Assembly (NCBI GenBank): GCA_947625385.1
Contig: CANQOB010000003.1
Coordinates: 1-64,000, forward strand
Direction of reading: 5' to 3'
Origin: an uncultured Clostridia bacterium
GTDB taxonomy: Bacteria; Bacillota; Clostridia; Christensenellales; Borkfalkiaceae
Length of the DNA stretch: 64,000 nt
Of this stretch, positions 1 to 64,000 are shown piece after piece; within the stretch, counting starts at the first letter, position 1; the number at the start of each line of letters is the position of its first letter. The notes beneath the pieces were generated by a model, which was not told the DNA's origin, did no database searches, and saw nothing but the letters and a program-made list of their open reading frames with translations. The translations under genes were made by a program, and so were the position numbers.

Positions 1-1104
1 TGCGACAAGAAAGCCGTGAACAAGGAGAAGATCGAGGATGCCGTCGTAAAGGCAGTCATGGAGAAGGTCATGGACGACGAGCTGATGGAACAGCTCTCCT
101 ATCGGCTCTATGACTTGCAGACGAGCGAGAACAGCATTCTCCCCGCATTACAGCAAAAGCTCGCGGAGGTGGAGAGCGGCATTGAGAATATGCTCGACGC
201 CATTCAAAAAGGAATCATCCTCGACAGCACAAAGAAGCGGCTTTCCGACTTGGAGGAGCAGCAGAAACAGCTCACGATTGAAATTGCCGAAGAACAGATC
301 AGGAGACCGATTTTGACGAGAGAGCAGATTTTATTCGGCTTGTGTAAATTCCGCAAATTGGACACGGCAACCACCGAGGGCAAGCGTGTTCTCATCAATG
401 CTTTTGTGAACAGCATCTATCTCTTCGACGATTATGCCGTGATTACCTGCAACTACAAAGAGGGAACGGAAACGATCACCTTCGAGGATATAGAAGATTC
501 GGAACTCGGAGAATTTCTCGAAACACAAAAAAATAAACCCGAACAAGGGTGTTCGGATTTATCCATGTCTGGTGACCTTGCCGGGAATCGAACCCGGGAT
601 TGCGCCGTGAGAGGGCGCCGTCTTAGCCGCTTGACCACAAGGCCATATGTTGTTGTTACCGTTGCCGCGGAATACTCGCGGGCGAAGATCTGTTTGAAGG
701 AAGATCTGTTTGGAGGATTCCATGCCCTGCAAGCGACGCAGAAGGAACTGCGGTTCTCGCAACTGCTTATGATTATACCATACTCGGCGGCAAGTTGCAA
801 CCGATTTTGCCTTGCTTCCGCAAAAAATTTCGGCGGAGCCTTAAAAACTCCCCTTTCGGTCAAAAAATTTCGGCGGAGCCTCGGAAAACTCCCCTTTCGG
901 GCGGAAAAAGGCGCAAAAAAAGGACATCCGCCTGTGCCGCATCCCGGAAATGGAAAACCCGCTTTCTCGCAGGTGGGTGCGCGGCGGTGCGTCATCGGGC
1001 TTTCCGCTACCGCAGACCTTGCCTATCCGCCCCGACCGTCAGCTCCCGTATTTTTTCTGTGGATTCCGCAAATCCCGGGCTCCGAACACCGCAGGTGTCG
1101 ATAA
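1..1104 (+). CDS. Serine recombinase, C-terminal part (5' partial)
   Basis: The frame is open from base 1 (CDKKAVNKEKIEDAVV...), so the N-terminal catalytic resolvase domain lies outside the window. What remains is typical of the C-terminal end of large serine recombinases of Firmicutes elements: the last Cys of a recombinase zinc ribbon (CDKKAV), a coiled-coil segment (LQQKLAEVESGIENMLDAI) and the closing beta motif (INAFVNSIYLFDD...VITCNYKEGTETIT). These enzymes integrate and excise mobile elements. Family-like sequence ends near residue 170. From base 570 on, the frame reads antisense through the tRNA-Glu gene (AGNRTRDCAVRG, a familiar tRNA-derived translation) and into the spacer, so residues beyond about 180 are probably not native. 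The native stop may lie at the other end of the element. Confidence 0.8.
   Translation, partial: CDKKAVNKEKIEDAVVKAVMEKVMDDELMEQLSYRLYDLQTSENSILPALQQKLAEVESGIENMLDAIQKGIILDSTKKRLSDLEEQQKQLTIEIAEEQIRRPILTREQILFGLCKFRKLDTATTEGKRVLINAFVNSIYLFDDYAVITCNYKEGTETITFEDIEDSELGEFLETQKNKPEQGCSDLSMSGDLAGNRTRDCAVRGRRLSRLTTRPYVVVTVAAEYSRAKICLKEDLFGGFHALQATQKELRFSQLLMIIPYSAASCNRFCLASAKNFGGALKTPLSVKKFRRSLGKLPFRAEKGAKKGHPPVPHPGNGKPAFSQVGARRCVIGLSATADLAYPPRPSAPVFFLWIPQIPGSEHRRCR
570..644 (-). tRNA. tRNA-Glu (anticodon CTC)
   Basis: Read on the minus strand the acceptor stem is GGCCTTG paired with CAAGGTC (one G-U pair), followed by discriminator A and an encoded CCA. The anticodon stem-loop is GCGCC-CTCTCAC-GGCGC, giving anticodon CTC (Glu). 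The D-loop (TGGTCAAGCGG) and T-arm (CCGGG-TTCGATT-CCCGG) are canonical. The 3' end faces the recombinase gene, the usual geometry for an element integrated at a tRNA 3' end. Confidence 0.93.
772..800 (-). promoter_or_regulatory. Sigma-A-type promoter for tRNA-Glu
   Basis: On the minus strand TTGCAA, 17 bp, TATAAT. It lies about 120 nt upstream of the mature tRNA 5' end, implying a 5' leader removed by RNase P. Confidence 0.6.
821..900. repeat. Two-copy 40-bp tandem repeat
   Basis: Two head-to-tail units, each CAAAAAATTTCGGCGGAGCC followed by a few variable bases and AACTCCCCTTTCGG. No coding function is evident. Confidence 0.7.
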
Positions 1105-1178
1105 TAGTATACCAAATTTGTGCCGAAAACGCAACGGTTGAGCGCATTTTTTTCATGCCAAATATTGCCGTTGAAGTT

Positions 1179-1207
1179 TTGACTTTCCCGCGCCGATATG
1201 GTATACT
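1179..1207 (+). promoter_or_regulatory. Sigma-A-type promoter for the FNT channel
   Basis: TTGACT, 17-bp spacer, TATACT, about 27 nt before the ATG at 1235; GGGAGA just upstream of ATG serves as ribosome binding site. Confidence 0.7.
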
Positions 1208-1234
1208 GAAAGTATCTTTTTCGGGAGAACACAC

Positions 1235-1885
1235 ATGAAGAACACGGTTTTGGACATTCTCAGAAAGCTTGCGGACGGATTTCTGGCGGGCATGATGATC
1301 TCGCTCGGGGGGGCAGTCTTTCTCGCCTGCAACAACCCCGACACGCCCTATTCGAAGTACATCGGCGCGCTGCTCTTTTCGATGGCGCTTTTGTGCATCT
1401 GCATGCGCGGCTATGCGCTCTACACGGGCAAGATCGGGCTCGTCTTGGAAAAACATACAAAAGACGACATCTCCCTGCTTCTTCTCTGCCTCTTGGGGAA
1501 CCTGCTCGCGACGGTCGCTTTCGGCTACCTCATCGGGTTCGTGTTCCCGAATTTGAAGGAGACGGCGATTTCGCTCTGCGGGGAGACGGGCAAGCTCGGG
1601 CAGGGCTACGGATTCGGCTTTTTGCGGGCGGTTTTGTGCGGGATTCTCGTCTTTATTTCCATTGATATTTACCGCAACAACAAGTCGGCGCTCGGCATCG
1701 TTTTGTGCATCCCCGCGTTCATTCTGAGCGGCTACGAACACTCCATTGCGGATATGTTCTACTTTGCCTGTTCGGGCATTGCCTCGGGGGAGGCGTTCCT
1801 CTACCTCATGCTCATCGTGCTCGGGAACTCCGTCGGCGCGCTCATCATTCCCGCGCTGCAACTCATCAAGCCCAAAAAGCCATAA
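1235..1885 (+). CDS. Formate/nitrite transporter (FNT) family channel
   Basis: A 216-residue polytopic membrane protein of the FocA/NirC family, pentameric channels for small monovalent anions such as formate, nitrite or hydrosulfide. Visible family features are the N-terminal GFLAGMMISLGG helix, GNLLATVAFGYL, and the late SGYEHSIADMFYF helix, equivalent to the G-x-E-H-x-V/I-A-N-M signature whose His lines the pore. It is shorter than E. coli FocA (about 285 aa) because loops and tail are compact, as in other Clostridia members. It stands alone between its own promoter and a bidirectional terminator. The substrate cannot be fixed from sequence; formate fits the fermentative context. Confidence 0.88.
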   Translation: MKNTVLDILRKLADGFLAGMMISLGGAVFLACNNPDTPYSKYIGALLFSMALLCICMRGYALYTGKIGLVLEKHTKDDISLLLLCLLGNLLATVAFGYLIGFVFPNLKETAISLCGETGKLGQGYGFGFLRAVLCGILVFISIDIYRNNKSALGIVLCIPAFILSGYEHSIADMFYFACSGIASGEAFLYLMLIVLGNSVGALIIPALQLIKPKKP

Positions 1886-1899
1886 CAAAACGGCAAAAA

Positions 1900-1925
1900 A
1901 AGAGACCCTGCAAAGGGTCTCTTTT
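1900..1925. terminator. Bidirectional intrinsic terminator
   Basis: Stem AAGAGACCCT-GCAA-AGGGTCTCTT flanked by A-rich and T-rich tracts, so it can end transcription of the FNT gene (+) and of the convergent lipoprotein gene (-). Confidence 0.8.
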
Positions 1926-1935
1926 GATTTGGCGG

Positions 1936-2838
1936 TTACGAACCCGAAACTGCTTCCATTTCAAGTTTGTCGCCGTTGATGTTCCACTTGATGATGTACA
2001 TACCGTCGCGGTCGACCTTCTGGTCGTTCTTCACGCCGTCCGGGTGATACTTGGTGTTGACAACGTTGTAGACCTTGAAGCGGTCAGCCGCCGTGAGACG
2101 GAGCGGTTCGGTCGCAAACGTTTCACCGTCATCCTGCAACGTGAGCTTGATGCAGCATTCCGAGAGCTTCTTGCCGTAGAACGGGCTGTCTTTGTCCTTC
2201 ACGTCGTCGGGCCAGCAGTTGTCGGGATAGTTTGCAAGATCGCCGACGAGATAGCATTCATACTTCTCTGCCTCGGTGAGGGGCGGGAGAGTCTGTTTGC
2301 ACTCGTACTGAATCTCGTAGGTCATGCCGCCGCTCTCTTCGACGATGTAGAGGTCGTAGATACCGTCGCCGCCCTTTCCGACGAGGACGTTGCCGAGCGT
2401 TCCCTCGCCGAGGGCGCCGGTCTTATCGGCAAGGTCGGCAGAGCCCGCAGTCAGGTGCACCGTCCACCATTCCTTCTCTTCCATTTCTTCCTGTGTGCCG
2501 AAGAAATCGCCGTCCTTATCCGTGTCCATCTTCTTCATGAACTTGAAGTCGTCGCCTTCACGGAGCGTGATGTCGCGCAGGACGTACTTGCCCTCCTCGT
2601 CCGTTTTGAGGAGACGGAAGTCACGCAGGAAGTAGCTCCAGGTGCCCTCTCTCAGCGTGCCGCTGCCCGCGCCGAGCAGATACCAATCCGAATAAGCGGA
2701 TTCGGGGAGATCCGTGTCGCCGCTGGGACCGGGGTTCGGGTTGTTCGGGTCCGTGGGACCGCATGCCGCTACGCCGACTGCAACAGAGAGCGCGAGCACC
2801 GCAGTGACGATGAATGCCAACCATTTTTTTGCTTTCAT
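1936..2838 (-). CDS. SusE/SusF-like starch-binding lipoprotein
   Basis: A 300-residue secreted lipoprotein. The start at 2838 (MKAKKWLAF) follows GGAGGATGATTCA and gives a normal signal peptide with lipobox VAAC; the track start eight codons earlier has no such support. After a Pro/Asn-rich linker (PTDPNNPNPGPS) come two beta modules opening with YLLGAGSG and YECYLVGDLANYP, the W-x-L-V-G pattern seen in SusE/SusF and other starch-binding modules; DRFKVYN recurs in the paralogue at 54 kb. It sits last in the alpha-glucan block, downstream of a similar lipoprotein without an obvious promoter of its own. Probable role: capture of malto-oligosaccharides at the cell surface. The binding specificity is inferred from family and neighbours. 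Confidence 0.7.
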   Translation of the reverse strand: MKAKKWLAFIVTAVLALSVAVGVAACGPTDPNNPNPGPSGDTDLPESAYSDWYLLGAGSGTLREGTWSYFLRDFRLLKTDEEGKYVLRDITLREGDDFKFMKKMDTDKDGDFFGTQEEMEEKEWWTVHLTAGSADLADKTGALGEGTLGNVLVGKGGDGIYDLYIVEESGGMTYEIQYECKQTLPPLTEAEKYECYLVGDLANYPDNCWPDDVKDKDSPFYGKKLSECCIKLTLQDDGETFATEPLRLTAADRFKVYNVVNTKYHPDGVKNDQKVDRDGMYIIKWNINGDKLEMEAVSGS

Positions 2839-3063
2839 TGAATCATCCTCCTGAAATTTCATTCTACATTCTCTTCTTCATACCGTTCTCTTCCCGAAGA
2901 AAGGGTCTGCCGCAGAGCGCGGCTTCCCAAGCGGGATAGAAGGAACGCCCCGCCCGCGCAAGCGTGGGCGGGGCGCATACTTCCTCCCACAACAGAGCGG
3001 TCATTCCGCCTGTCTTTTCAACTCTCCTCCCCGTGGGGGAGGAGAATGAAGTTTCGCCTGATG

Positions 3064-4485
3064 TCAGTCCGCAGCAGCAGCTTCGATCTTCAAAGACGGT
3101 GCACTGCCGGTCGTGGTGACGGTGATCGTGTATTTGCCTGCCGTATTGCAAACGATGTTGGTATCGCTGTCGCTCTTCGCGGCGAAGCCGGTGGGAGCGG
3201 GGCTGATCGAGTCGAAGCCGAGATAGGTCTTGCCGTTTCTGATCTTGAACTCATAGCCGGACGCGAAGTCATAAGTAAAGGTGTACACACCCTCCGCCGA
3301 CTTCGTGAAGGCAAGATCTGCGCTCATTCCTTCCCAACGATCGATGTTCAACTTTCCGACAAGGAACCATTCGTTGAACGTGAACTCCGATTCCGGCGTG
3401 TCCTTCGGGAACGCCTGCAAGACGCTGCCGTTGTAAGCGAAGGTGTATTCGCCGGGCGCGACCCACATCTGCGTGCCGTCCACGATGTTCTTGGTCTCAT
3501 TGGTTTCCCAAAGCGCGAACTTCGCGTAGCCGTCAACGCCGTCGGGCCAGTTCGTCGGGCAATCCTTCGCAGTGACCGTGTAGTCGACCGTCCAGATGCC
3601 GGGCGTAGTGGTGCTCTCGGTGAGCTGATACTTTCTCGTGTCCTTACCGAACATGGTGTCGCCGTCAACGCAGCCGACAAGGTAGTAATCCTTCACGCCT
3701 TTCGGGTCGCCGTTTCTCACGATCGCAATGGACTTGGAGGAAAGCGTGAAGTTGATGGTGTAATTGCCGTCCTGCAACACTTTGATGTTCCAGCCGCCGT
3801 AATTGTCGTTATCCTTTACCACAAGGGTCTGGCTCTCCGTAGTCACGTTGTCGAAGCCGATCCATGCGTCGCTGTCGCTGTCGTGGACCTTGAAGAGGTC
3901 GCCCGCATACATGTTGCCGGTGATATACGCCTTGTCGGTATCGCCCTCAACCTTTTTAAGGCGCTTGCCGTTGCCGGAGGTCCAGTTGTTGGAGCCCATC
4001 ATGCCGGCGCCGTTGCCGAGGAGTTCCCACGTGGTGTTGTTCACATCGTGCTGATCGAGGGTATCCTGCGTGGTGCCGCACTTGGAGCAAGTGCCGTTCA
4101 CCATCGTATGGTCTTCGTCCTCCGTGAGCTTCTTATAGCAAGCCGTGCATGCCTGATAGTGATGCAGGTAGTCTTCGGAGACGGAATACGTCGTAGAAGC
4201 GTGCGTGCATTTATGTCCGCAATCCGAGCAGACCATATCGTTGCCTTCTGCCTTGTAGTTGTGGAACGCCTTTTTGACATTGTTGTTGCACTCGGTGCAG
4301 AAGACCTGGTGGCTGTTGTTGTCCCCTTCGATCTCTTTGGCAACAAGCTTTTCCGTGGGATGGCTTTCACAAGGTTCTTTTGCTTCGCCTTCCGAGCCTT
4401 CGGGCGCGCACGCTACCATGCCGACCGCCATCGCAACGACGAGCAGCAGAGAGAGAACAGCGCCAAACCATTTTTTGAGTTTCAT
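3064..4485 (-). CDS. Starch-binding-type lipoprotein with four CxxC pairs
   Basis: A 473-residue lipoprotein. The start at 4485 (MKLKKWFGAV) follows AACGGAGGAACTGTA; lipobox MVAC. Residues about 50-140 carry four CxxC pairs (CTEC, CSDC, CTAC, CSKC) with interspersed His, a compact zinc-ribbon-like or redox-type segment known from Clostridia surface lipoproteins. The rest consists of repeated beta modules opening WELLGNGAG, YYLVGCVDG and WFLVGKLNID, again the SusE/SusF-like W/Y-x-L-V-G pattern, each with a central F-K-x-R/H-D core (DLFKVHDSD, YEFKIRNGK). It has its own promoter (4659-4687) and follows pulA. Likely a surface glucan-binding protein; the role of the Cys segment is unknown. Confidence 0.68.
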   Translation of the reverse strand: MKLKKWFGAVLSLLLVVAMAVGMVACAPEGSEGEAKEPCESHPTEKLVAKEIEGDNNSHQVFCTECNNNVKKAFHNYKAEGNDMVCSDCGHKCTHASTTYSVSEDYLHHYQACTACYKKLTEDEDHTMVNGTCSKCGTTQDTLDQHDVNNTTWELLGNGAGMMGSNNWTSGNGKRLKKVEGDTDKAYITGNMYAGDLFKVHDSDSDAWIGFDNVTTESQTLVVKDNDNYGGWNIKVLQDGNYTINFTLSSKSIAIVRNGDPKGVKDYYLVGCVDGDTMFGKDTRKYQLTESTTTPGIWTVDYTVTAKDCPTNWPDGVDGYAKFALWETNETKNIVDGTQMWVAPGEYTFAYNGSVLQAFPKDTPESEFTFNEWFLVGKLNIDRWEGMSADLAFTKSAEGVYTFTYDFASGYEFKIRNGKTYLGFDSISPAPTGFAAKSDSDTNIVCNTAGKYTITVTTTGSAPSLKIEAAAAD

Positions 4486-4658
4486 TACAGTTCCTCCGTT
4501 ATAAAAATTTTTTTTGGATTCGAAATCAGGGTCTCCCCCCGCCGCGGGGAAGAGGTTTCCCCGCACGCCGCGCCGCGTTCGGCGGGCGTGCGGAGGGGCT
4601 TGTAAGGTAAAAACGGTTTTTGTGAGTAGGTCGTCCCGTTCAATCCCTTTTTTGATAT

Positions 4659-4687
4659 ATTCTATCACTGAAATTGAACGTTGTCAA
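4659..4687 (-). promoter_or_regulatory. Promoter of the CxxC starch-binding lipoprotein gene
   Basis: TTGACA, 17 bp, TAGAAT on the minus strand. The predicted leader is about 165 nt and contains a strong GC-rich hairpin near 4563-4592 (GCACGCC...GGCGTGC type). Confidence 0.7.
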
Positions 4688-4731
4688 TAGGTTTCGGCAT
4701 TTTTTTCGGAAAAATTTTTCCGAGGGCTTTT

Positions 4732-7422
4732 TTATGCCTTTGCGTAGACGAAAGAGGTGTACGCCGGGACGCTTTGGGCGCCCGAGAGATTGCTTTGAAG
4801 CGCCGCCGTGCCCGAAGCCGTCCCGTTGACGTAGAGGTTCCACGTCCCCGCGGAAAGGGTGGGAAGGGTGACGGAAGCCGCCGCGCCGCCGCAGTTGAGC
4901 ACCACATAGACGTCGTCCGTCCCGTTGGAGAGGTGCACGGTGATGCAGCTGCCGCTGACCTTGCCGTCTTTGTAGACGCTCGCATCCACGGAGCGGAGCA
5001 CGGGATGCGCCGCACGGAAGGCGATGAGACCCTTGTAGTACTGCATCATCTGATACTGGTTGGAAGAGGTCGTGAGCAGGTTCCATTTGAGGTTGTTGAC
5101 CGCATCGGGCGAGCTGTAACTGTTCTCGTCGAAGCCGAGACCGGAGCCCGCCTTGGGGTTGGGCTTGCTGCGGAGCATCTCTTCGCCCGCGAGCATGAAG
5201 GGAACGCCGAGCGAGGTCTGCACGAGGGCTGCGCCGAGGCGGTTGTACTGCAACTGACGGGTCGTATCCGTCGTCGCGAGCTGAATCTTGTCGAAGAAGG
5301 CAAGGTTGTCGTGGCAGGAGAGATAGTTGATGACCTGCGTGGGGTTGGAAGCCGTCCAATAATCCTTGAACGAGCTGTTCGTGCCGCCCGTGTAGGCGAA
5401 GAGGAGACGGTTCCCATTGCCGCTGCCGCCCGTGATGAAGCCCGTCGTGCGGTCGTTCGTGCCGCCCTTTGCGGCGTCTCTCGTGGTGTTGTTGAACATC
5501 GCGATGCCGTTTTCGCCGAGGGTGGAGTTGACCGCGGAGAGGTTTTCGAGACGCGCCTGCTGCGCCTGCTGCGAGATCCCGTTGCTGCCCGCGTCCCAGC
5601 CCTCGCCATAGATGAGAGCCTGCGGATTGATCGCGTGCACAGCCGCCGCCACTTCGCGCATCGTCGTGACATCGTGGAGCGCCATGAGGTCGAAACGGAA
5701 GCCGTCCACATTGTAGTCCTTCATCCAGTGCGTGACGGATTCGACGATGAATTTGCGGAACATCGCGCGGTCGGACGCGGTCTCGTTGCCGCAGCCGCTC
5801 CCGTTGGAGGGCTTGCCGGTGTTCGTGTTGTAACGGTAGTAGTAATACGGTACGATCTTCTGGAAGTTGGTGTTGATGCCGCTCGTGTGGTTGTACACGA
5901 CGTCCATCACCACGCCGATGCCGGCATCGTGGAGCGCCTGCACCATTGCGCGGAATTCCACAACGCGCTTTGCGCCGTCGCTCGGGTCGGTGGAGTAGCT
6001 GCCCTCGGGCATGTTGTAGTTCTGCGGGTCGTAGCCCCAGTTGAAGCCGTCGGAAGTGGTCTCATCGACGGAAGAGTAGTCAAAGACGGGCTGCAAATGC
6101 ACGTGCGTGATGCCGAGCTCTTTGAGATAGTCGATACCGACGGGGACGCCGTTCTCTTTGAGACCCGTCTCGGTGAAGGCGAGATACTTGCCCTTGTGCT
6201 TGGAGCCGGAGATCTGATTGGAGAAGTCGCGGACGTGGACTTCCCACAGCTCTGCGTCGGTGTAGTTGACGACGGGCTCGCCGTTTACCATCTTCGGGGT
6301 GAACGTATCGCCGTTCCAGCCCTTCGGGAAGTTTTCGGACGCGTCAAGGTCGATGATCATGCCGCGCGCGCCGTTGACGCCGCCGGAGACCGCGTACGGG
6401 TCGACCGTTTCCTGCGTGCCCGTCGCCGTCGTCACGGTGTAGGTATAATATTTGTTCATGTAGTCGGCTTTGCCGGTGTGCTTCCACGTGCCCTTTACGT
6501 CTTTTTCCATGTCGACGGTGTCCACAAGGTTGTCGCCGCTGCCCTTGGAATAGATCTTGAGCACTACTTTGGAAGCCGTAGGCGCCCAGAGACGGAAGGA
6601 AGGCACGCCGTTCTCGAACGTGACGCCGAGATCGTCTCCCTCATAGTTGAATTTGTCGCCGAATTCCTTCGTGGAGAAATAGCTGTAAGGAATGACGGGC
6701 GCTTCGCCGTAGCCGTCGAGCGTGACGGTGTACGTCTTGTTGAGGTCGAGCGGCTCCGCAAGCGCGAGCTGCGTGAGCACGGTCTTGGTGAACACGACGG
6801 GGTTGCCCTCGGAGTCCGCGATCTTCGGATGAAGGGTGAGAAGGTCTGCGACCGCGGGCGTCATGATGCAGTTGATGTGCGTAAGGTCGGTCATGTCCGC
6901 AAGATCGAATACTTTCATGATCTCTTCCTGTCCTTGATCGTTCAGAATGTAGATGTTCTTGTCGTTATCATGGATGTAAACGTCGAGTTTGCCGTCCTTG
7001 ATGAAGCGGGGGTCGAGCGGGATAAAGCGATCGTCGCCCGTGCCGTTCTTGACCGCGTCGCCCCAAACGTCGCCGCCCGGGTCGGTGCAATCGGTACGGA
7101 TGATGAAGCCGACGCGCCCGCTCGCCGTAGTGAGACTGACGGTGACCTTTGCGCCGTAACCGTTGCCGTAGTCGCCTATCGTCCAAAGGTAGCCGCCGGC
7201 ACGAATCGCGCCGATGTCGTCCCATATCCAAGCGTCGCTCTTGGTATATCCCGCAGAGCGCTTGAAGTAGATAGTGACGTCGACATTGAGCACCTCTTCG
7301 CCGCTTCCGGTGTTGGAGCCGGGATTGTCGGGGTTGTGGGGGTCATTGCCCGGACTGCAAGCCGTGAATACCATCAGCGCAGCGAACAGCAGAGCAAATA
7401 CCGTGATAAGTTTGCGTTTCAT
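4732..7422 (-). CDS. pulA: Type I pullulanase, secreted lipoprotein
   Basis: An 896-residue debranching enzyme cleaving alpha-1,6 links of pullulan, amylopectin and glycogen dextrins (GH13). Signal peptide with lipobox FTAC, then a Pro/Asn linker. Residues about 45-150 resemble a pullulanase CBM41 module (VTIYFKRSAG, WIWDD); about 270-370 is an isoamylase N-terminal CBM48-like module (PSFRLWAPTASKVVL). The catalytic barrel shows all GH13 regions: DVVYNHT, DGFRFDLMALHD (nucleophile Asp), YGEGWDAG (acid/base Glu) and SCHDN, plus the pullulanase hallmark FNWGYDP. The start follows GGGAGGATCTC. It begins 12 nt after malQ ends, so the two form one transcript. Surface debranching would feed MalQ with linear dextrins. 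Confidence 0.95.
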   Translation of the reverse strand: MKRKLITVFALLFAALMVFTACSPGNDPHNPDNPGSNTGSGEEVLNVDVTIYFKRSAGYTKSDAWIWDDIGAIRAGGYLWTIGDYGNGYGAKVTVSLTTASGRVGFIIRTDCTDPGGDVWGDAVKNGTGDDRFIPLDPRFIKDGKLDVYIHDNDKNIYILNDQGQEEIMKVFDLADMTDLTHINCIMTPAVADLLTLHPKIADSEGNPVVFTKTVLTQLALAEPLDLNKTYTVTLDGYGEAPVIPYSYFSTKEFGDKFNYEGDDLGVTFENGVPSFRLWAPTASKVVLKIYSKGSGDNLVDTVDMEKDVKGTWKHTGKADYMNKYYTYTVTTATGTQETVDPYAVSGGVNGARGMIIDLDASENFPKGWNGDTFTPKMVNGEPVVNYTDAELWEVHVRDFSNQISGSKHKGKYLAFTETGLKENGVPVGIDYLKELGITHVHLQPVFDYSSVDETTSDGFNWGYDPQNYNMPEGSYSTDPSDGAKRVVEFRAMVQALHDAGIGVVMDVVYNHTSGINTNFQKIVPYYYYRYNTNTGKPSNGSGCGNETASDRAMFRKFIVESVTHWMKDYNVDGFRFDLMALHDVTTMREVAAAVHAINPQALIYGEGWDAGSNGISQQAQQARLENLSAVNSTLGENGIAMFNNTTRDAAKGGTNDRTTGFITGGSGNGNRLLFAYTGGTNSSFKDYWTASNPTQVINYLSCHDNLAFFDKIQLATTDTTRQLQYNRLGAALVQTSLGVPFMLAGEEMLRSKPNPKAGSGLGFDENSYSSPDAVNNLKWNLLTTSSNQYQMMQYYKGLIAFRAAHPVLRSVDASVYKDGKVSGSCITVHLSNGTDDVYVVLNCGGAAASVTLPTLSAGTWNLYVNGTASGTAALQSNLSGAQSVPAYTSFVYAKA

Positions 7423-7434
7423 GAGATCCTCCCT

Positions 7435-8937
7435 TTATGAATTATGAATTCTTTTGCTCACCGCAGCCATCCCGGCAAGACGCCGTTTGAGAGCCGCGGA
7501 AAAGTCACTGGATTTGAGCCGCACCGTCCAGTTCTCGGGCGAGACGGTGGACGGACGGTTGACGCGCCCCTCGTTGCCCATGCGGATCGCGTCCTGCAAG
7601 GGGAAGATCACGAGGCGCGCACGGCTTGCGAGAAGCAAACGCAGAACGGTGAGGCAAAGAGTCCCGTCCTGGTCGATACGGGCGGGAATCCCCGCCTTCG
7701 CACATTCCTTTTTGAGGTCGGAGATGAAGATCTCCCTGTTCTTGTCGTCCAGTTCGGAGATCATGGAATAGAGAGTCTGATTGTCGTGCGTGCCCGTGTA
7801 CGCCACGACATTCTCCGGATAGTTGGACGGTTTATGCTCGTTGGCGGGGTCGCCGTCGAAGCCGTATTGCAAAATGCGCATGCCGGGATATCCGAGCTCG
7901 CGCAGAGCCCTTCTCACTTCGGGGAAGCCGACGCCGAGGTTCTCCGCCACGATCGGAAGATATTCGAGCCCGCGGAAAAGCTCGGGCCCGGGACCCGAAC
8001 GCCATTCGCCCACCGTCGCGTCCTTCGCATCGGGCGGGACGCAATAGTATTTGACAAAGCCCGTGAAGTGGTCGATACGCAGAATATCGTAGAAGCGGAA
8101 CGCCTCATGGATGCGGTATCTCCACCACGAATAGTTGTCCTTCTTCATCTTCTCCCAGTCATAGATGGGATTCCCCCACAGCTGACCGGTGGAAGAGAAC
8201 GCGTCGGTCGGGACGCCCGCCTGCACGGCGGGATTCCCCTTCTCGTCGAGAAGGAACATCTCGCTGCCGTATTTCCACATCTCCACGCTGTCCCTGCCGA
8301 CGTAGAGGGACATGTCCCCCATGATCCGGACGCCGTGCGCGTTGGCATACTCTTTGAGCTTGCGCCACTGCTGGATGAAGAGATACTGCGTGAACTGCCA
8401 GAACTCCACTTCGTTCTCGTTCTCATCGGTGAAGCGGATGAGCTTCTCGCGGTCGTAGACGGAATATTCCCCCCATTCGGTGTAGGGCGCGCCGCCGAAT
8501 TTGGCTTTGAGCGCCATGAACAGCGCGAAATCGCTGTACTTGCCCTCGGCGAGGAACTCCGTCCACTCGGCGTTGGCGCGGTCGAACCGCGAAAACGCAA
8601 GACGCAGGATATCGAGACGGTAGCGGTAGATCTTGCCGTAATCCACCCAAAGGGGATTGTCCCCCCAATCGACGGAACGGCATTCCTCCTTCGTCAACAG
8701 ATTCGCCCTGCAAAGAAAATCGAGATCGATGAAATAGGGATTGAGGGCATTGGCTGCACACGCCTGGTAAGGGCTGTCGCCATAGGTCGTCGGTTGCATC
8801 GGCAAGAGTTGCCAGACTGTGCACCCCGCGTCGCGCAAGAAATCGACGAAACGAAACGCTTCGCTTCCCAGTGTTCCGATTCCGTACGGAGACGGCAGGG
8901 AAGAAATGGGCAGTAATATGCCGCAAGTACGCTCCAT
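7435..8937 (-). CDS. malQ: 4-alpha-glucanotransferase (amylomaltase)
   Basis: A 500-residue cytoplasmic GH77 enzyme that transfers glucan segments between malto-oligosaccharides and releases glucose. Family signatures: N-terminal GILLPISSLPSPYGIG, DSPYQ, LRIDHFTGF (nucleophile Asp region), AENLG (acid/base Glu), YTGTHDNQT and the C-terminal NRPSTVSPENW. Length is typical. The start follows AAGGAGGAAATGT. It is first in the malQ-pulA operon, with its own promoter at 8967-8995. There is no signal peptide, in contrast to PulA, so the pair divides extracellular debranching from intracellular chain processing. Confidence 0.96.
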   Translation of the reverse strand: MERTCGILLPISSLPSPYGIGTLGSEAFRFVDFLRDAGCTVWQLLPMQPTTYGDSPYQACAANALNPYFIDLDFLCRANLLTKEECRSVDWGDNPLWVDYGKIYRYRLDILRLAFSRFDRANAEWTEFLAEGKYSDFALFMALKAKFGGAPYTEWGEYSVYDREKLIRFTDENENEVEFWQFTQYLFIQQWRKLKEYANAHGVRIMGDMSLYVGRDSVEMWKYGSEMFLLDEKGNPAVQAGVPTDAFSSTGQLWGNPIYDWEKMKKDNYSWWRYRIHEAFRFYDILRIDHFTGFVKYYCVPPDAKDATVGEWRSGPGPELFRGLEYLPIVAENLGVGFPEVRRALRELGYPGMRILQYGFDGDPANEHKPSNYPENVVAYTGTHDNQTLYSMISELDDKNREIFISDLKKECAKAGIPARIDQDGTLCLTVLRLLLASRARLVIFPLQDAIRMGNEGRVNRPSTVSPENWTVRLKSSDFSAALKRRLAGMAAVSKRIHNS

Positions 8938-8966
8938 ACATTTCCTCCTTCTTCATTATCATAATA

Positions 8967-8995
8967 ATTGTATCACATCTCATGCTAAAAATCAA
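8967..8995 (-). promoter_or_regulatory. Promoter of malQ-pulA
   Basis: TTGATT, 17 bp, TACAAT on the minus strand, about 30 nt before malQ. The rest of the 8938-9241 spacer is AT-rich near the promoter and holds the acpP terminator on its far side; no catabolite-control operator was recognised. Confidence 0.65.
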
Positions 8996-9087
8996 CAATT
9001 TCTAAAAAATAATTGTAAAAAATATTTTTTGATTTGTAATTTTCGCTCGACCGTATCCCGAGCCCCGAATCCGACGGTTTTTTATGC

Positions 9088-9136
9088 AAAAAAAATGCGC
9101 CGCCCTCCCCGCCGAAACGGGAAAAACAGGCGGCGC
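9088..9136 (-). terminator. Terminator of acpP
   Basis: Minus strand: GCGCCGCC arm, a loop of about 24 nt, GGCGGCGC arm, then A and eight T. Strong intrinsic terminator about 105 nt past the acpP stop. Confidence 0.75.
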
Positions 9137-9241
9137 GACTTTCGCGCGCGTGAATATACAATAAATATGCGATTCGCGGCGGCGGGTCCCCGCGACCCGG
9201 AAAGCGGCAGCCGACCGCATTTCCCGGGGCCCGGAGACGGC

Positions 9242-9466
9242 TCAGCCGAGGCGCTCCATCATATCGACGATATCCTGTACCGTCTTGATGCCCTCCACCT
9301 CGTTCTCGGGCAGGGTGATGCCGTACTCGTCCTCGAGCGCCATCATGAGTTCGACGACGTCGAGAGAATCCGCCCCGAGATCTTTCACGACTTCCGCTTC
9401 GGGCGTGATCTTGTCGGCGGATATCCCGAGCTGCTCTGCCAGCAACTTACAAACCTTTTCGTACAT
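9242..9466 (-). CDS. acpP: Acyl carrier protein
   Basis: A 74-residue acidic helical carrier of acyl chains in fatty-acid synthesis. The phosphopantetheine Ser is in the canonical GADSLDVVELMM motif, followed by YGITLPENEVEGIKTVQDIV. The start at 9466 (MYEKVCKLL) is preceded by AATGGAGGTTCATC; the longer track start would run through the promoter. Monocistronic: own promoter at 9503-9531 and terminator at 9088-9136. No other fatty-acid synthesis genes are nearby. Confidence 0.96.
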   Translation of the reverse strand: MYEKVCKLLAEQLGISADKITPEAEVVKDLGADSLDVVELMMALEDEYGITLPENEVEGIKTVQDIVDMMERLG

Positions 9467-9502
9467 GATGAACCTCCATTGCTCCTTCGCGAGCTTTCCT
9501 TT

Positions 9503-9531
9503 ATTGTAACGGATATTTTCGGTTTTGTCAA
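9503..9531 (-). promoter_or_regulatory. Promoter of acpP
   Basis: TTGACA, 17 bp, TACAAT on the minus strand. The -35 box overlaps the last codons of the upstream glycosylase gene. Confidence 0.78.
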
Positions 9532-10031
9532 CTTTTTTTCGGCATTGTGAAAAAAGCATCGTCTGCGAGCGCGCGGCGCAGCGCTTCGTGCCACAGCCGC
9601 TCCTCGTACCGCGGGTTGGCGGGCGACGTCGAGGGCAGTTTTTCCGTCATGCCGAGAAGAGACGGAAAGTGCGCTTTCAGCAGTTCGTACGCCTTGCTGC
9701 CGTTGCAGAGAATGGCGCGGATGGGCGCGCGGAGAACTTCTTGAAGATCGACGACGCGCTCGTCACGGATGGACGCGTCGGCGGAGCCCTCCACTTCGCA
9801 GACGGCGACCATGTCCCAGAGCGCGATGCCCTCCGCGTGCAAAAGAGCCTCTTTTTCGGCGACGGAACGGGGCAGCGGTCTGCCGAAAAAGGCGGACAGC
9901 ATGCGCCAGAACCTGTTCTGCGGGTTCCCGTAATAGAACCCCTCCTTTCTGCTCATGACGGAGGGAAAACTGCCGAGGATGAGCACCCGGCTCTCCCCGT
10001 CGACCACGGGCGCAAAACCTGCCTGCGTCAT
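9528..10031 (-). CDS. DNA-deoxyinosine glycosylase (UDG superfamily)
   Basis: A 167-residue protein of the uracil-DNA glycosylase superfamily, closest by motif to the hypoxanthine-DNA glycosylase (family 6) group that removes deaminated adenine. Motif 1 is LILGSFPS with the following FYYGNPQNRFWRML, and motif 2 is LPSTSPANPRY. The intervening IALWDMV and LCNGSKAYELL fit the fold. Its ATG overlaps the TGA of the M16 peptidase gene (ATGA), implying translational coupling in the repair-rich operon that also carries uvrC and mutS2. Confidence 0.85.
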   Translation of the reverse strand: MTQAGFAPVVDGESRVLILGSFPSVMSRKEGFYYGNPQNRFWRMLSAFFGRPLPRSVAEKEALLHAEGIALWDMVAVCEVEGSADASIRDERVVDLQEVLRAPIRAILCNGSKAYELLKAHFPSLLGMTEKLPSTSPANPRYEERLWHEALRRALADDAFFTMPKKS

Positions 10032-11263
10032 ACCGAAAAGCTTTCCTTGCGGTTCCCGACGCAGGCGGTCGCCATGCGGGAGAAATCGTAGTTCTCTTCG
10101 AGCACGCGGGTCACGTCGTCGAGCGTGACGGACGAGATGCGCTCCAAGCGCGCCTTCGGGTCGTAGATCTCGTTCGCCTGCAACATGCGTTTGCCGCAGA
10201 GGTGCATCTGGGTGGAGGTGCTCTCCTCCGCAAAGACGTTGCCCGCCATGAACTGCTCTTTCGCGCGCAGAAATTCCTCCTTCGTCGCGCCCTCTTTGCG
10301 ATAGTCGCGGATGACGTCGCAGATCGCGGCGAAGGCGGCGTCCGCCTTCTTCGGGTTGACGCCCGCATAGACGCCGACAAGCCCCGTTTCCGTATAGTGC
10401 GAGCTGTACGAATAGACGGAATAGGCGAGCCCGAGCTCTTCGCGCACCTTCTTGAAGAGACGGGAGGACATCCCGCCGCCCAACACGGAATTCATGATCT
10501 GCACGGGGAAATAATCCTCCGACTCCCGCTCCACGGTGGGGAAGCCGATGGCGATGTGGACCTGTTCGATGGACTTCTTTTTCAGGAGTTTGTCCGTGCG
10601 CATCGCAACGCTTTGTTCTCGCTCGCGGAATTCGCCCGTCATGCCCCCGAAATACTTCTCGGCAAGTCCGACCGCCTCCTCCGCGGCGATTGCGCCCGCA
10701 AAAGAGATCACGATGTTCTGCGGCACATAGCGCTCTCTCTTATAGGCGAACAGATCTTCCCGCGTGAACCGCTTCACGTTCCCCGCGGGTCCGAGAATAT
10801 TTCTGCCGTAATTCGCCTTGCCGAACGCCGCGCGGGAGAGCATGTCCAGACAGAGGTCCTCGGGGGTGTCCTCGTCCATGTTGATCTCTTCGAGCACGAC
10901 TCCCTTTTCGCGTTCCATCTCCGTGTCGGGGAAGTCGGCGTTGAGGAAGAGATCGGCAAGCAGCGCGAATGCCTCCGCCGCGCGTTCGTGCGTCGATTTG
11001 GCATAGTAGCAGGTGAGATCTTTTGCAGTGAACGCGTTGACCTGCGCCCCGAGCGCGTCGAATGCGTCCGAGATCTCGAACGCCGTCCTCGTCGGCGTGC
11101 CCTTGAACTGCATGTGCTCGACAAAGTGGGAAATGCCGTCCTCTCTGTCCGTCTCGCAGGCGGCGCCCGTCCCGACGAGCACGCCCATCGTCACCGAATA
11201 GAACCCCTCCATCTGATTGACGACAACGCGCAATCCGTTTTCCAAAGTTACCGTTTTGACCAT
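10028..11263 (-). CDS. M16 family zinc peptidase (processing-peptidase-like)
   Basis: A 411-residue pitrilysin-family protein. The inverted zinc motif HFVEH (HxxEH) is followed about 75 residues later by the distal Glu in EINMDEDTPEDL, matching active M16B proteins of the YmxG/MlpA type. Characteristic C-terminal segments include GGGMSSRLFKKVREELGLAYSV. The start at 11263 (MVKTVTLENGLRVV) follows AAAGGAAAAAGAAT; the upstream extension in the track lacks family similarity. No signal peptide, so probably cytoplasmic. It begins 22 nt after the deacetylase gene ends and overlaps the glycosylase start. Confidence 0.9.
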   Translation of the reverse strand: MVKTVTLENGLRVVVNQMEGFYSVTMGVLVGTGAACETDREDGISHFVEHMQFKGTPTRTAFEISDAFDALGAQVNAFTAKDLTCYYAKSTHERAAEAFALLADLFLNADFPDTEMEREKGVVLEEINMDEDTPEDLCLDMLSRAAFGKANYGRNILGPAGNVKRFTREDLFAYKRERYVPQNIVISFAGAIAAEEAVGLAEKYFGGMTGEFREREQSVAMRTDKLLKKKSIEQVHIAIGFPTVERESEDYFPVQIMNSVLGGGMSSRLFKKVREELGLAYSVYSYSSHYTETGLVGVYAGVNPKKADAAFAAICDVIRDYRKEGATKEEFLRAKEQFMAGNVFAEESTSTQMHLCGKRMLQANEIYDPKARLERISSVTLDDVTRVLEENYDFSRMATACVGNRKESFSV

Positions 11264-11285
11264 ATTCTTTTTCCTTTTATGTATT

Positions 11286-11987
11286 TCAGCCCAAGTTCTC
11301 TCCGACGGAGAGGGTGCGAATCCCGTTCTCAGCATAATATGAGAGGATTTTGGGCAAAGCATGCAGCGTGTGCGGGGTGGGGTGCATCAGAATGAACTCC
11401 CCGCTCTTCACCCCTTCCGTCGCGCGCTTGAAGCAAAGCGTTTCGTCCTTGTCCCGCCAATCCACGGTGTCGCGGCTCCACAGAATCGTTTTTACGCCGA
11501 GCGCGGCGGCGGCGCGCACCGTCTCCTCGCCGTAGTCTCCCGAAGGCGGGGCAAAGAGCTCCACGGGACGGTCCGCAATGAGGGACAAAAGGCGCATGCT
11601 CGTTGCGATCTCCCGCACGTTCGCGTCGTAACCGAGGGAGCCGTGGTCGAGGTGAAAATACCCGTGGGAACCGATCTCCTGTCCCCTCTTGGCGATCTCT
11701 TTGACGCATTCAACGTTGTCATCCGCCCAGCAGCCGCCGAGAAAGAAGGTGACCTTCGCGCCGTACTCTTCGAACACGTCGAGCATTTGGTATACGACGT
11801 CCGCGCCCTCGTACACATTGATCATGAGGGACACGCCCTCGCCGCTCCCGCGGCGGAACACATCTTCTTCGAGCTCCGAGGCGGGGTCAGTCGCCGGAAT
11901 GAGACATACGGCGGCGACCGCGATGAGAATGAGCGCAAGCGCGGAATTTGTGAGCGCGGAGACGGCGCGGGCAGAGATCTTTTTCAA
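11286..11987 (-). CDS. Polysaccharide deacetylase-like (NodB) membrane protein
   Basis: A 233-residue protein with a TTG start at 11987 after AGAGGGAAACT and an N-terminal signal-anchor (SALALILIAVAAVCLI). The NodB fold is recognisable: KVTFFLGGCWADDN, the zinc-ligand motif SHGYFHLDH (H-x-x-x-H type), APPSGDYGEET and a late FILMHPTPHT. The first NodB motif, normally TFDDGP, reads MINVYEG here, so the catalytic base and a metal-ligand Asp are missing. Members with this change occur in Clostridia and may be inactive or use another metal arrangement. It follows mutS2 by 61 nt. Probable cell-envelope role; enzymatic activity is uncertain. Confidence 0.78.
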   Translation of the reverse strand: MKKISARAVSALTNSALALILIAVAAVCLIPATDPASELEEDVFRRGSGEGVSLMINVYEGADVVYQMLDVFEEYGAKVTFFLGGCWADDNVECVKEIAKRGQEIGSHGYFHLDHGSLGYDANVREIATSMRLLSLIADRPVELFAPPSGDYGEETVRAAAALGVKTILWSRDTVDWRDKDETLCFKRATEGVKSGEFILMHPTPHTLHALPKILSYYAENGIRTLSVGENLG

Positions 11988-12048
11988 AAGTTTCCCTCTT
12001 TCGGCAGGTTTTCAACCTATCCTATTAGGGAATTCGGGAATTTATGCC

Positions 12049-14391
12049 TTATTTCAAGACGGCGATCGTCACGCCGCTCTCCCCTTCGCCGTATTTGCCG
12101 AGACGGAAACTTTCCACGCGCTTATGTTTGCGCAAAATGTCATGGACGGCGGCGCGCAGCTTGCCCGTCCCCATGCCGTGCACGATGCGCACTTCGGAAA
12201 AGTTGGAGAGCACCGCCCCGTCGAGGAATCTTTCGAGCTCCTCCGCCGCCTCTGCCGTCGTCATGCCGATGAGGTTGATCTCGCGGCGCATCTGCGCGGG
12301 AGAGGAGAGATCGCGCTTGATCTGCACCTGCGCCTGTTTTTTCTCCCCGCGCGCCCGGTACAGATCGGAGAATTTCACCTGCACGCGAAGAGAGCCGACC
12401 TGCACCTCCGCGACCGCCTTGCCGCGGTGCACGGAGAGAACCTCCCCCTCCGCCTGCATGCTGCCGACGAACACGCGCTCGCCCGCTTTCAACGCCGCGG
12501 CGTCGACGGGCTCCGCGCGGACCGGCGCCTCCTCCTCGGATTCGCCGCCGCGCTCCATCGCATTCCTGACCGTCCTTGCGCGGATGAGATCGCCCTCGGT
12601 GAGCGTCTCCCGCTTGAAGATCTCTTCGAGCTCTCCGAGCAATTCGTCCGCTCTCGCCGTGCGGGCGGCGACGATTCTGCGCGCCTCGGCTTTGGAGGAG
12701 AGCAAAAATTTTTCCTTGGTGCGGGCAAATGCCGCCTCGTCGCGTTCGAGCGACGACAATCTCTTCTCCCATTCCTCTCTGAGCGCGTCCGCCTGCGCCC
12801 TTGCCTCTTCGGCGCGCACACGGCTCTCCTCGGCTGCGCGCAACGTGCGCTCGAAGGCGCGCGCGCCGTCCGAGAGGTATCCGCGGGCGTCCTCGACGAT
12901 CTGTTCCGGAAGCCCCAACCGCACGCAGATGGCAAGCGCGTTGGAGGAGCCCGCCTCCCCCATGCGCAGCCGGTAGAGCGGACGCAAGTCCTCCGCGTCG
13001 AACTCCATCCGTCCGTTTTCGAGCCCGTCGGTGGCATAGGCAAATTCTTTGAGAGAAGCGTAGTGCGTCGTCACGATTCCGCGGCAGCCCCGCGCGAGCA
13101 GGGAGGAGAGCACGGCGCGGGCGATGGCTTGCCCCTCCTCGGGGTCCGTCCCGCCGCCCGGCTCGTCGATGAGGACGAAGGAATATTCCCCCGCTTCCTC
13201 CGCGATCTCTTTGAGATTGACGATGTGCGAGGAGAACGTGGAGAGATTCTCTTCGATGGACTGGCTGTCTCCCACGTCGCAGAACACTCCCGCAACGGAG
13301 AGGTCGCAGGAAGCGGCGGGGACAAACAGTCCGCATGCCGCCATGAGACAGAACAGCCCGCACATTTTCAGCGTGACCGTCTTGCCGCCCGTGTTCGCGC
13401 CCGAGAGGATGAGGAAGCGGTATTTTCTCCCGACTTCGACGGAGACGGGCACCGCCGTCTTGGGGTCGAGAAGGGGATGCCTCCCCCGCTCGATCTCCAC
13501 GATTCCCCTGTCGTTGAGCTTGGGGCGCACCGCTTTCAGAGAATATGCGTATTCGGCGCGGGCAAAGAAGGCGTCCGCCTCGGCGAGCACGTCCATGGAC
13601 TGCGTGAGCGCCGCGCGCAGCTTCCCCACGCGGGCGGAAAGCGCTTTGAGAATGCGCTGCACTTCCTCCTGCTCGTCGGCGCAGAGGGAACGCAGCTCGT
13701 TGTTCATCTCGAGAATCTCCTCGGGTTCGATGAATACCGTCGCCCCGCTCTGGGACTTGTCGTGTACGAACCCGCGGATGCTCCTGCGGTATTCCGCTTT
13801 GACGGGGATGACGTATCTGTCCCCGCGCATGGTGACGATGCCGTCCTGCAAGTATTTTTTTTCGTCTCCCGAGAGATATTGGGCGATTTTTGCGCGGATT
13901 CGCTCCCCCATGAGGCGAATCTCACGGCGCAGGGAGAAGAGTTTTTCGCTCGCCGTATCCGCGACGGCGTCCTCCCCGACGATCTTGTCCGCGATCTCCT
14001 CCTCCAAGAGCCTGTCGAATGTCAGACGCAGCGCAAGTTCGCGGAAGAGGACGATTCTCTCGTCCGAGAGCGCCTCTATCCCGTCGTGAAGGAGCCGCAC
14101 GGCGCGAAGGATGCTCCCGCAGTGCAAAAGCTCGGCACAGGAGAGCACGGCGCCCTTCTCGGCGCGCTCCAAAAGGTCGCCCGCCGGCGCAAAATACTCT
14201 ACCCTTCCCGCGCCGAGATCGAAGAGCAGATACTGCGCCTCCTCCGTCATGGAAAGAAGCGTCTCCGCCTCCCCGCGTGAACGGACGGGCGCAAAGGAAG
14301 TCAGCCGCGCCTTCCCGTCGTCGAGCACGGCGTACGCCGCCGCAAGGGAGAGAATTTTATCCAGCTCCAACCGTTCTCTGCTGCTCTTCAT
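12049..14391 (-). CDS. mutS2: MutS2 family ATPase/endonuclease
   Basis: A 780-residue protein, normal for MutS2 (RqcU), which acts on branched DNA or on collided ribosomes. N-terminal MutS core helices, then an ATPase with Walker A SGANTGGKTVTLK and Walker B LIDEPGGGTDP, a long charged coiled coil (about 510-620), a KOW-like segment (GERVFVGSMQAEGEV) and a C-terminal Smr nuclease domain (LIGMTTAEAAEEL...VRIVHGMGTGKL). In the Smr motif the usual LDLHG/LDLRG reads INLIG, so the Asp-x-His element is altered. Its ATG overlaps the U32 stop (ATGA). It belongs to the operon starting at uvrC. Confidence 0.95.
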   Translation of the reverse strand: MKSSRERLELDKILSLAAAYAVLDDGKARLTSFAPVRSRGEAETLLSMTEEAQYLLFDLGAGRVEYFAPAGDLLERAEKGAVLSCAELLHCGSILRAVRLLHDGIEALSDERIVLFRELALRLTFDRLLEEEIADKIVGEDAVADTASEKLFSLRREIRLMGERIRAKIAQYLSGDEKKYLQDGIVTMRGDRYVIPVKAEYRRSIRGFVHDKSQSGATVFIEPEEILEMNNELRSLCADEQEEVQRILKALSARVGKLRAALTQSMDVLAEADAFFARAEYAYSLKAVRPKLNDRGIVEIERGRHPLLDPKTAVPVSVEVGRKYRFLILSGANTGGKTVTLKMCGLFCLMAACGLFVPAASCDLSVAGVFCDVGDSQSIEENLSTFSSHIVNLKEIAEEAGEYSFVLIDEPGGGTDPEEGQAIARAVLSSLLARGCRGIVTTHYASLKEFAYATDGLENGRMEFDAEDLRPLYRLRMGEAGSSNALAICVRLGLPEQIVEDARGYLSDGARAFERTLRAAEESRVRAEEARAQADALREEWEKRLSSLERDEAAFARTKEKFLLSSKAEARRIVAARTARADELLGELEEIFKRETLTEGDLIRARTVRNAMERGGESEEEAPVRAEPVDAAALKAGERVFVGSMQAEGEVLSVHRGKAVAEVQVGSLRVQVKFSDLYRARGEKKQAQVQIKRDLSSPAQMRREINLIGMTTAEAAEELERFLDGAVLSNFSEVRIVHGMGTGKLRAAVHDILRKHKRVESFRLGKYGEGESGVTIAVLK

Positions 14392-16499
14392 AAAAGGCTC
14401 CTCTCATAATGTCCGCGCGTCTCGGCTGCGGGGCGCGCAGCGGGCGTGCTGTCGTCGTAAAGACGGGAACAGTGCGTCTCCCCCTCTTTGAGGAAGGCGC
14501 AGTTGTAGACCTCGAATCGGCATACCGTGTCCGCGGTACGGTATCTGCGGATGGGAAAAACCCGCCCGTTTTCGTCCGTCATGCGATAGAGCGTTTTCTT
14601 GTCGCAGGCGGCACAGGTTCGCTCGAACGGGCAATAGCACAGGTCCATGACTTTGAGGTCTCCGCCTGCGAGAGAAAAGGCGCCGTCTGCGGCGAGCGTG
14701 TCCGCTTCGGCGCGCGTGAGCTCCTTGGAGAGCGCAAAATATGCGCTTTTCTCGCGCATGCCCGCGGCGGCGAAACGGTTGGTGAGATTGCATCCCGTTC
14801 CCGCAAAGAACTTTACGCCGTACTTTTCCGCGAGCGCGATTCCGTAGCTCCCCTCCGCATAGATTCCGTCGAATTTTCCGAGGACGGGCGCGACGAGCGC
14901 CTCGTCCGCCTGCGTCCAAAGGGGCGGCAGCCACAGATAGTTCTCGCCGCCCTGCGGAATCTCGATGTGCGCATAGTCCCGCGGTTTACAGATGAAGATA
15001 TCGTCCCCCGCCTCCCGCCGTTCGCCGATACGGGCGCGGCGGCTCCCCCGAACGGTTGGAAGAAACGGCTCCGCGGGTGACGCCTCGCAAAGAGAGCGCA
15101 CGGGCGAGAAAATCCCCGCATATGCGGTGTAAAAAGCGCGGCGGAACGCGTTGAGCGCCGATTTCGGAAGGAATACTCCGTCGGTACGGACGGTGATATC
15201 GAGCGCCAGCGGAAGCTCCGTCTTGGCAAAACAGGTCCCGATCTCCTCCGCGGACAGGGGCGCATTCCTTGCGGCGGGAAGGGGCTCCTCCCCCGTAAAT
15301 ACAAACCCGTCCGCTGCGGCGCGGGGCGGCTCTCCCGCGAGAAAGGTGAGCGAGAGCGCCGTTTTCAGCCGCTTGGGAGCATGCAGAGGGAGCGCATTGC
15401 GCGCGGCGCTCGTCAGGCGCACCTCGTCGCCCTCCGCAAGCGTCTCCGAAGAAGAGAGAAGGACAACGCCGCCCACATATTCCTTGACGAGCGCGCCGCC
15501 GACTTCCCTCCCCGCGCGCAAAATTTTCAGCCCGTCGCCTTTGGAGATCTGTGCCTTTGTAAGGCAAACGGGCATACCGTGTCTGAAAGTCACCCTTCCG
15601 ATTTGCTCTCCGATGTGTCCCTGCACATTGCGGGAGAGAAAGCGGCGCTGTCCGAAGGAGAGCCCCTCGGTGTAGTCCCCGCGGTTGTATGCGCGCACGA
15701 GCCGTTCGCGCTCGGCTTCCCCGCGTTCGCCTGCGAGCAGGGCGCGGTAATATTCCACCGCGGCGGAGACATATTCTTCCCTGCGCATCCTTCCCTCGAT
15801 TTTCAGGGAAGCGACCCCCGCGGCGAGCAGCTCTTGGATGCGGTCTGCGACCATGAGGTCGGCAGTCGAGAGCGCATAGGCGAGCTCTTCATATCCCTTC
15901 CGGTCGAAGCGGTACCGCTTGCGGCAGGGCTGCTTGCACCTTCCGCGGTTGCCGCTGTTCCCGCCCGCAAACGAGGAGAGATAGCACTGACCGGAAAAAC
16001 AGGTGCAGAGCGCTCCCTGCACAAAGACTTCCGTTTCGATGACGGAAGAGATGGCGGCGATGTCCGACAGGGGCGTTTCGCGGGCAAGCACGACGCGGGA
16101 AAACCCGTACTCTTTCGCGACGCGCGCCCCGTACACATTGCAGCATCCCGCCTGCGTGGAGAGGTGCAACACGATCTCGGGATAGAGACGCTTGATCTCC
16201 CTGCCGAGAAAGAGGTCTTGCAACAGGACGGCGTCCGCTCCCCCCTCCCACGCCGCGCGCACGGCGGCAAAGAATGCCTGCGTCTCGCTGTCCTTGACCA
16301 ACGTATTGAGGGCGACGTACACCCTCGCGCCGAGCATATGCGCGTATTGCGTCACGCGGGAGAGCGCCCCCTCGTCGAAATTCTCCGAAAAGGCGCGTGC
16401 GGAAAAGCTCCTGAGCCCGAGATATACGGCGTCCGCGCCCGCGTCGAGCGCGGCATACGCCGATTTTTCATCCCCCGCGGGGGCGAGCAGTTCAACCAT
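14388..16499 (-). CDS. U32 family peptidase/tRNA-rRNA hydroxylation-type protein
   Basis: A 703-residue U32 protein. The N-terminal VELLAPAGDEKSAYAALDAGADAVYLG is diagnostic. The signature EVFVQGALCTCFSGQCYLSS and the following Cys-rich CKQPCRKRYRF match the cysteine cluster shared by YrrO, TrhP and RlhA, whose members hydroxylate tRNA or 23S rRNA; collagenase activity was claimed for some. A second Cys set near the C-terminus (LCYCPFERTCAACDKK) could hold an Fe-S cluster. I chose ATG 16499, where homology begins; the track start at 16526 adds nine residues. It overlaps the HAD gene by 8 nt and mutS2 by 4 nt, so translation is coupled. Confidence 0.88.
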   Translation of the reverse strand: MVELLAPAGDEKSAYAALDAGADAVYLGLRSFSARAFSENFDEGALSRVTQYAHMLGARVYVALNTLVKDSETQAFFAAVRAAWEGGADAVLLQDLFLGREIKRLYPEIVLHLSTQAGCCNVYGARVAKEYGFSRVVLARETPLSDIAAISSVIETEVFVQGALCTCFSGQCYLSSFAGGNSGNRGRCKQPCRKRYRFDRKGYEELAYALSTADLMVADRIQELLAAGVASLKIEGRMRREEYVSAAVEYYRALLAGERGEAERERLVRAYNRGDYTEGLSFGQRRFLSRNVQGHIGEQIGRVTFRHGMPVCLTKAQISKGDGLKILRAGREVGGALVKEYVGGVVLLSSSETLAEGDEVRLTSAARNALPLHAPKRLKTALSLTFLAGEPPRAAADGFVFTGEEPLPAARNAPLSAEEIGTCFAKTELPLALDITVRTDGVFLPKSALNAFRRAFYTAYAGIFSPVRSLCEASPAEPFLPTVRGSRRARIGERREAGDDIFICKPRDYAHIEIPQGGENYLWLPPLWTQADEALVAPVLGKFDGIYAEGSYGIALAEKYGVKFFAGTGCNLTNRFAAAGMREKSAYFALSKELTRAEADTLAADGAFSLAGGDLKVMDLCYCPFERTCAACDKKTLYRMTDENGRVFPIRRYRTADTVCRFEVYNCAFLKEGETHCSRLYDDSTPAARPAAETRGHYERSLL

Positions 16500-17304
16500 G
16501 CTGCATTGCGTACCGTTCGATCGCATAAGCGACGCCGTCCTCCTCGCACGAGGGCACGACGACGGCGAGTTTTTTCATCCCCTCCACCGCATTTGCCACG
16601 GCGAATTTGCCGCCCGCGGCTTCCAGCATGGGAATGTCGTTCTCCTGGTCTCCGATCGCTGCCATCCTCTCGGCGGGAACTTTATAATAGTCCGAAAGAA
16701 ACCGTACCGCCGAGCCCTTCGTCTGCGTCTTGGGCATGATCTCCACCAGCCATTCCGAGGAGAAAGTGACGAAATACTTGTCCCCGAAACGGCGTATGAA
16801 TTTTTCGCGCACGCGCTCCTGTTCCTCCGGCATGCACATCGCAAGCGCTTTGACGACGCGCAGATGCTCCCGCTCGATGAGGCGCGGCAGGTCTTTCTCG
16901 ACGACCGCCTTGACACGGCAGATCTTCTCGTAGGCTACGAGCAACCCGTTGCGGCGGTCCGCATACATCTCCTGCCCCGCATAGATATGCGTGTGCATGT
17001 CCTCTTCCTTCATGAATCGGACGACTTCGCGCGCCTCCTCGTCCGAAAACGCCTCGTCCCGCAGGAGCTTTCCCGTCGCGATGTCCGCGATCTGCGCCCC
17101 CTGAAAGGCGACGACCAGTCCCTCTTCGAGCCCGAGCTCTTGAAGCCGCTGCCGGATGGAAGCGAGCATCCTGCCCGTGCAGACGGCGAAGATTCCCCCC
17201 GCCGCCCTGTATTTTTCGATCGCACGGATGTTCCGTTCGGAGATCGTGCCGTCATCCCGCACGAGCGTTCCGTCGAAATCGGATAAAAAAATGTCGTATT
17301 TCAT
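16492..17304 (-). CDS. Cof-type HAD hydrolase
   Basis: A 270-residue HAD-superfamily type IIB phosphatase (Cof/YidA-like), usually acting on sugar phosphates or flavin/pyridoxal phosphates. Motif I is FLSDFDGTLVRDDG (nucleophile and general-acid Asp), motif II is VCTGRM, motif III the Lys in QTKGSAVRFL, and motif IV IGDQENDIPML. Start ATG overlaps the uvrC TGA (ATGA). The cap domain gives no reliable substrate clue. Confidence 0.9.
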   Translation of the reverse strand: MKYDIFLSDFDGTLVRDDGTISERNIRAIEKYRAAGGIFAVCTGRMLASIRQRLQELGLEEGLVVAFQGAQIADIATGKLLRDEAFSDEEAREVVRFMKEEDMHTHIYAGQEMYADRRNGLLVAYEKICRVKAVVEKDLPRLIEREHLRVVKALAMCMPEEQERVREKFIRRFGDKYFVTFSSEWLVEIMPKTQTKGSAVRFLSDYYKVPAERMAAIGDQENDIPMLEAAGGKFAVANAVEGMKKLAVVVPSCEEDGVAYAIERYAMQHG

Positions 17305-19106
17305 AATTCCTCTAAATATTTTTTGAGCCGCGCCGCAAGCTCTTTGCCGATTCCCGCCGCCCCGCAGAGCTCCTGCTCGCTCGCTTCGAGGATGCGGGAG
17401 ATCGTGCCGAATTTATCGAGAAGTGCCTGCCGCTTCATCTTTCCGATTCCCTCGACCTCTTCGAGCAGAGAGGCAAGATTGCGTTTGTTGTGCACATTGC
17501 GGAAATATGTAATTGCGAACCTGTGCGCTTCATCGCGGATGCGCTGCAACATTTTGAGCGCATAGTCCCGCCTGTCGATGCGAACGGGCTCCTCCGCTGT
17601 GAGCGTGTAGACGGCTTCCTCCTGTTTTGCGAGCGCGATGAGGTCGATGTCGCCGATTCCCATTTCGAGGAAGATCTCCCGCACGGCGGAGAGCTGCCCT
17701 TTGCCGCCGTCGATGACGACCAGCTGGGGCTTTGCGAAGCGCTCCTCGTCCTCGGTGCCGAGCTTTTCGAGTCTGCGCCGCAGGACCTCTTGCAGGGAAG
17801 CGAAATCGTTCGCTCCCTCCACCGTCCTGATGCGGAATCTGCGGTACTGCATTTTGTCGGCTTCCCCGTCCGTAAATACGACCATGCTGCCCACTTTATC
17901 CACGCCCGAAATGTTGGAAATATCATAACATTCCATGCGCTTTGGGTATTTTTGCAGCCCTAACACGGCTTGCAGACGGGCACAGGCTTGCGTCGTCATG
18001 TCGCTCTTGTGGCGGATGGCGGAAATGGACTTTTCGAGGTATTCCGCGGCATTGCGTATCCCCATGTCCAAGAGTTCGCGCTTCACGCCGAATTTCGGGC
18101 GGGTGATCTCCACCCCTCTGCCCTGCTTTTGGCGGCAGTACGAGACGAAGAGCCCGTCGTCGAAGGGCTCTTCTAAAATGAGCTCGTGCGGAATGGTCTT
18201 GTTCGCGTAGTACTGCGTGAGAAAACTCAAAAAGGTCTCCGAGCGTTCGCCCGCCCCCTCGTCGAGAGCAAAATTCAGGCTGCCCTGCATGACTCCCTTC
18301 CTCGTGACGAGCAGGGAAAGCGCGGCATACAGCCCGTTGGAGGCATACGCCCAGATGTCCGCGTCCACATCGCGCGGCATGGACGTGATGCGCCGCCCGC
18401 CCAGCTTTTCGAGCATGCGGATCTTGTCCCGGTAGTCGAGGGCGAGCTCGAATTGCTCCGCCTCGGCGAGTTCCTTCATCTTCTGTTCGAGAATGGACGC
18501 CGCCTCCTCGTAATCCCCCGCAAGGAAGGCGAGCGCCCTCTCCACGTTCTTTGCATACTCTTCCTTGGTGCAGAGATGCGCACACGGCGCATCGCACCGC
18601 CCGAGGTGGTGGTTGAGGCAGGGCTTCTTCGGCTTGTCGGCGATCGCCGTGTTGCAGGTACGGATATGATATACCTTGGCGGCGACGTCCACGATCTCCT
18701 TGCAGCTCACCCCGCCCATGAAGGGACCGAAATACTTTCCGTCGTTTTTGACGCGGCGGGTGACGGAGATGCGCGGGAAGTCCTCCTTGGTGTGGACTTT
18801 GATATAGGGATACGTCTTGTCGTCTTTTAAGAGGATATTGTACTTCGGCTTATATTTTTTGATGAGGGTATTTTCGAGCGCCAGCGCATCCACCTCGGAG
18901 GGCGTGACGATATAGGAAAAATCGGCGATGTTATCCACCATCGCCTGCACCTTCTCGGGTTTTTCCGAGGTGTGGAAGTACTGCCGTACGCGGTTTTTGA
19001 GCACGCGCGCCTTGCCGACGTAGATGACGGTCCCCTCGCTGTCGAGCATGATGTACACGCCGGGGGCATCGGGGAGCAGTTTGAGTTTTTCCTGCACGAC
19101 GCTCAT
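17301..19106 (-). CDS. uvrC: Excinuclease ABC subunit C
   Basis: A 601-residue nucleotide-excision-repair endonuclease. GIY-YIG domain at residues about 10-90 (GVYIML...VIYVGKARVLKNRVRQYF), the Cys cluster CLNHHLGRCDAPC, a UVR motif (LEQKMKELAEAEQFELA), the RNase H-like C-terminal nuclease (MECYDISNISG...MVVFTDGEADK) and tandem HhH motifs (VEGIGKMKRQALLDKFG). ATG 19106 is the only start compatible with the family N-terminus. No Shine-Dalgarno precedes it; instead the -10 box of a strong promoter ends 6 nt before the ATG. First gene of the uvrC-HAD-U32-mutS2 run. Confidence 0.97.
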   Translation of the reverse strand: MSVVQEKLKLLPDAPGVYIMLDSEGTVIYVGKARVLKNRVRQYFHTSEKPEKVQAMVDNIADFSYIVTPSEVDALALENTLIKKYKPKYNILLKDDKTYPYIKVHTKEDFPRISVTRRVKNDGKYFGPFMGGVSCKEIVDVAAKVYHIRTCNTAIADKPKKPCLNHHLGRCDAPCAHLCTKEEYAKNVERALAFLAGDYEEAASILEQKMKELAEAEQFELALDYRDKIRMLEKLGGRRITSMPRDVDADIWAYASNGLYAALSLLVTRKGVMQGSLNFALDEGAGERSETFLSFLTQYYANKTIPHELILEEPFDDGLFVSYCRQKQGRGVEITRPKFGVKRELLDMGIRNAAEYLEKSISAIRHKSDMTTQACARLQAVLGLQKYPKRMECYDISNISGVDKVGSMVVFTDGEADKMQYRRFRIRTVEGANDFASLQEVLRRRLEKLGTEDEERFAKPQLVVIDGGKGQLSAVREIFLEMGIGDIDLIALAKQEEAVYTLTAEEPVRIDRRDYALKMLQRIRDEAHRFAITYFRNVHNKRNLASLLEEVEGIGKMKRQALLDKFGTISRILEASEQELCGAAGIGKELAARLKKYLEEL

Positions 19107-19112
19107 ATCTCT

Positions 19113-19141
19113 ATTATACACGACCCCGCCCGTTTTTTCAA
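19113..19141 (-). promoter_or_regulatory. uvrC operon promoter, leaderless geometry
   Basis: TTGAAA, 17 bp, TATAAT, then AGAGAT and ATG. With +1 normally 6-7 nt past the -10 box, transcription would begin at or next to the start codon. Confidence 0.75.
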
Positions 19142-19168
19142 GGAAAAACGCAAAAATTATCAAACAGA

Positions 19169-19204
19169 GATCGCGCCGCGAGGCGGTAGCCTCGCGGCGC
19201 GATC
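19169..19204 (-). terminator. Large perfect hairpin after arsR
   Basis: A perfect 16-bp stem, GATCGCGCCGCGAGGC and its complement, with a 4-nt loop, 10 nt past the arsR stop, followed on the minus strand by a T-rich stretch (TCTGTTTGATAATTTTT). It separates arsR from the uvrC promoter. Confidence 0.65.
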
Positions 19205-19214
19205 GTCCATAGGC

Positions 19215-19550
19215 TCAATAGCCCAAAAACTCGACGCCCTTCAACAGCACATCGTTGACGATGTCGTTGTAGAGCGAATAAAAGATGATCTTCCCGTGGC
19301 GGTCGGTGCACACCATGCCGGCGTCCTTCAAAAACCGCAGCTGGTGCGAGACCGTCGTCTGGTTGATGCCGAGAACGCGGGAGATATCCGTCACGCACAT
19401 CTCCGAGATCGCGAGCGCGGAGAGGATGCGCAGCCGCGTCCCGTCCGCAAAGATCGAGAAAAACCGTGTGAGCGAGGTCAAAAGCTCCCCTTCGGGAACA
19501 TATCCCTCCACCAAGCCCTGTGTGCGCCTGTCCAAGAGCAATGTCTCCAT
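19215..19550 (-). CDS. ArsR family winged-helix repressor
   Basis: A 111-residue dimeric winged-helix DNA-binding protein. Core: FFSIFADGTRLRILSAL, EMCVTDISRVLGINQTTVSHQLRFLKDAGMV (recognition helix) and the wing RHGKIIFYSL. Start ATG 19550 follows AAGGAGGCTGCT. The classical ELCVCDL metal site is reduced to a single Cys (EMCVTDI), so metal sensing through the alpha-3 site is doubtful; a C-terminal His/Asp alpha-5 site is also not evident. It is monocistronic with a dyad over its own promoter, suggesting autoregulation. The target gene is unknown; no transporter lies in the same transcript. Confidence 0.9.
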   Translation of the reverse strand: METLLLDRRTQGLVEGYVPEGELLTSLTRFFSIFADGTRLRILSALAISEMCVTDISRVLGINQTTVSHQLRFLKDAGMVCTDRHGKIIFYSLYNDIVNDVLLKGVEFLGY

Positions 19551-19570
19551 AGCAGCCTCCTTTTTATGAA

Positions 19571-19594
19571 AGTATAGCACATGCAGGCATGCGC
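19571..19594 (-). promoter_or_regulatory. arsR extended -10 promoter with overlapping dyad
   Basis: Minus strand: TGC-TATACT (extended -10), no convincing -35. Immediately upstream lies the dyad GCACATGC-AG-GCATGCGC (7 of 8 pairs, 19577-19594), placed where a repressor would block RNA polymerase. Confidence 0.55.
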
Positions 19595-19634
19595 ATATTC
19601 GGCTTCCCGGGCGAAAAAGCGGGGTTTATGACGA

Positions 19635-19667
19635 AAACACAGGGTGCGGAATCCGCACCCTGTGTTT
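19635..19667 (-). terminator. Terminator of the giant surface operon
   Basis: 15-bp stem AAACACAGGGTGCGG with its complement and a 3-nt loop, ending in TTTT on the minus strand, 20 nt past the stop of the 889-residue protein. Confidence 0.75.
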
Positions 19668-19686
19668 GGTTTGGTTTGATTTCGGC

Positions 19687-22356
19687 TTATCTGCGCTTAT
19701 GGCGGCTCTTGCGGCGGCGCTCGCTGAGCGACATGCGCGTAGCGGGAGCTTCGTCGCCCGAATCATCCGACGTTCCGTCGGATTCCGTGCCTTCGGCAGG
19801 CGCTTCCTCGACGGGGACCTCTTCGACGGGGACTTCCTCGACGGGAACTTCCTCTACCGGAGTTTCCTCTACCGGAACCTCCTCAACGGGCGTCTCTTCG
19901 ACGGGCTCCTCGACGGGGACTTCCTCTACCGGAGTTTCTTCGACGGGGACTTCCTCTACGGGAACCTCTTCGACGGGCGTTTCCTCAACCGGAACTTCCT
20001 CTACCGGAACTTCCTCAACGGGCGTTTCCTCGACGGGGACTTCCTCTACCGGAGTTTCCTCGACGGGAGCCTCTTCGACAGGCGTTTCCTCGACGGGAGT
20101 TTCCTCAACGGGAGCTTCCTCGGCGGGTTCCTCGAAGGTCTCGGGGACGGGCAGCGTGCGGCGCTTCTCCTCTTCGAGGACGGCGCCGGTCACGATGATC
20201 CCGGGGGCGATCTCCACATCGGTGGGAGCGACCTCTTCCTCCACAGCGTCCGCATTCTGGCGGAAGAACGCCTCGTCCTCCTTGGTCTTGATGTTGCGCT
20301 TGATGAGACCCTTGTTGATGAGCTCTACAATGCCCTCGTACGGCACATAGTAGTCCTCGGAAATGTGATTTTCATCCCTCTTTGCGCCGAGGCGCTCCAT
20401 GACGACGGCGATGAGCTCCATCGCATAGCGCACGCGCTTGGCGTTCTTGATGCGATACAGGCAAGGCGTATCCTCGTAGGTGACGCTGTCGTCGATGGGT
20501 TCGACCTTGTACTTCGTCTCCTCGTAATCCTTGGGGTCGAGCGGGAAATAAATGCAGAGCGTCTTGCCGCGGTAGGAAAGGCGCACGGCGGTCTCCCGTC
20601 CGAAGCGGTAGCTCTCGCGCTTCCAGCTCATGCGCGCTTTGACCTTCTTATAGGAGAGCAGGTCGTTTTTGAGCTCCGTGTACCAATGCTTGACCTCGTC
20701 GTCCGATTGGATGAGGCGCGCCGTGAAGCTTCTGTCATAGCGGAGCGTGCCCTGCGGATGTTGCTCTTCTTGGATGTAAATGGGGTCGGCTTTGACGCGG
20801 ATGACCTCGGGTTCCTCGTTGATGACGACGGTCGCGGGGGAGACGATGATCTGATATCCGATCGTCTTTTCTCCGTATCTGACGAGCACGGTGGGCGCAC
20901 CCACCTGCGTCATATCGACAGGCAGGATCTCGTAATCCGAGACCTCTTCGGCAAGCGGTTCCATGTTGTAATTTGCGACGACGATGAGCCCCGTCGTATC
21001 GAGCGCTTCGCCCGCGGTGTACTCCTTGCGGACATTGTCCGTATAGAGGGTGATGCCCACGAGCTCGCGGACGGCAGGACGCTCCGCTTCGAGCACGGTG
21101 ACGGGATAGCTCGCGCGCTTGCCGCCGAAGCGGACGCCGACGACGGCTTCCCCTGCCGCAGACAGGTCGGGCGCGTCCACCGCATAGTCCTCGACGACTT
21201 CCACATAGGGCTCCTCGCTGTACGACGCGTACACAACGAGCCCCTCGGCGTTGAAGCGGCCGCCCTCCGTAAACTCGCGCTGTACGAGCCCGGTGTCGAG
21301 CGTAATGCGCAGGAGTTCGCGGCGCACATCGGAGACGACGGAGACGACGTAGACCGCCGATTTCTCGCCGTAACGCACCGTGACGGTGGGCTTGCCCTCG
21401 CAGGTCATATCGGGCGCGTCGACTTCGTAGTCGGTCACGACCTCGCTGTAAGGCGGTTCGCTGTAATTCGCCGTGACGACGAGCCCTTCGCAGTTGAATT
21501 GCTCGCCCACGGTAAATTCGCGGCGCACCATGGAGGCGTCGAGAGAGAGCCCGACAAGTTCGCGTTCGTGCTCGGCGGGTTCTTCCGTCTTTGCATTCAC
21601 GGAGATCGCATAGACCGCGGTCTTGCCGCCGAATGCAACGGTGACGGTGGGTTTGCCCTCGACATTCATGTCCGGGGTGAACACCGTGAACTCGAACACC
21701 TGCTCGGAGAGCGGCTCGACGTTGTAGTTCGCCGTGACGAGCAATCCGTCGCAGTTGAACGTATCCCCCACCGTGAACTCGCGTTGGACGACGGCGGTAT
21801 CGAGCGAGATGCCGAGGAGCTCGCGCTCCTTGGGCTCCTCTTCCGTGACCGCGACGGGCGCGTGTTCGGTGACGACATTCACCGCATAGACGGCTGTCTT
21901 GCCCTTATAGGCGACCGTGACCGTCGGTTTGCCCTCGACGTCCAGCTTGGGAACATACACGACGCAACCTTCGAGATCTTCGATCTTCTTGTTGTCCTGC
22001 ATGAGCTCCTCGAGCTTTTCGGGCGTGAGCAGCGTGATCTCGTGGAGAATCTCCGAATAGGGATCCTTGTTGTAATGGGCTGTGACGAGCAGTCCCTCAC
22101 AGGAGAATTCCTCCCCGATCGCGAACTCACGCGGAGCGAGCGACGTGTCGAGCTCGATTCCCACGAGCGCGCGCTCTTCATCGCTCTGCACCACAACCTG
22201 CGTCGGATTTTTCTTGACGCGCAGGATGAGGATCGCAAAGACGATCACCATGAAGATGACGAGCGCGACCTGTGCGACGAGCAGCCAGAACAGCGCCGTC
22301 TCCATGGGCCAATCGATCACCTGTCCGAAAATTTCAATTGCGTTGAGATTCCACAT
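19687..22356 (-). CDS. Single-pass membrane protein with Ig-like repeats and PVEE array
   Basis: I do not recognise a named family for this 889-residue protein. Order: one hydrophobic helix (about residues 21-45, LFWLLVAQVALVIFMVIVFAIL) followed by RVKK; five repeats of about 90 residues (66-515), each with a LDT...REFTVGE-F-x-C-x-GL-V-TANY core and GKPTVTVRYGEK end, resembling bacterial Ig-like (Big_3) folds; a unique mixed domain at about 540-690 (HWYTELKNDLLSYKKVKARMSW...GKTLCIYFPLDP...CLYRIKNAKRVRYAMEL); 21 PVEE(T/V/A) repeats (749-852); and a very basic tail (RRRKSRHKRR). It starts 25 nt after the giant gene ends and shares its transcript. Positive-inside logic puts the Ig repeats in the cytoplasm, which would be unusual. 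A partner role for the giant protein is inference. Confidence 0.85.
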   Translation of the reverse strand: MWNLNAIEIFGQVIDWPMETALFWLLVAQVALVIFMVIVFAILILRVKKNPTQVVVQSDEERALVGIELDTSLAPREFAIGEEFSCEGLLVTAHYNKDPYSEILHEITLLTPEKLEELMQDNKKIEDLEGCVVYVPKLDVEGKPTVTVAYKGKTAVYAVNVVTEHAPVAVTEEEPKERELLGISLDTAVVQREFTVGDTFNCDGLLVTANYNVEPLSEQVFEFTVFTPDMNVEGKPTVTVAFGGKTAVYAISVNAKTEEPAEHERELVGLSLDASMVRREFTVGEQFNCEGLVVTANYSEPPYSEVVTDYEVDAPDMTCEGKPTVTVRYGEKSAVYVVSVVSDVRRELLRITLDTGLVQREFTEGGRFNAEGLVVYASYSEEPYVEVVEDYAVDAPDLSAAGEAVVGVRFGGKRASYPVTVLEAERPAVRELVGITLYTDNVRKEYTAGEALDTTGLIVVANYNMEPLAEEVSDYEILPVDMTQVGAPTVLVRYGEKTIGYQIIVSPATVVINEEPEVIRVKADPIYIQEEQHPQGTLRYDRSFTARLIQSDDEVKHWYTELKNDLLSYKKVKARMSWKRESYRFGRETAVRLSYRGKTLCIYFPLDPKDYEETKYKVEPIDDSVTYEDTPCLYRIKNAKRVRYAMELIAVVMERLGAKRDENHISEDYYVPYEGIVELINKGLIKRNIKTKEDEAFFRQNADAVEEEVAPTDVEIAPGIIVTGAVLEEEKRRTLPVPETFEEPAEEAPVEETPVEETPVEEAPVEETPVEEVPVEETPVEEVPVEEVPVEETPVEEVPVEEVPVEETPVEEVPVEEPVEETPVEEVPVEETPVEEVPVEEVPVEEVPVEEAPAEGTESDGTSDDSGDEAPATRMSLSERRRKSRHKRR
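19801..20112 (-). repeat. 15-bp coding repeat array (PVEE x 21)
   Basis: Twenty-one units of P-V-E-E-(T/V/A), one unit shortened to four residues by loss of one codon. DNA units are near-identical (variants of CGACGGGGACTTCCT on the plus strand), so copy number is likely variable between strains. Confidence 0.9.
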
Positions 22357-22381
22357 TCTCGTTTACCTGCCTTATCCTGTT

Positions 22382-25300
22382 TTATTTCATTCCTTTCGGC
22401 TCATCGTCCTTCGTCTTTCTGCGGCGAATGAAGATGAGAGCGAAAGTCAAAATGATGAATTGAGAAGCGAAGATGCACAAGTACAGCGTGACATCAAGCG
22501 TTCCGTTGACGACGAGGAAGGATTCGTTGACAACGAATGCCTTGACCTCCTCGAGCCCCGTGTAGTCGAGAGTATCGTCTACCGTGATCTTTGCATAGTA
22601 CGTGCTCTTCGAAAGGGCGTTGAGTTCATCCGTCACCTCGAAGAGACAGAGCGCATCGTAGTAGTACTTCACGGTCACTTTGCCGAATTTGGCGGTAGCC
22701 GACAGAAGTTCTGCGTCCGGCGTCTCGCCTTCATTCATGCTTTCGAGCGAGAAGTGTTTGAGCCATTCGTTTTCCGCCTTGCTGATGGTGAAGAACCCTT
22801 TCAGCGGGGTGACGGAGATCTCGTAGTTGTCGTCCGCGTCCTCCCACCTGATGGGATAGACGCCCACATGATAGCCTTCGGCTTTGGTGAGGACGACCCC
22901 GAGCACGAAGTCGGGATTCTCCGCATCCCACGAGGCGTACGTAGAGCCCTCCGCCAACGTGAAGCCGCCCACGATGAGGGCGTTGAACGCATCCTCTTCA
23001 TAGTAGTCGCCGAACGTGCTCTCGAAATCCTTGATGTCGAGCGTGATCTTGCGCTGGTCGACCACATAGGTCCCGTTGCCCTCTTCCTTGTCATCGTTTT
23101 GATAGGTGATCAAGTAGTTCAAGGTGTTGTTGTTCGCTTCCGCATGGATTCCGTAGACCCCCGCATTCGAGCGGTCGGTGACGCCGTCGTAGCTCAGATG
23201 GATGAGGAGCGCCTCATACGGGTTTGCCGTGTGCCAAGGCGCAAGTCCTTCCACCGTCCAGAACGTGCCGGTGAGGTCGTTGTCAACGAGCTCGACGAGT
23301 TCGTTGCCATAGGTGCTGCGCTGCGTATGGATGGTGACGGTGATCGGTCTCGCCACGACCGTCCAAACGAGAACACTGTCATCGAAGTCGATGATATAGT
23401 TGTTGTCGTTATCCACGGCTTTGATCGTGTAGACGCCCACATCGTTTGATTCGGGAAGCGTCCACGTCAGTTTGAGGTCGGCCGCTGTCTCTTCGTAGGC
23501 ATAATCATAGCCCGTGACAGGTTCGATCGTCGAAAGCGCGAACTCATAGAAGGTCGGCGCTCCCATGCCGTCTTGGAAGCTGTAATCGCCGTAGTAGCTC
23601 TCTTTTGTCGGCTGCATCGTCATCTTGATGAGAAGCGGCGAAATGACGTAGGTGCCCGCACCCTGCGGCTCGCTGAGCGGGGTGCCGTCCTCGCCTTCGC
23701 GGAGATAGTCCGCGGGAAGGTCGCCCGTCCAGTCGCCCTCGAAGGTGACGTTGTAGTCCTTGTTCGTCCAAGTGCCGAGGATGTAGTAGCTGTCCGCATC
23801 CTTTTCGTGCCCGTTTCCGACCGTCAGCTCGACTTTGAGATCTGCGTTGGTGTCCCAGCTCGCGATCGGAGTTGCTGCGTCGACAGTAAAGTTGAGCATA
23901 TGCTCGTTGTCTCCGTAACGGATGCTGCCGTCCGCGCCGTAGCTGTTGATGTGAATCGTGATGTTCGAACGCAAAATGGTGAACACGGCATCCGCTACGT
24001 CGCCGTCTGCGTTGAAGAATTCGACATCGTAGTTGGAGCCCGACGCCGTTCCCCTGATTCCGTAAACGCCTGCGTGGGCTTTATCGTCGATGGGAGCACC
24101 GTTCTCGTCGATATAGTCGAGCGTGACGCCGAGGGCGGAGACATAATCCTTTTCACCCAGCCTGTCATACGTCCACGCGTCGGAACCCGTCTTTGCGGGG
24201 TGATCCTCGCCGTAGGTGATCGTGCGGTCGTAGACCGTGACCTTGACCTTCATCTTTTCGATGATCAGCGGCTTTGTGAGCACTTCCGGCAACTTATAGT
24301 TGGCTTCGTCCTCCCCTTTGAGCAGGTTTGTGATGACGACGGAGTACTTGCCGACATTCTTGGGACCATTGGTCTCGGTGCCTTGGTCGTCGTAATAATG
24401 GGAATCGGGTCTCTCCACGCCATCGATCCCGATCACGCCCGTGAACAGCGGCTTGAAGTCGTAAGGGTAGCTGCTGTATATATAGGTGATCGCATCGGCG
24501 CCGTCGTTGGGCTCCTCTTCGTTGGTGTGAAGTTCACGCTCGACGGGCGCCCATTTGATACCGACTTCCTTCTGCTCCACGATGAGGCGGTTTGTGCCCG
24601 TGTTGTCGACGAGGAGATCTTCGTTATAGTTATCCGAATCCATGAAGGCGACGGTAAACCCGCAGCCCGGCTCCGCGACGATGCGCAGCGAGTACGTGCC
24701 TGCCCGCAGCAGTCCGGCGGAGCTCATGGCGCCCGCGTCCACGACCTCGACATGGCAATGGTCGATGATCATCTGTTTGCGCTGCGCGGCATTGAGGTCG
24801 GGATATGCTTCGCTCATTCCGTCCACCGTCGAGATCATCATCATATTGAGAAGGTACGCATTCAGATCTTTGGTGATCTGATATTCCATGATGTCGTGTT
24901 CGGTCCCGAGCGTATAATTGTAGTCCGCATTGCCCTCTTCGATCTTGAGATAGGGGTACTCCTCGCCGTAAGTGAAGGTATGCGGTCCGATCGCCGTGTT
25001 GAGGCTGACTCTCGCGACCACGGAAATGATGCGGTATGTGAGCGTCTCCGTGAGGTCGCGGTGGTTTTTCGCCGTGACGGTGACCGTCATATCCCATTCG
25101 CCCACGCTGTGGACATACCACAAATCGCCGACGCGTTCCACATCCGTCCGTCCGTCGGTATTCGTCGGCTTGGCGTAGGTGATCTGCGCGAGCACGGTTT
25201 CCCCGACTTTGACGTCATAGACGAGCTTCGTATTGTCCGAAAGCTCCTCGTTGAATACGAGTTCGCCCGCCGAGGCGCCCTTGTAGTCGCCGGCGTATGT

Positions 25301-28300
25301 GAGATAGTTTGCCGCGATAGCCATCGGATACCAGCCCGTGGTGGCGTCTTTCACTTCGGCGTCATCCTTTTGACGGTAGGGATACGTGACCTCCCAACCG
25401 GAACCGGAGGCGATGATGTCCGCAGGCTTGACGGTAAAGATGCCCGCCGTCTTGTAGTTGTCATCGCCGTCCCATTCGCCGTAGAACTTCACGTCGTAGC
25501 TCTTCATGAAGGTCATGTCGGCAGCATAGCCGAAGCCCCAGACGCCGACGATGGCATGGGTCCCTTCCGTCGCAAACAACTTCTCGGGGCTCGCGGGAGC
25601 GGCTTTGCCGAGGTAGAAGGTGAGGTAGCCGAGGTCCTGCGTCAGAATGGTGTAGTCCGCCAAGTCGAAGTCGTACGTCCACTGCGCCGCATTGGTCAGC
25701 TTCCTGCCCTCGTCATAGACGGGCGCGGTGAGTTCGATCTTCGAGCCGACATGGATGCCGTCGGTGCCGTAGATCGCATCTGCGACGCCGATTCGGATGG
25801 CAACGGAACGCTTGGTGATCTCATAGTCGCCGCCCTCGCGGTCGCCGGGCTCGTTGCCGCCCTCGGTGACCCAGTTCCTGAACGTCACTTTGTAGTTGGG
25901 GTTGCCGCAGCTGCCCTTGATGACGTTCGTATAGACGCCTGCGGGAGCCGTCTCGTTGACGACGTCGTCGAGGGTGAGCGTGATCTTCAACCCGGAACGG
26001 GTATCGCCGTCCGCATATCCCATATTCTCATCGTTTTTCGTGCCGTAGACCGCCCAGTTATCGCTCAGACCCGAGAGGTTCCGAAGGATGGTCTCGCCGT
26101 AGACGGTGGTCTGACGACCGATGAGCACGATGATAGGACGAGGCATGACGATGTAGTTGCCCGTACCCTCGGTGAAGGTGACGCTGTAATTCGCACTGTT
26201 CGGGACCGCAGTGAGACCGCCTACATAGGTCATGGCATCCCACCACTGTCCGTCTTTCGTCTTGTCCTGTTCCGTGAAGGCAAGCTCGTTGAGCGTGATG
26301 GTGATGCCGAGATCCTTTTCGCTGTCGCCTTTCACGAAACCATCGAGCGCCGTGAAGCCCCACGCTCCTTCGCTTCCCTCGAAGCCGTCCTCTTTCAGCG
26401 TTTCGCCGTAATAGCTCGAGTAGTCGTGCACGCTGACGCGCATCGCACGCTTTTCAATGGTGTGCTTGCCGCTCTGCGCGCTGTTGATGCGGAGAATAAA
26501 GTCGTCATCGAAGTTGAACCTGCCTTCTCCGAGCAACCAATCTGCGTCCTTGCCCGCGTCGGGGTCGAGTTTGACGAGGTAGCTGCCCGCACCGGGATAC
26601 GGCGTCGTGCCCTTTTCGAGTTTGGAAGTCCCATCGCTGTTGAAGAGCGCGAGAAGGTCGAGGACGAATTGATCAAGCTGCGTAACCTTTTCGCCCCTGC
26701 CGAAGTCTGCCGAGAGCACATTGTCGGTATACGTGAAGTGGAACTGCTTCTTGCCCTCCGTGCCGTAGACGGCATCGTCGTCGCCGTAGACGCTCGAGCT
26801 GTCCGCGATGGCGAGTTCGACTTCCCTGCGCTTGATCTCGAAGGCGACATACACGCCCTTATTTCCCATGTAGCGGATACTGTCGCTGGTTTCGTCCTTC
26901 TCTTCGATGAAGTAGTTTTCCGCGTCGGCGCCGAAGAGCCCGTTGGTGCTATCGCTGAACACGTGGACCCAGTACTTGCCGACATGGATGGCGCCCGTAG
27001 CTTCGAACACCGAACCGTTGTTGAAGTTGCCGCCTTCCGATTTGTTGTAACGCACGCTCTCGAACTCCACAGCGTCTCCGTCAAGACGGTTGGAGATGAC
27101 AACGTTTTCCGCCGCTACATTGACGAGGGGGGTGCCGTTGTAGCGCAGGTCGTTGATGGCTTCCTTTGTGGAGATCGTGATCGCGAGCGGCGTCACGGTA
27201 AAGACTTTCCCGCTATACTCGGTGCCGCCGTCCTTAAAGACGATGAAGCTTTCCTGCTCGAAGCCGCTGACTTCCATTTTGTCGATCTTCAGCCCGTAGT
27301 CGCCGACTTTGAGACGGTTCGCACCCGAGTAGTCGCCGTCGATCGCCAGAATGCCGATGCCGAACCCGTAGCTGACAAGGGTATTTGCCTGCTCTTCGTG
27401 AGTTCCCGAGATGCCTTCGACGGTGATCTTTCCTTCGCGGATGAACTTCAAGACCTGTTCGAGGACTTTCTCGGGCGAATAGGCGTCCGCATCGCCGTAG
27501 ACGGCGCTGAACTTCGCCTCGGCTCCGACGGTCAGCTCGATCGCGGTCGCCTTGACGGTGACTTTGAGCGTGATCGCCCACTGGTCGTGGTTGGGCGCAT
27601 CGACGGTCACGGCAATGGTGTAGAGCCCCGCACCTTTGAGACAGTAGCCGGTCTGGAGACCGTTCTCGTCGGTGACGGTATCGTAGGCAGCGCCCGTGCA
27701 GGACGTGAACGTAAACGACGCTTTGGAGGCGTTGAAGCCGTCCTCTTTGTCGATGAACTTGAAGTTCTCCGACGTGAGCGTAATGTCATGAGGATTGTCG
27801 GGCGCGAACACGAGTTCGCGTGTGAACGTGGTGCTGTTCTCCTCGGTGCCGAGCGATTCGGCATTCTTGATCTTGGCATTGGCGATGGTGTACGTCCAGT
27901 CCGCCTTTGCGACGTCCTTTGCGAAGGAGAAGTCCGCGCACACGAGGTCGACGGTGATGACATAGGCGCCCGCATTCTCGGGAATGCCGTCGAAGTCCAT
28001 GGTGTTGAAGCCGACCCAGCTCGGGGCGAAGGCGACTTTGAACGTGTAGAGCAGCGTTTCACCGTCCTTCACCTCGTACGTCGCGACAAGCCCATCGATC
28101 GCGGCTTCGCCCATGGTGCCTTTGGGGACGACGGTAAAGCCCGCCTCCGCGTTGCGGAACGCAACGGAAACGTTGTGCTTCTTGGTGTTATAGACGTTGC
28201 TCGAAACATCGGCAGGCTCATCGTCGATGGTCACAGAGAGCGAACCCGTGATGATGGCGGGCGTGATGACGTAGGCTTCCTGCCCCCATTCGCCCTTCTC

Positions 28301-31300
28301 CGTGTCAAACGTGTACGTTGCGGATTCGTGCGTGACGAACTTGAAGTTGGACAGGTCGCGCTGCGCTCCCGTAACGTCGTCACTCACATCCTTCAACGTG
28401 ACTTTTACGTTGTACGCGACAGGTTTGCGGTCGCCGTTCGTCTTGACATGCGTCGGGATATCCGCCAAGTCGTCATAGGTGATGTCGTAGTCCTTGGGCA
28501 GGACGGTAGAATTCGCCGAATTGACGAACGTGACCGTCGCGGGACGCTCCTCTCCCGTGTAGCTTGCGCCGGGGATGGCGGCGAGGTAGATCTCCGCCTT
28601 TTCGACGGTGAAGGTGAAGGTCGCCGTGTAGTCGCCCGTCTTTCCCGTAAATCCGTCTTTGAACTTGAAGTTGGGATCATTGCCGACGCCCGTCAGATTG
28701 TGCAGGGTGACGGTGACGGTGTATTCGCCCGCGTTGTGCGGCGCCTTGACATCCTGTCCTTGGAAGGTGTATTTGATGGTGTAGTCGGAGGAGTTCTCGT
28801 TGGTGTTGTACGCGGGGGTGATGCCCGTGCCGCTCTCGTTCGTGAATGTGAAAGAGCGGGACTGGTCCTGCGCGTTGTACGGGAGCGAAGTCTTATCGAT
28901 CGTCGCCGTGACCTCTGCGGGCAGGATATCATAGGACAGGTTGACCGACCCCTGATAGTTGTTCATGCCCGTGACCATGGTATCGACGTGACCGACGTTG
29001 ATATCCGACGTATTCGAGATAGAGTAGTCGCCGACCGTATCCGCCGCCGTCTTGCGCTTAAGTTCGGTCTTGGCGGCGCCCTCCGTCAGGGCGATGAGGA
29101 CATGGAAGTCATCGGTCTGCGGTCTGCCCGTGTAAATCTTCTGGTTGACTTCGTATGCAAGCGTCTTGCCGTCCGCAAGGAATACATCCCCTTGCCCGAT
29201 GGTGCGCTGCGTGATGGCATAGGTGAGCGAGATGGTGTATACCCCCGAGCCGAAGCAGAAGTTGCCGCCGAGGACTTCGGTAGAATTCCCGTCCTCATCG
29301 AAGATGTAGAATTTCAGCGTTACGGTGTAGGTACCCGCATTCGTGTAGCCCTGCCAAGCATCCTTCGCCCAGCCGTCGTAGCTCGCTTCGCGCACCGCAT
29401 AGACGTTGCCGCCCGTGCCTTCCGTTTGCACATCGCGCAATGTGACGCTGACTTCGTCGGTGTAGACCTTGTATTCGTGCGCGACGCCGTCATAGACGAG
29501 CGAGTTCTCGCCTTTTTGGACGAAGCCGTCCTTTTCAAATCCGAGGAACGGGGAGAGCACGACGGGCGTGACGCGGAAGTTCCTCGTCGCATGGTAGTCA
29601 CTGTCGCCTTCTCCGCGACCCTCTGTTGCGAAGATGAAGTTCTGGGTGAGCTGCATGGAGACAGTATAGGCGCCCGCGAAGTACGGCTTATGATCGGCGC
29701 CGAATCTCTCGTTGCCCGTTTTCTCCGTATCGTTGACGGAGTATGTTGCGGTGAAGTCGCCGAGGCTGAGGTCGGGCAGGACTGCGCCCGTGCCGTCTCC
29801 CGCGTACACGAAGGTGTAGTTTGCATCCTGCGGTCCGTCATTGTAGACGACATTGCCGACTTCTTGGAGCTTGACGACGTTGGGAATGATATCGAATACC
29901 AGCGTGACATACACGTTGTTCTCGTCAAGGACAGCCTTGCGGTAACCGTTCGTGTCCGTCGGGTTCTTTCCGAGGTCGATTTCTTGGAGCTCCACGCTGT
30001 CGTCCGTCTTTGTGCCGCCCGCGTATACATTCCGGATGGTGTAGTTGTTGTAGTGCTTCACGCCGGGATAGTGCCCGGTCTCTTCCCTGCTCAGGCGGAA
30101 GGTCACCGAATATCTGCCGACATCGTAAATCGCCTTGACGGGGTTGTCTCTGTCCCATGTCTCTTCCGTGTCGCTCACACTCGTGGCTTTGTAGTACTCG
30201 ACGGAGTACTGCGCGCCCTGCGGCACGGCGCCGCCCTCTGCGGCGTCGAGAGAGATAGAGCCGAAGCTCCCCGTCCAGTCATTGCGGTTGTAGTAGAACT
30301 TGTTGACGTACGCGCCGTCGTTTTTGAGCGTGGCGGCGGAGAAGAACACGTCGATGACGGAAGGCGTAATGGAGAAGTCGACATAGACTCCCGTCTCCGT
30401 CTTATCGCGATACTCGCTCGTCAGCTGCACATGGCTGCCGTTTCTCGGTCCCGCATAGACATTGCGGAGCTTATAGTTCTTGTTCACGTTCTCAGCCGCG
30501 AGGAGTTCGAAGTGCAAGAAGTACTTGCCCGCGTCAAAGACTTCATTGTTCTTCGCCTTCGTGCCCGCATGGGCTGCGACATTGTCGTAGTAGAACGTGA
30601 CGGAGTACCCTTGGGAAGGGGTGATGTTCCCATCGTTGGCGAAGTCGACGGAGCCGAGCTTCGAGGACTGGTTGGTACCGTCATAGACGAAGCTGCTCGT
30701 AAACTCGCTGCCGCTTACGAACCCGTTGAGATAGAGGTCGATCTCGGCAGGCGTGACCTTAAAGGCAAGGCTGAACTTTTTGAGGGTCCCGTCGTCAAGC
30801 TTGCCTTCGATCGGATGATAGGCGTCGCCCGCATTTTCCTTCACGTCGAAGGTATCGTCCGTGCCCGCATAGATGGCAGTGATGACGTAGTTGCCCGCGT
30901 CGTCCGTGAGGGTGAATACCAGGCGGTAGTCGCCGACGTCGGTGGCGCTATCCACGGCGTCCGAATCTTTCAGCATGAAGGTGACCGTGTACTCACTGTT
31001 GGTGGGCACGATGTCATCCTTGCCCGAGAGCGTGACCGCATTGAGCACGCTCGCCCAGCTCGACTTGTTGAAGCCGAATTCGTTGACGAACGCTCCCTCT
31101 GCCGACCTGAACTGTTCGGGCACATGGACCTGAATCTCCGCAGGCGTGATCTTGAACTGCACGGAGAACGCCGTGAACGGTTCGCTTGCGGTCTTTACAT
31201 AGCCCTTTTCGGCATTTTCGGACAGCTCGACCGCGTTGCTGACTTCGCTCAATGTATTCGACGGCGTACCCGCATAGACCTTGACGATCTCGAAGTTCTT

Positions 31301-34300
31301 TGCGCCGTCGCTGACAAGCGTGATGACGAGCTTGTAGGTGCCGACATTGCGCACGGTGGCGGCGTCGGTTTCCGTGTCCTTGCCGACCGACTTCAAGACG
31401 GCGGTATACTCGCCGTTCTGCGGGAAGATCCCGTTGCGGAGCTCATTCTTGAACTGTACGCTGTTCAGCGTGTTCGTCCAGTCGTTCTTGTTGAAGCCGA
31501 AGCTGTTGACGAAACCTTCCCCGCTTCGGAACGCCTCGGACAGATAGACCTCGATTTGGGCGGGCGTGATGTCGAACTTCACGGAGAAGTCCTCCATGCT
31601 GCTGCCAAAGTAGCCCGCGCCGTCCGCGCTTTCGGCTTTGGCGAGCGTAACGCTCGTGTCGTTGCCCGCGTAGATCGCCGTGACGTTGTAGTTGTTCGCC
31701 GCCTCATCACTACTGAATTTGAAGATGAGGTAGTACTTGCCGACGTTGGTGACGGTTGTGGTGTCCTCGCCCGCAAGCTCCGTCTTGAAGCTGACCGTGT
31801 AGTCGGTCCCGTTCGGGACGACGTTGTTGGCGTTCTTGATAGAGACGACGGAGAGCACGGCATGGAGGTTCTGCCTCGTGTAGACGAAGCTGTTGACGAA
31901 CGCTCCCTTGTCCTTGAAGCGGTCGGCGAGGTGAATCTCGATGTTCGCAGGGGTGACGGTGAAGGCGACGTCAAACGCGCGCATGTCGCCGTCGTCCGTC
32001 GTCGTGTAGTTGTCGGAGTTCGTGAGCTCAACGTAGTCGGAGCCCGCTGACCCGTCCTTGCCCGCGCGGACATGGGTGATGACAAAGTTCTGCGCGTCGT
32101 CGCCGATGAGCCCGAATTTGAGCGTGTAGCTGCCCGCGTTGAGGACCTGCTCGGTCGCGTCCGCGTCCTTCAAGAAGGTCACCTGATAGTCGACGTTTAC
32201 GGTGCCGGGCACAACGCCGCCACTCAGTTCGTTCTTGAAGGTGACGGGGTTGAGGCGGGTCCGCCAATCCGACCTGTCATAGCCGAAACTGTTGTTGAAC
32301 GCGCTGTCCGACTTGAACGGGCTGGACAGGTACACCTCGATCTTCGCCGTCTCGACGACAAAGTGAACGGAGATATTTTTCAGCGACTCGTCGTCCGCAT
32401 AGTAGCCGTTTCCCTCGGAGGTTTCAACCTTCGGGACTTTATCGTTCTCGGTCGAGCCCGAGCCGACATAGACACCCGTAACTTGGTAATTGCCTTTCTC
32501 GTCGATCAGTCTGAGTACAAGGTAGTAGTGGTCCGCATTGCGGGCAGAGTTCGTTTTGTGCGCTTCAGCGGCATCGCTCTCGGTGTAGAATTCTACCGTA
32601 TATTCGCCCGTGACGGGGGTAATACCGCCCTCGCCCGAGAGAGTAACGGAGTTGAGCACAGTCGTGTAATCCGTCGCAGTATACGGGAAGGTATTGGTGA
32701 ATCTGCCGTCCGCGCCCTTGAACTGGTCAGACAAGTGAATTTGGATTTGGGCAGGCGTGACGGTGATCGCAAACTTGTAGGCGAAGAGGAACGGCTCATC
32801 GGGGAACATGTCAGCGATAGTTCCCGCTTCTCGGTGCTCTTTGTAGAACACAAAGTTGCTGTACTCCTTGTTGTCGCCGCTCTGGAAGCGAATCCAAACG
32901 AAGTAACTGCCGCTGTCCGTAACGCCGCCTTCGATCGCCGTCGCATCGTCCTTGGGCTTGCTATTTGCCTCGTCCCAATCCGCTGCCTTGTAGTATTCGA
33001 TGACATAGTCCGAGCTGTTGGGCAAAGTCGAGGTATCGCAGAGGTTTTTGAACGCAAACGAAACCGTCTGTGCCGTCTTGTTATAGCTGAACGTGAGGGA
33101 GCCCTTATCTTCCGTGCTCACATCCGGCTCAAAGGTCTCCGAATTGCCGCTGTTGTCGCTTGCCGTGACATTGACGATGGCAGGCAAGATCAAGAAGCCG
33201 CCTTCGAGCGAGCCCGTGAAGTTGTTGACGCCCGTCATCGTGACCTTCGCCTCACCGGCATTCAAGTTGTCGGTATAGGTGGCTTCAAACGCCGACGCAT
33301 AATGGACCTCGTCCTTATCCCAAGCACCCGACCTGAGGGCAAGGTCGCCGGTGAAGATGTCCCCGTCGGACAGCGTGATGGTAGGCGTGATCGCCGACCC
33401 CGTGTAGTGGTAGCCGACCGCCGCGCTACCCGCATGGTCTTTGAGCGTTTCGTCGTCCTGATAGGTAGGCGTGAAGCTGCTGATGTCGCGCCGTTCGATC
33501 GTGTAGTTGCGCAGCACCGAGTAGCTGTTGTCCGCGAAGCGGAAGTCGCCGCCATCCCCGTGAAGGGTGAGCGTGACCGTGTAGGAGCCCGCATTCTTGA
33601 AGCCGTTGGAGTTGTCAAGCGTCTTGCCCGCCCAGCCGTCGTAGCCGTAGGTGACCCAAACTTCGCCGATTCCGATGCTATCGCCGCTTGTGGCAAGCGT
33701 GGGCAGGACTTTTTCGTCCGTACTCACAGAGTTGGTGAGAACGATTCCGTTCCCTATGGTCGGCTTGTGCTCTTGCCTATCGTAAGTAACGGAAGTGTCA
33801 TTCAGCGAGAAGCTGATCTGCGCGGGGGTGATGTTGTAAGTAAAGGGAATCGAGAGGTGTTTCTCATCCGCCCCCGAAGTGGTGATATAGAAGCTCTCCT
33901 CGCTGAACTTCACCGTGACGGTGTAAGTCGCGACATGGGTGAAGAAGCCAACCTTCGCAAATTCCTCGAAGGTGTAATCTTTCTTGGCGCCGTATTCGAC
34001 CGTATCGTCGGAAGTCGTGGGCGTGTAGTGGACAGTCGCGGTATTGGTAGCCCCATCGCCCTTCTTGAAGATGACATCGACGGTGAGGTCGTCCGCCTGA
34101 ATTGCCTCGGAGGACGCGTATTGGAACATCGCCGAGACCCAATTCGTGAGAGCGATGCCCTCCGCACCCGCGGCGTGGAAGTGGTCCTTGGCGTTGTAGA
34201 CGTCGGTCGCAAACAGCTGCGTGACGGTGATGTCCACGCGGTTGATGAGGAAGGGCGCGAGGATGACGGAAGCATCCTCCCCTTCGCCGAGGCGCTGTGT

Positions 34301-37300
34301 AAGAAGCGTCGCATCCGTCGCCGTCTCGCTGTGCGCAAAGTGAGGCTGCGTAATCGACCGCGTTTCGAACTTGAAGTTCTTTGCACCCGCTTCGGTCAGA
34401 GAAATTTTGACGGAATAGAGTTCCGCATAGAACGGATTGCCGTTCTCGTCGCACGAATTCTTATCAGGAGTAATGACATTGTTGTCAACGTATTCGACCT
34501 TGAATTCGTCCGCGAGCACGGGAACACCCGCATTTTGCCCGTTGTGCGTAGGTACAGCCGCATTGTTGGACTGCTTGTTCGAGAAAACGGGCGTCTGCGG
34601 CTGCGCCGCGCGGTTGTAGACGCTGTCCTTGAACGCATCGAGGGTGATGGTCGCCTTTTGGATGACATAGTCGCCGGGCGCCGTCCAGCTGCCTTCCGTG
34701 GGATAGGACGAGCCGAGGTTGTTTCCGTCGCGGACGGTATAGTTGTAGGTGTTCTCCTGCGAACCTTCGCACGAAGGATAGTTGTCCTCGCCCGTGGAGC
34801 CGTCCTTGTAGCCCGTGATGAGGCTGCCCGACGCGTCCACCGTGAGCGAGAAGCAATAGTTGTGCGACGAAAGTTGGACTTTGACCGTGTAGTTGCCCGC
34901 ATCGATCTCGGATTCCTTCCCGTTGATGGTCACCGTGTACTCGCTGCCGAGCTGCGGCACCACGTTTTGGAACGAACGCAGTGTCGGATTCTTCTCATAG
35001 GTGATATTGGTGAACGTCAAAGTCGGCGTGTGCGCCGCGCGGTTGTAAATTTCATTATTGTTGGCAAACTTATATGAGACGACCGCGGGCAGAATGGTGT
35101 GCGAGCCCGTCGCCGTCTTTTTGTAAGCCTCCGTGCCGACAGGCGTAAAGTACGACCCGCCCCCCGTGCCGCTTACAAATTGATAGTTATCGCTTCCCAA
35201 CACGATCTTGACGTCATAGACGCCCGCCTCGATGGGAACAGTCCCGTCCGTAATGTCTGCGGGAGACGCCGCCGCGCCGAATCCTGCCGCCGTACGCGTG
35301 CGCGCCTTGTATGTAATGGAGTACACCGAGGCATCGGGCTGCGGCTTCTTGAATTCTCCGTTGCCGACAAGAATCTTGGGGTCGGCGTTCAGATATTTAC
35401 TGTAAGCGTCGTCGGTCTCGGCGTTGGTGTACGTTACATTGACGCTGTGCGCCGTCTTATCGTACTGCGGCACAGCACCCACGCCCTGCGGCACAGCACC
35501 CACGCCCGCGTACTGCACGGCGATCTGCGCCGGGGTGATGGTGAAGTCGAGCGTCAGCGAGCCCGTATAGTTCCCCTGCCCGTTCAGCGTGATGCGCGCC
35601 GAGTTCGAAGCCGTCGAGGCATTCGAATTGTTCATGTACGAAATCGTGTAGTCCTCGCCATCGCCATTCAGCGTGAGCGGGGTGCCGTAGGCGGTCCTGC
35701 CCGTCGTGCGCTCAACGCTCTCCGCATAGTAGAACGGCTGATATTGGACGGTCACGCCCGGTGTATACTGCCAGTTGTTGCCCGCGAACGGGTAGGAAAT
35801 GCCCGTTTTAACATTCCCGCCCTCGCCGAGCGAAAGCGTCGTCGTGCCGCCCTCGATCGTAGAACTCCAATGCTTGAAGCTGTCGATGCCGACCTTGGTG
35901 ATATCCCCCGCGAGTTCGTTGAGGTTCTTTTGGTTGATGGTGACGTCGAGGAAGCTCGTCGAGCTGATGACGAAGTTCTGCGACGTATTGAACGCCTGCA
36001 CCTGCTTGCCGTCTTTCGGCTGATAGGTGATAATCCACGTCGCACCCTCTTTTTCGGGTTCGTCCGTGACGCGCGGCGTGGTCACAACAGTTTTGCCTGT
36101 CGCGAAAGCGTCGGCGTCGACCGTGGACAGGTGATAGTTGCCTTGATCCGCGCTCTTCGTCTTGAAGGCATACAGTCCGATACCGAAACTGATTTCGTGC
36201 TGCTTAAATTCCTCGTTAGAATAGTTGACCGAGACACTTCCGAGCGTGAAACGATTCTTATGGTAGGTCGCATCGTCGTAATTGTGCAACGTGTTGTCTT
36301 TGCCCCAAAGGTCGGTCAAATCGCGAGTTACTTCCGCCCCGCCGTCATAGGCAGAGAATGTTCCGGTCGTCGTGTAACTATCTGCATGTTGGTTTGTGAT
36401 GAGCTCGCTGGGCGTCGTGATGCCGTCCTGTACAAGGAAGAAGATGGATTCATACCAAGCGTCGTCCTCGCCCTTGCCGGAACGCGGCGGCAAATATCTC
36501 GCTCTTTCGTAGCTGCTGCCGTCATAAGTATAGGAAAGGCTGCCCGTGACGGTCACTTCCACGGGTTTGATGGTGTACGTTCCGATGTAGACGCCCTTGA
36601 AATTGGCAACAGGGGTGTATTTTGTCGCGGAGCTGTTAGCACCGTTGTTGGCATCTTCGGGCATGACGCCGCGGAAGTGGACGAGAATCCAGTATTCCCC
36701 TGCGTCCACGGGTCGGAACTTGCTCTCGAGAAGCTGATTGCCGTTCTTGTCCGTTCCGTTGTATTTTGTTTCCGCGTCCCATTTCGTCCAGTTGCCGGTT
36801 TTTGCTTCGATGTCGTCTGCCGTGACTTCGACATCCTCACGATTGGAATATTTCTCTTTGGAGAGATAGCGCACCTGCACGACGGTATCGTCGGTCATGT
36901 CGGGATAGTTGTAGAGCCCGTTGTCCGCGCCGGAAGAGTGATAGCGACCCGAAATCGTGGGCTCGTCATCCGTCGCATTGTAGACGCGGTCGTCGAGGTT
37001 GATACTGCCCTCCCCGCTGTCGGGCACGGATTCCGTCGTCCAGTTCTCAATTTCAGCGGGCTGGATGAAGAAATAGTATGCGAACTCGTACACAACATCT
37101 CTGCCCTGCTCGTCTTTTTGCGACGTTTCAGCCAAACGCTGTTTTTCGTTCGAAGTGAAGATGTAGTCGTTATACGGCTTGCCGCGCGGGGTGAAATCAT
37201 CCTTCCCCTCGTCGCCCTCTCTCCACAACATCGCATTCAGCGAGACATGCACGACGTACTTGCCCGCGTCCTTGACGCCCCAACGCGAGGAGCCGTCGGA

Positions 37301-40300
37301 GTTATCTTCGATACCGACTTCCGTCGCATTTGCACCGCGTGCAAGATAGTCGTCGAACTGATAATATTTGACGGTGACGTTGGGGTCGAGCTCGGGGTCA
37401 TTGCCCGCCTCATCGTTGTTGTTGAAGTAGAGAATCTGCTTGGTCGTATAGACGGCGTCCTTGAAGGTGTAGCCGAAGTAGCCTTCTACATCCTCTTTGA
37501 CGCAGGCATTGTTTTCGAGCCATACGGAGACGGAGACGCGCTGAATGGGCAAGTGCATCTCGCTCTGGAAGGCGATGTTGTTCTTCATATAGTCGACGGA
37601 GGGCGCAACCGCTCCATCCGCGACGACCTCATGCGCGCCGCGCACCTCATAGAATCCCGCGTGCAGGAAGTAGTTGGTCTTTTCGAGCTCCGACTGCGAC
37701 TTGTCATTGAGTTCGCGCCAGTAATATTCGAGGTCGAAGTCAACTGCGCCGAAGTCAATCTCCACGTCCTTCCCGAAGAAGTCCGTATTGGCGTAGACAA
37801 ACTTCATGACCGCGCCGGTGAAGCCCTTGTATTTGCCCTCTTTGCCCTCTCGATATGCCTTATCGAGCACGAAATCATACGCCGTGCCGCGATAATAAAG
37901 CGCGCCAGCAATATAATCTCTAAGTTCCTGTTCACTGGGAATTTTATTATTAGCGAAAGGATTTCCTTTGTCGTGCCAAGTGGGTTCACCGTTCTTGACT
38001 TCGTATGCAGAGACACCTACACCGAGCTGGTTAATCGTAATGGTAAAAGAAGTATTGCTGTATGCTCCACTGGTGACACGGAAGGAATAATCGCCCGCAT
38101 AGATGAGAGCCTTCTCTCCGCCCTCTTCGATAAGTTCGCTCTCTATATTGTTCTTTTCGAGCAGATAGTGGAAAGAATAGTTAACACCCTGGCCGGCAGT
38201 ATCCAAGTGGCTGATATCCCATGTTTGAACGACAGCCTCTCCGCTCAGAGCCTCAACTTTGGTAACTTCGTACATCTTATGGTCGAAACGAAGCTGGCTC
38301 TCTGTCCACAAGAAAGAGGTGATTTCTGCGCTCGATTTGCCAATGTCGGCATCGTCCCACTTGAAAACATGCTGACCCGCATTAAATGAGCCGTGCTCGG
38401 GTTTCCCGTCCGCAACGATTATAAACTCTTTGCCACCGTACAGTGTACCTGTGATGCGCCATGTGAGTCCCGTCATCGCGGGCTTGGTCTTATTGGAGAG
38501 AGCTGCTTCGCCTGTGCCGCCGGTGCTCTCCTGATTGTCGCTCCAAGCAACGTAGTAGTCTTCATCGTCCGAAGTAAAATAACGGTTGGGGTCGACGTTC
38601 GTTTCGGAATATTCTGAGGTGAAACTGCCATTAGGCCAGCTCGCTACGTCCTGCAACGTAATACCGATTTTGGCGTTGATTCCGTTTTGGAACATGCTTC
38701 CGCCGATAACAATTTTTGCACGTTTATCGCCAGAGCATGCAAGGAACAGATTGCTTGTGCTACCGCCCGTGAGTTCTTTGTTTTTCCAAATGACGCCGCC
38801 GATGAGGTTGTTTTCCGCATTGCGCCCCTCGCCGTACGTCCAGTCTTTTACCACTGTGCCGTCCGGTCGCGACGGCCCATTGTCTCCCGCCGCGATTTTG
38901 CTATCGACCCTCGAGCCGCCAATGCCCTTGCCGCCCCCCACCGAACTCTTGTCAACTTCGGTGGTATTATGCGAATAGAACGATATATGGTAAATGTTGT
39001 TCTTGGAACTGGTATGTGTCCACAGCGTTGTACCGTCATATGTGAAATCTCTATGATAATACTGGGCAGCCAATCCGCTGACGTTATCGGTAACAATAAG
39101 CGCACCCGCGAACTTGAACGTCGTCGCTTCTGCGTCGACATAAATACCGCCACCGTAAATGCCCGCCTTGTTGAAGCGAATCGTTGTGTTTTCGAGCAGA
39201 CCTTGGCTCGAGGGGCCGATATGGACGCCGCCGCCGTAAGAACCCGCAATGTTATAGGTGATATCGCCATCATGAATGTTGACATACGAGGTGTCGCGCA
39301 GGGCAATGCCGCCGCCGTACCCCGCAGCGCGGTTATAGGAAATGACTCCGTCGTACACTGTGAAGACGGAGCGGGAAGCACTGGCAAGATACACGCCGCC
39401 GCCATAGAGCGTGGCGTAGTTGCCGATGATATAGCCGTTGTAGATGATCATGGCGGCATTGCTGACCAGATAGATCGCACCGCCGAACTGCGCCTGGCTG
39501 TCGCTGAGCGTGCCGCTGTGCAGAATAAACTCCGACCGCGGCTCTCCGTGTACGCAGCCCCCCTTCCCTTCATTATTGGTATAGCCCCATGTCGCCCAAG
39601 GGGATTCTACGCGCAATGTCTCCCAATGATCCTCTGAAAGGTCTGCCATGCGCTTGGTACCGGTAGACCAACCGTTTTCGTCGATACCCCAGTCGACATA
39701 AGAAACATATTTTTGGTCGGCGCAACCGCCCATGATTGTGCCCTCATGGTTGGTCTTGTAACCTTTAACGGGGGTTGTGGTATCGTTTGCGGGAATCGTC
39801 TCACCGCGTTCATTCAACCGATTGATACGGCCGTCGGAGGCGCGCTCGTAGGCGGTAGAATCCACGACCTCGAGACGGGCTTTCGGCTGAACTTCAATCA
39901 CGTTCCCGTAGTAGCAATAGGGATTGCCGTACATGTATTGATTTTTTAACGGGGTATCGGTGCCGTTCACCCATGCGTGAGCATCATTTTGGATAATACC
40001 GAGCGGATATTCATACCGCTCTTTGAGAATGCTCCCGCTGTTTTGAATCTCGTCGTAGTCGTCATCGGCCAAATCACGGGAAATGGTGTGGCCGTTGAGG
40101 TCGAGCACGATATACGCGCCCGTCGGCACGTTGATGCGTCCGAAAGAGAAGGGCGAAGTCACATTTTCATGAATGACGTGAGGCGTCACCCCATCACTGC
40201 ACATCGTACTGGCCGCATCGTCGGCATTGATGCAGAGGTCGTATGAAGCGTAATATTTATGCGTGACGTCGTCTTGATAGCCATCTTCGAACGAGGTATC

Positions 40301-41305
40301 GGTGATTCGATTGGTGAGCGTCTCGGGCATTGAATTTTGTTTGCCCTCTGCATTGACGCCCGCATCTGCGCTTTGGTTGAACTGCACTGTAACGCTATCA
40401 CTGTAGCCCTGCCGTGCCTCATTCCAATAGCCGTTTACACCGCTGAAGTTTTCTTCCGTGTCTGTCCAGTTGAATGTCGTAGTCCAGAGACTGAGCTTAG
40501 AATCGAGTTTTTGGGTCTGATAAGCCGCCGGCGTCGCAGTTGTCGAATAAAAATTCTCGGGAGTAAAAAGAATATTCGTCTGAATGGGCTTGGCATACCA
40601 ATCGCAGTTAAGTTTTACGGTGATATACTTCCCCGCGTATGTCCATTGTCCTTCAGCTTTTGTGACACGATCCGAATACGGGACATCGTTGTCGATTAAA
40701 TACGGGTCGGCAAAGTAGTTGCCTTGCGCAATAGAACCGTCTGCAAGCGTCTGAACTTCCCCTGTCAAAAGGTCTTTGGATTTATCCTGTGTGCTATCGA
40801 ACGGGCTATCCGCACTTTCGCCGAGCGCGAAGGCAATGGCTTCCGCCCAAACGCGTGCCGCATCTTCCGGGTTGTCGATTGTAAAGACCTTTTCGGTGCC
40901 CTTCTCGTCCTTATAGGGCTCCGCTTGCACCAACTTGTGGTCGCGTTCGGTCATCGTAAAATTCACGCCGTTGTATTCAGCTGAATCTGCTCCGTCCAAC
41001 CCGATTTGCGACATCCAAGAACTCTTCTTTTTTGCCCAATCGCCATTTTTGGCAGCAACGTCATCCGCCCAAGTCGAACTCTTGACGTCGACCTTGGTAA
41101 GGCCATAGTACCATTCACCATGTTTGCCGATGTTGGAATTGATCAAAGGATTGGCGGAAACATCCGCGGCGTACGTCTGCACCCCGGAAGATACGGGAAA
41201 ATACAAAAACAAGCCGACTGCAAGACAGACGGCAAATGCCGGGGTCAAACACCCCAATAGCCATTTTTTCACCCTCGAATATGTACCCGAATATACTTTC
41301 TTCAT
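22382..41305 (-). CDS. Giant (6,307-residue) MBG/Ig-like repeat surface protein
   Basis: An uninterrupted 18.9-kb frame. ATG 41305 (MKKVYSGTYSRVKKW) follows GCAGGAGAATAT and gives a signal peptide ending near VQTYA-AD; the track start 72 codons earlier lies in the mRNA leader. Residues about 530-760 form a right-handed beta-helix with five GG(A/G)(I/V)-type rungs (FGGAIYL, YGGGVYL, YGGGIAL, YGGGVHI, YGGGIYV). The bulk is Ig-like: modules with ITPAQI/YN-K-x-H starts, a seven-fold repeat (about 2840-3770), then around a dozen MBG-like modules (TVYGE..., ITYGED..., TYGNELV) up to about 6200. The end is one transmembrane helix (CIFASQFIILTFALIFI) plus RRRKTKDDEPKGMK; there is no LPxTG. Likely an extended, type I membrane-anchored adhesin or cell-surface filament; ligand unknown. 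First gene of the operon with the 889-residue protein. Confidence 0.92.
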   Translation of the reverse strand: MKKVYSGTYSRVKKWLLGCLTPAFAVCLAVGLFLYFPVSSGVQTYAADVSANPLINSNIGKHGEWYYGLTKVDVKSSTWADDVAAKNGDWAKKKSSWMSQIGLDGADSAEYNGVNFTMTERDHKLVQAEPYKDEKGTEKVFTIDNPEDAARVWAEAIAFALGESADSPFDSTQDKSKDLLTGEVQTLADGSIAQGNYFADPYLIDNDVPYSDRVTKAEGQWTYAGKYITVKLNCDWYAKPIQTNILFTPENFYSTTATPAAYQTQKLDSKLSLWTTTFNWTDTEENFSGVNGYWNEARQGYSDSVTVQFNQSADAGVNAEGKQNSMPETLTNRITDTSFEDGYQDDVTHKYYASYDLCINADDAASTMCSDGVTPHVIHENVTSPFSFGRINVPTGAYIVLDLNGHTISRDLADDDYDEIQNSGSILKERYEYPLGIIQNDAHAWVNGTDTPLKNQYMYGNPYCYYGNVIEVQPKARLEVVDSTAYERASDGRINRLNERGETIPANDTTTPVKGYKTNHEGTIMGGCADQKYVSYVDWGIDENGWSTGTKRMADLSEDHWETLRVESPWATWGYTNNEGKGGCVHGEPRSEFILHSGTLSDSQAQFGGAIYLVSNAAMIIYNGYIIGNYATLYGGGVYLASASRSVFTVYDGVISYNRAAGYGGGIALRDTSYVNIHDGDITYNIAGSYGGGVHIGPSSQGLLENTTIRFNKAGIYGGGIYVDAEATTFKFAGALIVTDNVSGLAAQYYHRDFTYDGTTLWTHTSSKNNIYHISFYSHNTTEVDKSSVGGGKGIGGSRVDSKIAAGDNGPSRPDGTVVKDWTYGEGRNAENNLIGGVIWKNKELTGGSTSNLFLACSGDKRAKIVIGGSMFQNGINAKIGITLQDVASWPNGSFTSEYSETNVDPNRYFTSDDEDYYVAWSDNQESTGGTGEAALSNKTKPAMTGLTWRITGTLYGGKEFIIVADGKPEHGSFNAGQHVFKWDDADIGKSSAEITSFLWTESQLRFDHKMYEVTKVEALSGEAVVQTWDISHLDTAGQGVNYSFHYLLEKNNIESELIEEGGEKALIYAGDYSFRVTSGAYSNTSFTITINQLGVGVSAYEVKNGEPTWHDKGNPFANNKIPSEQELRDYIAGALYYRGTAYDFVLDKAYREGKEGKYKGFTGAVMKFVYANTDFFGKDVEIDFGAVDFDLEYYWRELNDKSQSELEKTNYFLHAGFYEVRGAHEVVADGAVAPSVDYMKNNIAFQSEMHLPIQRVSVSVWLENNACVKEDVEGYFGYTFKDAVYTTKQILYFNNNDEAGNDPELDPNVTVKYYQFDDYLARGANATEVGIEDNSDGSSRWGVKDAGKYVVHVSLNAMLWREGDEGKDDFTPRGKPYNDYIFTSNEKQRLAETSQKDEQGRDVVYEFAYYFFIQPAEIENWTTESVPDSGEGSINLDDRVYNATDDEPTISGRYHSSGADNGLYNYPDMTDDTVVQVRYLSKEKYSNREDVEVTADDIEAKTGNWTKWDAETKYNGTDKNGNQLLESKFRPVDAGEYWILVHFRGVMPEDANNGANSSATKYTPVANFKGVYIGTYTIKPVEVTVTGSLSYTYDGSSYERARYLPPRSGKGEDDAWYESIFFLVQDGITTPSELITNQHADSYTTTGTFSAYDGGAEVTRDLTDLWGKDNTLHNYDDATYHKNRFTLGSVSVNYSNEEFKQHEISFGIGLYAFKTKSADQGNYHLSTVDADAFATGKTVVTTPRVTDEPEKEGATWIITYQPKDGKQVQAFNTSQNFVISSTSFLDVTINQKNLNELAGDITKVGIDSFKHWSSTIEGGTTTLSLGEGGNVKTGISYPFAGNNWQYTPGVTVQYQPFYYAESVERTTGRTAYGTPLTLNGDGEDYTISYMNNSNASTASNSARITLNGQGNYTGSLTLDFTITPAQIAVQYAGVGAVPQGVGAVPQYDKTAHSVNVTYTNAETDDAYSKYLNADPKILVGNGEFKKPQPDASVYSITYKARTRTAAGFGAAASPADITDGTVPIEAGVYDVKIVLGSDNYQFVSGTGGGSYFTPVGTEAYKKTATGSHTILPAVVSYKFANNNEIYNRAAHTPTLTFTNITYEKNPTLRSFQNVVPQLGSEYTVTINGKESEIDAGNYTVKVQLSSHNYCFSLTVDASGSLITGYKDGSTGEDNYPSCEGSQENTYNYTVRDGNNLGSSYPTEGSWTAPGDYVIQKATITLDAFKDSVYNRAAQPQTPVFSNKQSNNAAVPTHNGQNAGVPVLADEFKVEYVDNNVITPDKNSCDENGNPFYAELYSVKISLTEAGAKNFKFETRSITQPHFAHSETATDATLLTQRLGEGEDASVILAPFLINRVDITVTQLFATDVYNAKDHFHAAGAEGIALTNWVSAMFQYASSEAIQADDLTVDVIFKKGDGATNTATVHYTPTTSDDTVEYGAKKDYTFEEFAKVGFFTHVATYTVTVKFSEESFYITTSGADEKHLSIPFTYNITPAQISFSLNDTSVTYDRQEHKPTIGNGIVLTNSVSTDEKVLPTLATSGDSIGIGEVWVTYGYDGWAGKTLDNSNGFKNAGSYTVTLTLHGDGGDFRFADNSYSVLRNYTIERRDISSFTPTYQDDETLKDHAGSAAVGYHYTGSAITPTITLSDGDIFTGDLALRSGAWDKDEVHYASAFEATYTDNLNAGEAKVTMTGVNNFTGSLEGGFLILPAIVNVTASDNSGNSETFEPDVSTEDKGSLTFSYNKTAQTVSFAFKNLCDTSTLPNSSDYVIEYYKAADWDEANSKPKDDATAIEGGVTDSGSYFVWIRFQSGDNKEYSNFVFYKEHREAGTIADMFPDEPFLFAYKFAITVTPAQIQIHLSDQFKGADGRFTNTFPYTATDYTTVLNSVTLSGEGGITPVTGEYTVEFYTESDAAEAHKTNSARNADHYYLVLRLIDEKGNYQVTGVYVGSGSTENDKVPKVETSEGNGYYADDESLKNISVHFVVETAKIEVYLSSPFKSDSAFNNSFGYDRSDWRTRLNPVTFKNELSGGVVPGTVNVDYQVTFLKDADATEQVLNAGSYTLKFGLIGDDAQNFVITHVRAGKDGSAGSDYVELTNSDNYTTTDDGDMRAFDVAFTVTPANIEIHLADRFKDKGAFVNSFVYTRQNLHAVLSVVSIKNANNVVPNGTDYTVSFKTELAGEDTTTVTNVGKYYLIFKFSSDEAANNYNVTAIYAGNDTSVTLAKAESADGAGYFGSSMEDFSVKFDITPAQIEVYLSEAFRSGEGFVNSFGFNKNDWTNTLNSVQFKNELRNGIFPQNGEYTAVLKSVGKDTETDAATVRNVGTYKLVITLVSDGAKNFEIVKVYAGTPSNTLSEVSNAVELSENAEKGYVKTASEPFTAFSVQFKITPAEIQVHVPEQFRSAEGAFVNEFGFNKSSWASVLNAVTLSGKDDIVPTNSEYTVTFMLKDSDAVDSATDVGDYRLVFTLTDDAGNYVITAIYAGTDDTFDVKENAGDAYHPIEGKLDDGTLKKFSLAFKVTPAEIDLYLNGFVSGSEFTSSFVYDGTNQSSKLGSVDFANDGNITPSQGYSVTFYYDNVAAHAGTKAKNNEVFDAGKYFLHFELLAAENVNKNYKLRNVYAGPRNGSHVQLTSEYRDKTETGVYVDFSITPSVIDVFFSAATLKNDGAYVNKFYYNRNDWTGSFGSISLDAAEGGAVPQGAQYSVEYYKATSVSDTEETWDRDNPVKAIYDVGRYSVTFRLSREETGHYPGVKHYNNYTIRNVYAGGTKTDDSVELQEIDLGKNPTDTNGYRKAVLDENNVYVTLVFDIIPNVVKLQEVGNVVYNDGPQDANYTFVYAGDGTGAVLPDLSLGDFTATYSVNDTEKTGNERFGADHKPYFAGAYTVSMQLTQNFIFATEGRGEGDSDYHATRNFRVTPVVLSPFLGFEKDGFVQKGENSLVYDGVAHEYKVYTDEVSVTLRDVQTEGTGGNVYAVREASYDGWAKDAWQGYTNAGTYTVTLKFYIFDEDGNSTEVLGGNFCFGSGVYTISLTYAITQRTIGQGDVFLADGKTLAYEVNQKIYTGRPQTDDFHVLIALTEGAAKTELKRKTAADTVGDYSISNTSDINVGHVDTMVTGMNNYQGSVNLSYDILPAEVTATIDKTSLPYNAQDQSRSFTFTNESGTGITPAYNTNENSSDYTIKYTFQGQDVKAPHNAGEYTVTVTLHNLTGVGNDPNFKFKDGFTGKTGDYTATFTFTVEKAEIYLAAIPGASYTGEERPATVTFVNSANSTVLPKDYDITYDDLADIPTHVKTNGDRKPVAYNVKVTLKDVSDDVTGAQRDLSNFKFVTHESATYTFDTEKGEWGQEAYVITPAIITGSLSVTIDDEPADVSSNVYNTKKHNVSVAFRNAEAGFTVVPKGTMGEAAIDGLVATYEVKDGETLLYTFKVAFAPSWVGFNTMDFDGIPENAGAYVITVDLVCADFSFAKDVAKADWTYTIANAKIKNAESLGTEENSTTFTRELVFAPDNPHDITLTSENFKFIDKEDGFNASKASFTFTSCTGAAYDTVTDENGLQTGYCLKGAGLYTIAVTVDAPNHDQWAITLKVTVKATAIELTVGAEAKFSAVYGDADAYSPEKVLEQVLKFIREGKITVEGISGTHEEQANTLVSYGFGIGILAIDGDYSGANRLKVGDYGLKIDKMEVSGFEQESFIVFKDGGTEYSGKVFTVTPLAITISTKEAINDLRYNGTPLVNVAAENVVISNRLDGDAVEFESVRYNKSEGGNFNNGSVFEATGAIHVGKYWVHVFSDSTNGLFGADAENYFIEEKDETSDSIRYMGNKGVYVAFEIKRREVELAIADSSSVYGDDDAVYGTEGKKQFHFTYTDNVLSADFGRGEKVTQLDQFVLDLLALFNSDGTSKLEKGTTPYPGAGSYLVKLDPDAGKDADWLLGEGRFNFDDDFILRINSAQSGKHTIEKRAMRVSVHDYSSYYGETLKEDGFEGSEGAWGFTALDGFVKGDSEKDLGITITLNELAFTEQDKTKDGQWWDAMTYVGGLTAVPNSANYSVTFTEGTGNYIVMPRPIIVLIGRQTTVYGETILRNLSGLSDNWAVYGTKNDENMGYADGDTRSGLKITLTLDDVVNETAPAGVYTNVIKGSCGNPNYKVTFRNWVTEGGNEPGDREGGDYEITKRSVAIRIGVADAIYGTDGIHVGSKIELTAPVYDEGRKLTNAAQWTYDFDLADYTILTQDLGYLTFYLGKAAPASPEKLFATEGTHAIVGVWGFGYAADMTFMKSYDVKFYGEWDGDDNYKTAGIFTVKPADIIASGSGWEVTYPYRQKDDAEVKDATTGWYPMAIAANYLTYAGDYKGASAGELVFNEELSDNTKLVYDVKVGETVLAQITYAKPTNTDGRTDVERVGDLWYVHSVGEWDMTVTVTAKNHRDLTETLTYRIISVVARVSLNTAIGPHTFTYGEEYPYLKIEEGNADYNYTLGTEHDIMEYQITKDLNAYLLNMMMISTVDGMSEAYPDLNAAQRKQMIIDHCHVEVVDAGAMSSAGLLRAGTYSLRIVAEPGCGFTVAFMDSDNYNEDLLVDNTGTNRLIVEQKEVGIKWAPVERELHTNEEEPNDGADAITYIYSSYPYDFKPLFTGVIGIDGVERPDSHYYDDQGTETNGPKNVGKYSVVITNLLKGEDEANYKLPEVLTKPLIIEKMKVKVTVYDRTITYGEDHPAKTGSDAWTYDRLGEKDYVSALGVTLDYIDENGAPIDDKAHAGVYGIRGTASGSNYDVEFFNADGDVADAVFTILRSNITIHINSYGADGSIRYGDNEHMLNFTVDAATPIASWDTNADLKVELTVGNGHEKDADSYYILGTWTNKDYNVTFEGDWTGDLPADYLREGEDGTPLSEPQGAGTYVISPLLIKMTMQPTKESYYGDYSFQDGMGAPTFYEFALSTIEPVTGYDYAYEETAADLKLTWTLPESNDVGVYTIKAVDNDNNYIIDFDDSVLVWTVVARPITVTIHTQRSTYGNELVELVDNDLTGTFWTVEGLAPWHTANPYEALLIHLSYDGVTDRSNAGVYGIHAEANNNTLNYLITYQNDDKEEGNGTYVVDQRKITLDIKDFESTFGDYYEEDAFNALIVGGFTLAEGSTYASWDAENPDFVLGVVLTKAEGYHVGVYPIRWEDADDNYEISVTPLKGFFTISKAENEWLKHFSLESMNEGETPDAELLSATAKFGKVTVKYYYDALCLFEVTDELNALSKSTYYAKITVDDTLDYTGLEEVKAFVVNESFLVVNGTLDVTLYLCIFASQFIILTFALIFIRRRKTKDDEPKGMK
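30000..32780 (-). repeat. Seven tandem ~130-residue repeats inside the giant gene
   Basis: Each unit opens with a ITPA(Q/E/N)I-x-(V/I)-(Y/H)-L motif, continues F-x-(N/S)-F-x-(Y/F)...W...L-x-V, and closes N(Y/F)-x-(V/I)-x-x-(V/I)-(Y/R)-AG. DNA identity between units is modest, so the expansion is old rather than recent. Boundaries are approximate. Confidence 0.75.
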
Positions 41306-41549
41306 ATATTCTCCTGCCATAGGTCCCCTCCGCGCTCTCGCTTTCGCGGCTTGCGCCGCAACGGTCAAAGGTTTTTTCCCGTGCGCACGCACGGGAAAAG
41401 GGGCATGCCCCTTTCTGCCGCTCGTTCCCCTCTGCCGAAAAATGCCCGCCTCCCCTCTTCGGAAAAGCGGGCGACATTGGTCCGTTTCATCTTCCCCCGA
41501 AAAGGCGACTACGCACAGCACAAAGGCACGAGTTTCTTATTTTGATTTT
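41306..41549 (-). other. Long structured 5' leader of the giant gene
   Basis: Predicted mRNA leader of about 240 nt. It contains a stem CCCGTGC-GCAC-GCACGGG (41379-41396) flanked by runs of T and A, the palindrome GGGGCATGCCCC (41400-41411) and a CCCGCxTCCCC.../GCGGG pairing at about 41446-41473. I could not match it to a known riboswitch class. An in-frame extension of the giant gene stays open through most of it. Confidence 0.5.
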
Positions 41550-41578
41550 ATTATATTGGTGAACGTTTATTTTGTCAA
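41550..41578 (-). promoter_or_regulatory. Promoter of the giant surface operon
   Basis: Perfect consensus on the minus strand: TTGACA, 17 bp, TATAAT. Confidence 0.85.
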
Positions 41579-41672
41579 GTCTTTTCGACAAGTTTTTTGA
41601 ATTTTCCTGAAATTCTCAAAATTGGCTCTAAATATCAAAACGGTACGACAAATTATGACAAAATACCCCCCC

Positions 41673-41700
41673 CGTGAACAAAATTCACATTTTGTTCACG
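41673..41700 (-). terminator. Hairpin after copA
   Basis: 11-bp stem CGTGAACAAAA with complement and 6-nt loop, 15 nt past the copA stop. On the minus strand it is followed by eight G and TATTTTG rather than a clean T-run, so termination strength is uncertain. Confidence 0.5.
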
Positions 41701-41715
41701 ATACAGGTCGTAATT

Positions 41716-43947
41716 TCAATTTTTGATTGCGACCCTGTTTGCACTTTTTTGCTTGCCGAGGGCGAGCCGAAGGGCGTTACAGGTGACGAAGAGGGAGGAA
41801 AGGCTCATCGCGGCGGCGGCGATCATGGGCGTGAGGGAGACGCCTGCGAACGCGAACGCGCCTGCGGCGAGCGGAATCCCCACACAGTTGTAGAAAAACG
41901 CCCAAAAGAGGTTCTGTTTGATGATGCGCATGGTGCGGCGGGAGAGGCGGATCGCCGACGGCAGCAGGGAGATCTCCCCGTGGAGGAGGACGACGTCCGC
42001 GCTTTCGATGGCGACATCGGTGCCGTTCCCCATGGCGATGCCCACATCTGCCTCTTTGAGTGCGGGGGAATCGTTGATTCCGTCCCCGACCATGGCGACC
42101 AAGCCGACTTTTTTCGACCCCTGCGCGGTTTCTCTCTCTTTGACGCTTTTTACGGCGGAGAGTTTCTCCCCGGGGAGCAGTTCGGCGAGCACGCTGCCCG
42201 CAGTCTGCGGGAATCCCGCCTCCCGCGCGATAAACGCCGCGCATTTTTCGTTGTCGCCCGTGAGCATGGTAGGCACGCAGCCCAGCGAAAGGAGTTCGGC
42301 GACCGCCTCGCGGCTCCCCGCTTTGAGGGTGTCCGCAAGCCCGAACACGGCGAGAATTTGCGACCTGTCTGCAAGAAACAGCACGGTTTTGCCCTCTTCG
42401 GAGAGTTTTTCGGCGAGGGCTTCGTCCGCTTGCAGACCGAAATTTTGCACCATGCGCGCGTTTCCGAGCAGATATTCGCGCCCGTTGACCTCACCCGTGG
42501 CACCCATGCCCGTGAGATAGCGCACATTTTCGGCTTCGTAGCCCTCTCGGCAGAACTCCGCGATACAGCGCGCGAGGGGGTGATTGAGCTTGATTTCCAG
42601 CGCGTAGGCGAGTTTTTTCGCCTCCTCTTCGCACGTTGCCGCAAAGTATGTCACCTGCGGCTTCCCCTCGGTGATCGTCGCGGTCTTGTCGAGCAGCACA
42701 TCTTTCACGCCCGCAAGCCGCTGAATCGCCTCCGCGGACTTAAAGAGCACCCCCATGCCCGCGCCCCGACCCGTCGAAGCCATGATCGCGACGGGCGTCG
42801 CAAGCCCCAGCGCACAGGGACAGGAGATGACGAGCACGCACACGCCGTAGTTGACTGCCCGTGCGGCGTCCCCCGTCACCGCGAACCAAACCATGAAGGT
42901 GATGAGCGCGAGCAGCGTGACGACGGGCACAAAGGCCGCGGAGATCTTGTCCGCAAGCTTCTGGATGGGCGCCTTGCTCGCGCCCGCCTCGCGCACCATG
43001 CGGATGATGCCCGCAAGCATCGTGTCCTCGCCCACCTTCTCCGCGCGCAGTTTCAGATAGCCGTCCGTCAAAAGAGAGGAGCTCTTCACCGCGCTCCCCT
43101 CCGTAAGTTCGATTGGCAGACTCTCGCCCGTGATCGCGCTCTCGTCCGCGAACGCATGCCCTTCGAGCACGACGCCGTCCGCCGCGACCCGCTCCCCCTG
43201 TTTGACGATCACGGTATCGCCCGCCTCTACCTCGGACATGGGTATCTCCGATTCCGTCCCGTCCCGTTCGACGCGCACCGTCTCCGGAGCTAAACGGGTG
43301 AGCTTTTCGAGCTCTCTTCCCGTGCGCTTCTTGCTCTTGTCCTCCAAAAATTTCCCGAGGCAGACGAGCGTGACGATCATCGCCGCCGACTCGAAAAAGA
43401 GGTGCAACTCGCCTTCGGCGTGTGCGACCCCTGTCTCGTGCAGGATGAGCATGACGAGACTGTACAGATAGGATGTTGCGGCGCCGAGCGTGATGAGGGT
43501 GTCCATATTCGGCACACCCTTGAAGAGCGCGCGTACGCCGCTCGTAAAGAACCGGTAGTTGACGGCGAGGATGACCGTCGTCAACCCGAGCTGAAAGCCG
43601 TAATTCAGCCATCCCGAAGGCACGGGAATACCTATCATCCCGCCCATCGTAAAGTACATGAGCGGCACGAGCAAGACAAGGGAGATGAGAAAGCGCACGA
43701 ACAGCGTGAGCACGAATTTCTTTTTCTCGGGCACTTTGCCGAAGTCATAGGCACGATACCCGAGCGCGTTGACCGCCGCTTTGATCGCCTCCGGGGACAC
43801 CCTTTCCGCGTCGAACACGACGTCCATGCTTTCGCCCATGAGCGAGACGGCGCAGCTCTCCACGCCGTCAAGCTTTTTGACCGTGCGCTCGATTCCCGCC
43901 GCGCACGACGCGCACATCATGCCCGTAACGGAAAATTTTTTCTTCAT
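41716..43947 (-). CDS. copA: Copper-exporting P1B-type ATPase
   Basis: A 743-residue Cu(+) efflux pump. One N-terminal HMA metal-binding domain (GMMCASCAAGIE), transmembrane Cys-Pro-Cys (ISCPCALG), the actuator loop TGES (ITGESLPIEL), phosphorylation site DKTATITEGKP, HP motif (NHPLA), nucleotide-binding GMGATGEV and hinge GDGINDSPAL. The usual phosphorylation signature DKTGT[LI]T carries Ala in place of Gly here. ATG 43947 follows TGAGGACGAA; the track start 12 codons earlier overlaps csoR. It lies 7 nt after csoR in the same copper-responsive transcript. Confidence 0.95.
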   Translation of the reverse strand: MKKKFSVTGMMCASCAAGIERTVKKLDGVESCAVSLMGESMDVVFDAERVSPEAIKAAVNALGYRAYDFGKVPEKKKFVLTLFVRFLISLVLLVPLMYFTMGGMIGIPVPSGWLNYGFQLGLTTVILAVNYRFFTSGVRALFKGVPNMDTLITLGAATSYLYSLVMLILHETGVAHAEGELHLFFESAAMIVTLVCLGKFLEDKSKKRTGRELEKLTRLAPETVRVERDGTESEIPMSEVEAGDTVIVKQGERVAADGVVLEGHAFADESAITGESLPIELTEGSAVKSSSLLTDGYLKLRAEKVGEDTMLAGIIRMVREAGASKAPIQKLADKISAAFVPVVTLLALITFMVWFAVTGDAARAVNYGVCVLVISCPCALGLATPVAIMASTGRGAGMGVLFKSAEAIQRLAGVKDVLLDKTATITEGKPQVTYFAATCEEEAKKLAYALEIKLNHPLARCIAEFCREGYEAENVRYLTGMGATGEVNGREYLLGNARMVQNFGLQADEALAEKLSEEGKTVLFLADRSQILAVFGLADTLKAGSREAVAELLSLGCVPTMLTGDNEKCAAFIAREAGFPQTAGSVLAELLPGEKLSAVKSVKERETAQGSKKVGLVAMVGDGINDSPALKEADVGIAMGNGTDVAIESADVVLLHGEISLLPSAIRLSRRTMRIIKQNLFWAFFYNCVGIPLAAGAFAFAGVSLTPMIAAAAMSLSSLFVTCNALRLALGKQKSANRVAIKN

Positions 43948-43954
43948 TTCGTCC

Positions 43955-44242
43955 TCAGCCGAAGCGCCTGAACAGTTCGACAACTTCCGCTATCACGGCT
44001 GTGTTCCCGTTTTGGATGTTCTCGACGACGCATGTGTTCAGGTGATCTTCCATGACGACGCCGGCGAGACCCTTGACCGCCTGTTCGATCGCGGCAAGCT
44101 GGACGAGGATGTCCCCGCAATAGCGATCGTCGTTGATCATGTGCTCGATGCCGTTCATCTGACCGATGAGACGGTGGACACGCGAGATCAAAGTTCTCTT
44201 CTCTTTTTCGCTGCGGACCCTTTTCTGAATGTTTTCTTCCAT
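43955..44242 (-). CDS. csoR: CsoR-type copper-sensing repressor
   Basis: A 95-residue all-helical repressor. Helix 1 RVHRLIGQMNGIEHMI and the Cu(I) ligand set C-x-n-H-x3-C (RYCGDILVQ ... EDHLNTCV) are those of CsoR. Start ATG 44242 follows TAGGAGAAATATT; the long track start runs through the promoter. Cu(I) binding should release it from the dyad at 44255-44271 and induce csoR-copA. Confidence 0.94.
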   Translation of the reverse strand: MEENIQKRVRSEKEKRTLISRVHRLIGQMNGIEHMINDDRYCGDILVQLAAIEQAVKGLAGVVMEDHLNTCVVENIQNGNTAVIAEVVELFRRFG

Positions 44243-44254
44243 AATATTTCTCCT

Positions 44255-44304
44255 ATACCAAACGGTGGTATTGTAAGTATACCCTATTTTCGGGAAAAAG
44301 TCAA
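44255..44304 (-). promoter_or_regulatory. csoR-copA promoter with CsoR operator
   Basis: TTGACT, 17 bp, TATACT on the minus strand. Overlapping the expected +1 is the dyad ATACCA-CCGTT-TGGTAT (44255-44271), matching the ATACC/GGTAT half-sites of known CsoR operators. Confidence 0.8.
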
Positions 44305-44432
44305 GCGTTTTACAAAAGATTTTTTTATGAAATTTACGAACATGCCGTGCGCATGAGAGCACACGCGCATATTTATTATTTCGATTTTTATCGAAATAAT
44401 TAAATTTCCAAAATTTTTCCTTAAAAAACAAC

Positions 44433-44458
44433 AAAAAACGCCGTTTTAACGGCGTTTT
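44433..44458 (-). terminator. Terminator of the flavin reductase-rubredoxin gene
   Basis: AAAACGCCGTT-TT-AACGGCGTTTT, followed by T on the minus strand (TTTTTTGTTG). Symmetric, so may act in both directions. Confidence 0.75.
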
Positions 44459-44497
44459 ATAAATTACGCGCCCGCTTCTGCGGACGCGCTTTTCAAA

Positions 44498-45136
44498 TCA
44501 TATTTTTTTGAAATATTCTTTTCCGACGCCGCACATCGGGCAGACCCAGTCGTCCGGGAGCTCCTCGAAGGGCGTCTCGCCGTCGTACTCGTAGCCGCAG
44601 ACGGTGCATACCCAGCGGGTGCGTCCGTCCGATTTCTCCTCGCCGCGGTAGGTGGGAGCGTTCACGCTCGTCTTTCCTTTCAGGACTTCGTGATAGTAGG
44701 CATAGGTCATCGGCTTCCCGCTGCGGATGAGATCGCAGTCGTACACTTCGCCCAAAAAGACGGTGTGGGTCGCCGTCTCCATCTTGCCTATGACCTTGCA
44801 GCACAGATATGCCAAGCCGCCGTCCGGCACGGGAAGTTTTCCGCGCACGCGGTACGGCGTATCCTCGAATTTATCGGTGTCCTGAGAGGAGCTGAACCCG
44901 AATTTGCCGATGAGCATGGGGTCGGAGTTCTCCGCGAGCACGGTGACGGCGAAGTGCCCCGTCTCCGTGATGCAACGGTGCGTGTAGTTGTTCCTGTTGA
45001 TGCTGACGGCGACCGTCGCGGGTTTGGACGTGATCTGCATCGCGCTGTTTGCGACGCACCCCACGGGACGCCCTTCGTCCCAGCTCGTACAGAGATATAC
45101 GCCGTAGGAGAGCGTGAAAAGAGCGGTTTCGTTCAT
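44498..45136 (-). CDS. Flavin reductase-rubredoxin fusion (Hrb-like)
   Basis: A 212-residue two-domain redox protein. Residues 1-155 are an FMN-binding split barrel of the flavin reductase family ([37 protein letters not shown]). Residues 172-206 are a rubredoxin with both iron-binding pairs ([12 protein letters not shown] and WVCPMCG). This matches high-molecular-weight rubredoxin of anaerobes, an electron donor to flavodiiron proteins that reduce O2 or NO. Start follows AGGGGGTAATTT. It is a single gene between terminators; no flavodiiron gene is in the window. Confidence 0.9.
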
Positions 45137-45160
45137 AAATTACCCCCTGCTATGTACGAA

Positions 45161-45185
45161 AAGGGCGGACGCAAAGTCCGCCCTT
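45161..45185 (-). terminator. Terminator of yceD-rpmF
   Basis: AAGGGCGGAC-5 nt-GTCCGCCCTT, followed by TTCG on the minus strand, 16 nt past the rpmF stop. Confidence 0.7.
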
Positions 45186-45200
45186 GTGCATTTTCCGACG

Positions 45201-45392
45201 TTACTTCTTGTCTTCTTCTTTCTGAACGACGACTTCCTTCCCGTCGTAGAAGCCGCAGTTCGCGCAGACGCGGTGTGCGACTTTCAGAGCATGGCAATGC
45301 GGGCACTCGACAAGCTCGGGCGCCGTTGCCTTATAATTTGCAAAACGCTTATTCGTCCTGCTCTTCGATTGCTTTCTCTTGGGGACTGCCAT
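45201..45392 (-). CDS. rpmF: 50S ribosomal protein L32
   Basis: A 63-residue ribosomal protein. N-terminus MAVPKRKQSKSRT and the zinc ribbon CPHC...CANCG mark the Cys-containing (zinc-binding) form of L32. Start follows GTGAGGTATCAAT. It follows yceD by 22 nt, the conserved bacterial pairing. Confidence 0.97.
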   Translation of the reverse strand: MAVPKRKQSKSRTNKRFANYKATAPELVECPHCHALKVAHRVCANCGFYDGKEVVVQKEEDKK

Positions 45393-45414
45393 ATTGATAC
45401 CTCACTTCGTTTTT

Positions 45415-45825
45415 TCAAATATCCTGTCTTTTGCACGACGCGCAATGGAGCACCGGCGGCAATGCGAAGATGACGCATTCGCGCATCCACTCGCTCAGAT
45501 CGACGCTCCCGTTCGCGTAGGGGAATTCCCCCGCGCCCTCGTCGGCTTCTCCCTCGACGAACACCGCCCGTACCTCTTGTACGATGCGCTCCTCCGCGGG
45601 GGAGAGGCACCTCGAACAGCTTCCCGCAATGGTAAATGCGACGGAGCCGAACACTTCGACGCTGTCGTCCTCCGCGATCTCATAGCGAAGCTGCGCCGCA
45701 ACGGGCGAAGAAAAACCGACGAACGGAATATCCAGCCAGGCGGGATCTGCATCGAAGGAAAATTCCAGCGTTCCCTCCGTCATTCCCTTTGCGCGGGACA
45801 GCGCAATGTGTATCTTCGGAATCAT
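45415..45825 (-). CDS. yceD: YceD/DUF177 family protein
   Basis: A 136-residue DUF177 protein, linked to 23S rRNA accumulation or maturation and nearly always encoded before rpmF. The conserved CSRCLSP motif in the centre and a second Cys pair near the end (CASCKRQDI) are present. The C-terminal tail is short compared with members ending in C-P-x-C-G-x-N. Start ATG 45825 has no Shine-Dalgarno; the promoter -10 box ends only 10 nt before it. Confidence 0.88.
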   Translation of the reverse strand: MIPKIHIALSRAKGMTEGTLEFSFDADPAWLDIPFVGFSSPVAAQLRYEIAEDDSVEVFGSVAFTIAGSCSRCLSPAEERIVQEVRAVFVEGEADEGAGEFPYANGSVDLSEWMRECVIFALPPVLHCASCKRQDI

Positions 45826-45835
45826 TGACTTAAAA

Positions 45836-45864
45836 AGTATAGGATATTTGCGCGTTTTTGTCAA
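45836..45864 (-). promoter_or_regulatory. yceD-rpmF promoter, near-leaderless
   Basis: TTGACA, 17 bp, TATACT, then 10 nt to ATG. Expected +1 leaves only about 3-4 nt of leader. Confidence 0.75.
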
Positions 45865-45900
45865 TCGTTTTTCGCGCTATATTTCGAGATTTTGCGAAAA

Positions 45901-47091
45901 TTACAGAAGAGCCGCCGTCTCGCGCGCGATGACGAGCTCCTCATTGGTGGGAATCACGAGAATCTTCACCTTGGAGTCCGCCGCCGAGATCTCGCGGATG
46001 CCGTCGCCCTTCGCCTCGTTCTTTGCCTCGTCGAGCTTGATGCCGAACGCTTCGAGCCCCGCGACGGCGTCCCTTCTCACCGAGGGAGTATTTTCGCCGA
46101 TTCCCGCCGTAAAGACGATGACGTCCAGCCCGCCGAGCGCAGCCATGTAGGCGCCGATGTACTTCTTGCACGAATAGGCGAACATGTCGAGCGCAAGGCG
46201 CGCCCTGTCGTTGCCCGCCTCCTTCGCCGCGATGAGGTCGCGGAAGTCGGAAGAGACGCCCGAGATTCCGTAGACGCCGCATTGCTTATTGAGATAATTG
46301 AGCCCCTCGTCCATCGTCATGCCCTTCTTATGGCACAAAAAGTCGATGGCGGCGACGTCGATATCCCCGCTCCGCGTGCCCATGGGGACGCCGGCGAGCG
46401 GCGTAAAGCCCATCGAAGTATCGATGCACTTCCCGCCCTTGACCGCGGAGATCGAGGAACCGTTCCCGAGGTGGCAGGTGATGATCTTGAGCTCCTCCGG
46501 GCTCTTCCCGAGATACCTTGCCGCCTCGCCCGCCACGAACTTGTGCGAGGTGCCGTGCGCGCCGTAGCGGCGGACCTTATAGGCACGGTAATCCTCGTAA
46601 TCGATGGCATAGAGATAGGCATAGTCGGGCATGGTGGCATGGAAAGAGGTGTCGAACACGAGCGCCATCTTCTTGCCGGGCATGACCGCGCGGCAGGCGT
46701 TGACGCCGAGAATCGCCGCGGGATTGTGCAGAGGGGCGAGCTCCGCGATCTCGTCCATGAGGACCATCGCCTCGTCGGTGACGAGCGTGGTCTTTTTGAA
46801 CGCCTCGCCCGAAGCGACGACGCGGTGCCCCACGGCGTCGATCTCGTCCATCGAAGAGATGACCCCCGCCTCTTTATCCACGAGCTCCGCAAGGACGAGG
46901 GAGATCGCGTCGGTATGGGTGGGCATTTCGCGCTCGATGACGTACGTCTTGCCGTGTGCCTTATGGGTGAGCTTCCCGCCGGGGATGCCGATACGTTCGC
47001 ACCCGCCCTTTGCGATGACCTCCTCCGTCTCCATGCGGATGAGCTGGTATTTGAGCGAGGAACTCCCCGCGTTGATGACAAGAATTTTCAT
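45901..47091 (-). CDS. ackA: Acetate kinase
   Basis: A 396-residue enzyme making ATP and acetate from acetyl phosphate. Signatures: MKILVINAGSSSLKYQL, the catalytic VFDTSFHATMP (Asp, His), GTSHKFV, HLGNGSSISA and FTAGIGEN. Length is standard. It follows pta by 44 nt, so the two form the substrate-level phosphorylation branch of fermentation. Confidence 0.98.
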   Translation of the reverse strand: MKILVINAGSSSLKYQLIRMETEEVIAKGGCERIGIPGGKLTHKAHGKTYVIEREMPTHTDAISLVLAELVDKEAGVISSMDEIDAVGHRVVASGEAFKKTTLVTDEAMVLMDEIAELAPLHNPAAILGVNACRAVMPGKKMALVFDTSFHATMPDYAYLYAIDYEDYRAYKVRRYGAHGTSHKFVAGEAARYLGKSPEELKIITCHLGNGSSISAVKGGKCIDTSMGFTPLAGVPMGTRSGDIDVAAIDFLCHKKGMTMDEGLNYLNKQCGVYGISGVSSDFRDLIAAKEAGNDRARLALDMFAYSCKKYIGAYMAALGGLDVIVFTAGIGENTPSVRRDAVAGLEAFGIKLDEAKNEAKGDGIREISAADSKVKILVIPTNEELVIARETAALL

Positions 47092-47135
47092 GACATATCA
47101 CCCCTTTCCGAAATCTCTCTGCACACTTTTTCCGC

Positions 47136-48191
47136 TCACTCCGCCTGCAACGCCGTGACGGCGACCGCACACACGATATCTTCCGTCTTACAGCCGCGGG
47201 AGAGGTCGTTGACGGGCTTGGCAAAACCCTGGCAAATGGGACCGATCGCTTCGAACCCGCCCAGCCGCTCGGCGATCTTGTAGCCGATGTTCCCGGATTG
47301 CAGATCGGGGAAGATGAGAACGTTTGCATGCCCCGCGACCTCGGACATGGGTGCCTTCAATTTTGCCACATCGGGCACGATCGCGGCGTCGAATTGGAGT
47401 TCTCCGTCGAGTTTGAGATCGGGAGCGAGCTCCTTCGCGATGCGCGTTGCCTCCTGTACGTTCGTCACGAGATCGTGCTTGGCGCTCCCCATCGTGGAGA
47501 AGGAGAGCATGGCGACACGGGGTTCGATTCCGCCGATCTCCTTTGCGCTCTTCGCCGTTGCGAGCGCGCATTCGGCGAGCCCCTCCGGCGTATAGGTGGG
47601 ATTTAATCCGCAGTCCGCGAAGAAGAGCATGCCGTCCTCGCAATAGCGGTTGCCGCCGGGCGCGACCATGAGGTTGAAGCTGGAAACATACTTCACGCCG
47701 GGCGCGGTCTTGATGATCTGCAAGGCGGGGCGGAGCGTATTCGCCGTCGAATGGCATGCGCCCGAGACCATGCCGTCCGCATCGCCGCTTTTGAGCATGA
47801 GCGCACCGAAGAAGGTCGCGTCCTTTGCCGTCTCCTGCGCCTGTTCCTCCGTCATGCCCTTGCTCTTGCGGAGCTCATAGAGCAGCGCGGCGTATTCGCC
47901 GAGTTTGGGGGAAGCAGCGGGGTCGACGATCTCGATTCCCGTGAGGTCGACCTCGGGATTGCGCCCCGCGATCTCCTCCGCATTGCCGAGAAGGACGATC
48001 TTCGCGATTTTTTCCTCCACGCAGCGCGCCGCGGCTTCGACGACGCGGCTGTCCTCGCCCTCGCAGAGGACGATCTTTTTCTGCCGTTCGATCGCTTTCT
48101 TTTTGACCGTCTCTATGATCGTGCCCGATTCGTTGATCTTGCGCACTGCGCCGGAAACCGACTTTTTGAGTTCACTGAAAAAACCTGCCAT
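47136..48191 (-). CDS. pta: Phosphate acetyltransferase
   Basis: A 351-residue Pta of the short, class I type, converting acetyl-CoA and phosphate to acetyl phosphate. Motifs: IVLCEGEDSRV, MLKSGDADGMVSGACHST, FNLMVAPGGNRY, LSFSTMGSA and VLIFPDLQSGNIGYK. Start ATG 48191 follows GAGGTGATTTTTC. First gene of pta-ackA with its own promoter. Confidence 0.97.
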   Translation of the reverse strand: MAGFFSELKKSVSGAVRKINESGTIIETVKKKAIERQKKIVLCEGEDSRVVEAAARCVEEKIAKIVLLGNAEEIAGRNPEVDLTGIEIVDPAASPKLGEYAALLYELRKSKGMTEEQAQETAKDATFFGALMLKSGDADGMVSGACHSTANTLRPALQIIKTAPGVKYVSSFNLMVAPGGNRYCEDGMLFFADCGLNPTYTPEGLAECALATAKSAKEIGGIEPRVAMLSFSTMGSAKHDLVTNVQEATRIAKELAPDLKLDGELQFDAAIVPDVAKLKAPMSEVAGHANVLIFPDLQSGNIGYKIAERLGGFEAIGPICQGFAKPVNDLSRGCKTEDIVCAVAVTALQAE

Positions 48192-48210
48192 GAAAAATCA
48201 CCTCGAATCC

Positions 48211-48239
48211 TTTATTTTTCTCCGCCGCTGTGGTATAAT
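48211..48239 (+). promoter_or_regulatory. Possible tmcAL promoter
   Basis: TATAAT (48234-48239) with a poor -35 (TTTATT) at 17 bp, pointing towards tmcAL. It overlaps the pta 5' leader, so the two genes are divergently expressed from a compact region. Confidence 0.45.
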
Positions 48240-48267
48240 AAGAGCGAAGAAATCATGAACGAATGAT

Positions 48268-48296
48268 ATTATACACCTTTGTATCGAAAAAGTAAA
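48268..48296 (-). promoter_or_regulatory. pta-ackA promoter
   Basis: TTTACT, 17 bp, TATAAT on the minus strand, about 75 nt before the pta ATG. Confidence 0.6.
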
Positions 48297-48315
48297 GGAA
48301 CAAGCGGGAAAAAAG

Positions 48316-49500
48316 ATGAAAATTTGTGCCGTCATCTGCGAATACAATCCCTTCCACAACGGACACCGGTATCAACTTTCCGAGATTCGCGCAAAGAGCG
48401 GATGCGACCGCATCCTGTGCCTCATGAGCGGGAATTTTACCCAGCGCGGGGAAGCGGCGGTGTTCGACAAATACACCCGTGCGCGCCACGCCGTCCTGTG
48501 CGGGGCGGATGCCGTTTTGGAGCTGCCCGCCTGCTTTGCAACCTCCCCTGCCGAGCTCTTTGCCGCGGGCGCCGTGCATATCCTCGCATCCGTGCCTGCC
48601 GTGACCGCACTTGCCTTCGGCTGTGAGAGCGGGACGGCGGAGGACTTCATGCGCGCGGCGCAGGCGACGCTCAAAGAGGACCGGCAATTCCGCGCCGCTC
48701 TCAAAGAGAAGATGAAGGACGGCACGTCCTACGCCAAGGCGCGCACCGATCTCCTTCTCTCCATGAACGAGGATATCGACGAGAGCCTTCTCACTTCCCC
48801 CAACAATATTTTGGGCGTAGAGTATTGCCGCGCGCTCTTGCGGGAAGATTCCCCCATCCTTCCCCTGCCCCTCAAACGGCGCGGGGGCGGCTATGCGGAC
48901 ACCGATCTTCTCAAAAACTTTTCTTCGGCGACGGCGCTCCGCACCGTGCTCGGAGACGAGAGCCGTCAGGCAAAGCGTGCGCTCAAAAACAATCTTCCCG
49001 ACTGCGTCTATGAGGACGCCGAGACCTATGTCCCCGTTCCCTTCGAACAGGCGGCGCTGTGCGCGCTCTTTTCGGCGGACGGGGAGCGCATTGCAGCGAC
49101 GCCGGACTGCTCCGAGGGGCTCGAAAACCGGTTGGTGGGCATGGCGCGCACCAATCCCGACTACCCTTCCCTCCTCAAAAAAGTCACGACGCGGCGCTAC
49201 TCCCTGTCCCGCCTCAAACGCATCCTCATGCAGAATTTCCTCGGCATCACGCTCAAAGACGTGCGGGAGTTTCTGGACGAAAAACTCTACCTCCGCCCGC
49301 TCGCGGTCAAAAAGTCGTGCGCGGACGAGCTGCTGTCCGCCCTCTCCGAGAGCAGCTTCCCCCTCGTCGTGCGCAAGAGCGACGCGGACAAGCTCAAAAA
49401 GGACGCCGCGGACTGTCTCGCCGTCGACCTGCGCGCAAACGACCTCTACGCGGCTCTGAGCGGGAAGTTCCTTCCCCAATTCGAGCTCCTCACGCTCTGA
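48316..49500 (+). CDS. tmcAL: tRNA(Met) cytidine acetate ligase
   Basis: A 394-residue enzyme (DUF795, YlbM) that activates acetate with ATP and acetylates C34 of elongator tRNA-Met. The nucleotidyltransferase HxGH motif is in ICEYNPFHNGHRYQL, followed by LCLMSGNFTQRGEAAVFDKYTRA and NNILGVEYCRAL. Length is normal. Start 48316 has only a weak ribosome site. It is divergent from pta-ackA, whose product acetate is its substrate; the association is suggestive rather than proven. Confidence 0.95.
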   Translation: MKICAVICEYNPFHNGHRYQLSEIRAKSGCDRILCLMSGNFTQRGEAAVFDKYTRARHAVLCGADAVLELPACFATSPAELFAAGAVHILASVPAVTALAFGCESGTAEDFMRAAQATLKEDRQFRAALKEKMKDGTSYAKARTDLLLSMNEDIDESLLTSPNNILGVEYCRALLREDSPILPLPLKRRGGGYADTDLLKNFSSATALRTVLGDESRQAKRALKNNLPDCVYEDAETYVPVPFEQAALCALFSADGERIAATPDCSEGLENRLVGMARTNPDYPSLLKKVTTRRYSLSRLKRILMQNFLGITLKDVREFLDEKLYLRPLAVKKSCADELLSALSESSFPLVVRKSDADKLKKDAADCLAVDLRANDLYAALSGKFLPQFELLTL

Positions 49501-49513
49501 CCGAACCCACACA

Positions 49514-49544
49514 GAAAGCGCCGCCCCTTCCGAGGCGGCGTTTC
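49514..49544 (+). terminator. Terminator-like hairpin after tmcAL
   Basis: GAAAGCGCCGCC pairs with GGCGGCGTTTC across an 8-nt loop (one bulged G), 13 nt after the stop. The T-run is short. The remaining spacer to 49654 holds a second small hairpin, GGCAAA...TTTGCC. Confidence 0.55.
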
Positions 49545-49654
49545 CTGAGAGAATATGAAAAAATCTTGAGGGCAGGCAAACTTGAAAATTTGCCTCCATT
49601 ATAAATTGCTTTTGTGAACGTTTCGTGACGTTATGATTAAAGCGGCATAAAAAA

Positions 49655-51160
49655 TCAAAAATATTTTTTCGCGATCCCGAACGCGACGCGGATGCCGTCC
49701 GCCGCCGCCGAGGAGATGCCTCCCGCATACCCGCAGCCCTCTCCGCACGGATAGACGTTTCCGATTCCCGCCGCCTGCAAGTCCTCTCCGCGCACGACGC
49801 GCACGGGCGAGCTCGTCCGCGACTCCACGCCCGTGAGCACCGCCTCCGGATCCGCAAAGCCTTGGAGCCGTCTGTCCATATCGGGCAGGGCGAGGCGGAG
49901 ACTCTCGGCAAGCGCAGGCGGAAGATAGCCGTCGACGGGCGCGAACGCCGTTCCGCGCGCATAGGTGGGGAGCACCCTGCCGAACGCCGAGCTCTCCCGC
50001 CGCGCGAGGAAGTCCCCCACGAGCTGTACGGGCGCACGGTACTCCCCCGCGGCGGCAAACGCCGCCCTCTCGAGCCTGCGCTGGAAGGCGATTCCCGCGA
50101 GCGGATGGTCGCTTCCGAAGTCCTCCCGTTTCACCTGCACGACGACGGCGGAATTGGCGTTCTCGCCCGCTCTTGCATAGTTGCTCATGCCGTTGGTGAC
50201 GACGCCCCCTTCCTCGGACGCGGCAGGGAGGACGACTCCCCCGGGGCACATGCAGAAGGTAAACACGCCGCGCGGCGCAGCATGCGAGACGAGCTTATAG
50301 TCCGCCGCGGGAAGTTTTTCCGCCGCCGACCCGTACTGCGCGAAGCCGATGTCCTTTTGCAGATGTTCGATGCGCACGCCCGCCGCAAATTCCTTTTGTT
50401 CGAGGCGGAATCCGCGCGCCAGCAGCATTTCGAACGTATCCCGCGCGCTGTGACCCACGGCGAGCACGAGCTCGTCCGCCTCCTCGAAAACGCCGTTGAG
50501 ACAGACGGCGGCGAGTTTCCCGTTTTGAATGCGGAGATCGGTGAGCGTGCACCCGAAGCGGAACTCTCCGCCGCGACCTATGATGTCCTCCCGCATGCGC
50601 CGCAGCACGGTTTTGAGATTGTCGCTGCCGATATGCGGCTTGCTGAGGTAAGCGATCTCCTCGGGCGCGCCGTAGCGGACGAACGTTTCGAGCACTTCCT
50701 GCCGGTAGGGCGAATTTGTCTGCGTGTTGAGTTTTCCGTCCGAGAACGCCCCCGCGCCCCCTTCGCCGAACTGCACGTTGCTCGACGGGTCGAGCCTGCC
50801 CGTCCTGAAAAATGCGGCGATGTCCTCTTCCCGCCGCTCGACCGGCTGTCCCCGCTCCGCGATGACGGGACGAATCCCGTGCGCGAGCAGGCGCAGCGCG
50901 CAAAACAGTCCCGCGGGACCCGCGCCGGCGATCACGACGCGCGGCATATCCGCTTTGATCTGTTCATATCTTGTTTCGGGGATTTTTTCCGCGGATCTCG
51001 AGCATTCCACGGCGTACACCCAACGGATATCCCCTTTGTCCCGCGCGTCGAGAGATTTTTTCAGAATGCGGAAATATTTCGCGGGTGCGCGGAGCTTGCT
51101 CTCGCACACTTCGCGCGGCGTGCGGGCGTCGCCGACGGCGAGGGAGAAGCGCATCAGCAT
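49655..51160 (-). CDS. FAD-dependent oxidoreductase (COG2509 type)
   Basis: A 501-residue uncharacterised FAD protein. An N-terminal ~90-residue segment (LRAPAKYFRILKKSLDARDKGDI, WVYAVE) precedes the Rossmann motif VVIAGAGPAGLFCALRL. Other family marks are NVQFGEGGAGAFSDGKLNT, PHIGSDNL, CMCPGGVVLPAASE and the C-terminal YPCGEGCGYAGGI. I chose ATG 51160, preceded by GAGGGGG; ATG 51154 is two codons in and also possible. It overlaps the upstream oxidoreductase stop (TGATG), so the two are co-translated. Function is unknown in this family. Confidence 0.87.
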   Translation of the reverse strand: MLMRFSLAVGDARTPREVCESKLRAPAKYFRILKKSLDARDKGDIRWVYAVECSRSAEKIPETRYEQIKADMPRVVIAGAGPAGLFCALRLLAHGIRPVIAERGQPVERREEDIAAFFRTGRLDPSSNVQFGEGGAGAFSDGKLNTQTNSPYRQEVLETFVRYGAPEEIAYLSKPHIGSDNLKTVLRRMREDIIGRGGEFRFGCTLTDLRIQNGKLAAVCLNGVFEEADELVLAVGHSARDTFEMLLARGFRLEQKEFAAGVRIEHLQKDIGFAQYGSAAEKLPAADYKLVSHAAPRGVFTFCMCPGGVVLPAASEEGGVVTNGMSNYARAGENANSAVVVQVKREDFGSDHPLAGIAFQRRLERAAFAAAGEYRAPVQLVGDFLARRESSAFGRVLPTYARGTAFAPVDGYLPPALAESLRLALPDMDRRLQGFADPEAVLTGVESRTSSPVRVVRGEDLQAAGIGNVYPCGEGCGYAGGISSAAADGIRVAFGIAKKYF

Positions 51161-52287
51161 CGCATAGCCCCCTCTGCGGCGAGAAAGGCGGAAGTGAACG
51201 CCCATTGCAGGTTATATCCGCCGCACACGCCGTCTACGTTGAGAATCTCCCCCGCAAAGAAGAGCCCTTTGCGTTTTATGCTCTGCAAGGTCTCGTCCGT
51301 CTCCGCGAGCGGGATGCCGCCCCGCGTGACCTGCGCCTCGCGGAATCCGAACGTCCCCGTCACGGGGAGCCTGTATTTTTTCAGTGCGGAGGCGAGGCGG
51401 TCTCCCTGCGTGCGCAGGAGGAATCTCCCGAGCCCGTTCGGGACGAGGCAGAGCAAGCCGTCCTCGCCCTCCCCTTTGGAGAGCGCGCCGCGGACGCGCT
51501 CCTCCGCGACATCGGGCAAGAAATCGATTTCGAGGATGTCCCCCTCCCGCGCATACGAGGAGGCGCGAAAGACGAGATCGCCCGAGACGCCGCCGTCCGT
51601 GAAGAGAATGTCCCCCCTGTCCGAAAAAACCGTCTTATTTCCGCGCACGACGCCGAGCGCGCCGTCCACGCGGATGCCCTTCAAGCCCCGCACGAGCGCG
51701 GGCTGCGTTTTCAGGCGCACGAGCGCGGGCGAGAGCGGGGAGACGGTGTGCCCGAAGCCCTCCGCGAGCGCATAGGCGCTCCCGTCCGTTCCGAAGTGCT
51801 CCGCGGCTTTGCCGCCCGCCGCGAGGACGACCCTGTCCGCCCCGAAGTCCCCTCCGTCCGTTCCGAGGTGAAAGCCGTCCGAAAAGGAGAGGGAGCGCAC
51901 CCGCGCGCCGAGGCGGACGTCCACCCCGCACCGGGAAAGTTCTCTTCGGAAGAGGTCGACGATCGCCGACGCCTGCCTGCCTGCGGGATAGACGCGTCCC
52001 CTGCCGTCGGGCAAAAAGATGCCGCCCATGTCCTCGAGCATGCGCACGGTGTCCGCATTCGAGAAGCGCAGAAGGGCGCGTCCCACCTTGTCGGGGTCGT
52101 CCGAAAAATAGAACTCCTGCCCCATCGCCGTGTTGGTGACGTTGCCCTGTCCGTTGCCCGTCGCGGCGAGCTTACGCCCGAGCCGCTCCCCCCGTTCGAG
52201 GAGCGTGACGCAACAGCCCTGCCTCGCAAGATGTACGGCGCATGCCATTCCCGCCGCGCCGCCTCCGATGATTGCGATTTTCGTCAT
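51154..52287 (-). CDS. HI0933/BaiN-like flavoprotein
   Basis: A 377-residue NAD(P)/FAD-dependent oxidoreductase of the HI0933 (YhiN/BaiN) family. The dinucleotide-binding motif IAIIGGGAAGMACAVHLARQ, the family motif LAATGNGQGNVTNT, and the C-terminal FAGEILNVDGVCGGYNLQWAFTSA are all present. BaiN of Clostridium reduces bile-acid intermediates, but most relatives are uncharacterised, so that substrate cannot be assumed. ATG 52287 has no Shine-Dalgarno; a consensus promoter ends 6 nt before it. First gene of the two-flavoprotein transcript. Confidence 0.92.
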   Translation of the reverse strand: MTKIAIIGGGAAGMACAVHLARQGCCVTLLERGERLGRKLAATGNGQGNVTNTAMGQEFYFSDDPDKVGRALLRFSNADTVRMLEDMGGIFLPDGRGRVYPAGRQASAIVDLFRRELSRCGVDVRLGARVRSLSFSDGFHLGTDGGDFGADRVVLAAGGKAAEHFGTDGSAYALAEGFGHTVSPLSPALVRLKTQPALVRGLKGIRVDGALGVVRGNKTVFSDRGDILFTDGGVSGDLVFRASSYAREGDILEIDFLPDVAEERVRGALSKGEGEDGLLCLVPNGLGRFLLRTQGDRLASALKKYRLPVTGTFGFREAQVTRGGIPLAETDETLQSIKRKGLFFAGEILNVDGVCGGYNLQWAFTSAFLAAEGAMRC

Positions 52288-52293
52288 ATTCTT

Positions 52294-52322
52294 ATCATAT
52301 CGCATCGAAAAAATTTTGTCAA
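52294..52322 (-). promoter_or_regulatory. Flavoprotein operon promoter, leaderless geometry
   Basis: TTGACA, 17 bp, TATGAT, then AAGAAT and ATG on the minus strand: exactly the spacing seen at uvrC. Confidence 0.77.
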
Positions 52323-52326
52323 TGGA

Positions 52327-52355
52327 TTGACAGATGAAGTTTTTCATGCTAAAAT
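52327..52355 (+). promoter_or_regulatory. Promoter of the DUF1508 membrane protein
   Basis: TTGACA, 17 bp, TAAAAT on the plus strand. Its -35 box is only 4 bp from the -35 box of the divergent flavoprotein promoter (TGTCAA-TGGA-TTGACA). Confidence 0.75.
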
Positions 52356-52385
52356 AGTAAAAAAGGAGTTTGTGAGGTATCAAGT

Positions 52386-53333
52386 ATGTTCAACGATCTT
52401 TTGGATGTGGGCGCTTGGTTTCAAGAGAACCTGCCTCTCGTCATCGTCCTTGCGGCAGTACTGGTCATCATTATCGCCTTGCTTGTCGCCATCATTGTCC
52501 TGCATGTGAAGGACAAAAAGAAGAAAACGGAAGAAAACGGCGAACCTGCCGAAACGCCCGCAGGACCTGCGTCCGATGCGGCGGCCGAAGAGCCCGCGCC
52601 CGCCGAAGCCGAAAATGCCGAGCCCGCGCCCGAGGAGCCCGTCTCCGAGACGACCGAAGAGACGACCGATGTGGCGACCGAAGAGCCCGCCCCCGAAGAG
52701 ACGCCCGCCGAAAATGCCGAGCCTGCGGAGGCAGAAGAACTTACGGAAGAACCCGCGACCGAAGAGCCCGCGGATGACACAAAGAACGAAAAGGAGGATC
52801 CAGACATGAAGAAAGACGAACCGAAGCCCGAGCTTGCCAAGAAGCCCGAGCCCAAGAAGGAGCCCGCGAAGAAACCCGAGCCCAAGAAAGAGCCCGCGAA
52901 AAAGCCCGAGCCCAAGAAAGAGGCGGCAAAACCCCTCGTGTTCAAGCCCGAGCCCAAGAAAGAGCCCGCCCTCGCACCCGCTCCCAAGGCAGACAGGGTG
53001 TCGAGCGCGAACGGCAAATGGGTCATCGAGAACGTCAAGGGCAAATATTGGCTCAGCCTCATCGCGCCCAACGGACAGGTGATGTTGGAGAGCCCTACCC
53101 CTTACGCCACCCTTTCGAGCGCCCGCTCCGGCATCAAGACGTATCAGGACAACATCGCAGCCGGTCGTCTCGACATCGTAGAGCACAAGAACGGCGACAG
53201 TCAGGTGAACGTGCTCAACGCCCGCGGCGGACTTCTCGCCACCAGCTCCACGTATTCGACCCGCACGCAGGCGGAGAACACCGCTGCGTCCATCAAGCGT
53301 TGGGCTGCGACCACGGCGATCGAAGAAATTTAA
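52386..53333 (+). CDS. Membrane-anchored DUF1508 (YegP-like) protein
   Basis: A 315-residue protein. One transmembrane helix (about 18-41, LPLVIVLAAVLVIIIALLVAIIVL) is followed by KDKKKK, then a long Pro/Glu/Ala-rich acidic stretch (about 50-140), a Lys-Pro segment with repeated KPEPKKEPA units (about 145-200), and two C-terminal DUF1508/YegP repeats (KGKYWLSLIAPNGQVMLESPTPY and QVNVLNARGGLLATSSTYST). DUF1508 is a small beta-rich repeat of unknown function. The layout (helix, basic stop, acidic repeats) resembles the 889-residue protein at 19.7 kb. Start follows GAGGTATCAAGT. Positive-inside logic puts the DUF1508 repeats in the cytoplasm. Confidence 0.85.
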   Translation: MFNDLLDVGAWFQENLPLVIVLAAVLVIIIALLVAIIVLHVKDKKKKTEENGEPAETPAGPASDAAAEEPAPAEAENAEPAPEEPVSETTEETTDVATEEPAPEETPAENAEPAEAEELTEEPATEEPADDTKNEKEDPDMKKDEPKPELAKKPEPKKEPAKKPEPKKEPAKKPEPKKEAAKPLVFKPEPKKEPALAPAPKADRVSSANGKWVIENVKGKYWLSLIAPNGQVMLESPTPYATLSSARSGIKTYQDNIAAGRLDIVEHKNGDSQVNVLNARGGLLATSSTYSTRTQAENTAASIKRWAATTAIEEI

Positions 53334-53405
53334 GCTTTCGGTAAGAAAATTGCCGCCCGCCTCGGACGGCATATTTCTATGCAGATATTTCGAACGATTT
53401 CTTTT

Positions 53406-53564
53406 GTTTCGACGAAAATCTTTGCTACGCAAATATTTTCGTCGAGCGAATAAGCGGTTGCGCCTTAATTGACGTGACTCCGATTAGATGTTTCATCGGA
53501 CAATGTGCGTACCGTGGTGCGCAAATGCTGTGAAAAAGCAAAAAGCGTGGTTTTTGCTTTTTCC
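53406..53564 (-). repeat. Dispersed 159-bp intergenic element, copy A
   Basis: Same length as copy C (59822-59980) in opposite orientation and about 85 percent identical by eye, without gaps. Contains the inner hairpin GCAAAAA...TTTTTGC, the box GCATTTGCGCACCACGGTAC, a TTGTCCG-TGAAAC box, and a terminal hairpin CGACGAAAATATTTG...CAAAGATTTTCGTCG. Confidence 0.85.
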
Positions 53565-53584
53565 TTTATTTTGAGAATGGGAAT

Positions 53585-53613
53585 GCGCGGCGGCTTCTTG
53601 CGAAGCCGCCGCG
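53585..53613. repeat. GC-rich hairpin, member 1
   Basis: GCGCGGCGGCTTC and its near-complement. Related hairpins with the same GCGCGGCGGC arm lie at 53779-53806 and 56189-56218. Confidence 0.65.
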
Positions 53614-53680
53614 TTAAAATTCGTGCGCGAGCAAAATCATATTTTGCGCGGCGCGACCCAATTTGCGACCTTGGGGCTTA

Positions 53681-53775
53681 TTGTCGGATAAAACGAACGA
53701 GAGGACAAACAAGTTAAGGCAAAATAGCTTATTTCCTCGGCGAAAAGATTTTCGAAGAAAAGATTTTCGCCGAAA
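53681..53775 (+). repeat. Dispersed intergenic element, copy D (partial/diverged)
   Basis: Starts TTGTCGGATAAAACGAAC, shares ACAAACAAGTTAAGGC with copy E, and ends in the hairpin CGGCGAAAAGATTTTC...GAAAAGATTTTCGCCG followed by AAA. Confidence 0.65.
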
Positions 53776-53778
53776 AGA

Positions 53779-53806
53779 GCGCGGCGGCATCGATGATGCC
53801 GCCGCG
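53779..53806. repeat. GC-rich hairpin, member 2
   Basis: GCGCGGCGGCATC-GAT-GATGCCGCCGCGC, directly after copy D and preceded by GAAAAGA as in member 3. Confidence 0.65.
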
Positions 53807-54072
53807 CGGGGTTGTTGCGATATTTCGCAGTGTTATTCATCTCCCTCCCCTTTCGGGGTGGAGCGCCGCAGTTCTCGCTCAACAGTGCAGTGCACTGTGA
53901 GCGGCGGCGCGACATGAGCGGTGGCACCCGCGAGGGGGCGTGCGGCGGTCCCTGCCGCCCACGCGAGCGCGAAAACCCAAGTTCCCCCCTTTCGGGGGGG
54001 ACGCGAAACAAGTTTCGCGTCCCCAATATTGAATGAAGGGAATGTATAGGCGGAAGGTTTGCGGAAGCTCGC

Positions 54073-55953
54073 TTATTCTGCGATCGCTTCGATAAAGCTT
54101 GCAAGTTTCGACCAACCCGCGGCAGCTTTGTAGGCGTCCACGCTGTCCGTGGGCACATAGACTTTGAGGGTTGCCGAGGCTGCGGGCGCGATCAAGAACA
54201 CGCTCGTTGCCGTGGGCGGGTTCGTCGCTTTGACCGTGATCGACGTAAGAGCTGTATTATCGTAGAACTCATAGCCACCAAGCTCCGTCAGATTCGCACC
54301 GAACACAACGGTCGTGAGCTCCTTGCACCCGGAGAAAGCGCTTCTTCCGAGCGTTACAACGCTTTCAAGTTCGACGGATTGAAGTTTCGAGTTGATGAAT
54401 AGTTCGTATCCGATCGTCTTTGCACTGCTCAGGTCGACGGTCTGTACTGAGGAAGTCGAGAAAACGCAGTTGCCGATCGTCTCTGCCAAAGGCAAGTCGG
54501 CATGTTCGAGCGCAGTCGTTCCATAGAATGCGTATTTCCCGACCGTCTTGACCTTGGGGAAGTTGGCGGTCGTCACGGTCGCGTTGAAGATGAATGCGGA
54601 GTTCGCAATTTCCGTGACATTCTCAAATGTGACTTCGGTCTCCGTGCTGTACGGAAGATACATGTAGAGAACGGTTCCGTCCATGGAGAGAACTGCGTTG
54701 TTCTCGATCTTGAAGTGTTCGTTCCCGGGAGCAATCGTCACGGACTGCACCTTGGCGACGTTCTTCGGTTCGCACTTTGCGGGTTCATATTTATTGTTCT
54801 CGCCCATGCCGAAGAGCGTACCGAAGTCGGGGAATACTTCGAGGTCGGCGGGAATCTTCAAATTCACATAGTCCCCCGTGTATTCAACGAGCTCACCGCC
54901 CTCGATCTTCCATTCGGCATCCTTGCCGCTGACATAGCCGCACTCACAGGTATCGCCGCCCTTGAAGTCATGCTCCGCGCGGCTTCCTTCTTGTTCTGCA
55001 TTGTCGAAGTCGCACGCCTTCCAATGGTGCGTATCGTCATACCCCCATTTCACATAGTTATGGACGTGCTTGACGGTGGGTGTCGTCGCCCCGGAGACCC
55101 AGGTCACTTCAAACAGACCTTCCGGTGCGTCGCTCGGGCGTGTGAGGTTCCCGCCCTGGTCGGGATAGTACTGCTGATTGAGTTTGTTGTAGACCTTGAA
55201 CTGGTCGTTGGTCTTTACGGTGATGGTTGCGCTCCACGTCTTGTCGCCGTCGAAGGTCATGTGGATGCAATCCTCGATTTTTCCGTAGCCGGGCCAATCG
55301 TTCTTGGGATATGCGGCAAGCTTGCCGACGATATACATATCCTCTGTGGTGGAAGGCGGCGTGACGCTCTCGACGAGTTCCCACGTCACATAGTTATCCT
55401 TCCAAGGCGCGGGAGAAGGTTTGGTATGTACGGTGAATTTGTAAACGCCGTCCTTGCCCGTTGCGACACCGATATTCTTCGTCCCTGCGTCGATGAAGGT
55501 ACCCGAAGCATTGCGGACTTCATCGATGCCGAAGTAGGTACCGTCCGTCCAGACCAATGCGCCGTTGGCGTCCTTCTCATCCTGACGGATTTTGAAGCTG
55601 TCCCCTCCGGCATAGATCTTGAACTGAATGGTGTAGAGCGTATAGCCGTCTGCGTCCTTCTTCGGCTCTTTGGTGAGCTTGAAGTCGGGTTTGAGAGCCG
55701 TCCAACTGCAAGTGGAGAGGTCTCCCGCGCCTGCGCCGGTCACCCAGAATTCGCGGGTGTCACGGTCTGCGTCGGGCGTGACGTCGCCTTCCCCGGGATT
55801 ATCGGGGTTGTTGGGGTCGTCGGGGTTGTTGATGCCGGGGTTGTCGCCCTCGTTCGGGTTGGGCTCCGTGGGAGCGCAGGCGGCGACCGCCCAGCCGAGG
55901 CAGCCCGCAAGGGCGACCGTCAGACCCAAAGTGAGCCATTTCTTGGTGTTCAT
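54073..55953 (-). CDS. Lipoprotein with starch-binding-like modules and BspA-type LRRs
   Basis: A 626-residue lipoprotein. Signal peptide with lipobox VAAC, then an Asn/Pro/Asp linker. Two SusE/SusF-like modules (FWVTGAGAGDL at about 70-195; MYIVGKLAAYP at about 205-290) are close paralogues of the protein at 1936-2838 (shared V-G-x-L-A-x-YP and FKVYN). A His/Cys segment follows (THHWKACDFDN, CECGYV). Residues about 400-610 are LRR_5 repeats of the Treponema BspA type (NVTEIANSAFIFNAT, TVGKYAFYGTTAL, TLGRSAFSGCKEL, ELGGYEFYDNTAL). Start follows TTAGGAGGAATGT. Expression may be phase-variable through the G8 tract in its promoter. Probable surface glucan or host/particle binding; ligand inferred. 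Confidence 0.82.
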   Translation of the reverse strand: MNTKKWLTLGLTVALAGCLGWAVAACAPTEPNPNEGDNPGINNPDDPNNPDNPGEGDVTPDADRDTREFWVTGAGAGDLSTCSWTALKPDFKLTKEPKKDADGYTLYTIQFKIYAGGDSFKIRQDEKDANGALVWTDGTYFGIDEVRNASGTFIDAGTKNIGVATGKDGVYKFTVHTKPSPAPWKDNYVTWELVESVTPPSTTEDMYIVGKLAAYPKNDWPGYGKIEDCIHMTFDGDKTWSATITVKTNDQFKVYNKLNQQYYPDQGGNLTRPSDAPEGLFEVTWVSGATTPTVKHVHNYVKWGYDDTHHWKACDFDNAEQEGSRAEHDFKGGDTCECGYVSGKDAEWKIEGGELVEYTGDYVNLKIPADLEVFPDFGTLFGMGENNKYEPAKCEPKNVAKVQSVTIAPGNEHFKIENNAVLSMDGTVLYMYLPYSTETEVTFENVTEIANSAFIFNATVTTANFPKVKTVGKYAFYGTTALEHADLPLAETIGNCVFSTSSVQTVDLSSAKTIGYELFINSKLQSVELESVVTLGRSAFSGCKELTTVVFGANLTELGGYEFYDNTALTSITVKATNPPTATSVFLIAPAASATLKVYVPTDSVDAYKAAAGWSKLASFIEAIAE

Positions 55954-56017
55954 ACATTCCTCCTAAAAAAGTTTTATTTGCCGTTATCCACGAAATTTCA
56001 TGGTCACGACATATTCT

Positions 56018-56044
56018 ATTATACCACCCCCCCCTGCTTGTCAA
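56018..56044 (-). promoter_or_regulatory. LRR lipoprotein promoter with G8 spacer tract
   Basis: TTGACA, AGCA-GGGGGGGG-TGG, TATAAT on the minus strand. The spacer is 15 bp where other promoters in the window have 17, and the homopolymer (56027-56034) can change length. Confidence 0.7.
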
Positions 56045-56296
56045 GTGTTTTTTTGATAAAATCTAAAAATTTTCGAAAAATTTTTTCCAGAACCCGAAAT
56101 TTTCTTTCGTACCCCTGAAAAATCCGCTCTTTGCCCTTTGAAAAAGTTCGGAAAAGTTATCAACAACTGTTTCGGCGAAAAGAAAAGAGCGCGGCGGCTT
56201 CTCTCGAAGCCGCCGCGCGCCCAATTCTAATAATTGTTGCCTTAGGCGGAATTCACTTCCGCCGTGGGCGTCTCAATTTGCCGAACCCTTTCGGCT
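56045..56296. other. Spacer between the LRR lipoprotein promoter and copy B
   Basis: No gene seen. AT-rich to about 56160, then TTTCGGCGAAAAGA, a GC-rich hairpin GCGCGGCGGCTT-6 nt-AAGCCGCCGCGC (56189-56218, member 3 of the family at 53.6 and 53.8 kb) and small inverted repeats such as GCGGAA-TTCAC-TTCCGC. Confidence 0.6.
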
Positions 56297-56396
56297 TACT
56301 GTCCGTTGAAACATCCAATCGGAACCAAGCCTATTGAGGCGCAGAAGTCAATTCGCTCGAATGATTTCTTTGCGCAGAAAAGAAATCATTCGAAAG
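56297..56396 (+). repeat. Dispersed intergenic element, copy B
   Basis: Shares TGTCCGTTGAAAC, CAATCGGA-CCAAGC and ATTCGCTCGA with copy C. Its terminal hairpin has a different stem, CGAATGATTTCTTT...AAAAGAAATCATTCG, followed by AAA. The hairpin's right arm contains the khpA stop codon. Confidence 0.75.
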
Positions 56397-56628
56397 TATT
56401 TTCCTTGATTTCGATATTGTACTTCTTGGAATCCTTGGGCGTCTTTGCGCGCACGAGCGTGCGGATCGCCTTGGCGATCTTGCCCTGCTTGCCGATGACC
56501 TTGCCCATATCCGAATCCGAGAGAAGCACGGTGACGTTGATCGCGTCCTCCGTCTCCTCTACGCGATACTCGACGTGTTCCTTGTCCTCGGCAAAGTTGC
56601 CGACGAGATACTTGATAAGCTCTAACAT
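56386..56628 (-). CDS. khpA: KH-domain RNA-binding protein KhpA
   Basis: An 80-residue single KH domain with the RNA-contact loop in MGKVIGKQGKIAKAIRTLV. It pairs with KhpB in Firmicutes to bind many transcripts and affect cell division and growth. The N-terminus MLELIKYLVGNFAEDKEHV is typical. It follows rpsP by 51 nt in the conserved ylxM-ffh-rpsP-khpA order. Confidence 0.95.
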   Translation of the reverse strand: MLELIKYLVGNFAEDKEHVEYRVEETEDAINVTVLLSDSDMGKVIGKQGKIAKAIRTLVRAKTPKDSKKYNIEIKENTFE

Positions 56629-56679
56629 ACTGCCCTCCGAATTTTAGGTGTTGTCATGGAAAAGAGAGCCTTGCACGGC

Positions 56680-56973
56680 TTACTTCTTCTTTTTCTTGCC
56701 CTTGGTCTTGGACGGGGAGAGTTTGTCGCTCTTCTCGACGGCGCCCGCACGCACCAAAAGGCTGCGGACGGTCTCGGTGGGCTGTACGCCCTTGGAGAGC
56801 CAATCTTTGACCTTCTCCGCGTCAACGGTGAGGGTGACGGGGTCGGACTTGGGGTCGTAGAAGCCGACCTTGTCGATATACTCGCCCGTTGCCGCCTTGC
56901 GCGCGTCCACGACGACGATCCGGTAGACGGGAGACTTCTTGTCGCCCATTCTCACCAATCTCATTTTTACCAT
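56680..56973 (-). CDS. rpsP: 30S ribosomal protein S16
   Basis: A 97-residue S16: MVKMRLVRMGDKKSPVYRIVVVDAR is diagnostic, followed by GFYDPKSDP and WLSKGVQPTETVRSLL. The C-terminus is extended and Lys-rich (KTKGKKKKK). Lies 31 nt after ffh. Confidence 0.97.
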   Translation of the reverse strand: MVKMRLVRMGDKKSPVYRIVVVDARKAATGEYIDKVGFYDPKSDPVTLTVDAEKVKDWLSKGVQPTETVRSLLVRAGAVEKSDKLSPSKTKGKKKKK

Positions 56974-57004
56974 TGCTGTTACCTCCGAAGATGTTTTTTC
57001 GATT

Positions 57005-58318
57005 TCAGAACGGAAGCCTGCGCTTTCCGCTTTTCATTTGCTTCATCAAGAGTTTGGTCTGCTCGAACTGCTTCAAAAGTTGGTTGATGTCCTGCAACGT
57101 CGTGCCCGAGCCCGCCGCGATTCGCTTTTTCCGCGAATAGTTGATGATCTGCGGATTGTCGCGCTCCTTCGGCGTCATGGACAGGATGATCGCACGCATG
57201 CGCTCGATCTTCTTCTCGTCCACATCCCCCTCTTTGAGTTTGAGCTTGCCCATGCCGGGCAGCATGCTCATGAGCGCGCCCGCGCCGCCCATCTTTTTGA
57301 GCGCCTCGAACTGTTCGAGATAATCGGCGAGCGTGAAGGAGTTCTCCCGCATCTTTTTTTCGAGCTCCTTCGCCTGCTTTTCGGTGACGACCTCCTGCGC
57401 ACGCTCGATGAGGGACAACACGTCCCCCATGCCGAGAATCCTCGACGCCATGCGGTCGGGATAGAAGGGTTCGAGGTCGGTGATCTTTTCGCCCACGCCG
57501 ATGAATTTGATGGGTTTGCCCGTGACGGCTTTGATGGAGAGGCAAGCGCCGCCCCGCGTGTCGCCGTCGAGCTTGGTGAGGATGACGCCCGTCACATTTA
57601 GCCGCGCGTTGAACGTCTCGGCGACGTTGACCGCGTCCTGTCCCGTCATGGCGTCCACGGTGAGAAGAATCTCGGTGACGTTCGCCGCCTTTTTGATATC
57701 TTCCAGCTCCTGCATGAGCTTTTCGTCGATATGGAGCCGCCCCGCAGTGTCGATGACGACGGTGTCGTACCCCATTTTGTTGGCGTATTCTATGGCTTGT
57801 TTCGACGTTTTTACGGGGTCCTGCGTGCCCTTTTCAAAGACTTCCGCCCCCGCCTTGCCGCCGACGACTTTGAGCTGGTCGATCGCCGCGGGACGGTAGA
57901 TGTCGCACGCGACGAGCAAGGGACGCTTCCCCTGCTTTTTGAGATGCACGGCGAGCTTGGCGCACATCGTCGTCTTGCCGGCGCCTTGGAGCCCGCACAT
58001 CATGATGACCGTGGGAGGCTTGGGGGAGACCTCGAGCTTGGCGTTGGAGGGCCCCATCAGCGCGATGAGCTCCTCGTTGACGATCTTGATGACCTGCTGG
58101 GCGGGGTTGAGGCTTTCGAGCACCTGCTGCCCCACCGCCTTCTCGGAGACGTCTGCAATAAAGCTCTTCGCGACCTTTAAGTTGACGTCCGCCTCCAAGA
58201 GCGCGACGCGCACCTCGCGCATCGCCTGTTTGATTTCAAGCTCTGTGAGCTTCCCGCGCTTGGTGAGCTTGGAAAAGATATGGTTGAGCCGCTCCGAGAG
58301 CGATGCAAAAAGCGCCAT
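57005..58318 (-). CDS. ffh: Signal recognition particle protein Ffh
   Basis: A 437-residue SRP54 GTPase. N domain, then the G domain with GLQGAGKTTMCAKLA, VIDTAGRLHIDEKLM and TKLDGDTRGGA, and the Met-rich M domain (MGGAGALMSMLPGMGKLK, SGKRRLPF end) that binds SRP RNA and signal peptides. ATG directly follows the ylxM TAA with no spacing. Its receptor FtsY is encoded 1.7 kb upstream. SRP RNA itself was not found in the window. Confidence 0.98.
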   Translation of the reverse strand: MALFASLSERLNHIFSKLTKRGKLTELEIKQAMREVRVALLEADVNLKVAKSFIADVSEKAVGQQVLESLNPAQQVIKIVNEELIALMGPSNAKLEVSPKPPTVIMMCGLQGAGKTTMCAKLAVHLKKQGKRPLLVACDIYRPAAIDQLKVVGGKAGAEVFEKGTQDPVKTSKQAIEYANKMGYDTVVIDTAGRLHIDEKLMQELEDIKKAANVTEILLTVDAMTGQDAVNVAETFNARLNVTGVILTKLDGDTRGGACLSIKAVTGKPIKFIGVGEKITDLEPFYPDRMASRILGMGDVLSLIERAQEVVTEKQAKELEKKMRENSFTLADYLEQFEALKKMGGAGALMSMLPGMGKLKLKEGDVDEKKIERMRAIILSMTPKERDNPQIINYSRKKRIAAGSGTTLQDINQLLKQFEQTKLLMKQMKSGKRRLPF

Positions 58319-58741
58319 TTATTCCTCCTCATCGGGGCTGATGACCTCGCCGACGCATACCATGTCCGCGATTCCGTCGATTTTTTCGGCAAGGGACGGG
58401 ACCTCCTCTTTGAGAGAGGCGAGCGCCCGCTTCACCTTCGTCATCATCTCGGAGACCGCAAGGGAATAGACCCGGTTGTTCTCGCTTACGTGAAGTTTGC
58501 TTTCGTAGAAGTCGAGAAGTTCGCGGCTCTTTTTGAGCGCGTCGGAGACCGCCTGCTTGGAGATCCCCTTCTCCTCCGCGATCTCCGAAAGGGAGAGATC
58601 GCACAGATAGTAGAGCTCGCAGAGCTCCCGCTGGGTGTCGGTCAAAAGTGCGCCGTACGCGTCCCAGAGTTGTAGATAGCGAAGGCGTCCGCCCCGAAGC
58701 GCGACGCCCGGAGCCGTTCCCTCTACCGTTGCAAACGCCAT
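58319..58741 (-). CDS. ylxM: YlxM-type SRP-associated HTH protein
   Basis: A 140-residue protein whose centre is a sigma-70 region 4-like helix-turn-helix (LLTDTQRELCELYYLCDLSLSEIAEEKGISKQAVSDAL). YlxM stimulates SRP GTPases in streptococci and is found before ffh. The C-terminal extension after residue 105 is acidic and specific to this lineage. Start ATG 58741 follows GGAGGCGGCA. Promoter 58778-58806. Confidence 0.9.
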   Translation of the reverse strand: MAFATVEGTAPGVALRGGRLRYLQLWDAYGALLTDTQRELCELYYLCDLSLSEIAEEKGISKQAVSDALKKSRELLDFYESKLHVSENNRVYSLAVSEMMTKVKRALASLKEEVPSLAEKIDGIADMVCVGEVISPDEEE

Positions 58742-58748
58742 TGCCGCC

Positions 58749-58774
58749 TCCGTCAAGCACACTTGCTTGACGGA
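58749..58774 (-). promoter_or_regulatory. Hairpin at the 5' end of the ylxM-ffh leader
   Basis: 11-bp stem TCCGTCAAGCA/TGCTTGACGGA with a 4-nt loop. The predicted +1 (about 58771) lies in its first arm and its second arm runs into the GGAGG ribosome site, so it forms a 5'-terminal structure next to the start of translation. Confidence 0.55.
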
Positions 58775-58777
58775 AGT

Positions 58778-58806
58778 ATTCTACCACAAAAAAATGCTCC
58801 CGTCAA
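58778..58806 (-). promoter_or_regulatory. ylxM-ffh-rpsP-khpA promoter inside a terminator
   Basis: TTGACG, 17 bp, TAGAAT on the minus strand. The -35 box lies in the stem of the upstream gene's terminator, and the spacer contains its T-run. Confidence 0.7.
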
Positions 58807-58826
58807 GCATTTTTCCTTGACGGGAG
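58788..58826 (-). terminator. Terminator of the CFI-box-like gene
   Basis: 11-bp stem CTCCCGTCAAG/CTTGACGGGAG with an 8-nt loop, then CA and seven T on the minus strand. Confidence 0.85.
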
Positions 58827-58841
58827 AAAAATTTTTATCTG

Positions 58842-59303
58842 TCAGAGAAGTTTCTCTTTCAGCGTGAGCGTCATGTCGCGGTAACGGGCAAGCGCGCCGT
58901 CGCTGTCCCCTTTCCCGATGCACGCCACGCACTCCGTGACGACGCCGTAGATGTATTCGTAGTATTCTTTCTGCTTGCCCGAAGCTTCGATCTTCTCCAC
59001 GATCTTGGGCGCGATCTCGTAGTACTGCTCGACGAGGGCGCTCCCCTCCGCCGTCTTTTTGAGATAGCCGTCGCGGAACGTCCGCAGCGTCGTGAGCTCG
59101 TGGCAATCGTCGGGCTTTCCCAAATAATTTACGCAGGCGGCAGTCAGAAAACAGCCCTCCTTTTCTTCATGAGCGCTGCAAGAATCTCCGTCGTTCACAT
59201 ATTTCCCATGATATGTGCACCAATGGTTTATATAAAAGCCTGTCTCCGGACCGGCTATGCTATGAGTCTTGTCCAAATACTTGCAACTACTACATAATGC
59301 CAT
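58842..59303 (-). CDS. Cys-rich protein with CFI-box-like domain
   Basis: A 153-residue protein of unknown function. Residues 1-50 carry a potential metal site (CSSCKYLD, HWCTYHGKYV, DSCSAH). Residues 52-105 (GCFLTAACVNYLG...CHELTTLRTFRDGYLKKTAEG, QYYEIAPKIVEKI) match the CFI-box pattern known from small domains at protein ends in many bacteria. Start ATG 59303 follows CGGAGGAAAAAATT; the longer track start passes through the promoter. Single gene with consensus promoter and strong terminator, so probably well expressed. No secretion signal. Confidence 0.8.
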   Translation of the reverse strand: MALCSSCKYLDKTHSIAGPETGFYINHWCTYHGKYVNDGDSCSAHEEKEGCFLTAACVNYLGKPDDCHELTTLRTFRDGYLKKTAEGSALVEQYYEIAPKIVEKIEASGKQKEYYEYIYGVVTECVACIGKGDSDGALARYRDMTLTLKEKLL

Positions 59304-59336
59304 AATTTTTTCCTCCGTAGATAAATTGTTAAGCTT

Positions 59337-59365
59337 ATTATAACATACCCCGCTCCCCTTGTCAA
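59337..59365 (-). promoter_or_regulatory. Promoter of the CFI-box-like gene
   Basis: Perfect consensus TTGACA, 17 bp, TATAAT on the minus strand. Confidence 0.85.
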
Positions 59366-59398
59366 GTATTTGAAGGGGGGCGGGGAAAATTTTTCCGT

Positions 59399-59701
59399 TC
59401 AACCCATATGGGAAAAGTTCTCTGCGAGCTGCTGCCACAGCCCCGTGGCGAAGCCGATCGCGACGACCGCGCCGATGATCACCGCCAAAGCGATGACGGA
59501 GATCAGATAGTAGCAGAGATAGCTTCTCGCAAAATTGCGGCGGTTGATATTATGCTCGTCATCCAACGCAAAGAGAAGGAGACAGATGAAGCCCGCGATG
59601 GGCAGTCCGAACAGAATCATGTAGCCGACATAGCGCCACGCGCCGATCGGACGGTATTTTTCGGGAAGTTGTTCGATTTCGTTACGTTCGTTTGCATCCA
59701 T
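59399..59701 (-). CDS. Small two-helix membrane protein
   Basis: A 100-residue hypothetical membrane protein. After a polar start (MDANERNEIEQLPEKYRP) come IGAWRYVGYMILFGLPIAGF and a second helix (YYLISVIALAVIIGAVVAIG), separated by NINRRNFARSYL. The pattern GxWxYVGY-x-L-x-x-x-P-x-x-GF...NxNRRNFARSY recurs in small Clostridia membrane proteins of unknown role. ATG 59701 follows GAGGAGAACGGCT; the 67-residue extension in the track is read from repeat copies C and E and is rejected. Confidence 0.72.
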   Translation of the reverse strand: MDANERNEIEQLPEKYRPIGAWRYVGYMILFGLPIAGFICLLLFALDDEHNINRRNFARSYLCYYLISVIALAVIIGAVVAIGFATGLWQQLAENFSHMG

Positions 59702-59731
59702 AGCCGTTCTCCTCATATAGTCCATTTTTTC

Positions 59732-59808
59732 CGCAAACAAGTTGAGGCATACATGCTCATTCGCTCGCGCGTATTTATTTTGCGTCAGCAAAAGAAATCG
59801 CGCGAAAC
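59732..59808 (+). repeat. Dispersed intergenic element, copy E
   Basis: Shares CAAACAAGTTGAGGCAT with copy D and ATTCGCTCG with B and C. The terminal hairpin has yet another stem: CGCGCG...ATTTTGC-GTCA-GCAAAAGAAATCGCGCG, followed by AAAC. Confidence 0.7.
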
Positions 59809-59821
59809 TCTTAAAATTTAC

Positions 59822-59980
59822 GGAAAAAGCAAAAATCACACTTTTTGCTTTTTCACTGCATTTGCGCACCACGGTACGCACGTTGTCCGTTGAAACGAAC
59901 AATCGGAGCCAAGCTTATTAAGCCGCCAACACTTATTCGCTCGACGAAAATATTTCCGCAGGAAAGATTTTCGCCGAAAC
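59822..59980 (+). repeat. Dispersed 159-bp intergenic element, copy C
   Basis: Full-length partner of copy A. Ends with the hairpin CGACGAAAATATTTCC...GGAAAGATTTTCGCCG and AAAC, three bases before the ftsY stop codon. Confidence 0.85.
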
Positions 59981-59982
59981 TC

Positions 59983-60879
59983 TCAAAAGAACCCCTCCAC
60001 AAACTGTTCCGCATCGAAGAGTTCGAGGTCGTCGATCTTCTCCCCCACGCCCGCAAAGACGACGGGGACTTTGAGTTCGCCGCAGAGCGAGAACACGAAC
60101 CCGCCCTTTGCCGTGCCGTCGAGTTTGGTGAGGACGATGCCGTCGATATCGACCGTCTCCTCGAATACGCGCGCCTGCGAGTAGGCGTTCTGTCCCGTCG
60201 TGGCGTCGAGAACGAGAAATTTATAGAAATGCGCCTCGGGAAACTCGCGTTTGACGACCCTGTCCATCTTTTTGAGTTCGTTCATCAGATTTTCTTTGAC
60301 GTGCAGCCGCCCCGCGGTATCCACGAGGAGCACGTCCGTTCCCCGCGCCTTTGCCGAGGAGACGGCATCGAACACGACGGCGGAGGGGTCGCTCCCCTCC
60401 TCGTGTTTGACGATGCGCACGCCCGCGCGGTTCGCCCAAACCTCGAGCTGGTCGATCGCCGCGGCGCGGAAGGTATCCGCGGCAGCCACGGTGACCGATC
60501 TCTTTTGCCGGAGGAAATAGTTCGCGACCTTGCCGATCGTGGTCGTCTTGCCGACGCCGTTCACCCCCACGAACATCATCACGCAGGGGTACTCTATCTC
60601 GGGGACGGGCGCCTCGCCGAGGATATCTTCGAGGATATCTTTGAGCAGATCGGTGACGAAAGCCTCATCTTTGATCTTGCCGCCGATCGCCTCTTCCTTG
60701 ACCTGTTCGACGATCTCCTCCGCCGTGGCGACGCCGACGTCCGCAGAGATGAGAATCTCTTCGAGCTCGTCATAAAACGCGTCCCCGATCTTGTTTTTGA
60801 GAAAGAGTTGGCGCAGTTTGAGCGAAACGTTTTCCTTCGTCTTTTTCAGCGCGTCCCTGATTTTTCCGAAAAAACTCAT
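59983..60879 (-). CDS. ftsY: Signal recognition particle receptor FtsY
   Basis: A 298-residue SRP receptor GTPase without the long acidic A domain of E. coli, as in Firmicutes. N domain, then GVNGVGKTTTIGKVANYF, TVAAADTFRAAAIDQL, LLVDTAGRLHVKENLM and TKLDGTAKGGFVFSL; the C-terminus IDDLELFDAEQFVEGFF is canonical. It starts 21 nt after smc in the conserved smc-ftsY order. Confidence 0.97.
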   Translation of the reverse strand: MSFFGKIRDALKKTKENVSLKLRQLFLKNKIGDAFYDELEEILISADVGVATAEEIVEQVKEEAIGGKIKDEAFVTDLLKDILEDILGEAPVPEIEYPCVMMFVGVNGVGKTTTIGKVANYFLRQKRSVTVAAADTFRAAAIDQLEVWANRAGVRIVKHEEGSDPSAVVFDAVSSAKARGTDVLLVDTAGRLHVKENLMNELKKMDRVVKREFPEAHFYKFLVLDATTGQNAYSQARVFEETVDIDGIVLTKLDGTAKGGFVFSLCGELKVPVVFAGVGEKIDDLELFDAEQFVEGFF

Positions 60880-60900
60880 AGAATCATCCTCACCGCGCGT

Positions 60901-63900
60901 TTACGCGATCACCGTATCGCCGCCCAGCCTCGTTTCGACCTCGGAGAGCTTGACGGAGACGATCTTGGAGACGCCTTTCTCTTCCATCGTGACGCCGAAG
61001 AGCGTATCCGCCTGGTTCATGGTCGGTTTTCTGTGCGTGATGACGATGAATTGGGTGTCGCGCGAGAACTTTTTGAGATATTTTGCGAAACGGTCAACAT
61101 TCGCCTCGTCGAGCGCCGCCTCGATCTCGTCGAGGATACAGAAGGGCATGGGACGGGAACGGAGAATGGCGAACAGGATGGCGATCGCGGTAAACGCGCG
61201 CTCGCCGCCCGACAGAAGGGAAATTTTCGTGAGTTTTTTCCCGGGCGGGCAAGCGATGATCTCCACGCCCGCGTCGAGGGGGTCCGTCCCCTCCTCGTAG
61301 TCGAGCTGCATCTCCGCCCTGCCGCCGCCGAAGAGCTCCTTGAAGATCTTGGAAAAGTTTTCGTTGATCTCTTTGAACCCTTCGTCGAACTTGGTCTGCA
61401 TCTCGTTGCGGAGATCGTTGAGCACGCCCGTGAGGTCTGCGATGCCCTTGTCGAGGTCCTCCTTCTGCGTCTGCATGTCGGTATAGCGCGCGAGAAGTTC
61501 CTCGTAATCCTCTTCGGCACGCTGGTTGACGAGCCCGAGCGCGGCGATCTTATGTTTGAGAGAGTTGATATTGGACTCCGATTGCGTGATGTCGTACTCG
61601 GCGTCGCGGTACTGCTGCGCGGACTCATAGTCGAGCCCGTACTGCTCTTCGAGTTTCTGGCGCATCGTTTCGAGGTAGATGGTCGCGCGGTCGATCTCCC
61701 TGACCGCCCTGCTCCGCTCGTCGCCCTTCGTCATCTGGGAGGCGAGCAGCGTCCTCTTCTCCTCGGCGAGCTGTACCTGTTTCTCGCCATGCGCGCGCTT
61801 CTCCGCTTCCACCGTTTCGAGACGGGTGCGGAGCGCGTTGACGGTGAACTGCTCCTCTTCGGTGAGCGCCACGGCTTCCTCTTCGTGTTTGAGCTGTTCG
61901 ATGAGGCGTTCGGTATTGGCGACTTCGAGGCGCGTATTGTCCACACGCGCATAGAGCTCGGCTTTTTCCGCGAGCAGACGCGCGATGTTCTCCTCTTCGA
62001 ACGCGATGACGGAGGCGGCTTCGGTGCCCTGCAAACGCATCGCTTGCAGCTGTTCGCTCAAATCATCGCGTTGCAGGCGAAGCCTTCCGATCTCCGTCTC
62101 CTGCGCCTGCGCCTCGTTCGCCGCGTCCGCGCGAATCTTGTTGAGCAGATCGCGGTTCTCGGCGGAGGAAAGCATCTCGCTTTCGAGGTCGGACGCCTGT
62201 CGGGAGAGTCTCTCCAAGAGCCCGCGATACTCGGCGATATCCGCCTCCGTGCTCTCGACGAGCCCCTCGATGACAAATTCTTTCTGTGCGATCGCGGCGA
62301 GGTTTGCCGTCTCCTCGACGACCTTTTGGCGGAAAGCCTCATAGTCTTTTCTCGCCTGTTCCAACTCTTCCTCGCAGGAGCGGAGCGCGGCTTGCAGCTT
62401 GACGAGCGCGCCCTTCTTGCGGGCGATGCTCTCCTCGCATTCCTTGATCTGCCGCTCGCTGGCGAGCAGGTTCCCGCTGTCCCGCTTGACGGAACCGCCC
62501 GTCATCGCACCGCTCGTGGCGATGGTGTCGCCGTCGAGCGTGATGATGCGGAAGGCGCGCGGATATTTTTTTGCGATTCTCGTCGCGTTGGCGATGGTGT
62601 CGCAGATGAGCGTGTTCCCGAGAAGGTAGCGGATGATATTGTCGTAATAGTCGTCGTAGCGCACGAGCTCGTCCGCCAGCCCGATGGCGCCCTCCTCCCC
62701 CGTGGCGCGCCGCACTTCGCCCGAATTGGGGCGCGCGCGCATCTGGTCGACGGGCAGGAAGGTGACGATGCCTCCCGCATTGCGTTTGAGGTACTCGATG
62801 AGCCAGCGCGCGTCATCCGCCGTGGCGGTGACGAGATTTTGCATCGCGCCGCCGAACGCCGTCTCGATGGCGACTTCGTACTGCTTCTCGGTCCTCACGA
62901 TGTCCGCGATGGCGCCCTTGATGCGGCTGCCGATGGCGGGATTGTGCTGCGCTTCGAGCTGCAACCTCCTCACGGAATCGCGGTACCCGTTGAAGCGGTT
63001 TTTCAGCGATATGTACATCTCGAGGTTGTTCGTCTGATTGGCGATCGAGGTGTTGCAGTTGACGATCTCCTCGGAGATCTTCTGGGAGGAACGGGTGAGG
63101 TCGGAGATGACCGCGAGGTGTTCTGCCTCCGCGCGGGGCTTGTCGTCGAGAAAGCGCTGGCAGGCGGCTTTGTCCTTGCGGCAAGCGGCGAGCTGTTCCC
63201 GGTAGGCGTCCGCCCGCGCCGACGCCTTGTCGATCGCCTCGTTGACTTCGCCGATTCTCCCGTGCGCGGCATCCCGCTTCGCGGTGAGGCTGCCCTCGTT
63301 CGCGCGCGCCTCCGCGAGATTTTCGACGGAAGAGAGCTCGCTGGCGCGCTTTTCGTCCGAAAGACGCTCGATGAGCGCCACGCGCGCGTCTGCTTCCTGC
63401 AATTTTTTGAGGAGCTCTGCGCATGCCGCCTCGATCTCCGCGGCGCGCTTCTCATTCTCCTGTTTCCGCTTTTTGCTCTCGGCGACCTGCGCATCGATAT
63501 CCTTGACCTTGCGCAAGGAATATTCGACGTCCTCGCCGATCTGTTTGATCTGGCGGCGGTAGCCGTCGATCTTGGCGCGGATGGACTTCGCTTCGCCGCT
63601 CTTGTCCGCCATGCCGACCTCGAAGAGGCGGAGCTTTTGGTTGATGTCGCGGAGCTGCTCGTCCGCAAGGCGGATGTTCTCCCTGCACGCCTCCTCCTCT
63701 TCGTCCACTTCGGCGACCCGCTTTTCGATCGCCGCAAGGTCGCGGTCTGCGGCGTCGATCTTGCTCTGATAGCGCGCCGTCTCCTGCTCGAAGCTGTCGC
63801 TCCGCAAGAGGTAGGAGTTGACTTCCTCGTATTTGAGCTGTTCGGTGTACTCGCGGCATTTGCGCGCGGCTTCCGCCTGTTTTTCGAGGGGACGGAGCTG

Positions 63901-64000
63901 TTTTTCCGCCTCGTCCATGCGCTGGACAAAGATGATGAGATTGTCCTTGGCGGACTCGAGCTTGCGCTCGATCTCCGCCTTTTGCGACTTGAACTTGATG
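60901..64000 (-). CDS. smc: Chromosome segregation protein SMC (N-terminus outside window)
   Basis: The frame stays open to the right edge (…KFKSQKAEIERKLESAK before the track's Met at 63918), so the start and the Walker A head are missing. About 1,032 residues are visible: the N-terminal coiled-coil arm, the hinge (NPAIGSRIKGAIADIV...AIETAFGGAMQNLV...TFLPVDQMRAR...TSGAMTGGSVKRDSG), the return coiled coil, and the C-terminal head with LLSGGERAFTAIAILFAI (ABC signature) and FCILDEIEAALDEANVDRF (Walker B and D loop). SMC with ScpA/ScpB loads at parS and organises sister chromosomes. Confidence 0.97.
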   Translation of the reverse strand, partial: IKFKSQKAEIERKLESAKDNLIIFVQRMDEAEKQLRPLEKQAEAARKCREYTEQLKYEEVNSYLLRSDSFEQETARYQSKIDAADRDLAAIEKRVAEVDEEEEACRENIRLADEQLRDINQKLRLFEVGMADKSGEAKSIRAKIDGYRRQIKQIGEDVEYSLRKVKDIDAQVAESKKRKQENEKRAAEIEAACAELLKKLQEADARVALIERLSDEKRASELSSVENLAEARANEGSLTAKRDAAHGRIGEVNEAIDKASARADAYREQLAACRKDKAACQRFLDDKPRAEAEHLAVISDLTRSSQKISEEIVNCNTSIANQTNNLEMYISLKNRFNGYRDSVRRLQLEAQHNPAIGSRIKGAIADIVRTEKQYEVAIETAFGGAMQNLVTATADDARWLIEYLKRNAGGIVTFLPVDQMRARPNSGEVRRATGEEGAIGLADELVRYDDYYDNIIRYLLGNTLICDTIANATRIAKKYPRAFRIITLDGDTIATSGAMTGGSVKRDSGNLLASERQIKECEESIARKKGALVKLQAALRSCEEELEQARKDYEAFRQKVVEETANLAAIAQKEFVIEGLVESTEADIAEYRGLLERLSRQASDLESEMLSSAENRDLLNKIRADAANEAQAQETEIGRLRLQRDDLSEQLQAMRLQGTEAASVIAFEEENIARLLAEKAELYARVDNTRLEVANTERLIEQLKHEEEAVALTEEEQFTVNALRTRLETVEAEKRAHGEKQVQLAEEKRTLLASQMTKGDERSRAVREIDRATIYLETMRQKLEEQYGLDYESAQQYRDAEYDITQSESNINSLKHKIAALGLVNQRAEEDYEELLARYTDMQTQKEDLDKGIADLTGVLNDLRNEMQTKFDEGFKEINENFSKIFKELFGGGRAEMQLDYEEGTDPLDAGVEIIACPPGKKLTKISLLSGGERAFTAIAILFAILRSRPMPFCILDEIEAALDEANVDRFAKYLKKFSRDTQFIVITHRKPTMNQADTLFGVTMEEKGVSKIVSVKLSEVETRLGGDTVIA

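Follow-up and report, generated by a model that had tools for sequence, protein, structure and literature searches.

Within the window, that is, the whole 64,000-nucleotide stretch of an uncultured Clostridia contig analysed here, an 18.9-kb gene for a giant surface protein is followed by a gene for a second membrane protein (Table 1), and it is moderately probable that both products form a two-part surface adhesin, composed of a giant stalk with an exchangeable tip and a bitopic partner reaching the cytoplasm. The giant would quite likely serve mainly adhesion or display, its sticky tip probably being held at a long distance from the cell, and the partner would probably link the stalk with the cytoplasmic side. 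Giant adhesins were already known; the conserved partner appears to be new. The architecture, the gene pairing, a conserved glutamine, the absence of a detected sortase and the mosaic stalk are read directly from the sequences, and ligand binding, contact between the transmembrane (TM) helices and the cytosolic role are put forward conditionally.

Table 1. Features of the giant gene, its promoter region and the partner gene, in positions of the window.
Feature	Position	Strand	Basis or remark
Giant surface protein gene	22382..41305	(-)	6,307 aa; homologous giants in 29 other genus genomes (C-terminal profile)
Possible weaker second promoter, TTGTTC (41681-41676)-18-CATAAT (41657-41652)	41652..41681	(-)	G8 in spacer
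Poly-G tract (G8)	41666..41673	(-)	Spacer of the possible second promoter, ~90 bp further upstream
Consensus promoter TTGACA-17-TATAAT	41550..41578	(-)	12/12 matches
Terminator-like leader hairpin between promoter and start	41444..41472	(-)	Not above shuffle expectation
Signal peptide region	41165..41305	(-)	Residues 1-47; hydropathy, ...TYAAD end; aligned in relatives
Conserved N-terminal region, no Pfam name	39506..41164	(-)	Residues 48-600; alignment of relatives
Right-handed beta-helix, presumed tip	39092..39484	(-)	Residues 608-738; PF13229 E=2.6e-6
Stalk	22772..37546	(-)	Residues 1254-6178; holds most of the 36 MBG/Ig-like modules
Module pair folded with AlphaFold2	30758..31570	(-)	Residues 3246-3516; all beta, pLDDT 92.8
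Conserved last module (FG..YYYDE)	22502..22768	(-)	Residues 6180-6268; alignment of relatives; 48/201 family genomes
C-terminal TM helix with central Gln	22427..22486	(-)	Residues 6274-6293
Short basic cytoplasmic tail	22385..22426	(-)	Residues 6294-6307
Partner gene	19687..22356	(-)	889 aa; begins 25 bp past the giant's stop
Partner TM helix with Gln29	22225..22284	(-)	Predicted N-out/C-in; charge bias; model helix 18-49
Five Big_3 domains of partner	20839..22170	(-)	Residues 63-506; PF07523 E=2e-20; model
Partner conserved cytosolic domain, no Pfam family	20257..20736	(-)	Residues 541-700; alignment; model
15-bp in-frame tandem repeat, acidic P/V/E linker/tail of partner	19803..20127	(-)	TRF, 21.9 copies

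The giant gene is a single open frame without interruption, as the first-pass annotation had claimed, and the frame stays open on to position 41521. An AGGAG sequence precedes the ATG at 41305, with which the starts of two relatives (G097 and G079) align, and an ATG at 41320 is a possible alternative start. The GC3 lies between 0.59 and 0.85 over the full length of the gene, which, together with the ends and stalk common to the relatives, is more than chance, judging from composition and alignment. Complete giant frames found elsewhere in the genus comprise 4,255, 4,997, 4,996, 5,646, 6,059, 6,107, 6,509, 7,525 and 11,411 residues, and their N-terminal regions and C-terminal ends can be aligned, none of the relatives having the conserved internal stop that had been raised as evidence against one long protein. 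Two relatives split between contigs would reach ~6,300 and ~7,250 residues, being joined as proteins solely for counting. More giant frames of the genus were seen in G068:C11 (9,443 aa), G059:C10 (10,048 aa), G081:C6 (11,419 aa) and G083:C2 (8,916 aa). The last module and TM helix were detected by the C-terminal profile in 30/103 genus genomes, and a more distant form is present in the wider family (Table 1). The named relatives, one weak match excepted, are Clostridia MAGs from the rabbit gut ('Lapin'), so the source bacterium probably shares this host. The window also contains a starch cluster (1936-8937) with two lipoproteins, a pullulanase-like alpha-amylase bearing PUD and CBM48, and a 4-alpha-glucanotransferase.

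Regarding the architecture, the earlier proposal of a surface protein ordered as tip, stalk and anchor, for which adhesion is a plausible role, is supported; hydropathy, PF13229 and the sequence confirm the signal peptide, the beta-helix, the one C-terminal TM anchor with a basic tail and the lack of LPxTG. The signal peptide has a hydrophobic stretch at residues 15-34. The profile match of the beta-helix lies barely above the cut-off of PF13229, and neither ligand-binding residues nor a homologue of known function were found for the tip. In the stalk, Pfam recognised just two stretches near the C-end, both MBG_2 (5e-14), so the earlier claim of dozens of Ig/MBG-like modules was put to the test with profiles made from repeats of the giant itself. 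These recovered 36 modules that do not overlap and that fall into two types; the first, ~130 residues long, starts with ITPA.I and the second carries a YG motif. Aligned module pairs of the family match Big_3_5, MBG and MBG_3. The array is not uniformly MBG, having two module types, and most modules are divergent. The YDG-type MBG family PF18657 had no match in the genome of the source bacterium, but neither did the control give any, so that this search carries no information.

Profile searches and structure prediction had both been proposed for this protein; the former gave the PF13229, MBG_2, Big_3_5, MBG and MBG_3 matches, and the latter was run for residues 3246-3516, where AlphaFold2 returned two adjacent modules (pTM 0.84). 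A sequence search of the PDB with the module, tip and partner-domain profiles gave no relevant match.

At the C-end, RRRK directly follows the TM helix and no LPxTG-like motif precedes it, the sole similar string in the giant being VPDSG at residue 1427. No match to the sortase profile PF04203 was found in the genome, nor any above the cut-off in 41 genus genomes (this one and 40 others), the controls from Bacillus subtilis, Corynebacterium glutamicum and Lactococcus lactis being positive. The lack of LPxTG is therefore expected, and a TM anchor is the normal solution in this lineage. The plain membrane anchor, which had been called unusual, is indeed present, and its oddity has a simple explanation in a genus without a detected sortase.

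In the proposed mechanism, the giant would be exported by Sec and its C-terminal TM helix would keep it anchored in the membrane, with about 36 stiff beta modules holding the N-terminal beta-helix tip well beyond the wall; at an estimated 4 nm or so per module, the stalk would reach roughly 150 nm if extended. The tip may bind a ligand; the most likely candidates are glycans or glycoproteins belonging to host mucus, to plant fibre or to other cells. Encoded in the same operon, the partner would adjoin the TM helix of the giant, where the glutamines of both helices, lying at a like depth, could pair, and it would place its Big_3 domains and a lineage-specific domain in the cytoplasm, either bracing the stalk against pull or relaying a contact signal.

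The first reading of the locus had overlooked both the promoter region and the partner that is conserved downstream. No terminator-like site separates the giant and partner genes. Among the genus giants found with the C-terminal profile and inspected downstream, a co-oriented one-TM partner directly follows 20 of the 27 that could be assessed (G000, G039, G046, G050, G056, G059 with a GTG start, G060, G061, G063, G067, G068, G070, G073, G079, G083, G084, G087, G094, G097 and G100), G043, G077 and G080 being left out of the count. The spacing is mostly 14-38 bp, with an 11-bp overlap in G083 and about 60 bp in G059. A glutamine occupies one position in 19/19 tabulated partner TM helices, as well as in a twentieth, that of G059. 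Most giant TM helices also carry a glutamine; in three its place is taken by Glu/Asp or a similar group, and those of G060 and G083 lack a polar residue. As both helices run N-out and the glutamine sits ~10 residues past an acidic residue in giant and partner alike, the two glutamines would lie at a like depth, and from this we infer that the helices pair in the membrane. The idea is weakened by the G060 and G083 giants, which have a partner but no polar TM residue. A physical coupling of partner and giant is rather probable.

It is also a real, if doubtful, possibility that the giant alone is a membrane-anchored adhesin and that the partner is co-transcribed for another task, such as export help or envelope upkeep. 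Seven giants (G074, G081, G088, G089, G095, G096 and G101) have no partner, so it is not obligatory, and partner relatives in G049, G050, G069 and G084 (L030, L031, L029 and L028) share their operons with genes for a response regulator, a histidine-kinase-like protein and a solute-binding lipoprotein, so the family is not specific to giants. However, the pairing extends over strongly diverged giants with tight spacing, and the same genome encodes a 2,034-aa protein (C22; L113:1414-7527) with a signal peptide, MBG-like repeats, a TM helix, an acidic P/E linker and, at its end, the partner domain, in this order, which amounts to a giant joined to its partner as a single polypeptide. Behind large surface proteins without a partner in G088 and G095 (L138 and L141), a small Cys/Asn-rich protein (MCNSCNSCNSC...) was observed.

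Returning to the two-part adhesin, the orientation of the partner is predicted as N-out/C-in from the charge bias around its TM helix, as all homologues with this helix have an acidic or neutral N flank with 0-1 positive residues and a C flank with 4-6 Lys/Arg. Consequently, the Big_3 domains, which are usually extracellular, would be cytosolic here, a predicted placement based on the charge rule and on soluble and fused relatives. A soluble 717-aa protein of the same genome ends in the conserved domain of the partner, for which reason the domain is taken as cytosolic, and the fused C22 protein also supports this placement. The domain, found in 5/245 sampled genomes of the class, all five belonging to the same taxonomic order, had no significant Pfam match; its model has pLDDT values mostly of 84-93 as far as residue 656. 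Foldseek with the partner model says nothing on this domain, because Ig/Big_3 domains dominate the matches. The role of the partner leans slightly to signalling over holding, because of the family members in signalling operons.

A bolder and rather unlikely version would be a long-reach receptor, in which force or ligand binding at the tip is transmitted across the membrane by the TM pair and reaches the Big_3 chain and lineage-specific domain in the cytosol, with poly-G promoters switching the system on and off. The consensus promoter of the giant has counterparts at a like place in G073, G097 and G079, and tracts at the place of the G8 of the possible second promoter are found in the same genomes (G9, G8 and G10, respectively); in G070 (G9), G068 (G10) and G056 (G9), it is the stretch from TTGACA to the -10 box itself that holds the tract. 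In total, seven giants of this group have a G8-G10 tract upstream, and the G046 contig starts within such a tract. A palindrome, CGTGAACAAAAT-GTGA-ATTTTGTTCACG, at 41673-41701 overlaps the possible second promoter and could be an operator. The leader hairpin could be an attenuator; the leader had no match in Rfam, and the hairpin does not recur elsewhere in the window.

The pattern TTGAC..G7..TANNNT occurs in 56/61 genus genomes, often ahead of lipoprotein genes, and in the genome of the source bacterium it has 29 matches (overlaps counted); the reversed control had a single match there, and a version with C7 substituted for G7 had 0. Of the 15 readable poly-G sites of this genome, 13 precede members of a single paralogous lipoprotein family at a distance of 49-65 bp, including the window copy at 54073-55953. 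This family (MNTKKWLALGLSVALA..CAP) is encoded there and in at least 12 other places of the genome (L172-L197), under poly-G promoters that are almost identical; BspA-type LRR are present in the window copy, and a second poly-G promoter tract of the window lies at 56027-56034. In other genomes the tract has 7-11 G, and 18/29 readable sites precede a signal-peptide-like start, a raw count without a background rate. These sites suggest candidate contingency promoters and phase variation, a form of switching used by some mucosal pathogens. The near-uniform G8 within the genome partly argues against frequent switching, and the shared ancestry of the lipoprotein paralogues explains part of the pattern. 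No direct literature precedent for poly-G promoters in Clostridia was found under partial journal coverage; their position beside surface genes would suggest large-scale contingency switching in uncultured gut Clostridia.

It seems improbable that the giant is a structural envelope protein, either S-layer-like or a wall-spanning scaffold, instead of an adhesin. S-layer Ig domains (Sap) are the nearest PDB folds of the module pair in Foldseek, not significantly so (E 0.015; all E>0.01), but Pfam and NCBIfam gave no match to SLH or another wall-binding domain, the protein occurs in fewer than a third of the genus genomes, and a mosaic tip and stalk are unlike a housekeeping lattice. When the closest relative was recorded per 200-residue window of the protein, residues 1-1250 were nearest to G070 (mostly 48-77%), those around 1300-1600 to G073 or G068, around 1900-2300 to G079, 2400-2700 to G068 (70-86%), 3600-4000 to G097 (74-89%), 4600-5200 to G073 and 5600-5700 to G079. 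The partner is closest to that of G079 (85%), with just 52% identity to that of G070. This mosaic fits recombinational exchange of tip and stalk segments among relatives.

A predation or cell-contact killing filament, an idea of the first-pass annotation prompted by the length of the giant, is highly improbable and was rejected, as Pfam and NCBIfam found no lytic, protease, nuclease or toxin domain in it and the weak module fold matches to GhpA of Aureispira are not significant (E 0.02-0.2, TM about 0.15). Least credible of all is an assembly fusion or collapse, since, despite a fragmented assembly of 63 contigs and contig breaks inside the giant gene in several relatives, other assemblies have frames as long with the same ends, the flanks are conserved (an upstream CopA-type ATPase in G097, G068 and G070, and the downstream partner) and the internal repeat search found no near-identical long repeats, the longest direct repeat spanning 57 bp and its copies agreeing at no more than 72%; an assembly artefact is thus an unlikely source of the giant frame.

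Considering the adhesin with its partner as a whole, a gut lineage without a detected sortase would keep giant stalks in the membrane, repeatedly paired with a bitopic protein reaching the cytoplasm. This pairing offers a testable route by which a Gram-positive-type cell could hold or sense, from within, a contact made at the distant tip, and the work on the partner names a lineage-specific cytosolic domain for study.

Giant adhesins are known in several phyla and are usually single proteins fixed by sortase, wall-binding domains or the outer membrane. A direct precedent for MBG-domain giants or Christensenellales giants was not found in the literature under partial journal coverage. Chlamydial Pmp proteins are outer-membrane autotransporters; Chlam_PMP repeats match the beta-helix of three relatives of the giant, but no autotransporter domain is present here. 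GhpA of Aureispira is likewise a giant stalked surface protein, although from a different phylum, with insignificant fold matches and no sign of predation genes here. The adhesin of Mobiluncus mulieris, with 7,651 residues, a giant Ig-like stalk and an N-terminal adhesion region, has an LPxTG wall anchor, a thioester tip and ester and isopeptide cross-links (PMC10619420); it resembles the present protein in its stalk and differs from it in that a TM anchor and a beta-helix are found here, without sortase. The Giant1-4 proteins of Apilactobacillus kunkeei, a gut Firmicute with a small genome, are exported proteins of 3,000-8,000 aa with an N-terminal beta-solenoid tip on an alpha-helical repeat rod, a C-terminal SH3b-like domain and loose attachment, and they undergo tip and intragenic exchange among relatives (PMC12863079). 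They share with the present giant the size, the export, the N-terminal beta-solenoid, the repeat rod and the exchange of tips, whereas here the rod is made of beta modules and, instead of an SH3b-like C-end, there are a TM anchor and a partner gene.
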